Shown: piece by piece, positions 1 through 33,769 of the stretch | Layout: the number at the start of each line of letters is the position of its first letter | Numbering within the stretch: position 1 is the first letter of the stretch | Assembly (NCBI GenBank): GCA_011772425.1 | Contig: WVZO01000205.1 | Location: forward strand, 2,211-35,979 | Length of the DNA: 33,769 nucleotides | Source: Candidatus Aminicenantota bacterium | GTDB lineage: Bacteria; Acidobacteriota; Aminicenantia; UBA2199 | Direction of reading: 5' to 3' | Program-made: the position numbers and the translations under genes | The notes under the pieces: generated by a model | The model's database searches: none | What the model was told of the DNA's origin: nothing | What the model saw: the letters and a program-made list of their open reading frames with translations, nothing else

Positions 1-2
1 TG

Positions 3-86
3 AATCAATACAAAAAACAAATGGTGCTGGACGAAGAAGCCATATTGAAAGAACTTGGGGAATATAAAGAAAAACCAGGAGAATAG
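3..86 (+). CDS. C-terminal tail of an XRE-type regulator (partial, 5' end outside window)
   Basis: An open frame enters from the left edge and stops with TAG at 84-86. Its last 27 residues contain NQYKKQMVLDEEAILKEL, which aligns without gaps to NQFKKQMMMEKDLILKEV at the end of the XRE-family regulator at 6447-6872. The helix-turn-helix itself would lie upstream, outside the window. From the tail match I infer a paralogue of that regulator. The identification rests on this short charged helix only, so confidence is moderate. Confidence 0.5.
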   Translation, partial: NQYKKQMVLDEEAILKELGEYKEKPGE

Positions 87-251
87 GAGAAAAAAAACAA
101 TTTAAGCGGTTTTTCACCACGAAGGCGAAAAATCTATACATATGATTGTCAGCCAGGAATGTCCTTTTTTTACTTTTTTTATTCAGGTGTTTACTTTTTC
201 CGGATTCTATGTTATCTCTTTTAGTTAAAACAAAAACAAGAAGGAGGAAAC

Positions 252-455
252 ATGTCAAAAAAAATTTTTGCTGCATTAGCAGTTATTGTAATGATTGTGG
301 GTTTAATCGCAACTCTCTATGCGGGAGATGCCTGCAAAACTTATTATTCAAAATGTACAGAAGGTGGGTGTAAAGATATGAGCCTTGCGGAAAGTTGTAT
401 GATGATTTGTTCAGGCGGTACTATTCAATGTAGTGAAGTTGTTGCCATAGAATAG
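252..455 (+). CDS. Small secreted cysteine-rich peptide (67 aa, six Cys)
   Basis: The frame starts 6 bases after a strong ribosome binding site (AGGAGG within 241-247). Residues 4-24 are a hydrophobic signal segment, with likely cleavage after LYA (24). The exported part of about 43 residues has six cysteines at 28, 35, 40, 49, 53 and 60 (spacing C6C4C8C3C6C), enough for three disulfides. I do not recognise a family. The genes just downstream encode a beta-propeller, a membrane-anchored CxxC protein and a MauE-like protein, so I infer that the peptide is oxidised or matured outside the membrane by these neighbours. It is positioned like the NVEAL peptides that accompany beta-propeller genes in Bacteroidota, but the sequence is not NVEAL. 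It could be a signal or toxin-like peptide, or a small structural protein. Confidence 0.7.
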   Translation: MSKKIFAALAVIVMIVGLIATLYAGDACKTYYSKCTEGGCKDMSLAESCMMICSGGTIQCSEVVAIE

Positions 456-545
456 CATAACCTACACAGTAAAGGCTTAGAAACACTTCTAAGAATGACG
501 TTTAAAACAAAGGGTGTAGACTGCTTCATTTGTAAAGGAGTAATT

Positions 546-1622
546 ATGATTAGAACCATAATAATGATTTTTATAATCGGATTTTCGTCTGTGTTTTCGT
601 TCTCCGAAACACATTTATCACGTAAGATATATAATCTCCCAGACGATAGCCCTGGATTCAAGTTTGGAGTAGACATTATTGTCGTGGGAGAAGACATCAT
701 TGTTTTGGAAAATAGAAGCCATCAGTTGTTCAAGTTTCATGTGAATGGAAGTATCAAGTTTATAAAGACCATCGGGAGGAAGGGAAAAGGCCCATCCGAT
801 CTACATTTACCCTCGGAACTCTCTTTCTGGAATGGGGTAATAGCTGTTAAGGATGAAGAAGGCGTTTCTTTTTTTGATGGAAATGGCGGTTATTTGGATA
901 AATTTCGACTCTTCTCTCCAAGAATTTCCTTTGTTTTTGTGAATGACAAGATTTATTTCGCTTCATCGATTCCCAGCAAGCAGTATTTAATTGGAGTATA
1001 TAACAAAAAGGGGAAACTTTTGATGAGTTTTGGAGAGAAATTTTTGAACTTAGACTTTAATTTCCATAAGAAAGCCAGCCCCTTTTTTTCTGAAAAATAT
1101 TTTTACAGTGGAAAACTATTGTCTGATGGTTCGTTTATCTATTATTTGAATGCGAAATTTGGTAAAGTGTTCAAATTTGATTTAGAGGGTAAGAAGGTTG
1201 TGGAAAAAGATATTTCAGAAATATTCGGAGACAGGGGAAGAAGAATTGTAAACAAGAATAATGACATACTCAATAAAGGGTTGAAACCAACGAGTAAGAA
1301 TGCATATCTATATCTCGATTATAAGTTATTTCAAGATGCTTTTCTCTTCAAAGAAAAGATATACATAATAACAACGAACCTTAAAGACCCTTCTCCACCC
1401 AAAACCTCAGAAAAAATCAATGATGACTATATATCTGTTATTTGCAAAAACTCGTTGAACTCCGAAAAGAAGTATTTGATAAAACTAAATGATGATGAGA
1501 GGATTCACTCGTTTGCAGTCACTGAAAAAGATGGACGAGTAATTTTTTATGCTCCGATGTTCACGAAAGAGGGAACCGATATTGCTGTCTTCAAAGAGAA
1601 AGAGCCAAAGGAGAAAGATTGA
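546..1622 (+). CDS. Secreted 6-bladed beta-propeller protein
   Basis: The protein has 358 residues from ATG 546, chosen over the in-frame ATG at 495 because AAGGAG lies at 535-540 just before it and a signal peptide (about residues 1-19) then begins at the N-terminus. Repeating blades of beta strands with GEDIIVLEN and KTIGRKGKGPSDLHLP near residues 45-85 are typical of the 6-bladed beta-propeller (DUF5128-like) family. The role in this family is not settled; many members are exported and sit beside small secreted peptides. It overlaps the next gene (TTGA), which implies translational coupling. A second family member lies at 20396-21439 inside the NRPS cluster. The fold call is fairly secure; no enzymatic function can be assigned. 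Confidence 0.75.
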   Translation: MIRTIIMIFIIGFSSVFSFSETHLSRKIYNLPDDSPGFKFGVDIIVVGEDIIVLENRSHQLFKFHVNGSIKFIKTIGRKGKGPSDLHLPSELSFWNGVIAVKDEEGVSFFDGNGGYLDKFRLFSPRISFVFVNDKIYFASSIPSKQYLIGVYNKKGKLLMSFGEKFLNLDFNFHKKASPFFSEKYFYSGKLLSDGSFIYYLNAKFGKVFKFDLEGKKVVEKDISEIFGDRGRRIVNKNNDILNKGLKPTSKNAYLYLDYKLFQDAFLFKEKIYIITTNLKDPSPPKTSEKINDDYISVICKNSLNSEKKYLIKLNDDERIHSFAVTEKDGRVIFYAPMFTKEGTDIAVFKEKEPKEKD

Positions 1623-2059
1623 AAAAGATTGCGTTGAAATATCGGATTTTGTTTCTTTTTGCTGTAATCGGAATTTACTTAATAGTTACTTCCTATCCAT
1701 GTTTGAGATTGAGCTTAACAGGATTTCCCGAAATATTGAAGGTAAACCTGGATAAGGGAATAAGCAAAATTGTTTTTCTTTATGGCGGAGGTATATGTGG
1801 AACCTGCCCACAGGGGACTTTCATATTTTCGCTCAAAGATAGACAGGATGTTTTATTTGTTGTCCCGAAAAAGTTTAGTTCGAACGAGAAAGAGAACCTT
1901 AGAATGGCCTTTATGCTCAAAGGGAAGATAATAAACGGAGATTCCGAAACAGCAGATTATATTGCCAGGGTTGCTGCATGCTCCAATAAAAAAACTAAGA
2001 TCAATTATTATGCCGAGTTGGACCAAAATAAGAAGATAAAAGCGGGGAAGGTGTTCTGA
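1619..2059 (+). CDS. Membrane-anchored thioredoxin-like protein with CGTC motif
   Basis: The 146-residue frame begins at TTG 1619, overlapping the previous stop (TTGA), with a purine-rich site (AAAGGAGAAAGA) just upstream. Residues 8-25 form one membrane segment. A strand (KIVFLY, 50-55) leads into GGGICGTCPQG with Cys60 and Cys63, the layout of a thioredoxin-fold redox site. Another strand (VLFVVP) follows. It is shorter and more divergent than TlpA or MauD, and no other thioredoxin landmark is clear. Next to a MauE-like protein it could carry electrons to or from a periplasmic disulfide, with the six-Cys peptide as the obvious candidate substrate. The gene is secure; the fold is probable; the role is inferred. 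Confidence 0.68.
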   Translation: MKKIALKYRILFLFAVIGIYLIVTSYPCLRLSLTGFPEILKVNLDKGISKIVFLYGGGICGTCPQGTFIFSLKDRQDVLFVVPKKFSSNEKENLRMAFMLKGKIINGDSETADYIARVAACSNKKTKINYYAELDQNKKIKAGKVF

Positions 2060-2079
2060 ATGTTCATCTTGCCGATAAT

Positions 2080-2550
2080 ATGAAAATAAAACTTGATTTT
2101 TTCAGGAAGCCGGTAGTTCACTTGCTTTGTAAACTGCTTTTAGGTGGAATATTTATATATGCAAGCCTCGGAAAAATTCTTCATCCATCTGCATTTACTG
2201 AAATCGTAAAGAACTATAGAATCCTCTCTGATATTCTGGTTAATCCTGTGGCACGTATTTTGCCATGGATAGAATTTACTTTTGGATTATTACTCGTATT
2301 GGGCTTTTTAAAAAGGCTTTCAGCCGGTATTTTATCTTTTCTTCTGTTGGTATTTATCGCGGCATTGGGTTTTAATTTAATAAGGGGAGTCAATATTAAT
2401 TGCGGATGTCTATTTCAAAGTCAGCCAACGGATGCTTCATCAAGCACAGATATGGTGGTATCAATTATTCGGGATTTTTTACTTTTAATTCCTGGGATGA
2501 TAATCATATTCTTTCCACAAAGACCTGCGGCGTATACACCCCAGGAATAA
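2080..2550 (+). CDS. MauE/DoxX-like membrane protein
   Basis: This 156-residue protein has four hydrophobic segments (about 15-32, 58-77, 83-102 and 126-145). IYASLGKILHPSAF near residues 26-39 and INCGC (Cys108, Cys110) after the third segment are typical of the MauE/DoxX-like redox family. MauE is required with MauD for making the disulfide-rich light subunit of methylamine dehydrogenase. No methylamine dehydrogenase gene is visible here, so only the redox-maturation theme carries over. The gene starts 20 bases after the CxxC-protein gene and probably shares its transcript. The site before ATG 2080 is weak, so translation may depend on coupling. Fold and family are well supported; the substrate is not known. 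Confidence 0.8.
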   Translation: MKIKLDFFRKPVVHLLCKLLLGGIFIYASLGKILHPSAFTEIVKNYRILSDILVNPVARILPWIEFTFGLLLVLGFLKRLSAGILSFLLLVFIAALGFNLIRGVNINCGCLFQSQPTDASSSTDMVVSIIRDFLLLIPGMIIIFFPQRPAAYTPQE

Positions 2551-2563
2551 AAAAAGGTGCCCG
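2551..2563 (+). repeat. Variant copy of the dispersed GGTGCC repeat
   Basis: AAAAAGGTGCCCG directly follows the MauE-like gene. It matches the first half of the AAAAAGGTGCCAGGC motif seen at several intergenic places in this window and is the most divergent copy. Confidence 0.35.
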
Positions 2564-2672
2564 TCAAAAAAAGATTTTTCTTATTTTTAACTGATAAGGT
2601 TCCTGTCAACCATGACGGCGCATGACTTCACCCGGAGAAAATGAAAATATTGCCATTGATATACACTTATGT

Positions 2673-2712
2673 TTTTTTCTTCGCGTCCCTTCGCGTTCTT
2701 CGCGGCTAAATT
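2673..2712 (-). repeat. GCGAAG-rich dispersed repeat, copy 1
   Basis: Read on the minus strand this is TTAGCCGCGAAG, then AACGCGAAGGGACGCGAAG, then A-rich sequence. A close copy in the opposite orientation is at 15417-15455. Both are intergenic. The rest of 2551-2816 shows no gene. Confidence 0.65.
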
Positions 2713-2816
2713 AGTTAAGCATTTGATAATCGATTCTCAAATTTTTTTTCGAACTACCGGAAGAATTCCCGGGAACTTTTGTGGTCTTCAACATTGAAAA
2801 CGATCTTTGCTGCTGA

Positions 2817-2845
2817 TTGATTTACCGTTTTTTAAATGTTATAAT
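2817..2845 (+). promoter_or_regulatory. Sigma70-type promoter for the tandem secreted-protein genes
   Basis: TTGATT (2817-2822) and a perfect TATAAT (2840-2845) are separated by 17 bases. Transcription would start near 2852, giving a leader of about 185 bases before the ATG at 3037. No other gene lies between. Confidence 0.6.
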
Positions 2846-2906
2846 ATCAAATCAAGGATAGGAATTATGTTGACCTGCTTTTTGTCTCATCCTGTAGTGA
2901 ATATGC

Positions 2907-2927
2907 CACCGGGGTTTCACCCTGGTG
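2907..2927 (+). promoter_or_regulatory. Hairpin in the long 5' leader of the 3037 gene
   Basis: CACCGGGG and CCCTGGTG form an 8-bp stem (one G-U pair in RNA) around a TTTCA loop. No run of T follows, so it is not a standard terminator. It sits about 55 bases into the predicted leader; a regulatory or stabilising role is inferred. The remainder of the leader (2928-3019) shows nothing I recognise. Confidence 0.4.
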
Positions 2928-3036
2928 CTTTGCCTTCTTGTATTCAAATAACCATGATCAAATTTCACTTTGGGAAAAGCAAAAAAATCAACCCTTGGGG
3001 TTCGGCTGACAAATACATCAAAAAAGGAGAGTAAAA

Positions 3037-3726
3037 ATGAGATCAAACAAAAAATCGTTCATATTAAATATATTCATTGTAAGCATAATCTGTTTCACTC
3101 TAAGTTTTAATATTGGATTTACAAGAATTAAAAGCAACGGCGCCGGTGGTGGCTACGGCGGCGGAGGAGGTGAAAGCACGGATGGAACCGGTCAAAATAA
3201 TATGACCATTGAAAATTACATCGTGGAAGGTGCCGGTCATTTTCTCCGTGCCAAAAAAGACATCCAGAAATTGCTTGAAATCGTCGAACTGCAAGATATT
3301 CAGGGAATCGGCTTTGATAATATGAATAGAGTCGTAGACAACGCATTGGTAAATATAAACCATGCCATTGAAACTTATGATAGCTTGATCGAAACAGCAG
3401 AAGCCACACCATATAATGAATCTGTTTTAAACAAGTTAAGATATTTCGATTATTTCGGATACATGATGGAGAATGTCTTGAATTGGATTGTTTTCAACAA
3501 GGTGGAAGCCTACCTGCGCAATGGTAATATAACCGGTGTTTTTAAGCATTCCCGTTCCATGTTCCTTGAAGTTAGACAATTGCTAAACAATATAAAAGAA
3601 GAGGTATCTATGCAAAGACTTCCAGAGATATCGGTCTTCCGGAAGTTAAATGAGACCTGCGACGAAATATCGCTTTTCGGGAGTTACGTGGCCAGGGTCT
3701 TTTATACCTTACATAGAAATAAATAA
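3037..3726 (+). CDS. Secreted glycine-rich helical protein, tandem copy 1
   Basis: The 229-residue protein follows AAAAAAGGAGAGTAAAA, a good ribosome binding site. An N-terminal hydrophobic stretch (residues 8-29) looks like a signal peptide. A short glycine-rich segment (NGAGGGYGGGGGESTDG, residues 34-50) precedes about 170 residues predicted by eye as long amphipathic helices (AKKDIQKLLEIVELQDIQG and others). I recognise no family or catalytic motif. The gene behind it is a clear duplicate. The pair is followed directly by an ABC-type permease and a regulator, so it may be exported or sensed as part of that set. The function is unknown; that it is a real gene is well supported by conservation between the copies. 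Confidence 0.75.
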   Translation: MRSNKKSFILNIFIVSIICFTLSFNIGFTRIKSNGAGGGYGGGGGESTDGTGQNNMTIENYIVEGAGHFLRAKKDIQKLLEIVELQDIQGIGFDNMNRVVDNALVNINHAIETYDSLIETAEATPYNESVLNKLRYFDYFGYMMENVLNWIVFNKVEAYLRNGNITGVFKHSRSMFLEVRQLLNNIKEEVSMQRLPEISVFRKLNETCDEISLFGSYVARVFYTLHRNK

Positions 3727-3747
3727 ACATCAAAAAGGAGATTAAAA

Positions 3748-4416
3748 ATGAGATCAACGAAAGAATCTTTCATATTGAACGTATTCGTTGTAAGTATAAT
3801 CTTTTTTACTCTGAGTATGAATCTTGTATTTGCTCGTATATACTGCAACGGAGCCGGAGGGGGATACGACGACGGCGGAGGTGAAAGCACGGATGGAAAG
3901 AATATGACCATTGAAAATTATATCGTGGAGGGCTCCGGTCATTTTCTTCAGGCTAAAAAAGACATCCAGGAATTGCTGGAAATCGTGGAACTGCAGGATG
4001 TACAGGGAATCGACTTCGAGAATATGAATAGAGTTGTGTACAGCGCATTGGTAAATATAAACCATGCCATTGAAACGTATGATAATTTGATCGAAACAGC
4101 GGAAGCTACCCCCTATAATGAAATTGTTTTAAGCAAATTGCGATATTTCAATTATTTCGGGTACATGATAGAAAATGGATTGAATTGGATTGTTTTCAAC
4201 AATGTGGAAGCCTACCTGTGCAATGGTAATATAACCGGCGTTTTTAAGCACTCTCATTACAGGTTCCTTGAAGTCAGGCAATTGCTAAACAATGTAAAGG
4301 AAGATGTATCTATGAATAAACTTTCGGGAACATCGGTCTTTTGGAAATTAAATGAGACCTCCGACGAAATATCGCTTTTCGGGAGTTATGTTGCCAGGGT
4401 CTTTGCATCTCTTTAA
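3748..4416 (+). CDS. Secreted glycine-rich helical protein, tandem copy 2
   Basis: This 222-residue protein is a paralogue of the preceding gene across its whole length. It has the same signal-like N-terminus (MRST/NKxSFILN), a shorter glycine-rich segment (GAGGGYDDGGGESTDG), and near-identical helices such as NYIVEG and ALVNINHAIETYD. Even the upstream sequence is shared (CATCAAAAAGGAGATTAAAAATG here against CATCAAAAAAGGAGAGTAAAA before), so the duplicated unit of about 711 bases included the ribosome binding site. It has gained cysteines absent from copy 1 (YCNG in the mature N-terminus and YLCNGN) and lost the ETC cysteine of copy 1. The function is unknown. Confidence 0.75.
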   Translation: MRSTKESFILNVFVVSIIFFTLSMNLVFARIYCNGAGGGYDDGGGESTDGKNMTIENYIVEGSGHFLQAKKDIQELLEIVELQDVQGIDFENMNRVVYSALVNINHAIETYDNLIETAEATPYNEIVLSKLRYFNYFGYMIENGLNWIVFNNVEAYLCNGNITGVFKHSHYRFLEVRQLLNNVKEDVSMNKLSGTSVFWKLNETSDEISLFGSYVARVFASL

Positions 4417-4443
4417 CAAAAACGGTCTATTCCAGAGGTATCC

Positions 4444-6450
4444 ATGAATATACTTATTTCCTTGATTAAAAGAAACTTTAAACATCCCTACTTTAAATGG
4501 ATCATAATTATCATGCTGCCCATTGTGATCATTTCAGGGTATGGCGTCCATAAATCGGTAAACGAGTTCCGGCAGATAACCGCGAACTCTAAGGAATTTC
4601 AAGAAAGTGAGCTTGCTAAATTCACAAAAATAGCCAACTATCAAGCCTATTCACTTATTGGGTTTTCCGTGCTTTTCATCCCAGAATCCGTATCGTCAGT
4701 ATTCTTCGACAATCCGTCGTATATGAATGAAATATCTGCAAGAATCAATTCGCTTGCTACCCTTGATATCAAGAAAAACTGCATGGGAAAGGAAATTAGA
4801 AGAGAGCCATCCTTTAACCTGCGTTTATCCAATATTGTTCTCTGGTTATTTTCCCTGGCAGGCCTTTTACTGGGCTGGGAAGTCATGCAAAACAGGGAAT
4901 TTTTAAAATCCCTGGCCAGCCGGTGCTCAATCCTGAAACTCTTTCTCTCCATCATTTTTTCACGGTTTATACTGCTTATCTTCTGTCTATTGGTGTTATT
5001 CGCATGTATGGTGATACTGCTGATGGTAGAAAATGTGGGCCTGGCATCCGTGGATTTTAACGTGTTGGGTGCGTACCCGGTGGTGACACTTATTATACTT
5101 TTGTTTTTCCCGTTATTGGGAACGTTAGCCGGGTATATCCGCTGCAAAATGATTAGTATCCCGCTTCTCTCTCTTGTCTGGGTTTTCTTTATTATCCTTG
5201 TCCCCATTATAGTCAATTCGATCAGCGATGAACAATCCGAAGATATTCCCTCCTCTTACAAGGTTTACTGCGATAAGTTGAAGATCTACGATGATTTTGA
5301 AAAACGAATGGAGGAAAAATATGGAAAATTTAATAAGGATGATATGGAAACCGAAAGAAAGATAGTGGAATACTTTTGGGAGCATGTTTACCCGGAAGTG
5401 GAGGCATTGGACAGGGAGTTGAGGCGTTTGCACCAGGAAGAGATCAAAAAATACCACCGCACATCGGTACTTACGCCCACCACGTTGTACAATGTCACGT
5501 GTAATGAGCTCAGCAGCCGGGGGGACCGGAATTTTCTTGCCTTTTTCGATTCCCTGATCGGCCAAAAAAAAGGGTTTGGCAGACACTGGATCGATCAGGT
5601 CTATTACAAGGAATCCAAAAAATTGGTCAATTTCATAACAGGAGATGAAAACATTTTCCGCGGCAAAACCTTTTTGCCCTTTTACTTTATCAGGGGAGTC
5701 CTGGTGAACCTGGCGTGGATACTACTGGCTGCCGCTGCCTCTTATTGCTGCTTTACCAGGTATCTTTACAGTAAGAAATCCGAAGAAATAACCTGTCTGG
5801 GTAAGGTCAAAATGAAGGCAGACAGCAGCAAACCAAGCGTGTGGCTCACCCTTGGAGATAATTTTAGAGACTTATTGTTCAACCTGTTGTCAGGAAAGTA
5901 CTTGCAAATGCACAAAAAAGGATTTTCCGGCGAAGTCCTGGTGCAGGGAACCGATATTGCCAAAGAAAGAACCAGAGAAGATTTCCTGTACATTTTTCGT
6001 CCCGGGTCCCTTCCCGTTGACATGACACCGAAAGATTTCCTCTTCATTTATGCAGACATGCATAACCTGTCAATAGAAGAAAAACAAACTATCCTTGACA
6101 GTGAGGAGATAAAACCCATTGCCAATATAATCATCGCTGAACTAACCAATATTCAAAAGTTCGAGGTACTGCTGGCACTTACCCACATGAAGGAAAAGCA
6201 AATATACCTGATCGATAATATATCCAGCTATTTGCCCATTCGCTGTGCCATCCGGCTAAAAGACCGAATGGACCGGTTGACAGAGAAGGGTGCTGCGGTC
6301 ATCTACCTGACCGACGGTGAAACAGTGGATATAGACCTGGCAAAACTGGGAAAGTATTACTACAAAGGTTCGCTGTGGAGCGGCATAGTGGAAGAGGAAC
6401 GGGCACGAATAAAATGGGGACAAAAGAAGAAAGAAGAAGAAGAAAAATGA
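4444..6450 (+). CDS. ABC-2-type permease fused to a decayed ABC ATPase domain
   Basis: The protein has 668 residues. Residues 1-460 look like an ABC-2 permease of the DUF3526 kind: membrane segments near 17-33, 130-148, 163-193, 205-230, 236-257 and 413-435, and a large extracytoplasmic loop with TPTTLYNVTCNELSSRGD (about 344-361). Residues 465-650 align by eye with an ABC ATPase in which every catalytic motif is lost. GDNFRDLLFNLLSG (from 471) stands where GxNGxGKTTLLNLLSG should be; GEVLVQGTDI follows. LTNIQKFEV (567-575) replaces LSGGQxQRV, and IYLIDN (587-592) replaces the Walker B LLDEP, with Asn592 for the catalytic Glu. ATP hydrolysis by this domain is therefore unlikely. It starts 27 bases after the tandem genes and overlaps the next regulator gene. 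A working ATPase subunit would have to come from elsewhere. Confidence 0.8.
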   Translation: MNILISLIKRNFKHPYFKWIIIIMLPIVIISGYGVHKSVNEFRQITANSKEFQESELAKFTKIANYQAYSLIGFSVLFIPESVSSVFFDNPSYMNEISARINSLATLDIKKNCMGKEIRREPSFNLRLSNIVLWLFSLAGLLLGWEVMQNREFLKSLASRCSILKLFLSIIFSRFILLIFCLLVLFACMVILLMVENVGLASVDFNVLGAYPVVTLIILLFFPLLGTLAGYIRCKMISIPLLSLVWVFFIILVPIIVNSISDEQSEDIPSSYKVYCDKLKIYDDFEKRMEEKYGKFNKDDMETERKIVEYFWEHVYPEVEALDRELRRLHQEEIKKYHRTSVLTPTTLYNVTCNELSSRGDRNFLAFFDSLIGQKKGFGRHWIDQVYYKESKKLVNFITGDENIFRGKTFLPFYFIRGVLVNLAWILLAAAASYCCFTRYLYSKKSEEITCLGKVKMKADSSKPSVWLTLGDNFRDLLFNLLSGKYLQMHKKGFSGEVLVQGTDIAKERTREDFLYIFRPGSLPVDMTPKDFLFIYADMHNLSIEEKQTILDSEEIKPIANIIIAELTNIQKFEVLLALTHMKEKQIYLIDNISSYLPIRCAIRLKDRMDRLTEKGAAVIYLTDGETVDIDLAKLGKYYYKGSLWSGIVEEERARIKWGQKKKEEEEK

Positions 6451-6872
6451 GCGAAGAAAAAGAAAATGATGTAGGCAATCGCATTAAGCAGATCAGGCTG
6501 GAATTAAAACTCAAGCAGCAAGAGTTTGCGGATAAACTGGATATGTCCGGTCCCTCGTTATCGGAAATAGAAACCGGCAAATACAAACCCGGTTTTGAAC
6601 TCCTGGTAAAACTGTATAAGACCTTTAATGTCAGTCTTTACTATGTACTTTTTGGTGAAGGTAGTATGTTTGTAGACCCGATTGAATCGTCCTCCAGGCG
6701 TGCGCAAGTCTATGCGAAAAACACCGAGGATGTGCGGGAATTTTTGTATCACTTTGAGAGGTCGTCCATCCTGCAATATTATATATTGAACCAATTCAAG
6801 AAGCAAATGATGATGGAAAAAGACCTGATATTAAAAGAAGTTGAAGATTTTGAAGCAAAAACCAGGGAATAG
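6447..6872 (+). CDS. XRE-family helix-turn-helix regulator
   Basis: The protein has 141 residues from ATG 6447, which overlaps the permease stop (ATGA); the in-frame ATG at 6375 would lie deep inside the permease gene and is rejected. Residues 11-65 are a classic lambda-repressor-type helix-turn-helix (IKQIRLELKLKQQEFADKL, then SGPSLSEIETGKYKPGFELL). The C-terminal part is a charged helix (NQFKKQMMMEKDLILKEV) shared with the truncated gene at the left edge. Translational coupling to the permease suggests that it controls this transporter and the tandem secreted proteins. Operator sites were not identified. Confidence 0.88.
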   Translation: MSEEKENDVGNRIKQIRLELKLKQQEFADKLDMSGPSLSEIETGKYKPGFELLVKLYKTFNVSLYYVLFGEGSMFVDPIESSSRRAQVYAKNTEDVREFLYHFERSSILQYYILNQFKKQMMMEKDLILKEVEDFEAKTRE

Positions 6873-6912
6873 GTACGTTGGATTTGGTCCCAAGACAAAA
6901 TCACAGTTGAAT

Positions 6913-6930
6913 AAAAAAAGGTGCCAAGCC
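6913..6930 (+). repeat. Dispersed GGTGCC repeat copy
   Basis: AAAAAAAGGTGCCAAGCC, followed by AATT. It sits directly upstream of the Rpn-type fragment and resembles the copy at 7365-7380 (GGTGCCARGCCAATT in both). Confidence 0.5.
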
Positions 6931-6948
6931 AATTATTCCTTCCTTTTT

Positions 6949-7198
6949 TGTTCGGAATTGCAGCAGATATTGGAGAAAAGGAAAAAAAAGGGACACACAA
7001 GAAACCCAATTAGAGGAGGAACATAAAATGCCACACGTAACAAGTTGGGAAAAAATTGCGAAGAAAGAAGGAAAGAGAGAAGGAAAACTTGAAACAGCCA
7101 GGGAATTGATAAAAAGAGGAGTGGATATTAATATTATTGCAGGCGCAACCGGATTTTCCCGGGAGGAGATTGAAAAACTGGCTGAAAGAGTTCATTAA
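6949..7198 (+). pseudogene. C-terminal fragment of an Rpn/PD-(D/E)XK-type transposase, frameshifted
   Basis: From ATG 7028 a 56-codon frame reads MPHVTSWEKIAKKEGKREGK, then LETARELIKRGVDINIIAGA, then TGFSREEIEKL. This is the usual tail of Rpn-family (recombination-promoting nuclease) transposases: a TSWE motif, a charged GKxEGK linker, then an LxxAxxLIKxGxxxxxIAxxTG helix pair. Upstream, another frame gives ELQQILEKRKKK, which fits the preceding part of that family. The switch of frame falls near the A-run at 6982-6989. The nuclease domain is absent. AGGAGG at 7014-7019 lies well placed before ATG 7028, so the 56-residue piece could still be translated, but the same bases encode the EEE of the parent protein. 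Confidence 0.6.
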
Positions 7199-7221
7199 CG
7201 GAATGTTTATGAGATTTGATC

Positions 7222-7338
7222 TTACAGTGCAAGATTTTTGTCTTTCTGTTTTTCATTTTTTTTCGTGCGTTCATGCTTTTTGACAGCCCGACTCACAGCT
7301 GAATAATGCACCCCCGGAAAATCTCCAATCTCTTTCAT
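7222..7338 (-). pseudogene. Fragment of a RAYT-like transposase C-terminus (HTH)
   Basis: On the minus strand, 38 codons from ATG 7338 read MKEIGDFPGVHYSAVSRAVK followed by a Lys-rich end. This resembles the DnaA-like helix-turn-helix at the end of many REP-associated tyrosine transposases (KEIGxxFGVHYSxVSRxxKK). The catalytic HUH domain is absent. A proline (GDFPGV) interrupts what is usually FFG, which fits decay. It lies beside GGTGCC repeats. The family call rests on one short motif. Confidence 0.42.
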
Positions 7339-7364
7339 CGGAAAATTGGGATTTGGAGGGATTT

Positions 7365-7380
7365 GGTGCCAGGCCAATTT
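7365..7380 (+). repeat. Dispersed GGTGCCAGGC repeat copy
   Basis: GGTGCCAGGCCAATTT lies between the RAYT-like and HepT-like fragments and shares its flank with the copy at 6913-6930. Confidence 0.5.
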
Positions 7381-7446
7381 TTATGCCCTCAAGTGATGAA
7401 TAGTGGCTTCGTATTCCGCCTCTATTTTTGCCTTGTAATCAGCCAT
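7381..7446 (-). pseudogene. Truncated HepT-like toxin (first 20 residues only)
   Basis: ATG 7446 overlaps the end of the upstream nucleotidyltransferase gene by 8 bases, as in MntA-HepT toxin-antitoxin pairs. The frame reads MADYKAKIEAEYEATIHH and stops at once (TAA, 7383-7381). The opening matches HEPN-type HepT proteins (YxAKIExEYExI). The HEPN RNase motif (RX4-6H) would lie further on and is missing. A GGTGCCAGGC repeat begins right at the break, so the toxin was probably cut there. Confidence 0.5.
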
Positions 7447-7708
7447 ATAGAATCACTCCTTCTTGCTTAACAATTTCAACGAATTTTGATGCTCCGGAAA
7501 GGTCTATGACATCAACTGGTTTTGATAAAGAGAGCATGAGATCGCCGTAAAAGCTAAAAAAATCTTTTGGCGGGACACCCTCAACGGCTATGTCGATATC
7601 ACGACTTTCTTTATCTGGCGAAAGGCTGGAGCCAAAGAGCAGCACACGCCTGGCCTTGTACTTTTTGGAAATTTTCATTATTATTTTTTTATCATATTCC
7701 GAAATCAT
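7439..7708 (-). CDS. MntA-like minimal nucleotidyltransferase (antitoxin)
   Basis: The 89-residue protein has the nucleotidyltransferase signature GSSLSPDKESRDIDIAV (Gly26-Ser27, Asp37 and Asp39) and a later Asp66 in VDVIDL. That gives the three metal-binding carboxylates of the minimal MNT family, and the length is normal. MntA proteins neutralise the HEPN toxin HepT by AMP transfer to it. Here the toxin gene downstream is reduced to about 20 codons, so this is an orphan antitoxin or has another target. A perfect TATAAT on the minus strand (7720-7715) lies so close to the start that the transcript would be nearly leaderless; the -35 match is poor. No Shine-Dalgarno site is seen. Confidence 0.82.
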   Translation of the reverse strand: MISEYDKKIIMKISKKYKARRVLLFGSSLSPDKESRDIDIAVEGVPPKDFFSFYGDLMLSLSKPVDVIDLSGASKFVEIVKQEGVILYG

Positions 7709-7760
7709 AGGTAAATTATACCATTAACAAAGAATTTATTCCATTAATAAAAATAGGAAA

Positions 7761-7803
7761 AAGGTGCCAGGTAAATAATTTACCAAGTAAATAATTTAAC
7801 ACC
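7761..7803 (+). repeat. GGTGCCAGG repeat with internal AT-rich double unit
   Basis: AAGGTGCCAG is followed by two similar units, GGTAAATAATTTACC and AGTAAATAATTTAAC, and ends in ACC, so the outer bases form AGGTG...CACCT. The last TTAACA is the -35 box of the next gene's promoter. Confidence 0.5.
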
Positions 7804-7824
7804 TGTATCTTGAAATCATATAAT
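7796..7824 (+). promoter_or_regulatory. Sigma70-type promoter for the acyltransferase gene
   Basis: TTAACA (7796-7801) and perfect TATAAT (7819-7824) are 17 bases apart. Transcription near 7831 would leave a leader of only about 13 bases before ATG 7844, with no Shine-Dalgarno site. The -35 box lies in the repeat. Confidence 0.62.
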
Positions 7825-7843
7825 GAGTTGTGTATATTAAAGA

Positions 7844-9019
7844 ATGCCATATAAAAATGATAAAATAAGCCTCCCGGCACAAAAAGGAGAACGGTTATTA
7901 TCGATTGACGCCCTGAGGGGATTTATTATGGCCATTATGGCCATTGATCATGCCAGCTTTTTCATCAGCAAGGTGCATGCTGAAGAATTCTGGGGGATAT
8001 CCTTACCTGGATACGATCATATCCTGACATTCATCACCCGGTTTATTACCCATATATGTGCGCCGGGATTCTTCTTTTTGCTGGGAGTATCAATGGCTCT
8101 TTTTGCCAGATCAAGAAGAAAAGCTGGCTGGACTGAAAAGAAAATATTTCGATATTTTGCCTTTCGGGGACTTTTACTCATCATGCTGCAGATGTTCATT
8201 GAAAATCCTGCCTGGTTTATTGGCTTGCTTCAAAGCCCGGGCTTAATAATCAATCCACCGGGAGGAGGTGGGGCGGTCTATTTCCACTTTGGTGTCTTAT
8301 ACGGTCTTGGGGCAGCTATGATAATATGGGCAATGTTGCTGCGTCTTGGGAGATATTTTTATATCCTATTCAGCATAGGGGCCATCCTGGTTCCCCAATT
8401 CTTAATACCTTCTTCCGCAGCCTCTTCCCATCTTTTTTCACCACTCCTGCGGTTGTTGCTGATACCCGGTCAAACCGGACATATGCAGGTTTTTTATTCC
8501 ATTCTTCCCTGGTTGGGGTTGACCGGTTTGGGTCTGGCCTTCGGTGAACTTCTGGAAGAGAATCGCAAACAGGCATCACGGGCGGCACTTTTTTGTTCTA
8601 TTGTATCTTTTTTTCTTTTTGTGGTGATTCGTGTCCTGGGTGGGTTCGGTAATATTCATCCCCCCTCCGGTCATGATCTCATATCTTTTCTCAATATGAC
8701 CAAATACCCGGCCAGTCTGAGTTTCATTTTGATTACCATGACCGTCAACCTGATAATGTTTGTCTTCTTTGAGCGATTTATTGAGCGCTTAGGAATATTT
8801 AAGAAATTTCTTCTCACGTTGGGACGGGCAGCCCTGTTTTTTTACATCCTGCATTTATACCTTTTTGCCTTCATGGGATTCTTTTTCCCTAACGGTCTCA
8901 AATTAGAACTAATGTACCTTTTCTGGTTGATGGGATTGCTGATATTGTATCCTCTGTGCCGCTGGTACGGCAACTTCAAACAAACAACCTCTTTGGAATC
9001 CTTCTGGAGATTTTTTTAA
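7844..9019 (+). CDS. DUF1624/HGSNAT-like membrane acyltransferase
   Basis: The protein has 391 residues and about ten hydrophobic segments from residue 25 to the end. It opens with RLLSIDALRGFIMAIMAIDH (about 17-36), the hallmark of the heparan-alpha-glucosaminide N-acetyltransferase catalytic family (DUF1624/COG3503). The family moves acyl groups across or at the membrane onto sugars or other acceptors; the substrate here cannot be told. RSRRKAGWTEKKIFRYFAFR (about 88-107) is a cytoplasmic basic loop. The gene is single, with its own promoter, and is convergent with the kinase gene downstream. The start is the first ATG after the predicted short leader. Confidence 0.82.
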   Translation: MPYKNDKISLPAQKGERLLSIDALRGFIMAIMAIDHASFFISKVHAEEFWGISLPGYDHILTFITRFITHICAPGFFFLLGVSMALFARSRRKAGWTEKKIFRYFAFRGLLLIMLQMFIENPAWFIGLLQSPGLIINPPGGGGAVYFHFGVLYGLGAAMIIWAMLLRLGRYFYILFSIGAILVPQFLIPSSAASSHLFSPLLRLLLIPGQTGHMQVFYSILPWLGLTGLGLAFGELLEENRKQASRAALFCSIVSFFLFVVIRVLGGFGNIHPPSGHDLISFLNMTKYPASLSFILITMTVNLIMFVFFERFIERLGIFKKFLLTLGRAALFFYILHLYLFAFMGFFFPNGLKLELMYLFWLMGLLILYPLCRWYGNFKQTTSLESFWRFF

Positions 9020-9086
9020 TTGACATTAACCTACGGTCTCAGATAACCTTTCGCTTCTTTCTAAAAGTGTAAATGTGGTAAAAAAT

Positions 9087-9103
9087 AAAAAAGGTGCCAG
9101 GTC
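9087..9103 (+). repeat. Dispersed GGTGCCAGG repeat copy between convergent genes
   Basis: AAAAAAGGTGCCAGGTC lies in the 121-base gap between the acyltransferase and kinase stops. No terminator hairpin was recognised in the gap. Confidence 0.5.
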
Positions 9104-9140
9104 CCCTAAATTGCCCTATATCTGAGTTTGACTCCTTTTT

Positions 9141-10739
9141 TTAGCTGTCCAGGATTAATCTTATTTTTTGTGACAGATCCTTCACGCGAAAGGGTTTCTG
9201 GATAAAACCGCTGCAGCCCCGTTCCAATATTCCGGCTGCCTGGCCTTCAAGACTATATCCGGTTGAAAGGAGAACCTTTATATCGGGATTAATTTTTTTC
9301 AACAGGTCAAAGGTTTCCCCACCACCCATGCCCGGCATAATCATATCCAGGATGACGATGTCGATCCCGTCTTTGTTTTTTTCGTAAATCTCTATTGCCT
9401 CTTTTCCACTTTTGGCTGTTAAGACTGTATATCCCATTTTGTTCAATAATTTCTCCCCAACATCAAGAAAAATATTCTCATCATCGACAAGAAGGACGGT
9501 TTCCCTACCTTCTAATATCCTTTCAGGTAATTTCTTTTCTTTTACGATTTCCTTTTGGGAAGCTGGTAGATAGATATAGAAGGTGGTTCCTTTACCTTTT
9601 TCGCTGTGTACTTGAATAAATCCGCCGTGATTCTTAATAATGCCGTAAACTGAAGCCAATCCCAATCCCGTACCCCGGCCCATTTTTTTGGTAGTAAAAA
9701 ATGGTTCGAATATCCTCTGTCGTGTCTTTTCATCCATGCCGATCCCGGTATCCGTAATAGAGGTCTTGACATAATTGCCCGGTTTCAGGTTATAGGGTTT
9801 CACCTCCTTCTCATTAAGCGTTACATTTTCAGTTTGGATATAGATATTTCCACCCCCGGGCATTGCATGCCAGGCATTAACATATAGATTCACCAGCACT
9901 TGTTCAAGCTGGCCCCGGTCCACTTCTACCGGCCGGAGGGCCGTATCATATTTTTCATGAATGCTGATTTCTTTCCTGGCACGACTGAACATTTCAGAGC
10001 TCTTTTTGATTATCTCGTTCAAGTTAGTGGGTTTGGTTTCATATTTTCCACCCATGGCAAAACCTAAAAGCTGTTTGGTAAGTTCAGCTCCTCTTTGCAC
10101 GCATTGTTCGATGTTTTTTAATTCGCTGTAATGGGGATGGTTGGAGTCTGCGTTTAATAGTATGAGCGATACATTTCCCATGATCCCCATAAGCAAGTTG
10201 TTAAAGTCATGGGCAATGCCGCCGGCCATGGTACCGATGGCTTCCATTTTCTGTGCGTTCAGGAGTTGGGTTTCCAGTTCCTTTTTTCTATCCTCTGCCC
10301 GTTTACGTTCGGCCAATTCGTGTTGAACCTCCTGGAGCAACTGCCTGTTCTCTATTACCAGGTGCTGCTTTTCCATGACTTCCCTGATGGTGGATAACAC
10401 CTCATCCATGTTCAAGGGTTTGGTGATGTAGAAGGAAGCCCCTTGATTCAGGGCAGATATCGCGGTTTCCAGGGAGGCATGAGCAGTCACCATGATCATG
10501 ACCATATCAGGATGTATTTCCTTTAACGGCGCTAACAATTCGATTCCTTTCATATCCGGGAGCTTGATGTCCAGCAGCACCACATTGAAAAATCTTTTTT
10601 GTGCTTTTTTTATGGCTTCATTTCCGGTGCCGGCAGTCTCTATTTCATAGCCTTTCCTTTTAAATATGAGCGTTAGGCTTTTACGGGTATTTTCGTCGTC
10701 ATCGACGATCAGGATGCTGGCTTCCGCTTTCTTTTTCAT
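9141..10739 (-). CDS. Hybrid histidine kinase: receiver - HisKA/HATPase - receiver
   Basis: The 532-residue soluble protein has a receiver domain at 8-125 (acidic Asp13/14, phospho-acceptor Asp57 in LLDIKLP, Lys107 in ITKPL), then a coiled coil (125-165). The HisKA box follows with His177 in [10 protein letters not shown], the type found in many environmental hybrid kinases. The ATP-binding domain has [10 protein letters not shown] (N box, 284-293), DTGIGMD (330-336), FEPFFTTK and GRGTGLGLA (354-362). A second receiver (412-530) has Asp465 in VILDMIMPG and Lys in FIQKPF. There is no membrane or PAS sensor. Signal entry probably runs through the N-terminal receiver or the HAMP-like protein whose gene overlaps the start (ATGA). 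The partner output is unknown. Confidence 0.92.
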
Positions 10740-10993
10740 ATCATATTCATACCGGTTTTCCCCTTTCTTCCTTTTCCAGGATGTGTTTCCAAAATGGTAT
10801 TGTTACGCAAGATTTCTTCATGCGCTTCCCTGATGTCATCGATCATCATATTGAGTCCCATGGCCAGGGAATCGATATCATCGTTTTTGTCTGATAGTTC
10901 AACCTGTACGGAATAGTTTCCCTGCCCAAATTTCATAATAGCTTCGATTATCTTATCAATACGGTCTTTTCTTAATTTTTCATTTTCAGCCAC
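10736..10993 (-). CDS. Small HAMP-like signalling protein coupled to the hybrid kinase
   Basis: The protein has 85 residues with a GTG start at 10993. Residues 8-60 (DKIIEAIMKFGQGNYSVQVE, then DDIDSLAMGLNMMIDDI) have the pattern of a HAMP domain: two amphipathic helices with a G-N-Y-S connector. There is no transmembrane segment, so it would be cytoplasmic. The tail ([17 protein letters not shown]) looks unlike the coiled coil expected after HAMP and may reflect an old frameshift. The gene overlaps the kinase start by four bases. It likely acts in the same pathway, perhaps as a detached input module. The function is inferred from order and motif only. Confidence 0.6.
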   Translation of the reverse strand: MAENEKLRKDRIDKIIEAIMKFGQGNYSVQVELSDKNDDIDSLAMGLNMMIDDIREAHEEILRNNTILETHPGKGRKGKTGMNMI

Positions 10994-11073
10994 TTTAGTG
11001 CCTCTTCCTTTGTTTTAAAAAAACGAATCTCTTTCTTTTTGGGAAAACATCTTAAACGTGGGAAAGTGGCCAT
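10972..11073 (-). pseudogene. Possible remnant of a STAS/SpoIIAA-like protein C-terminus
   Basis: A 33-codon frame from ATG 11073 ends KKKEIRFFKTKEEALKWLK and overlaps the start of the HAMP-like gene. FFKTKEEALKWL is the usual last helix of STAS/SpoIIAA-like domains. The rest of such a domain is absent upstream, so I read this as a relic of a three-gene STAS - HAMP - kinase operon. It could also be chance. Confidence 0.35.
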
Positions 11074-11088
11074 GCCGTGCATGCGGTT

Positions 11089-11108
11089 GGGGTCGCCGAC
11101 CCCTTTTT
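11089..11108 (+). terminator. Terminator-like hairpin, plus orientation
   Basis: GGGGTC-GCC-GACCCC is directly followed by TTTTT, the form of an intrinsic terminator on the plus strand. No plus-strand gene precedes it; both flanking genes run on the minus strand. It may stop antisense transcription, or be incidental. Confidence 0.4.
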
Positions 11109-11164
11109 ATTAATAATTTTAGGGGATAGGCAGGAAAATGTCTTTCGGATTAGACACGTTGATA

Positions 11165-13027
11165 TTATTCAGTCTGAAAATTGCAGGTTTCCACTAAAAA
11201 TTCAATTTCCTCTTCCAGGTAGTCCCGGATGAGCAGGCTCATATATTGACCATTCTCTTTAAAGATTAAGCTCTTGTTATCCAAGTGTTGAAGCACCGCA
11301 ATAATCCCTTCCGTTGTCTCACCCGGGAAATGGGTTACAAGGTCATCCGCAGAGTGGGGAGTGTCCAGCATGTTTAAAATCTCTGCCTCTAACGGAGATA
11401 TCTTATATTGGTTAACGCCTCCCTGCCGGGAGTCATAAATATAGGTCCCGTCGTTTCTTTGGTGAAAAGTCAACCTGGGGAACTGACGGATATCTTTGGT
11501 TTGCCATCTTCTTGTCCAGTTATTTATCAACTCTTCCAGCTTTTTATAGTATTCCCCTAACAATAAATGGTGTCCCGTGTCATAATTCCTGTCTACAAAG
11601 TGGTAAGCGATCTTTGGCAGAAGCTTTTTATCATAGGGATAAATATATTCATAAGCAAGGAAAGGTGCCAGTACCAGGTTGTATTTTTCGCTGTTATTCC
11701 AGTAAATACTGAACCGGTCAATGCGTATCGGGACCAGCTTTGACGGGGGAAAAAGATGAAACACACGGGATATAATATAGATCAAACTCTCATACATGTC
11801 GGCGGTCATCCCAGGGAACCCCACCAATAAGTACCAACCCGCTAAAATACCGTATTTCACGCAGTACTTTAACATATTGATGGATTGAAAGGCGTTGGTT
11901 CCTTTATTCATCAATTCCAGGAGGGGTGTGGAAAGGGATTCGATCCCTGGCTGGATCATCTTTACCCTTGCCCGGTTTAATGCTTTCATCTCTTCTTCGT
12001 TATAATCCGACCTGGTTTCATACATGAGGAATTTGCCTTCCGGCGCCTGGACATAAGGGAGAACGTTTTTAATATAGCTCCGCGGCATAATATTATCAAC
12101 CACTCCGATATGGCTATTGTACTTCTTGAAATAGCGGTTAATCTCTTCAACAGCGATCCCGGGCCGCTTTACCCGGTATTTCAGTTGTTCTTTGTAGAAC
12201 CCGCAAAAGGTGCAGTCACCCCACCAGCATCCCCGTGATGTCTCCATAAGAATAATGGGATCTATCTTTTGGTCCAGGTGGAACCGGTGAAGACTCTCAA
12301 AAAAATCATCATAATCCAGGGAAATTTCTTCGTTAATATCAAGTTCTTCGCTTAACCATCCGACTTTCCCGATATTACTGCCGGAGAACATACCGTCAAT
12401 CGAGTTCCTGGCGATTTCATCGTTTTCCATGATTCCCCGGATGAGTCCGGGAAATGAAATCAGCCCGGACCCACAACACACATAGTCCAGGTGCGGGTAA
12501 AGTCGGATTAATGTTTCTGAGATATCTTTAAACATAGCGGCACCGCCCAGCACGGTAATAAGTTTTGGATTAATTTGTTTCAAATGCCGGCAAAAAGCCA
12601 GTGCCGGCAAAACTTCATAGGTAGCGTTTACACCAATCACGTCATAGGAGGTCAACCGGTATTTTGAAATCAACTGCCGGATAAAATCCCCTAAACCCAG
12701 CCATTTTTCTTTCATATAGGTCATTTCAGGGGAATTGACCGGTATCTCGGTGCAAAACAGACTGAAGTATTCTTCATGATTGGATTTTATCTGGTCAAAG
12801 GCTTCCTGGCGAAATACCCATTCCTTCATTAATGAACCAATAGCACCGCCGCTGATCATTTGGTATAATTGATCTCCAAAGTATTGGTAAAATTCGTGGT
12901 TTAAGTAAAACAGTTGAACCTCGATGTTTTCCTTGAAGATTTCTTTTAAACGGCCTTTGATCTGGGTAAGCCCTAAACCGGGATATTGAGGCAAAATAAA
13001 GGGAACCACTAGAAGAGCTATTTTCAT
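11165..13027 (-). CDS. B12-binding radical SAM protein, RiPP-maturation type
   Basis: The protein has 620 residues from ATG 13027, preferred to ATG 13060 because AGGAGG (13040-13035) precedes it at ideal spacing. Residues 1-205 fit a cobalamin-binding domain (GLTQIKGRLKEI near 19, ITVLGGAAMF at 157-166, DYVCCGSGLISFPGLI at 181-196). METSRGCWWGDCTFCGFY (261-278) is the cluster-binding loop with Cys267, Cys272 and Cys275. The CWWG form is typical of RiPP maturation radical SAM protein 1 (TIGR03975, related to C-methyltransferases), although spacing here is C-x4-C-x2-C. IQPGIESLSTPLLELMNKG and GWYLLVGFPG are normal core motifs. The last 100 residues resemble a small winged-helix or PqqD-like domain. 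No precursor peptide gene is visible beside it. It has its own promoter. Confidence 0.82.
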   Translation of the reverse strand: MKIALLVVPFILPQYPGLGLTQIKGRLKEIFKENIEVQLFYLNHEFYQYFGDQLYQMISGGAIGSLMKEWVFRQEAFDQIKSNHEEYFSLFCTEIPVNSPEMTYMKEKWLGLGDFIRQLISKYRLTSYDVIGVNATYEVLPALAFCRHLKQINPKLITVLGGAAMFKDISETLIRLYPHLDYVCCGSGLISFPGLIRGIMENDEIARNSIDGMFSGSNIGKVGWLSEELDINEEISLDYDDFFESLHRFHLDQKIDPIILMETSRGCWWGDCTFCGFYKEQLKYRVKRPGIAVEEINRYFKKYNSHIGVVDNIMPRSYIKNVLPYVQAPEGKFLMYETRSDYNEEEMKALNRARVKMIQPGIESLSTPLLELMNKGTNAFQSINMLKYCVKYGILAGWYLLVGFPGMTADMYESLIYIISRVFHLFPPSKLVPIRIDRFSIYWNNSEKYNLVLAPFLAYEYIYPYDKKLLPKIAYHFVDRNYDTGHHLLLGEYYKKLEELINNWTRRWQTKDIRQFPRLTFHQRNDGTYIYDSRQGGVNQYKISPLEAEILNMLDTPHSADDLVTHFPGETTEGIIAVLQHLDNKSLIFKENGQYMSLLIRDYLEEEIEFLVETCNFQTE

Positions 13028-13073
13028 ATTTACACCTCCTTGATACGTGATGTGGGGCAAGCAGATGAATTAA

Positions 13074-13102
13074 ATTATAGCTGAAAAACCGCGGAACAGC
13101 AA
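13074..13102 (-). promoter_or_regulatory. Sigma70-type promoter for the B12 radical SAM gene
   Basis: On the minus strand TTGCTG (13102-13097) and perfect TATAAT (13079-13074) are 17 bases apart, with the ribosome binding site and ATG 13027 downstream. Confidence 0.52.
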
Positions 13103-13132
13103 TCACCAAATTTGTTACCTGAGTAAAAAGGT

Positions 13133-13184
13133 AAAAAGGTGCCAGGCAAGAAAATATTAAAAAGGTGCCAGGCAAGAAAATATT
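13133..13184 (+). repeat. Two perfect 26-base tandem copies of the GGTGCCAGGC repeat
   Basis: Each unit begins AAAAAGGTGCCAGGCAAG and ends AAAATATT (13133-13158 and 13159-13184). They lie between two divergent promoters, and the second unit ends inside the -35 box of the plus-strand promoter. Confidence 0.85.
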
Positions 13185-13211
13185 GAAATTTAATGATATT
13201 TCTTTTATAAT
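13183..13211 (+). promoter_or_regulatory. Sigma70-type promoter for the dienelactone hydrolase gene
   Basis: TTGAAA (13183-13188) and TATAAT (13206-13211) are 17 bases apart. The transcript would start near 13218, about 55 bases before the ATG at 13274. The -35 box overlaps the end of the tandem repeat. Confidence 0.65.
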
Positions 13212-13273
13212 ATCGACGTGATTAAAAACGATTTTTTCCTATCAGTCAGTCAAGGGAATAAGGAGAAAGGATC

Positions 13274-14134
13274 ATGGATCAAAAAATCATTGATTTATAC
13301 GATGAATACACGACTAACCGGCTGGACCGCCGTGGATTCCTCAAGAAATTAACTAAACTTGCTGGCGGCGCGGCTGCCGCTGTTGCTCTGCTTCCGCTGC
13401 TGGAAAATGACTATGCCCGGGCCCAGGTGGTTCCTAAGGATGATCCCGGTCTTCATACGGAATATATTAAATATCCCGGTGAAACAGGCGACGTTCGTGC
13501 ATATTTAGCCAGGCCCAAAGGGGACGCAAAGCTCCCTGGTGTAATCGTGATCCACGAAAACAGGGGTCTTAACCCCCACACCGAAGACGTTGCCAGGCGT
13601 GTTGCCCTGGAAGGATTTTTAGCGATTGCGCCGGATGCTTTGTCACCGCTGGGTGGAACCCCGGAAGACTCCAATGAGGCCCGATCGCTCATACGAAAAC
13701 TGGACAAACCTTCGACCTTAAAAAATTTTATTGCTGCGGTGAAGTACTTGAAAACGCATCCGCAAACAACAGGAAAGGTCGGATGCATGGGCTTCTGTTG
13801 GGGTGGAGGCATGACAAATCAGCTCGCCGTCCACTCGCCGGACCTGGCGGCTGCGGTTCCCTTCTATGGCAGGCAGCCTAAGGCTGAAGATGTCCCCAGG
13901 ATCAAAGCCTCCCTGCTTTGCCACTATGGGAGCCTTGATAAACGGATCAATGCAGGCATTGAAGCCTTTGAAGCAGCCCTGAAAGCCGCTTCCATTGAAT
14001 ACAAGATTTATATTTATGAAGGGGCCAGGCATGCTTTTTTCAATGACACCAGTGCTGAGCGGTATCACAAGGAGGCGGCCGAACTGGCCTGGAAACGAAC
14101 CATTGCTTTCTTCAAAGAGAAGCTTAAAAGCTAA
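13274..14134 (+). CDS. Dienelactone hydrolase family protein with Tat-like signal
   Basis: The protein has 286 residues and starts after AAGGAGAAAGG. RRGFLKKL (19-26) followed by an alanine-rich hydrophobic stretch and a YARA site (47-50) is a twin-arginine-type export signal. The hydrolase part has the family triad: nucleophile Cys175 in GFCWGGG, Asp222 in SLDKR and His253 in GARHAFF. Glu95 in HENRGL is the residue that works with the nucleophile in dienelactone hydrolase. The family opens lactone rings or cleaves related esters; the real substrate here is unknown. It is a single gene, convergent with the radical SAM gene downstream. It could instead be annotated as a general alpha/beta hydrolase. 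Confidence 0.9.
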   Translation: MDQKIIDLYDEYTTNRLDRRGFLKKLTKLAGGAAAAVALLPLLENDYARAQVVPKDDPGLHTEYIKYPGETGDVRAYLARPKGDAKLPGVIVIHENRGLNPHTEDVARRVALEGFLAIAPDALSPLGGTPEDSNEARSLIRKLDKPSTLKNFIAAVKYLKTHPQTTGKVGCMGFCWGGGMTNQLAVHSPDLAAAVPFYGRQPKAEDVPRIKASLLCHYGSLDKRINAGIEAFEAALKAASIEYKIYIYEGARHAFFNDTSAERYHKEAAELAWKRTIAFFKEKLKS

Positions 14135-14183
14135 GAAGTTAAGAGAAAGCCCTAATTTTCCACAGGCATTAGTGAAATAACTC

Positions 14184-15341
14184 TCAAAAAATCACCCTCT
14201 CCGGGTTTTGCCGGCGCCATTGGGCGGCAACCTCTGCCACGAACGGCCGGCAGTGGGTAAAGAAACGTTTATACCCGGCACACAGGTAGTTCAGTCCCGC
14301 TTCGTCATCTGGCGTCCGCAAGAAGCGATTCTTCGGGCACCCGCCATTACACATCGCCCTGACTTCACAAGCACGGCAGCAGCGGGGTAACGTATCCAAT
14401 TTGGCCTGCCCGAATGCTCTCTGTGTCGGACTCTCCAGCAGTTCCACCAAAGGAGTCTCGATAATATTCCCCAGGCAATGTTCAGCGTCCACAAAATGGT
14501 CACATGAAAAAAAGTCTCCATTGTGCTCGATAACGGGAATATCACCGCAGGTCTCCCGGAAAATACACAGCGAATGATCCTGGCCAAAAGCCGTCCTGGC
14601 AGCCTCCTCGAATATCTGTATCTTGATCCGCCCGATATCCTGGTTTATCCATTCATCGAAAATTGAACAGAGAAAAGCACCAAAGGCTTCTGCAGGCACA
14701 GTGCGGCTGCTTATGCCTCCTTCGGCTTCCGGCTGCGGCTCCACCAGGGGCAGAAAACTCACGTATGGGGCCTTGATCTGCTTGAAAAGGCGGTAAACCC
14801 GGGAGGGGTACCGGACATTATGGGCATTCACCACACACAGGATATCGGTATAGACCCCGTGCTGCTGCAAGAGTTCATACCCACGAATCGTTTGCTCGTA
14901 AGTGGGTTTTCCTCCTTTGGTGAGGCGGTATTGGTCATGCAATTCTTGCGGACCGTCCAGGCTAAGCCCCACCACAAAACCCTCTGCCGCCAAAAATCGG
15001 CACCATTCCTCATTCAGTAGGGTGCCGTTGGTCTGCATACCGTTGGTAATGCGCCAGTCAAGGGGCTGATGTTTGCGCTGCAAGGCCACAATTTTACGGA
15101 AGTAATCCAGCCCCAGGACGGTAGGTTCCCCACCATGCCAGGAAAAGCGAATCACCGGTTCGGTGCAAGCTTCGATGTGCTGGACAATGTATTCCTCCAG
15201 GATAACCTCAGGCATACGAAAGACTTCGGCCTCCGGGTAGAGATATGCTGTCTTCAGGTAGTAACAATAATGACAGTCCAGGTTGCAGATGGAGCCGATG
15301 GGTTTTACAAAAACCTGGAATATTCGGGACGCTTTATCCAT
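14184..15341 (-). CDS. Anaerobic sulfatase maturase-type radical SAM/SPASM enzyme
   Basis: The protein has 385 residues. Cys19-x3-Cys23-x2-Cys26 (CNLDCHYC) binds the SAM cluster. FSWHGGEPTVLG and MQTNGTLLN are typical of anaerobic sulfatase-maturating enzymes, which oxidise a Cys or Ser of a sulfatase to formylglycine. The C-terminal SPASM region has many cysteines (FRETCGD, NGDFFSCDHF, RCCRACEVRAMCNGGCPKNR) and includes the Asp of NGDFFSCD, the position proposed as catalytic base in this family. No sulfatase gene is in the window, so the substrate is encoded elsewhere or is another protein. The predicted leader is only about ten bases and has no Shine-Dalgarno site. Confidence 0.88.
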   Translation of the reverse strand: MDKASRIFQVFVKPIGSICNLDCHYCYYLKTAYLYPEAEVFRMPEVILEEYIVQHIEACTEPVIRFSWHGGEPTVLGLDYFRKIVALQRKHQPLDWRITNGMQTNGTLLNEEWCRFLAAEGFVVGLSLDGPQELHDQYRLTKGGKPTYEQTIRGYELLQQHGVYTDILCVVNAHNVRYPSRVYRLFKQIKAPYVSFLPLVEPQPEAEGGISSRTVPAEAFGAFLCSIFDEWINQDIGRIKIQIFEEAARTAFGQDHSLCIFRETCGDIPVIEHNGDFFSCDHFVDAEHCLGNIIETPLVELLESPTQRAFGQAKLDTLPRCCRACEVRAMCNGGCPKNRFLRTPDDEAGLNYLCAGYKRFFTHCRPFVAEVAAQWRRQNPERVIF

Positions 15342-15357
15342 TTTTATTCACAGGGAA

Positions 15358-15386
15358 ATTATAAGAAAATTATCACAATATTTCAA
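15358..15386 (-). promoter_or_regulatory. Sigma70-type promoter for the sulfatase maturase gene
   Basis: On the minus strand TTGAAA (15386-15381) and TATAAT (15363-15358) are 17 bases apart, ending 16 bases before the ATG at 15341, so the transcript is almost leaderless. Confidence 0.62.
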
Positions 15387-15416
15387 TGCTAAGAGAATAA
15401 ATCAGGAATTCTATAT

Positions 15417-15455
15417 TTTAGCCGCAAAGGCACGCAAAGGGACGCGAAGAAAATA
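15417..15455 (+). repeat. GCGAAG-rich dispersed repeat, copy 2
   Basis: TTTAGCCGCAAAGG, then CACGCAAAGGGACGCGAAG, then A-rich sequence. It is a close match, in opposite orientation, to 2673-2712. A GGTGCCC variant of the other repeat follows at 15459-15472 with a small GCCC/GGGC hairpin. Confidence 0.65.
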
Positions 15456-15589
15456 AATAGGTGCCCTTCGGGCGGAGGTTAACCATTATTGTATTACCAA
15501 TAAGGATGCAACAATAAAGTCAGATTGTCATGCACCGTGCACATTTTCACATTTTTCACCGGAAAATAAAATTTGAGTATTTTTACCTT

Positions 15590-15618
15590 TTGACAGAAAG
15601 TCTATTTCTCATTATAAT
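15590..15618 (+). promoter_or_regulatory. Perfect-consensus sigma70 promoter for the outer-membrane protein gene
   Basis: TTGACA (15590-15595), 17 bases, TATAAT (15613-15618). Both boxes match the consensus exactly. A short palindrome, TGCAC-C-GTGCA, lies upstream of the -35 box (about 15530-15545) and could be an operator. The transcript would have a leader of about 68 bases. The rest of the 15342-15692 gap shows no gene. Confidence 0.75.
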
Positions 15619-15692
15619 AGGCCAATGAATGAAACCTGTATTCCTCGGCAGCAGCTTATTAATAATTAATATAAAAATAGATAGGAGGAATT

Positions 15693-16409
15693 ATGAAAAA
15701 GGTTTTGATTGTTTTAGCGGTTAGTATTTTGGCGATTTTCAGTACCAATTTGCATTCCAAATCATTTGGATTGAAATTGGGCTTAAATTTTACCAATTAT
15801 GTCCAAAACCTTCCGGGGGAATCTGTATCTGTATTAGACGAACCTTCAATAGTTAAAAAGGATTTAGGATTTTCTTTCGGAGTGTTTTATACCTTTGATA
15901 TATCTGCCAAATTCCAAATCCAACCTGAGATTTACTATATACGAACTAAAACCGATTATGACTGGAACCCGGACTTTCTTTCAATTTTTGGAACATCCGA
16001 AGGAGAACTAGGAGAATTGAAAAGTCACCAGAAATTAGATGTGATACAACTACCTATATTACTGAAGTATAAAATATCAATGTTCCAAGTCTTTGCCGGT
16101 CCTTATATTTCTTACCTGCTAAAAGGGCACCAAATTCTTAGCCAAGCCATTGACTTTTTTGCACTTGAGCCTTATGAAATTGATATTTTAAAAGAAGGAA
16201 ACAACATATATAACCGCTTCAATTATGGAGTAGCCTGCGGTCTTGAGTTTGAGAAAGGTTCATTTATAGCTGGAATCCGCTATAGTTTTGATCTAACAGA
16301 CAATACTAAGGATACAGAGGATTATTTTGAAGATGGCAAGTTAATACGTGGCATTAAATACCAAACGAAACATTATTCAATCAGTATATTGCTTGGATGG
16401 AGGTTTTAA
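15693..16409 (+). CDS. PorT-like outer-membrane beta-barrel protein
   Basis: The protein has 238 residues after a strong site (GATAGGAGGAATT). A signal peptide (about 1-22) is followed by alternating strands such as FGLKLGLNFTNY, LGFSFGVFYTF, FQIQPEIYYIR, LDVIQLPILLKYK and FQVFAGPYISYLLKG. The protein ends in HYSISILLGWRF with a C-terminal Phe. This is the pattern of the PorT-like outer-membrane barrel family (OMP_b-brl_2). These proteins sit in the outer membrane; a transport or binding role is not known. It indicates a Gram-negative envelope. It is a single gene with a very strong promoter, so it may be highly expressed. Confidence 0.88.
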   Translation: MKKVLIVLAVSILAIFSTNLHSKSFGLKLGLNFTNYVQNLPGESVSVLDEPSIVKKDLGFSFGVFYTFDISAKFQIQPEIYYIRTKTDYDWNPDFLSIFGTSEGELGELKSHQKLDVIQLPILLKYKISMFQVFAGPYISYLLKGHQILSQAIDFFALEPYEIDILKEGNNIYNRFNYGVACGLEFEKGSFIAGIRYSFDLTDNTKDTEDYFEDGKLIRGIKYQTKHYSISILLGWRF

Positions 16410-16623
16410 GGTCTTATTGTTATAACCATTTTTTGAGGTTGACTTTGAAAAAGCGTTAAGCAAATTATTTACCTGGTACTTTATTCCTTTATTCATTTCC
16501 ACCCCTGCGAACCTGGCTAGCCGTCAGTTGCGGCAACGTGGCACCGTTGAAAATCAGACGATTGACTGTCTGGAAGATTAATTTGTTTCGTGTATCGGGA
16601 AAAAACAGCCGGAATAAGGTCTA

Positions 16624-17325
16624 CTATTCCTTTATTTTTACCGCCCTCAATTTTTTACTTCGAAAGCGGTAAATCATTTCAGTGACATTCCCTTTATCAT
16701 CCTTGATAAAAGTAATATCTCCATCATACTTCCTGAAAAAAAATTTTGTTTCAGAGAGGGGAAACATTTCAATCCAGGGTTGTTTTTTATATTGGGAGTA
16801 TAAGCATTTGCCTTCCTTTATAATTTTAAAGATTTTTTCCGGCTTATACTGGTATTTACCTACATATTGATCGTAGATTTTGTGGTCCAGTTTTATCGGT
16901 TCCAGGCGATAACGAAGCGGCAGTTCAGGGGCTTTATCCACAGCTTTCAGCAGCAAAGGCAAATTTAAGGCCCCCTGTGACCATCGTCCCTCAAAGGCAG
17001 AAACCTTATCATTGAACTTACCTTCATAAGCTGAATTAATAGCCAATATTTGAATCTTTAAAACACCCTCGTGGAAATGAACCTCATCCACCGGGAATCC
17101 TGTTGCCCCCTGGTCAATACTATCCATTTCAGCTTTTAAGCTGCCATCCGGATTCTTTTTTATTCTAAATACGATTCTCAGCTTTTGATTACCTGAAATC
17201 AGGGTTCCAAGCCAGATCCCCTCAATATTTTGGGGAAGGCTGCTCTCCTGGTCAGGCTCACCGGCAAAACAGATGTTGACCATACAAAACACAATAAGCA
17301 TGATAATTGCTGTATTCTTTATCAT
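16624..17325 (-). CDS. Secreted two-domain protein with DUF3471-like C-terminus
   Basis: The 233-residue protein has a signal peptide (1-21, ending CFAG) and a clear AAAAGGAG site. Residues 30-130 (IEGIWLGTLISGNQKLRIVF, MDSIDQGATGFPVDEV, then FEGRWSQG) match the lipocalin-like domain that often precedes secreted hydrolases. Residues 150-233 (YDQYVGKYQYKPEKIFKI, MFPLSETKFFFRKYDGDITF) resemble DUF3471, the C-terminal domain of many beta-lactamase-like serine hydrolases. The hydrolase domain between them is absent. It is the last gene of the minus-strand run, 15 bases after the metallophosphoesterase, and probably shares its transcript. It may bind a ligand. Confidence 0.75.
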   Translation of the reverse strand: MIKNTAIIMLIVFCMVNICFAGEPDQESSLPQNIEGIWLGTLISGNQKLRIVFRIKKNPDGSLKAEMDSIDQGATGFPVDEVHFHEGVLKIQILAINSAYEGKFNDKVSAFEGRWSQGALNLPLLLKAVDKAPELPLRYRLEPIKLDHKIYDQYVGKYQYKPEKIFKIIKEGKCLYSQYKKQPWIEMFPLSETKFFFRKYDGDITFIKDDKGNVTEMIYRFRSKKLRAVKIKE

Positions 17326-17340
17326 TTTTTATTTCTCCTT

Positions 17341-18189
17341 TTATTTTTTTGATTTTCTAAAGGAATCAATGAGTTTCATGTCCTTATCGAAGACCTTCAC
17401 CACCAATCGGCTGTCCTCCGGATACAGTACACAAAAATGGTGTTTTTTAAAAAATACCTGGCTTTGCGGGATTTCGCGGGTTTTATCGTACAATACGGCG
17501 CCGCCTCCGCCAGTAACAATATAAAATATGTTATTATGGTAAAGCCTTTCATATATATGATCATGACCGGAGAATACCATATCCACACCGTATTTTTCAG
17601 ATAATGGAACAATGGAATCTCCCAGGTGTTTTTCGTCTAAGCGATGATGACCGGAGCTGAATGGGGGGTGATGTTGAACAACAATTCTGAAGGTTATGTG
17701 AGGTTTGATCGTTTTCAAATCATTTACCAACCATTCATACTGCTGCGAATGCTTGAAAATGTGCCAGTTGGTGTCCAGGACGATAAAGTGAATATTACCG
17801 ATGTCTACGGAATACCATTGTTCATTATTGGGTAATTCGAAATTATCAAAATATAAAAGCGAATTAAAATCATGATTTCCCAGGGCCGGGTAGAATTTTG
17901 TTTTTTTTAGAAGCGGTGCCGTAATCGTGTTGAAAGCCTTCCAATGGTTTTCATTTTCACCATGCATTACCATGTCCCCGGTGTGAAAAACCGCTGCCGG
18001 ATTCAACATTATCATGGAATCCACGAGCTGGCGGTGGATATGGTTATTTTCCTGGGTATCGCCGTAAATGATAATACATGCCGGTTTTGCTTTTTGGGCA
18101 GTCATGGCGGTGGAGACCGCAGACCGGCAGCCCGGGGAAAAAAGGATTCCAACGGAAATAATAAAAGATGAGATTATCTTGAGGTTCAT
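17341..18189 (-). CDS. Exported calcineurin-like metallophosphoesterase
   Basis: The protein has 282 residues. An N-terminal signal (residues 5-20) ends at SPGC (Cys21), so it may be a lipoprotein, although the lipobox is not ideal. All metal-site motifs are present: GDTQ (Asp44), HTGDMV (Asp72), GNHD (Asn105-His106), QHHPPF (His173/174) and SGHDH (208-211). The family hydrolyses phosphoesters; this layout resembles purple-acid-phosphatase-type members. It follows two kinase genes by 19 bases in a cluster that builds a small molecule, so removal of a protective phosphate outside the cytoplasm is a reasonable inference. Housekeeping phosphate scavenging is the alternative. Confidence 0.88.
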   Translation of the reverse strand: MNLKIISSFIISVGILFSPGCRSAVSTAMTAQKAKPACIIIYGDTQENNHIHRQLVDSMIMLNPAAVFHTGDMVMHGENENHWKAFNTITAPLLKKTKFYPALGNHDFNSLLYFDNFELPNNEQWYSVDIGNIHFIVLDTNWHIFKHSQQYEWLVNDLKTIKPHITFRIVVQHHPPFSSGHHRLDEKHLGDSIVPLSEKYGVDMVFSGHDHIYERLYHNNIFYIVTGGGGAVLYDKTREIPQSQVFFKKHHFCVLYPEDSRLVVKVFDKDMKLIDSFRKSKK

Positions 18190-18208
18190 TAGCCTTTTCT
18201 CCTTTCAT

Positions 18209-19222
18209 CTACAAAGTTTTAACCTCTTTGATGAAATTCTTAATCAATCGCATGTTTTCATCAATATATGAATCGTCATGGGTTAAGCGAATGCCTCGAT
18301 ATTTATTAAAGAGTATGGTGAGGCCGTATCCCCATATAAACCGGATCAATCCGAATATTTTTATTGCTTTAAATTCCTCGCTGCTCAGCGTTTTTTGTTC
18401 GTTATAGCCGATTAAAAATTCATTAAAGATTTCCATCCACTTTATTTTATCGGTGTTGAAATCCTGCATCTGGAGCAAACTGTAAAGATAAACACCGATA
18501 TCATATGCCCGCCACCCGTATCCAAAACAGTCGAAGTCAAAGAGAGTGGATTTCATGTTACGGTCAAAACGAATATTTTTTGTATTCAGATCGCCGTGGC
18601 AAATTCCATATGCCGGTTTTTCCCGGGGAATTTTTTCGAGCCGGTGCTTCACTTCCCGGGCGACGGCTTTTAAGAAATCGATATCTGCCGGCCGGTGTTG
18701 GATCACCCGGCAAATCCTGTCAATGGGCTCATCCATTAGATATTCCAGGTCGAGATGATATCTTTTATACCGGGTATCGATTTTATCCATACAGCAGTGC
18801 ATCTTTCCGGCCAGTTTTCCAAACAGGTAACTTTGCCTGCTGTCCAGGATATTATAGGGGGTTCCCCCGGCATTGTTAAATAACACGGCGCAGCGTTCAC
18901 CTTCCGGTGCATTAATGATTTGCAGATATTGCCCTTCCCTGGTTCTAACCGGCATGGCAACGGGGATATTATGGTGATGGAGATGATGCAGGAGATCGAT
19001 TTCTTCTTCTATATCCTGTCGGGTTTGCCACTGGTGCCGGTTGACCCGGAGGTAATAGGTGGAGAATTTACTCTTAACGATGTAAACATGATTCAAATGT
19101 GCACTGTACAAATGACATTCCCGGGGTGGTTCCAATGGGTATCTACTCGCTACTTCAGCCAATAAATCCCGGCTGGATAGAATGGTACTTTGTACGGGAA
19201 AGTATTGATCTGTACCTGTCAT
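18209..19222 (-). CDS. APH-type small-molecule kinase, paralogue A
   Basis: The 337-residue kinase of the aminoglycoside phosphotransferase/choline kinase fold starts after AAAGGAG. The catalytic loop is GICHGDLNTKNIRFD (207-220; Asp211, Asn216) and the metal-binding motif is LFDFDCFGYGWRAYDIG (from 227; Asp229). The N-lobe has YLRVNRHQ and EIDLLHHLHHHNIPVAMPV. The substrate (sugar alcohol, amino group carrier or the cluster product) is unknown. The upstream gene is a full-length paralogue 39 bases away, so the two arose by tandem duplication. Their place between the aminotransferase and an exported phosphatase suggests a role in product modification or self-protection. Confidence 0.88.
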   Translation of the reverse strand: MTGTDQYFPVQSTILSSRDLLAEVASRYPLEPPRECHLYSAHLNHVYIVKSKFSTYYLRVNRHQWQTRQDIEEEIDLLHHLHHHNIPVAMPVRTREGQYLQIINAPEGERCAVLFNNAGGTPYNILDSRQSYLFGKLAGKMHCCMDKIDTRYKRYHLDLEYLMDEPIDRICRVIQHRPADIDFLKAVAREVKHRLEKIPREKPAYGICHGDLNTKNIRFDRNMKSTLFDFDCFGYGWRAYDIGVYLYSLLQMQDFNTDKIKWMEIFNEFLIGYNEQKTLSSEEFKAIKIFGLIRFIWGYGLTILFNKYRGIRLTHDDSYIDENMRLIKNFIKEVKTL

Positions 19223-19261
19223 GGAGATGTTCTCCTTTGGTCCGGGTTTATCATGGTATTA

Positions 19262-20278
19262 TTACAAACGCCGGAAAAAGTCAATTTCTTTTGTATAGTT
19301 TTTAATTTTACCAATGTTTTCATCGACAAATTTACCCTCCATGATTACCTTGATTCCATTATGTTTATGTAAAAGGAAATTAAGCCCGATGGCCCATATA
19401 TGCCGGATCACTGCAAATATCTTGATGGTATTAAATTCTTCATGGGTCAGGACGTTTTCACCATCATAGCCGGTTAAAAATTCATCAAAGGCTTTCCGCC
19501 AATTCACCCGGTTGGCCGCGGCTTTGGGTGTGTGTATCAAATTGTAAAGATAAGAACCGATCTCATATCCCCGCCAACCATATCCGAAGCAGTCGAAGTC
19601 GAAGATCGTGGGATTGAGGTGACGGTCGAAATGGATATTTCTCATATGAAGGTCGCCGTGACAGATTCCATATCCCGGTGTGGTTTTGGGCAATCGCTCC
19701 ACCTCACGTTCCAGGTTTTCTTTAATTTCCTTCAGGTAATATGTGAGGTATTTTTTGTGGGGCAGGAACCGGCACATCCGTTCCACCGGTTTTTCCAGTA
19801 AATAGTCCAGGTCAAGGTGAAATTTGTTATATTTTTTATTCATTTTATCCGTAAGGCGATGTATTCTGCCGATAATTTCCCCAAACCGGTAATTTTGCTT
19901 TTTGTCGGAGATATCGCAGGGTTTTCCCCCGGCATTGGTAAATAAAACGGCAAAGCGAATGCCTTCCGGTGCATGAAGGGGTTGAATGCAGTGTCCGTCT
20001 TTATCTTTAACGGGCCTTGCTGTCGAAACGCCATTGTCCTGTAAATAATTGAGCAGATGGATTTCTTCTTCTATATCCTGTCGGGTTCGCCAGTCATACA
20101 AAGGAATTCGCAGGTAATACGTCGAGGTTCCGCTCCGCACCAGGTAAACATGATTCAAATGGGTATTGAATAAATGACATTCCAGCGGCGATTCCAATGG
20201 ATATCGGCTTACGACTCTTTCCAGTAATGCCTGGCTGCATAAAATAGAACTTTGCGCGGGAAAATATGGTTTATGCAT
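19262..20278 (-). CDS. APH-type small-molecule kinase, paralogue B
   Basis: The protein has 338 residues from ATG 20278, chosen over the in-frame ATG 20356 because GGGAGG (20292-20287) lies just upstream and the N-terminus then aligns with paralogue A (YFPAQSSIL against YFPVQSTIL). The catalytic loop is GICHGDLHMRNIHFD (Asp209), and the metal site is IFDFDCFGYGWRGYEIG (Asp227). Similarity to the downstream kinase runs the whole length. Differences cluster in residues 80-100 and the C-terminal half, so the two may phosphorylate different positions or substrates. Gene order places it in the NRPS cluster transcript. Confidence 0.88.
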   Translation of the reverse strand: MHKPYFPAQSSILCSQALLERVVSRYPLESPLECHLFNTHLNHVYLVRSGTSTYYLRIPLYDWRTRQDIEEEIHLLNYLQDNGVSTARPVKDKDGHCIQPLHAPEGIRFAVLFTNAGGKPCDISDKKQNYRFGEIIGRIHRLTDKMNKKYNKFHLDLDYLLEKPVERMCRFLPHKKYLTYYLKEIKENLEREVERLPKTTPGYGICHGDLHMRNIHFDRHLNPTIFDFDCFGYGWRGYEIGSYLYNLIHTPKAAANRVNWRKAFDEFLTGYDGENVLTHEEFNTIKIFAVIRHIWAIGLNFLLHKHNGIKVIMEGKFVDENIGKIKNYTKEIDFFRRL

Positions 20279-20395
20279 GGATTTGTCCTCCCTGGTATCA
20301 TCCCGGACGATGCCGGGGGAACCGCCAGGTTCATGTAAGAAAGCAGCGCCGCACACACAGAGAGAATCGGGATGTTCAGCTTAACCGGGTTAATG

Positions 20396-21439
20396 TTATT
20401 CGATGTCGGTGATATGCAGTTCCCAGACTTCATCACTTTCTCTTTCCACCAATTGATACAGTTTTTTATTTTCAATGCAAAAGGGAAATGGTTCGATGCC
20501 ACTCTCATAAATAGGAAGGAACACTTTCTTTAGAAATTTTCCTTTAACCTCGAAGATATATACTTCTCTTTTTTTTTCTCCCGGTTTTTCATTCTCCCCT
20601 GTTTTATTGGTTATAGCATATACGTTTTGATTTGAAACAAACAGGTTAAAGATGGCCGGTAAGGTATCGGGGAATTTCAATCGCCATTTAATCATTTCAA
20701 AATAAGGTTTTGTATCGGGATCTGTTTTTAAATGATTCAGCACCATATTTTTCATTTCCCCTGTAAATTTTATCAGTTCATATTCCTGCTTTATGGAATA
20801 TAATGGTTTGCCCTCACTGTCCAATACATCGATAACGAATTCTTTAGCGCCGCTGATAAATATTTTGTTATCATAGACATCGCAGTCGAAAGACTTCTCG
20901 CTTACCTGGATCCCCGTTTGACCGGGCTGCTGCTGGTATAATGTCCGGTAAATTTCATTAATTTTTTTTAAATTGGCATCATAGAGATTGAGGGTTAGAT
21001 AATTGGTTTTATTCTCCTGGAGAAGTCCTGTTCCTACAAATTTTTCCCCAATGGGAATAAATACCACGTTAAACCCGCCCGGGGTTTTAATTTCTTTTTT
21101 AAATGTCCCCTCTTTTGTGAAATAGGAGACCTTGCCAATGCTGTTTACAATAAGGTCATTGGTTCGGACATTAACAACCACGGGCAGGTTGGGTATCGTT
21201 TTAAATTCCTCGGGTCCTTCGCCTTTGCGGCCAAACTTCTTAATCAGCCTGAAATTCGTTAACGAATATATATATATGGCTGCTTCTTCAGTGATATAGA
21301 TTTGACTTTTGTCTGCAGTTACGGTTAAGGGTCTGAGGAGGCCGGGTAAGTCCACCACTTTTGCTTGTGCAGCCGACACAAGACCTGCACCGATACCGAT
21401 ACAAACCGTCAAGAACAAAACAAAAATTGATCGTTTCAT
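20396..21439 (-). CDS. Secreted 6-bladed beta-propeller protein in the NRPS cluster
   Basis: The 347-residue protein follows AAAAAAGGAGATAGTCT. A signal peptide ends near AQA (24-26). Blade motifs are evident, including IYITEEAAIYIYS and KKFGRKGEGPEEFKTIPNLP (from about 67), the same FGRKGxGP signature as in the protein at 546-1622. The family is the 6-bladed beta-propeller (DUF5128-like) group of exported proteins. It lies 33 bases after the tandem aminotransferase and shares its direction. It could bind the peptide product or act in export or sensing; no active site is visible. Confidence 0.78.
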   Translation of the reverse strand: MKRSIFVLFLTVCIGIGAGLVSAAQAKVVDLPGLLRPLTVTADKSQIYITEEAAIYIYSLTNFRLIKKFGRKGEGPEEFKTIPNLPVVVNVRTNDLIVNSIGKVSYFTKEGTFKKEIKTPGGFNVVFIPIGEKFVGTGLLQENKTNYLTLNLYDANLKKINEIYRTLYQQQPGQTGIQVSEKSFDCDVYDNKIFISGAKEFVIDVLDSEGKPLYSIKQEYELIKFTGEMKNMVLNHLKTDPDTKPYFEMIKWRLKFPDTLPAIFNLFVSNQNVYAITNKTGENEKPGEKKREVYIFEVKGKFLKKVFLPIYESGIEPFPFCIENKKLYQLVERESDEVWELHITDIE

Positions 21440-21472
21440 AGACTATCTCCTTTTTTCATTTTTTCGTTTTTT

Positions 21473-23662
21473 TTATTTTTCTGTTTTTTCTGGCCTGTTT
21501 ATTCGTTTTCTTTTTTTCCTGAGCTTTCTTAATATATAGCGGGGAAAACGGGTGCGAATAAAAAATTTCCCGGAAAAGCCACAAAAAAGCCTGGTAAGGT
21601 TCTCTATTAACAAGTGAACCTCTTCCTCGGTAATGGTTAAAGCCGGCATACAACGATTTAAAATTAAGAAGACGTTGGCTTTTTCCTGGCAGAGACGAAA
21701 CATAAACAGAGGAAATAATATTCGGCCCACTGCATTGGCATTGGCACCGAAAAATTTCAATATTCTCATGTCATAATTGAAATGGAAGCTAAATATAAGC
21801 CCTTCCCCATCTATCTTCCTGATAAAAGGAGACTTTTCAGCAATTTTTGTTAATCCTGACCGTAAAATTTGCGAGATATGCTTCACATGGTTTGTGATAT
21901 CGATATGCGCAGAAGAAAGTTTCTCCAGGACATGCAAAGCAATGTGCGATCCCAATTGGTTCAGGTACAATTTTTCCAGGTAGTTTACCACTTCCGGTTT
22001 ATATGAAAGGGCCCCCTGGTATACATCGGAAGAAACCAGGGCGACACTGCAAGGAAATGTGGCATCGGTAAGGGCTTTACTTAAGGTAATGATATCCGGG
22101 GAGAGGTTTGTTTCTTTATGAGCCAGGAATTCTCCCATTCGATATATGCCGGTTAAAATTTCATCCACTGCCACAATATAACCACCTTTTTCTTTGTATT
22201 CCCGGATAAGGTCTAAAAACTCCCGGGGAATATGTCTAATGGTTTGCCCCTGGAAGACCTCCAGCCAGACCAGGGCTATTTTTTGGGATTCTAACTCCAT
22301 TTTCAAGACTTCTTTTGACATGCGGCTCATGGGGTCGATGTAAAGCACATCGAAATACAGGGGGAAAAAAGGCTGGCGAAGACTTTCTTCCTGGGAACCT
22401 ACCAGTGATAACAGGGTTGTGCCGGCAAAGTTGCCATTGAAAACAATGATGCGAGTTCTATCCTTATTGGCCAACATGGCCAGGGTCATGGCAATTTCAA
22501 CAGCAGAGGCACCGCTCACAGCAGGAAAGGCATGAGAAAAGCCGGTTTTCTCCCTGAGCGTTTGACACAATTTTTCCCAGTAGTTTTCCTCCGGGTTGTG
22601 GAGGTCCAGTACTTCAGGGACGATATCCCCGGGTGTATGTCCTCTCACCGTTATGGCTCCTGCCGATGCACAATCGATAATCTTCCTTTCCTTTTCTCCT
22701 TCTTTAACGGTTAAGATGGACCCATGGGCGTTAACCGGGTGTATATCCAGACCACTTCGGGCGTAAAACCGTTTTAAACCTGGATTGATGAAACTGGCAT
22801 AAGCATTGATCCGCTCCCGGTCATGTTCTTCAATCTCCCGGCAGTAAGAAATGATAGAATTGTTATTTTTGAATGCCGGCACATTGGCAAGCAGATAATC
22901 TCGCACCCTGGTAAGGACAACCCTGTTTCCACCGAAGGCGGAGGTATGAATCATGCAGGTTTGTGAATTGTTCATCGGCAGGTAAATAGTATCCCGCATG
23001 GAGAATGCCCCAAAGGGTATTTCGTATTGGGTGAGCGATTCACCGGTGATAACCACGTCAGGTAAAACCGAAACCCGGTTCACCAGCGCTGAACCGTCTT
23101 TAAAATCGGTGTCTGACTCCTCGATAATGGTTAAGACACCTTTTTCCCTGCATATTTGCAACAATTCCTCCACCGTCTCAAGAGAAAGGTTCTTATCCAC
23201 CCGCAGGATCAGGCCGGCCGGGGCGAACCCTATTTCGTGAAAATGGTTTAAAAGCTCTTCTATTTCTCTAAAACACTGCACTTCCGGGATTAATGCTTTT
23301 TCTTTGCCCCGCTCCAGCGGGTCAATGGTTAATTGCAGCTCCTGTTTCGGATCATAAATCAAGACCTCTTTACTATTTTGCTGCATTGAGCCGGTTAACC
23401 TGGCCCTGGCAATTTTGATGGCACCATGCAGCGCTTCAAATCGTGAATTCCCGAAAAATGTCATATACCTGACTCGCTCTTCATCAGGACGTCCCTGGTT
23501 AAAACATTCGTTTAACAGGTATCCCACCTGTCCGGCTTCCGGCGAAATAAATCCCGTGGACAGTAAAAACGTATGTTTTCTATTCTCATTAAAATCCTTA
23601 ATCAACTGGATGGTGATATGGGAAGCAGGTTTGAAAATTCCTTCATGACACGGTTGTTTCAT
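21473..23662 (-). CDS. Tandem class III aminotransferase with inactive N-terminal half
   Basis: The 729-residue protein starts after GGAGGG (23673-23668). Residues 15-310 and 315-695 are two copies of the class III (fold type I) aminotransferase domain. The second half is complete: SGASAVEIAMTLAML (383-397), AVDEILTGIYRMGEF (498-512; PLP-binding Asp500) and DIITLSKALTDATFP with Schiff-base Lys529. In the first half the matching segments are FFGNSRFEALHGAIKIARAR (69-88), TIIEESDTDF (178-187) and DVVITGESLTQYEIPFGAF (202-220), where Glu208 replaces the lysine. So the first half is probably a structural or regulatory pseudo-domain. The enzyme is expected to pass an amino group to an aldehyde or ketone, fitting the reductase release of the upstream NRPS. 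The C-terminal 30 residues are very basic. Confidence 0.85.
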   Translation of the reverse strand: MKQPCHEGIFKPASHITIQLIKDFNENRKHTFLLSTGFISPEAGQVGYLLNECFNQGRPDEERVRYMTFFGNSRFEALHGAIKIARARLTGSMQQNSKEVLIYDPKQELQLTIDPLERGKEKALIPEVQCFREIEELLNHFHEIGFAPAGLILRVDKNLSLETVEELLQICREKGVLTIIEESDTDFKDGSALVNRVSVLPDVVITGESLTQYEIPFGAFSMRDTIYLPMNNSQTCMIHTSAFGGNRVVLTRVRDYLLANVPAFKNNNSIISYCREIEEHDRERINAYASFINPGLKRFYARSGLDIHPVNAHGSILTVKEGEKERKIIDCASAGAITVRGHTPGDIVPEVLDLHNPEENYWEKLCQTLREKTGFSHAFPAVSGASAVEIAMTLAMLANKDRTRIIVFNGNFAGTTLLSLVGSQEESLRQPFFPLYFDVLYIDPMSRMSKEVLKMELESQKIALVWLEVFQGQTIRHIPREFLDLIREYKEKGGYIVAVDEILTGIYRMGEFLAHKETNLSPDIITLSKALTDATFPCSVALVSSDVYQGALSYKPEVVNYLEKLYLNQLGSHIALHVLEKLSSAHIDITNHVKHISQILRSGLTKIAEKSPFIRKIDGEGLIFSFHFNYDMRILKFFGANANAVGRILFPLFMFRLCQEKANVFLILNRCMPALTITEEEVHLLIENLTRLFCGFSGKFFIRTRFPRYILRKLRKKRKRINRPEKTEK

Positions 23663-23729
23663 TGTAACCCTCCAATTTTACATTTATATATTTTTTAGAT
23701 TTTGCCCTGTCAACTATTCTAAACGTCAT
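23643..23729 (-). CDS. 28-codon short ORF overlapping the aminotransferase start
   Basis: ATG 23729 follows AAGGAGG (23742-23736) at good spacing. The frame reads MTFRIVDRAKSKKYINVKLE and a few more residues, then stops 20 bases inside the aminotransferase gene. The length and site suit a leader peptide for translational coupling. It overlaps a plausible internal promoter, so it may not be a gene. No homologue is recognised. Confidence 0.3.
   Translation of the reverse strand: MTFRIVDRAKSKKYINVKLEGYNETTVS
23685..23713 (-). promoter_or_regulatory. Possible internal promoter of the tandem aminotransferase gene
   Basis: On the minus strand a perfect TTGACA (23713-23708) is followed after 17 bases by TATATA (23690-23685). 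The transcript would start about 16 bases before ATG 23662. The 110-base gap before this gene is the largest inside the cluster. Confidence 0.45.
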
Positions 23730-23772
23730 TGGTTTTATCCTCCTTTTTTTTGCTTTACTGTTTCGTATATTT

Positions 23773-24708
23773 TTATATGTATGTGCCGGTATCATCTGCC
23801 GGCTGAAGACGGTTTGGTTCTGTACAGTTACGGCAAATGTCCGGCCATTTATTCTCTTTTATGATTTGTGCTTTACGGGAATGAATGAGGCTCATACTAT
23901 CCTTGTTAATATTACCCACTACAAACCGGTGCTGGATATCCTGGCAGCAAACCAGCACATCTCCGTTCCAGGCAATAAAATTAAAATTCTCAAACACGGC
24001 GCAGGATTGGACCGGGGCCCCAGCAGGCTCACCGCTGTAGACCGGGGACATACCAATACCATTGATATCGACGAAGCCGCCCCGGTTATGCATATATTGA
24101 GGAACACTCCGCATACCTTTCGCGTACCAGAAGGCTTTTATTTTTTCTTCCAGGTGAAGATTTTCTCTTGAAAGTATGAACGTTACCAGTAATTGGGTGC
24201 CCCGGGTGCCGGGATTTTTTCTTTTAAGAATTTCCCCCTGTGTATACTCCAATTTTGCCAATGTGTCCGTGAATCGTGCACCTTTGGTTAAATTTTCATA
24301 GGTTTGAGCATCGATCCCGTTAAAACTTACCATAATGGAATTTATTTGAGCATCCAACAAAGAGGTTACGGTATGTGGATTCAAGAGTGTACCGTTGGTA
24401 ATGATCCCTATATTAAAGTGGTGGTAACGATTCCTTAGTTGAGTAACAAAGCCTGGGAGCGACGGGTTAAGAAGGGGTTCCCCTAACCCGCAAAAGGTAA
24501 CGGTATCGTGGGAACGGAGCCTGGCATTTTTTAAAAAATTATCAAAGGTACCGGGTTCCATCATTCCTATTTTTTTCATATTTTCCCGGGGGCAAAATTT
24601 ACAGGAAATATTGCATCTCCTGGAAGCTTCCACATCAAAAATACGGGAATGCGCAGGCAGCGAAGCACTTGAGAAGAGCCGGTTGAAAAATTTTTTTAAC
24701 TTTTTCAT
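23773..24708 (-). CDS. Radical SAM/SPASM enzyme in the NRPS cluster
   Basis: The protein has 311 residues. RRCNISCKFCPRE (31-43) carries the SAM-cluster cysteines 32, 36 and 39; FCGLGEPLLNP and GIITNGTLLNP are standard core motifs. The C-terminal part (about 228-300) has SCAVFENFNFIAWNGDVLVC, CCQD and ICRNCTEP, the form of a short SPASM domain binding one or two auxiliary clusters. Such enzymes modify peptides or small molecules by radical chemistry; the reaction here is unknown. It sits 49 bases after the glycosyltransferase gene. No clear Shine-Dalgarno site precedes ATG 24708, so translation may be coupled to upstream genes. Confidence 0.85.
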   Translation of the reverse strand: MKKLKKFFNRLFSSASLPAHSRIFDVEASRRCNISCKFCPRENMKKIGMMEPGTFDNFLKNARLRSHDTVTFCGLGEPLLNPSLPGFVTQLRNRYHHFNIGIITNGTLLNPHTVTSLLDAQINSIMVSFNGIDAQTYENLTKGARFTDTLAKLEYTQGEILKRKNPGTRGTQLLVTFILSRENLHLEEKIKAFWYAKGMRSVPQYMHNRGGFVDINGIGMSPVYSGEPAGAPVQSCAVFENFNFIAWNGDVLVCCQDIQHRFVVGNINKDSMSLIHSRKAQIIKENKWPDICRNCTEPNRLQPADDTGTYI

Positions 24709-24757
24709 TTTAATTTCATTTAATCACGTTAAAAAGGAAGAGAGCCCTATGGTTTAA

Positions 24758-26143
24758 TTATTTATCGGCTAAAAAATTTTCTATAAATTCCACCCCTTTC
24801 AGGCATTTTTCCTGTTCTCTAAAGACCTGCTGCATGCGTTGGCAGGAGCGTCGGATATGGTCATCCGTTGAGACGCGGTCCAGGAGCTCGCTCATTATCC
24901 CGGGAGTTATTTTTTTTATATTTCCCGGCAGGCCAAGACCATGATACACCACACGGGCAGCATAACCCGGTTGATCCCTCTCAATAGGAAATACGATCAT
25001 GGGAACACCGAAATATACAGCTTCCCTGACGGTTCCCAAACCGGCATGACAGATCACCACGGACGTATGGGGCAGGACCTCTAGATGAGGAACCCATTTC
25101 TCCACGAATACATTGGCGGGAAAGGGACTGAATTCTTCAATATCTTCATCATCGGGCATTTGCAGGATGAGCTGCCAACCCGGGCGCTGTTCCATTACTT
25201 TGATGACGGCATGGTACAATTTTTTCCTGTATTTCCATTTTTTACTGTAGGAACCAAGGGTACAGTATACAATCGGTTTCTGTTTATCAATGCCCCCCCA
25301 GTACAACGGTTCTTCTTTACGGTAGATATCCACGCTTGCACCTATATAACAGGTTGAGTCCCGCCCGGGTGCATGGGGGAAATCAAATTCCCGCGGACAG
25401 GTGATCAATTCAGGCACCTTTAATTTGGAAAAATATTCCGTACGCCGTAAACGCCCGCCGCCGTATTTCTTTATTACTTTTCTCATCGATTGGATTGAAT
25501 TAGATGTAAACCCCCTGGCAAACCGTAAAGCCAGGGAATCAAAAAATTCTAACCGTACCAGCACCATTAAGATCTTTGCCCAGGCTGCTGTATTGAGAAC
25601 GTGTGAAAGCCAGCCATTCTTCTTCCCGGGGATTATCCCGGAAAATACGGGCGGGACCCTGGAACTAGGAAATGAGATCAGGGTAAAATTTAGATTGATT
25701 ATAGGAATCTTTAACTTAAGAAAAGGGATTGAAAAATACAACATCATGGGGTCCAGTAATACCAGGTGCGGTGGTTCTTCTCTCAGTACTTCCTCCATTT
25801 TCGCCCATAAATCTTCCTGGACCCTGTACTTCATGCGCCGCTTCAACCGGTACATGCGGATGGAACCCGGCATTTTCCTATATTTCTCGTTCAGTTGGTC
25901 CAGGTAATATTTCATTCGCTCTTGCTCAAATTCCCTGCTCAACTCTTGATATTCGAAACCGGAATCAATTATGTATTCTTTAAAACCCGGGGCGCAAATC
26001 ACATAATACACCACCCGGCAGCCGCGGTTCATTAATTGCCGTGCTAGCATGAAGGAGGCATTAAAGGATGACCATTCCGGGTACATGACCACCATGATGT
26101 GTTTTTTTCTTGCACTTGTGCTGCTGCTGCTTTCGCTGTTCAT
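24758..26143 (-). CDS. UGT/MGT-family glycosyltransferase (GT1-like)
   Basis: The protein has 461 residues from ATG 26143, preferred to ATG 26203 since AGAGGAGATG precedes it and the longer start lies inside the upstream gene. The N-terminal domain begins KKHIMVVMYPEW with FMLARQLMNRGCRVVYYV (31-48). The C-terminal nucleotide-sugar domain has IVYCTLGSYS (291-300), VEKWVPHLEVLPHTSVVICH (347-366) and AGLGTVREAVYFGVP, and ERDQPGYAARV (388-398), the signature of macrolide-type and UDP-glycosyl transferases. It should place a sugar on the cluster product, for glycosylation or reversible inactivation. The sugar donor is unknown. The start is 28 bases past the upstream stop. Confidence 0.88.
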   Translation of the reverse strand: MNSESSSSTSARKKHIMVVMYPEWSSFNASFMLARQLMNRGCRVVYYVICAPGFKEYIIDSGFEYQELSREFEQERMKYYLDQLNEKYRKMPGSIRMYRLKRRMKYRVQEDLWAKMEEVLREEPPHLVLLDPMMLYFSIPFLKLKIPIINLNFTLISFPSSRVPPVFSGIIPGKKNGWLSHVLNTAAWAKILMVLVRLEFFDSLALRFARGFTSNSIQSMRKVIKKYGGGRLRRTEYFSKLKVPELITCPREFDFPHAPGRDSTCYIGASVDIYRKEEPLYWGGIDKQKPIVYCTLGSYSKKWKYRKKLYHAVIKVMEQRPGWQLILQMPDDEDIEEFSPFPANVFVEKWVPHLEVLPHTSVVICHAGLGTVREAVYFGVPMIVFPIERDQPGYAARVVYHGLGLPGNIKKITPGIMSELLDRVSTDDHIRRSCQRMQQVFREQEKCLKGVEFIENFLADK

Positions 26144-26171
26144 ATTCACATCTCCTCTTTCAGGATTGTTT

Positions 26172-29100
26172 TCATCCGGGTTTTTGAGCGGAAACCAGGA
26201 CATAATCGGTAATACCCACGGCTCTTTCCCGTACCTCCCGCCATTGAGAAGATTCCATGTCCTGGGTGGTAAGTTCCACGATTGCGGATTCCATATCGAG
26301 TTTTCTTAACTGCCGCATGGCGATGTATTTTGTGGAACCGGCCAGGACATATTCGGCAATGGATTGCACCGAGACATTTACAAATCCTGCTTCCTTCAAT
26401 TTCCGGGCGTAGACATTTCGATCATACATGTTGGCCGAAGGATAGGCACCATGGCGGCGGAAGAGCCGTTTCAAAAACCCGGAACCCGTTGCTCCCGGCT
26501 CAGGAAGCATATCAGTGGCTGCCAGTATTCCCCCGGGTTTAAGAACTCGAAAGGCTTCTCTAAAGAAATCTTCACGGGTATTGAAATGAAAGGGGCTTTC
26601 TAATGCCAACACTTTTTCAAAACTCTCATCCTCGAATTGGATATCAGCGGCATCACCCAGGTGAAGCTCAATGCGGCCCTGGAGATTCCGTTCCTTCACC
26701 CGTTGTTCTGCAATCTTCACCTGTAAAGGGGTAATATTAATCCCCACGATCCTGGCCACGTTGTACAACTCAAGCCAGAAGAAATCTTGCTCGGCAAACC
26801 CGAAGCCGGCATCCAGGACTGTATCGTCAGCGTTCAATTTTGCCTCATCGGAAACGAGCTTTGCCAGGGCCGCGCATGCCGCAGGATATGTCCTGGCATC
26901 TTTCCAATACCCGTTATTAAACCACAGGGATTTGCCAATGTCCTTAAACCCGCTGTCCAATTCTTCAATCACATCATCCCCCAACCCGGAATAGTAGTCG
27001 GCGGCACCCCTGGGTTTAAATAATTCCAGGATAAATTTTACCAGGACGAACAGTTTATTTCGGGTTTGATGGAATTTGGAAGGCTTTGTACGCCTTTTTC
27101 TCCTTCTCAATTTCCTGTATACAGTAGAAAGAAAATAGAGTTTGATAAAAAGTATCCCGGATGGTTTACACAGGAGCTTTTCCAGGTTGTGGAGGAGTAA
27201 GCGGACCTCCTGGTTGGTTATGGTTAACGCAGGTGATAAGCGGGTAAAATGGGAAAAGACACCGGCTTTTTCCTGGCACAAACGATTCATCACCAGCGGA
27301 AACAAGGCCTGGCCTGTTTGCCGGGCCCGCTGCCCCATGAATTTCAAGATTTTGCTTTCATAAGCGAAATTCAGGCCAAATATCATGCCCTCCCCACTCA
27401 CTTCGCGAATAAATGGGCTCTTGCCGGCAATATCCTTTAAGCCAGTGAGAATAAGTTGGGATACGTTTTCCACGTGTTGGTTGATGCCGGAATCGTGGAG
27501 TTTTTCCAGGGTATGCAGGGAGATATGAGCCCCCAGTTGATTGACATATAAATTCTCCAGGAGGTTTACCACCCCTGGATGAACGGAGAGGGCTTGCTGG
27601 TAAACCTTATCGGAAACCAGGGTGGTTCCAATAGGGAAGGTGGCATCGGTAAGACCTTTAAACAGGGCAATGATATCGGGGGAGAGGTTTTTCCCTTTGA
27701 AAGCTAAAAATTCACCCATGCGGTACACACCGGTTAGTACTTCATCGACGCCAATAAGATATCCGCTGTCTTTTTTGTATTGTTCGATGAGATCCAGGAG
27801 TTCCCGGGGAATGCTTCTCATGGTTTGTCCCTGGAACAATTCCAACCAGATCAATGCCACTTTTTGAGATTCCAGTTCTTTTTTAAGCACTTCTTTTGCC
27901 CGTTGATTCATGGGATCGATGTACAATACATCGAAATAGAGGGGAAGAAAGGGCTGACGAAAGGGTTCATTTTCAGTAGCGGCCAATGACAGCAAATTGG
28001 TGCCGGAGTAGTTTCCTTTAAACACGATGATGCGGGTTTTATCTTTATTGGCCACCAGGGCCAGCGTAATGGCGATGTCCACGGCTGTGGAACCGCTTAC
28101 CGCAGGAAATACATGAGAAAAGTTGGTGTGCTCTTTTAATGTCCCACACAATTTCTCCCAATAGTTCTCTTCCGGGTTATGAACCTCCAGTACCTCCTGG
28201 ACAATGTCTTGAGGATTATGGCCCCTTACGGCCACCCCCCCACTGGCGGTACAATCCAGGATATCCCTTTGTTTTTCTTTTTTTCCTTGTTTTGCCTTGA
28301 TGGTTAAGGTTGAGCCGTGGGCGTTTACCGGGTGGATATCCAACCCTGCCCGGGCATACAGGCGTGTGAGGGCAGGATTGATGTATCGCGCATACGCCTC
28401 TTTCCGTGTCTCATCGAGTTCTTCTATTTTCCGGCAATAGGCATATACAGCTTTATTATCGGTCAACATTGAAACATGAGAAAGCAAATGATCACGGATA
28501 CGGGTAAGGACGAGCCGGTTTCCCCCGCAGGTAGACGTATGCAGCATACTGGTCATGGAATTGTTCAGGGGTAAATAGATATCATCGGCAGTGGAAAATG
28601 CCCCGAAAGGTATCTCGTAACCCGTTAATGCCGCGCCCGTCACAATTATATCCGGCAATTGGGATAACCGGTCCAACACCCACCGGCCTGTAAAATCGGT
28701 ATCGGGTTCATCCAGTACCGTGACGACTTTTTTTCCCCTGCATAAAGCAAATATCTCCTCGATGGCCTCAGCAGGAAGCTCCTTTACGCCTCGAAGCACT
28801 ACCGCGGCAGGTGCATAAGCCATATCCAGAAAATGCTTTTTTATGTCATTGATTTCTTTGAAAAGGAGGATATCCGGGATTAATGCTTTTTCTTTTCCCC
28901 TTTCCAGGGGGTCCACGAACTGTTTTATCTCCCACCTGCGATCAAGCACCAGGATTTCGCTGGTATTGTATCGATTTGAACTGCTTTGCCGGGCCCTGGC
29001 AATCTTAAAGGCTCCTTGCAGTGCTTCAAAGGGAGAATTACCAAAAAAAGTTTTATATCTCCTTCGTTTATAACTCATGCGTCCCCGGTTAAAGCATTCA

Positions 29101-29252
29101 TTCAAAAGGAATCCCACCTGGCCTGCTTCCGGGGAGATAAAGCCGGTGGATAGTAAAAACGTATGTATTTTCTTTTCATTAAAATCTTTCATCAGGGCAA
29201 TGGTTTCAGGGGATGCCGCTCTAAAAATCCCCTTTTGATTCGAGTGTATCAT
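26172..29252 (-). CDS. Tandem class III aminotransferase fused to SAM methyltransferase
   Basis: The protein has 1026 residues from ATG 29252, which has GGAGG just before it and whose N-terminus aligns with the 729-residue paralogue; ATG 29297, overlapping the NRPS stop (ATGA), is possible. The first aminotransferase half keeps VLDEPDTDF but has Ala207 in VTGAALTGYEIPFGAF where the PLP lysine should be. The second half is intact: GVDEVLTGVYRMGEF (Asp503) and DIIALFKGLTDATFP (Lys532). A basic linker (about 710-745) leads to a class I methyltransferase (about 755-1020) with VLDAGFGFAEQDFF (812-825), INITPLQVKIAEQRV and FRVLKPGGILAATDML, of the UbiE/EryG-like type. One polypeptide could thus transaminate and methylate the product. 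It follows the reductase domain of the NRPS directly. Confidence 0.85.
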   Translation of the reverse strand: MIHSNQKGIFRAASPETIALMKDFNEKKIHTFLLSTGFISPEAGQVGFLLNECFNRGRMSYKRRRYKTFFGNSPFEALQGAFKIARARQSSSNRYNTSEILVLDRRWEIKQFVDPLERGKEKALIPDILLFKEINDIKKHFLDMAYAPAAVVLRGVKELPAEAIEEIFALCRGKKVVTVLDEPDTDFTGRWVLDRLSQLPDIIVTGAALTGYEIPFGAFSTADDIYLPLNNSMTSMLHTSTCGGNRLVLTRIRDHLLSHVSMLTDNKAVYAYCRKIEELDETRKEAYARYINPALTRLYARAGLDIHPVNAHGSTLTIKAKQGKKEKQRDILDCTASGGVAVRGHNPQDIVQEVLEVHNPEENYWEKLCGTLKEHTNFSHVFPAVSGSTAVDIAITLALVANKDKTRIIVFKGNYSGTNLLSLAATENEPFRQPFLPLYFDVLYIDPMNQRAKEVLKKELESQKVALIWLELFQGQTMRSIPRELLDLIEQYKKDSGYLIGVDEVLTGVYRMGEFLAFKGKNLSPDIIALFKGLTDATFPIGTTLVSDKVYQQALSVHPGVVNLLENLYVNQLGAHISLHTLEKLHDSGINQHVENVSQLILTGLKDIAGKSPFIREVSGEGMIFGLNFAYESKILKFMGQRARQTGQALFPLVMNRLCQEKAGVFSHFTRLSPALTITNQEVRLLLHNLEKLLCKPSGILFIKLYFLSTVYRKLRRRKRRTKPSKFHQTRNKLFVLVKFILELFKPRGAADYYSGLGDDVIEELDSGFKDIGKSLWFNNGYWKDARTYPAACAALAKLVSDEAKLNADDTVLDAGFGFAEQDFFWLELYNVARIVGINITPLQVKIAEQRVKERNLQGRIELHLGDAADIQFEDESFEKVLALESPFHFNTREDFFREAFRVLKPGGILAATDMLPEPGATGSGFLKRLFRRHGAYPSANMYDRNVYARKLKEAGFVNVSVQSIAEYVLAGSTKYIAMRQLRKLDMESAIVELTTQDMESSQWREVRERAVGITDYVLVSAQKPG

Positions 29253-29293
29253 GTTATCCTCCGTTTCTGTTACGTTTACTTCCTGTTCTTTTC

Positions 29294-32200
29294 TCATTGA
29301 TCCAGGAATCCCACTTTCTGGCAGTGTACGATCATTTTAAAGATATGGTCATCGGTTATCTCAGGCCACTGGAAGTGAAGTTTTTCCAGCAGCTTGAGGG
29401 ATTGATCCGAAGCGGTCATGTTGATGGTGCGTTTTTTTCGCTCTTTCTCCAGCAACCCGGAATGGAGTAATAAACGCTCGATATTCGCCCGGTGAGAATG
29501 ATTTTCCAGTTGCTCCACCAGGTAATCGAGAAATAGGTTGGGCCTTAAAAACTGGATTTTTATTCCTGCTTTCTCCAGGGCCCGCTCCATATCTTTCCAG
29601 GCAAAGGCATGGTGGTTCTGGATGTGATAGTTCCGGTTTAAAAGAGGTTCTCTCATCATTAACAATACGATTGCATGGGCTGCCTGATCGACAAAGGTAA
29701 AATCACTGAGTCTTAAATTATCTGCCACAGCCCCCAGGGTGATAAAGGCTTTAACATTAGCATAGAAGGCATTGTCTTCGATATTTTCCTGGAATATGCC
29801 GGTGTCCGAATGAAACACCAGGTTCCCCATCCGGTAAATGGAGGCCTTTAACCCTTTTTCCCTGGAGGAAAAAACTTTTTTCTCTGCTTCAAACTTGCTT
29901 TTGATGTAAACATTTTCATGCTGCTGCCCCACATCCCCGGTGAGGTCTGTATAGACCATGTACTCTTTTCCTTCTACGTCCCCGGAACAGACACTTAAGC
30001 TTGATATGTAATGGAAATCCTTTTGTTTTCCTGTCATTGAAAATTGAAGCAGCTTCTCGGTACCCAGCACATTGGTTTGATAAAAATCCTGGTAATGTCC
30101 GAAATGTTTTACATTGGCAGCAGAATGAAGAACAACATCGATGGTTTCGGATAAGGATTTAAACCGGGAATCATCCATCCCCACGCCGGGGGAACATAAA
30201 TCACCCTGTACCACGTGCAGCCGCTCTTCATTTAAATGATAAAAGTCAGGCCCAAAGTAGTAGGAGAGTCTTCGCTCAAGCCGACGGGTGGAATCTTCAA
30301 CTGATTTTCCCCTTACCAGTAAGTAAATTTCTGCATTGGTGGTTTTCAACAATTCTGCTGCCAGGTGGGCCCCCAGGAATCCTGTGGCACCGGTCAGCAA
30401 TATTTTCCGGTACCTGTTTTTAACTTTTAACCCTTTTATCCGGGTTTGATTGACCTGCTGGCGGTAGGTCCTGAGCTCTTCCATTATCTTCTGCTGTACA
30501 GGGTCTAAGTCTGCGGTCACTTTATTAACAGGTAAGGTGAGTCTCGTTCGCAGTTCTTCTATTTTCTTTTTCAGGTTGTCTTTTTTCATCACGATATTTT
30601 CCATTAAAGCAGCCACGGTTTGATACTTGAAAATGTCATTCATACTGACATCAAAATGCTTGATCATTTCCGATATAAGCTGGATGGCTTTTAAGGAATC
30701 TCCGCCAATTTCGAAGAAGTTATCGTAAATACCGATTTTTTCGATTTTGAGTACTTGCTGCCATATGTTGACCATTTGTTTTTCAGCGGGGGTGCGGGGC
30801 TCTGCGTATTTATCTCCTGTGTGGGCCATACCCTGGTAAGCTTGAAGTGCTTTTACGTCCAGTTTTCCCCCCGGGGTTCGTGGTATTCCTTCCAGTTGAA
30901 CGAAATAGGAGGGGACCATATATCCCGGTAAATCCCTGGTCAGGTGTTTGATCAATTGGGATACGGAAATCTCTTTATCAGCAACAATATAGGCACACAG
31001 GTGGCTTTCACCGGTCCCTTCCCCTTCCCTGGCGATGACTACAGCTTCTTGAATGGCCTCGTGTTTCAGCAGTTGGGTCTCAATACCTTCCGGTTCGATC
31101 CGGTTTCCCCTTATCTTCACCTGGTGGTCCAGTCGGCCCAGGAACTCAATCGTTCCATCAGGTAACCATTGGGCCAGGTCACCGGTTTTGTAAAGACGCT
31201 CTCCAGGAACAAACGGATTATCCATGAATTTTTTCCGGGTTAATTCCACATCATTTAAATATCCCCTGGCTACATTATCACCGGATATGCACAATTCTCC
31301 AGGAATTCCCACAGGCTGTAATCGATTCTCCTTATTCAAAATAATAATTTTTTGATTGGGCAGGGGGTGTCCCAGGGGAATCGTTTCCAGGTGGCTGACA
31401 TTGATCCCGGAAATTTCAAAGGTGGTGGAATCCACACAACATTCCGTGGGGCCATATACATTGGTGATGCAGGTGAGGTGGGGCTCAAAAAAATGCAAAA
31501 ACTCCCCGGCCAGTTTCCGGGGCAGGGCCTCCCCGCCAATAATAAAATTGGTTACCCCGGGGACAGGTACTCCCTCTTTCAGGCATTCCAGGAGTAAGCG
31601 AAGGTGAAGGGGGGTACCATCGGAAATATCAAGCTGGTGCTTTTCATAAAAATCGATTAACCTTCGACCATCCACGCGAATAGCCTCGGGAACGATATTC
31701 AAACAATGCCCCAACAGTAAGGCTGCAAATATCTGTTTAATGGATGCATCAAATATCAACGGAGAAAGGAAGCCGATATTCAAGGTCCCCTTGAATTTGT
31801 ACTGGTTGTATATTCGCTCATTTAATCCACAAATAAGATTATTTAGATTTTGATGTTGAAGCAATACACCTTTGGGATTGCCGGTGGAACCGGAGGTAAA
31901 AATACCATAAACCAGGTCCGTAGGTTTATTGATAGGCTTTAAATTCGTTCCGGAAGTGAGGGACAACAGGTCTGAGATTTCATCCAGGAGAAAAATATCA
32001 AGCCCGGGGCGCTGTTCTCTTTTCATTTTCCCTATCCCCGGCATAAAAGCGATCCCTTTTATCTCTGCCAGGATTTCTTCTCCAGGGAGTTCCCCATTAT
32101 TCTCCAGGATTTTTTCGATAATTTCCGCGAAGATGATTTCACCTTCTCCCAGTACCGCCAGGTCCACATTCCTGTCTTGCAAAAGGGATACGTAATCACA

Positions 32201-33769
32201 GGTGGCATAGGGACCCCCGGTAATGAGGGGGCCGTTAAATCCCCACAACCGCACCAGGGCCGCGGTCTTATGAAAATTATCCCTGAAAAAGGTCAATGAC
32301 CGGATGCCGACAACCTCGGGTTTAAATTCATCCACGATCTCTTTTAAATCGTTGAAATTGTCAAAATCAATCCCGGGTTTGATAATCTTCCCTTTTACCT
32401 TTGCCCCAAATTGTTGATGGAGATAACCCAACAGGTACATGAGTCCCAATGGGGTTTCCAGGAAATGGCCGAGACGCCTGGATTGTTGGGTAAAATCCCG
32501 GGATAAATCCACCAATAAAATTCTTAACGCATTGGCTAACGGTTTCTTTTCCGGGAAAGCATGTTTTACTTTTTCATTTAAATGGGGAACCCGGACTTTT
32601 TCCTCGTCAAGACATTCTTTTAGCCGCAATTCTTCCCGGGAAAGCCCCAAAAATTGCAGCAGTTCATCAATATCTTCGAACTGCATCCCCAGGTAGCTGT
32701 TGTATTTAAGTACAATCTCCCTTTCTGTCAGCACCACCATCTGTTTGGGCAGGACATGGCGCAAACGTTCTTTAGAGAGGAAATACTCATTGAGTAATTG
32801 GGTCTGATATTTTAGGGTAAACCCTTTATCAAAGGGCAGGGTATCATCCACTTCATGGAAACCCGAGGATTCGGTTCGTTCGATGGCTTCTTTGGAAACG
32901 CCGTGTTGAAGGGCCAATTTTTCCATATCGGTATTGGGATATATTTTCAAAATATGAATGTAAGGAAAATCGACCCACTTGATATTATTGATAAAATTCA
33001 AGGTCTCCATGGCCTCTTCTTCGGTTTCCGTGGGAAAACCGTGCATAGTATTCAGTTCGAGGATGATATGGGGATGATAGGTAGTAATGTATTCGATATT
33101 TTCCTGGAGTCTCTTGATGTTCAAATTTTTCCTGATCATCTTCTGCAGCCTGGGGGTGGCGGTTTCAAGAGAAATCCTGACAAGTTTCAGTCCGGCCTTT
33201 ACCATTAAATCGATGTAATCGGGAGTTAATATATCTCCCCTTAAAAGAAAAAAGAATTGGACATCCAACCGGTATTCTATGATTAATTCAAAGAACCGTT
33301 GGCTGTTTTTTTTGTTAAAATTAAAAATATCATCCACAAAGTAGAAGCGCCGGATGCCCATTTTGTAATAGAGTTGAACTTCTGCAAAGATATTTTCAGC
33401 AGAGCGAAAGATATGGATTTTGGGCCAGATTTTAAAACAATAGGCACAGTTAAAAGGACATCCCCGGGTGGCCTGAAGGGAGATACTATGACTCACCTGT
33501 AAAAACCCGGGATGTTTCATGTATTGTTTAAGATCGATCAGTGAACTGTCGGGAAAGGGTAATTGATCAAAATGTTTGATAGGGGGGCATGGGGCTGTAA
33601 CAATGGGAGTTCGAGCATTTGCCCGCCCCCGGAGTATTGCGGTAAATGAGTGTTTATCAGCAATATATGACTTTGTTACTAAATAGGACGAATTGCAATC
33701 TTTCAGCATGGAGGAGATTCGCCGAAGGGGGGTATTGAAATGGATGGGAAGGTATGCCCCTCCTGCTTT
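29294..33769 (-). CDS. NRPS termination module: A domain interrupted by radical SAM and B12 domains, then PCP and thioester reductase (partial)
   Basis: The frame runs off the right edge; residues are counted from the in-frame Met at 33709. Before it comes KAGGAYLPIHFNTPLRRISS, the A2 region of an adenylation domain, so the true start is outside. After LVTKS (14) the domain breaks off. There follow a radical SAM linker (PPIKHFDQLPFPD, 42-54) and core (RGCPFNCAYCF; Cys84, 88, 91; to about 330). A B12-binding domain follows (RILLVDLSRDF at 396, PLITGGPYATC at 494, AVLGEGEIIFAEII at 518). The A domain resumes at DLVYGIFTSGSTGNPKGV (A3, 598), with VYGPTECC (751), YKTGDL (840), GRLDHQVKIRGNRIE (858) and GGKLD (947). 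The carrier site is GGDSLK (1002-1007). The reductase (1100-1471) has LLTGATGFLG and YIKSK. The final residue is probably released as an aldehyde or alcohol. Confidence 0.9.
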   Translation of the reverse strand, partial: KAGGAYLPIHFNTPLRRISSMLKDCNSSYLVTKSYIADKHSFTAILRGRANARTPIVTAPCPPIKHFDQLPFPDSSLIDLKQYMKHPGFLQVSHSISLQATRGCPFNCAYCFKIWPKIHIFRSAENIFAEVQLYYKMGIRRFYFVDDIFNFNKKNSQRFFELIIEYRLDVQFFFLLRGDILTPDYIDLMVKAGLKLVRISLETATPRLQKMIRKNLNIKRLQENIEYITTYHPHIILELNTMHGFPTETEEEAMETLNFINNIKWVDFPYIHILKIYPNTDMEKLALQHGVSKEAIERTESSGFHEVDDTLPFDKGFTLKYQTQLLNEYFLSKERLRHVLPKQMVVLTEREIVLKYNSYLGMQFEDIDELLQFLGLSREELRLKECLDEEKVRVPHLNEKVKHAFPEKKPLANALRILLVDLSRDFTQQSRRLGHFLETPLGLMYLLGYLHQQFGAKVKGKIIKPGIDFDNFNDLKEIVDEFKPEVVGIRSLTFFRDNFHKTAALVRLWGFNGPLITGGPYATCDYVSLLQDRNVDLAVLGEGEIIFAEIIEKILENNGELPGEEILAEIKGIAFMPGIGKMKREQRPGLDIFLLDEISDLLSLTSGTNLKPINKPTDLVYGIFTSGSTGNPKGVLLQHQNLNNLICGLNERIYNQYKFKGTLNIGFLSPLIFDASIKQIFAALLLGHCLNIVPEAIRVDGRRLIDFYEKHQLDISDGTPLHLRLLLECLKEGVPVPGVTNFIIGGEALPRKLAGEFLHFFEPHLTCITNVYGPTECCVDSTTFEISGINVSHLETIPLGHPLPNQKIIILNKENRLQPVGIPGELCISGDNVARGYLNDVELTRKKFMDNPFVPGERLYKTGDLAQWLPDGTIEFLGRLDHQVKIRGNRIEPEGIETQLLKHEAIQEAVVIAREGEGTGESHLCAYIVADKEISVSQLIKHLTRDLPGYMVPSYFVQLEGIPRTPGGKLDVKALQAYQGMAHTGDKYAEPRTPAEKQMVNIWQQVLKIEKIGIYDNFFEIGGDSLKAIQLISEMIKHFDVSMNDIFKYQTVAALMENIVMKKDNLKKKIEELRTRLTLPVNKVTADLDPVQQKIMEELRTYRQQVNQTRIKGLKVKNRYRKILLTGATGFLGAHLAAELLKTTNAEIYLLVRGKSVEDSTRRLERRLSYYFGPDFYHLNEERLHVVQGDLCSPGVGMDDSRFKSLSETIDVVLHSAANVKHFGHYQDFYQTNVLGTEKLLQFSMTGKQKDFHYISSLSVCSGDVEGKEYMVYTDLTGDVGQQHENVYIKSKFEAEKKVFSSREKGLKASIYRMGNLVFHSDTGIFQENIEDNAFYANVKAFITLGAVADNLRLSDFTFVDQAAHAIVLLMMREPLLNRNYHIQNHHAFAWKDMERALEKAGIKIQFLRPNLFLDYLVEQLENHSHRANIERLLLHSGLLEKERKKRTINMTASDQSLKLLEKLHFQWPEITDDHIFKMIVHCQKVGFLDQ

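Follow-up and report, generated by a model that had tools for sequence, protein, structure and literature searches.

A radical SAM and B12-binding unit between motifs a2 and a3 of a nonribosomal peptide synthetase adenylation domain

Interrupted adenylation (A) domains of nonribosomal peptide synthetases (NRPSs) carry their inserts at a8-a9 or at a2-a3. TioN from the thiocoraline pathway and MarQ from the maremycin pathway are of the a2-a3 type and harbour a catalytic insert (PMC11355689). The insert types named for such domains are methyltransferases, oxidases or monooxygenases and ketoreductases (PMC11355689, PMC8949500). Class-1 cobalamin-dependent radical SAM enzymes carry their B12 domain at the N terminus (PMC13331322). 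Here we describe an A domain of an anaerobic Candidatus Aminicenantota bacterium whose a2-a3 insert matches PF04055 and PF02310 and is of none of the named types. The original prediction for this DNA knew of no described example, and we likewise found no precedent for a radical SAM/B12 insert in an A domain in a literature search whose coverage excludes the main survey (Lundy 2020). The 33,769-nucleotide stretch that was analysed is referred to as the window, and all of its features discussed here lie on the minus strand.

Anatomy of the interrupted A domain

The NRPS open frame (29297..33769), truncated at its 5′ end where the window edge meets an NN gap, has the order a2, radical SAM, B12, a3 to a10, T and thioester reductase. 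The first half of the A domain is represented by the a2 motif KAGGAYLPI (33743..33769), which is followed by the strand SSYLVTK (33691-33671). Here an insert of about 556 residues begins (32003..33670), as judged by comparison with uninterrupted A domains on the same contig, and it ends at the strand LDIFLLDE ahead of a3 (32002-31979); the left boundary first proposed, 32008, was accurate to within a few codons. The conserved core of the insert (32033..33580) covers positions 1-518 of a 520-position HMM. At the start of the insert lies the linker HFDQLPFPDSSL (33539..33574), whose counterpart in stand-alone enzymes links the B12 and radical SAM domains. The radical SAM core (PF04055; 32990..33472, residues 100-260, E 1.9e-21) includes CPFNCAYC (33437..33460), the CxxxCxxC motif for a [4Fe-4S] cluster. 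The B12-binding domain (PF02310; 32120..32455, residues 439-550, E 4.5e-9) exceeds the curated cut-off; it is predicted to form five parallel strands and lacks DxHxxG.

Downstream of the insert, motifs a3 to a10 are complete and are followed by the T and reductase domains. The second part of the A domain matches positions 155-384 of the AMP-binding model (31256..31942, E 1.7e-48) and contains a3, TSGSTGNPKG (31897-31868), a4 (31753-31742) and a5 (31456-31442). Motif a7 follows this match (31192-31175), a8 (31111-31079) begins shortly ahead of AMP-binding_C (30863..31084), and a10 reads PGGKLDVKAL (30874-30845). Next come the T (PP-binding) domain with its GGDSLKA motif (30599..30775) and the thioester reductase domain (NAD_binding_4, 29669..30397), for which TIGR01746 exceeds its cut-off. 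The substrate code of the A domain, DAKDIGVVD, is Glu-like.

The right edge of the window adjoins an 'NN' at 33770-33771, across which the reading frame is lost and which hides a1. The missing first part of the A domain that was expected to the right is recovered to this extent: beyond the gap, an upstream gene piece comprises half a condensation domain and runs through a1 ('...EEETLT'), with the frame broken at the NN. Motifs a1 to a10 are split by an insert that keeps the frame, a2 to a10 lying in the window copy and a1 past the gap. The interrupted anatomy is near certain, and the motifs together with the PF04055 and PF02310 matches confirm the original prediction of A2, a radical SAM core with CxxxCxxC, a B12 domain and A3 in one frame.

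Copies, spread and constraint of the insert

In interrupted A domains the a2-a3 spacing is 620-635 residues, compared with 58-88 in most uninterrupted A domains of the same loci. The proposal that a radical SAM/B12 unit takes the place of the methyltransferase at A2-A3 was right. The same contig holds three further, ungapped copies, making four in total, and the genome at least 33, with identities of 48-87%. The isolate Desulfosediminicola flagellatus carries one copy (L054) in its complete chromosome. Full A domains flank the inserts in C542:45770-51406, on the contig of the window, and in L053, L054 and L057. A chimeric assembly near 33.67 or 32.01 kb, named at the outset as what would overturn the interpretation, might be suspected from the NN gap at the window edge and a bin contamination of 6.86%, but the same junctions are shared by over 30 divergent copies and recur both in other phyla and in one complete isolate chromosome, and we regard its probability as negligible. 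Chance and misassembly are rejected because of the a2-a3 distances, the same-contig copies, the 33 genome matches and the isolate chromosome copy.

Searching for radical SAM plus B12 domains between A2 and A3, as originally suggested, also yielded homologues of the insert in five named phyla: Acidobacteriota (Aminicenantes), Bacteroidota, Thermodesulfobacteriota, where the homologue is a copy on an isolate's complete chromosome, Bacillota and Elusimicrobiota. Among 396 genomes sampled across its own phylum, this genome alone was positive, so that the insert looks restricted to this family within the phylum.

The codes of the interrupted A domains denote Thr (seven), Pro (seven), Ile (six), Glu (three), Val, Leu and Asn. 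As it is joined to so many different specificity halves, the insert behaves as a cassette. In the insert tree, grouping by code is seen for the Pro, Glu, DPW and remnant inserts; Thr and Ile inserts are not separated in this way. Six proteins retain the insert with its cysteines in a host A domain that has decayed, and five of these decayed copies directly precede the T domain of a module that has its own A domain. Pairwise dN/dS among inserts in decayed A domains is 0.07-0.11, with dS saturated, and the insert is under strong sequence constraint. The CxxxCxxC motif is present in nearly all copies.

These data also bear on whether the insert is carried along as a catalytically dead passenger or serves a structural role. 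One copy (C47, O86) lacks the first cysteine and reads RGYPYNC instead of RGCPYNC, as a dead passenger might. However, the cluster cysteines and SAM-site motifs are conserved even among copies only 48-60% identical, dN/dS is low and the insert persists in remnant modules, which makes this reading highly improbable.

Taken as a whole, the original prediction was right about the interruption and the enzyme type; it missed that the window edge is an assembly gap, the permuted domain order, the more than 30 genome copies, the other phyla, the many substrate codes and the persistence in decayed A domains.

Domain order and fold of the insert

The order radical SAM, middle region, B12 is found in 39 open reading frames, all of them within A domains or their remnants, whereas 123 related stand-alone frames have the opposite order, B12 before radical SAM. 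In alignments to family models, the B12 half of the insert maps to the N-terminal part of the models and the radical SAM half to the later part. Judged by sequence, the insert is a circularly permuted relative of the class-1 cobalamin-dependent radical SAM enzymes. It possesses their CxxxCxxC motif and radical SAM barrel as well as a five-stranded, MetH-like Rossmann B12 domain (PF02310 above cut-off, strands predicted), but this domain is not N-terminal, radical SAM preceding B12 in 39 of the 39 frames with complete order. A four-stranded, CFeSP-like B12 domain with a cap helix, as in class 2 (Mmp10/DUF512), is absent from the insert. A plain class-2 (Mmp10-like) enzyme is rejected, since the B12 domain of the insert is five-stranded and homologous to the class-1 domain. 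Its B12 fold is that of class 1, whereas its domains follow the order of class 2.

The predicted structure of the window insert (pLDDT 85.8, pTM 0.88) has a five-stranded B12 domain. Among the solved structures nearest to it are AprD4, the glutamine C-methylase MgmA, TsrM and OxsB, with AprD4 the best match both by sequence and by fold. Foldseek alignments of the insert covered chiefly its radical SAM portion, which is what a sequential aligner should give with a permuted protein. None of the named NCBIfam B12 radical SAM families (BchE, PhpK, ladderane type, RiPP C-methyltransferase, KedN5, AprD4) exceeds its cut-off; the insert reaches at best 88 bits against cut-offs of 251-775, the best-scoring families being BchE and the ladderane type.

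For the entire interrupted A domain, the model is of moderate confidence (pLDDT 73.5). As to the original question of whether both A halves fold together, in the model of the Desulfosediminicola copy both halves align to a single A domain (4d4g, TM 0.63 by target length). Whole-model fold searches mostly returned partial A-domain alignments, and hits covering both halves are few.

Proposed function and known counterparts

We consider it probable that a permuted, class-1-like cobalamin-dependent radical SAM unit in the a2-a3 loop would C-methylate, in cis, the residue held by its module. Cobalamin binding, action in cis on the residue carried by the T domain and C-methylation are inferences that go beyond what the sequence itself can show; C-methylation stays the most likely reaction, as originally proposed, even though the insert falls below every named methyltransferase cut-off. 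The A domain would activate its amino acid, Glu-like in the window copy, and load the T domain of the same module. The embedded enzyme adjoining this T domain may then use SAM, its [4Fe-4S] cluster and methylcobalamin to methylate an unactivated side-chain carbon after abstracting a hydrogen atom from it, ahead of condensation or, where the module is the terminal one as in the window, of release through the reductase. In favour of C-methylation, the codes denote residues with sp3 carbons of the kind used by C-methylases. In addition, the homologue DscE, a free-standing B12 radical SAM methyltransferase, has been assayed in vitro with discodermin D, a nonribosomal peptide, as substrate, and methylation products were reported (PMC12858407).

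Against it count the named methyltransferase families, none of which reaches its cut-off, and the closest solved relative, AprD4, a dehydratase. The same observations favour a reading in which the permuted unit still acts in cis on the residue bound to the T domain but by other chemistry, such as oxidation, dehydration, ring formation or rearrangement, or epimerization, as exemplified by BchE, AprD4 and OxsB: the 1,2-diol dehydratase AprD4 is the best solved match, BchE and the ladderane type are the best named families, and the insert belongs to no methylase family. Codes as varied as Pro, Ile, Thr, Glu, Leu, Val and Asn, however, are better explained by a single sp3 C-H reaction shared by all than by chemistry specific to a functional group, and we regard other chemistry as rather unlikely. 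A role as epimerase in particular is unlikely because ordinary E domains occur within some of the same insert-bearing modules (L054, C525, C47).

Alternatively, the insert might work in trans or at a late stage, with the growing peptide or other modules as its target, the A domain being merely a convenient insertion site. DscE accepts a finished nonribosomal peptide in vitro (PMC12858407), and stand-alone B12 radical SAM genes adjoin several of these NRPS genes. Yet each module has a single insert while clusters have many (four on this contig), the five decayed copies immediately precede the T domain in modules that possess an A domain of their own, and the Pro, Glu, DPW and remnant inserts cluster by code; this alternative therefore seems improbable.

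C-methylation in cis can be extended to a wider proposal that seems to us evenly poised: a portable, permuted B12 radical SAM cassette may have spread through anaerobes of several phyla as an a2-a3 plug-in, sometimes escaping its host A domain, and would programme residue-by-residue C-H methylation of Thr, Ile, Pro, Glu, Val, Leu and Asn in nonribosomal synthesis. Such an insert would place radical chemistry on unactivated carbons in the assembly line, module by module. Because the cassette joins many specificity halves and survives A-domain loss, it would be a natural part for engineering C-methylated peptides. Product predictors that read A-domain codes only would call unmethylated peptides at these modules. 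The idea is testable, as a cultured anaerobe with a complete genome carries the insert.

A radical SAM core with CxxxCxxC and a five-stranded, MetH-like B12 domain are common to the insert and to class-1 enzymes (OxsB, TokK, TsrM), but the B12 domain is N-terminal in class 1 and C-terminal in the insert through circular permutation. With class-2 enzymes (Mmp10, DUF512 proteins) it shares a B12 domain placed after the radical SAM domain; theirs is four-stranded and CFeSP-like, whereas that of the insert is five-stranded and is matched both by PF02310 and by the N-terminal domain of class-1 homologues. With the permuted order, cobalamin-dependent radical SAM enzymes have a third arrangement in addition to these two classes. 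DscE and the RiPP C-methyltransferases (TIGR03975) resemble the insert as B12 radical SAM enzymes and C-methylate peptides, but they are free-standing and act on peptides, whereas the window unit is embedded in an A domain; against TIGR03975, a model of canonical order, the insert scores 34 with a cut-off of 282. The proposed cassette would yield an NRPS counterpart of polytheonamide-type C-methylated peptides. As in TioN and MarQ, a catalytic domain lies between a2 and a3 with the A domain complete on both sides (PMC11355689); their insert, however, is a conventional SAM methyltransferase that S-methylates, whereas in the window a radical SAM/B12 unit about 550 residues long takes this position.

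An interrupted adenylation domain beside an assembly gap

A radical SAM/B12 unit had been predicted between motifs a2 and a3 of the adenylation (A) domain at the right edge of the window, and this arrangement is borne out: a2, the radical SAM and B12-binding domains, a3 to a10, a PP-binding (T) domain and a thioester reductase follow one another on the minus strand (33769-29297) in a single frame free of stops. The window edge abuts an 'NN' at 33770-33771, directly beyond which lies the rest of the 5' part of the gene, encoding half a condensation domain and, as far as a1, the A domain. The upstream sequence thus supplies the opening part of an A domain, in line with expectation, and a1 is absent from the window owing to the assembly gap; because the length of the NN is arbitrary, the upstream part reads in another frame.

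The searched genome comprises 10.4 Mb in 768 contigs, the window being C542:2211-35979. Three further copies on this contig (C542:38854-45837, C542:45770-51406 and C542:63125-73111) contain no internal gap. A profile built from 12 inserts and run on the ORFs around the genome's B12 matches yielded 32 ORFs above 300 bits, two of which are halves of one gene; together with partial copies on contigs C384 and C569, the genome therefore carries at least 33 copies. Their pairwise identity averages 58% (48-87%), and a2 and a3 are 620-635 residues apart in interrupted domains versus mostly 58-88 in uninterrupted ones. The insert also occurs in Aminicenantes Ww63, Acidobacteriota erpe_2018, Bacteroidales Cfx3-06, Elusimicrobia STD1, bacterium Gpa_5 and, four times, Halothermothrix B5, as well as in a PKS/NRPS cluster of a cultured isolate, Desulfosediminicola flagellatus IMCC35005, where it lies on a complete chromosome. 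This strict anaerobe comes from tidal-flat sediment, and its complete genome has been deposited (PMC8497536). Among 396 genomes sampled across the window's phylum it was found in the window's genome alone, and among 41 relatives in seven, all of the window's family. Full-text searches of open-access papers, most of them directed at this architecture or at the hosts' NRPS genes, turned up no A domain with a radical SAM insert; within that coverage the arrangement appears undescribed.

The window insert, modelled with 11 homologues, reached a pLDDT of 85.8 and a pTM of 0.88; among solved structures it matched AprD4, MgmA (a glutamine C-methylase) and TsrM best, and OxsB and Mmp10 less well. The D. 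flagellatus interrupted A domain, modelled in full (pLDDT 73.5), aligned over its length to the A domain 4d4g (1038 columns including gaps, TM 0.63 by target length), and most other structure matches covered just part of the protein. Joint folding of both A-domain halves is supported by the predicted model, but not proven.

Specificity codes and remnant modules

Specificity codes were taken by alignment to GrsA, whose sequence was validated through its known numbering. Seven interrupted domains carry DFWNIGMVH, seven DVQF(I/V)A(H/N)VV, six DGFFLG(V/M)VY and three, including the window copy, DAKD, which from the usual code tables we take to specify Thr, Pro, Ile and Glu, respectively. DPWYIGT(I/V)N occurs three times, DAWFLGNVV, DALWLGGTF and DLTKIGEVG (presumably Leu, Val and Asn) once each, besides four other codes. 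The Thr, Pro, Ile, Glu, Leu, Val and Asn codes account for 26 of 33 interrupted domains but, at the same loci, 12 of 42 uninterrupted ones (Fisher p 2e-5), an enrichment that is suggestive only, the code set having been picked post hoc and the domains being non-independent. In the a3-a8 tree, interrupted and uninterrupted domains mix inside code groups, with 18 label changes, at least nine of them forced by supported branches; the insert has therefore been joined to numerous specificity halves. In a tree of the inserts themselves, the Glu and DPW copies form one group each, Pro requires three changes, and Thr and Ile do not separate by code.

Five modules (on C497, the second copy on C471, C47:91901, and loci L051 and L052) consist of a complete A domain followed by the insert and directly by T, the insert being embedded in most of them in scraps of a second A domain. 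Four of the five complete A domains bear CVQYIAHVV, and the remaining one has a CVQ-type a4. This code is Pro-like, with Cys replacing Asp235, to which the amino group of the substrate binds. C702:38-2641 holds a sixth decayed copy. The remnant inserts retain CxxxCxxC, and the pairs tested among them gave dN/dS of 0.07-0.11 with saturated dS. The cassette is thus constrained despite loss of its host A domain, the strongest sign that it is the working part. No insert is present in another CVQY A domain, at C47:97234 (residue 4186). At C47:25903-31626 (L032:3-1481) the insert reads RGYPYNCAYC, lacking the first cluster cysteine; this copy is probably inactive or reflects a sequencing error.

Further interruptions and neighbouring genes

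A second kind of interruption, at C542:55979-61981 (L010:2079-8081, minus strand) and C551:50680-55248, places a B12-then-radical-SAM unit with CGMxCFxC upstream of a1, in the former between the N-terminal stretch of the A domain and a1; these canonical, non-permuted units are only distantly related to the a2-a3 insert. Three A domains with the DPWYIGT(I/V)N code (C657:11561-17590, L057:8696-14062 and L058:1514-6889) are interrupted twice, by radical SAM/B12 at a2-a3 and by about 330 residues at a8-a9. The latter had zero Pfam matches and by eye resemble a PP-loop ATPase of the N-acetyl-sugar amidotransferase type (CxxC..YPGI..DGxCxxC, degenerate SGG loop). L056:869-7192 is another doubly interrupted A domain, with radical SAM/B12 at a2-a3 and a Methyltransf_12 domain at a8-a9.

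Many of the NRPS proteins have at their start a condensation domain reduced to its second half (C542:35870-36886, C542:45770-51406 and others, including L057 and L058, where it spans about 185-456 of the Pfam model), and others terminate in T-C. A stand-alone PhpK-family radical SAM P-methyltransferase lies between NRPS genes at C554:23904-25601 (L020:1905-3602, minus strand; TIGR04479, 624 bits, cut-off 600), and stand-alone B12 radical SAM genes likewise adjoin other NRPS clusters. A peptidase U32-like protein is encoded between the cluster's NRPS genes (C542:61969-63225, L010:8069-9325, minus strand). The window itself encodes, also on the minus strand, a radical SAM C-methyltransferase of a RiPP maturation family (11165-13057; TIGR03975, 442 bits, cut-off 282) and a second radical SAM/SPASM protein (14184-15338). 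Downstream of the terminal NRPS, the minus-strand genes at 16624-29294 (a class-III aminotransferase fused to a methyltransferase, a glycosyltransferase, a radical SAM/SPASM protein, a second class-III aminotransferase, two APH-type kinases and a phosphoesterase) are likely the cluster's tailoring genes.

Proposed chemistry and permuted domain order

Adenylation and loading by the A domain are standard NRPS steps. Conventional A-domain inserts methylate after loading on T (PMC11355689). By analogy, the radical SAM/B12 insert would modify the residue once it is loaded on T, and would do so by methylcobalamin-dependent C-methylation. We infer this reaction because methylases make up the majority of the B12 radical SAM enzymes characterised from natural-product pathways, because the codes of the interrupted A domains share sp3 side-chain carbons, and because the free-standing B12 radical SAM enzyme DscE, assayed on a nonribosomal peptide, was reported to give methylation products (PMC12858407). 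Compared with models of named families, the insert falls in none, and for this reason radical chemistry other than C-methylation keeps real weight.

The insert is circularly permuted: its sub-profiles matched 39 ORFs in the order radical SAM, middle, B12, every one located within A domains or what remains of them, and 123 ORFs with B12 before radical SAM. In one of the latter (C149:501-1949), residues 34-157 correspond to insert positions 377-502 and residues 184-438 to positions 4-264. The nearest stand-alone homologues, two from Smithella (L061 and L062), locate the permutation cut: the linker that follows their B12 domain ('...NPRFYLSEDELNALPFPAW') is the counterpart of the insert start ('TSTRPQITDLDNFPIPDRS'), and their B12 domain and the insert terminate at corresponding points. 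Class 1 cobalamin radical SAM enzymes have an N-terminal B12 domain with five strands, and class 2 enzymes such as Mmp10 and DUF512 a C-terminal one with four (2025 review PMC13331322; PMC8828468). With five parallel strands in the predicted structure, the B12 domain of the insert is of the class 1 type but is placed C-terminally, as in class 2, from whose four-stranded domain it differs.
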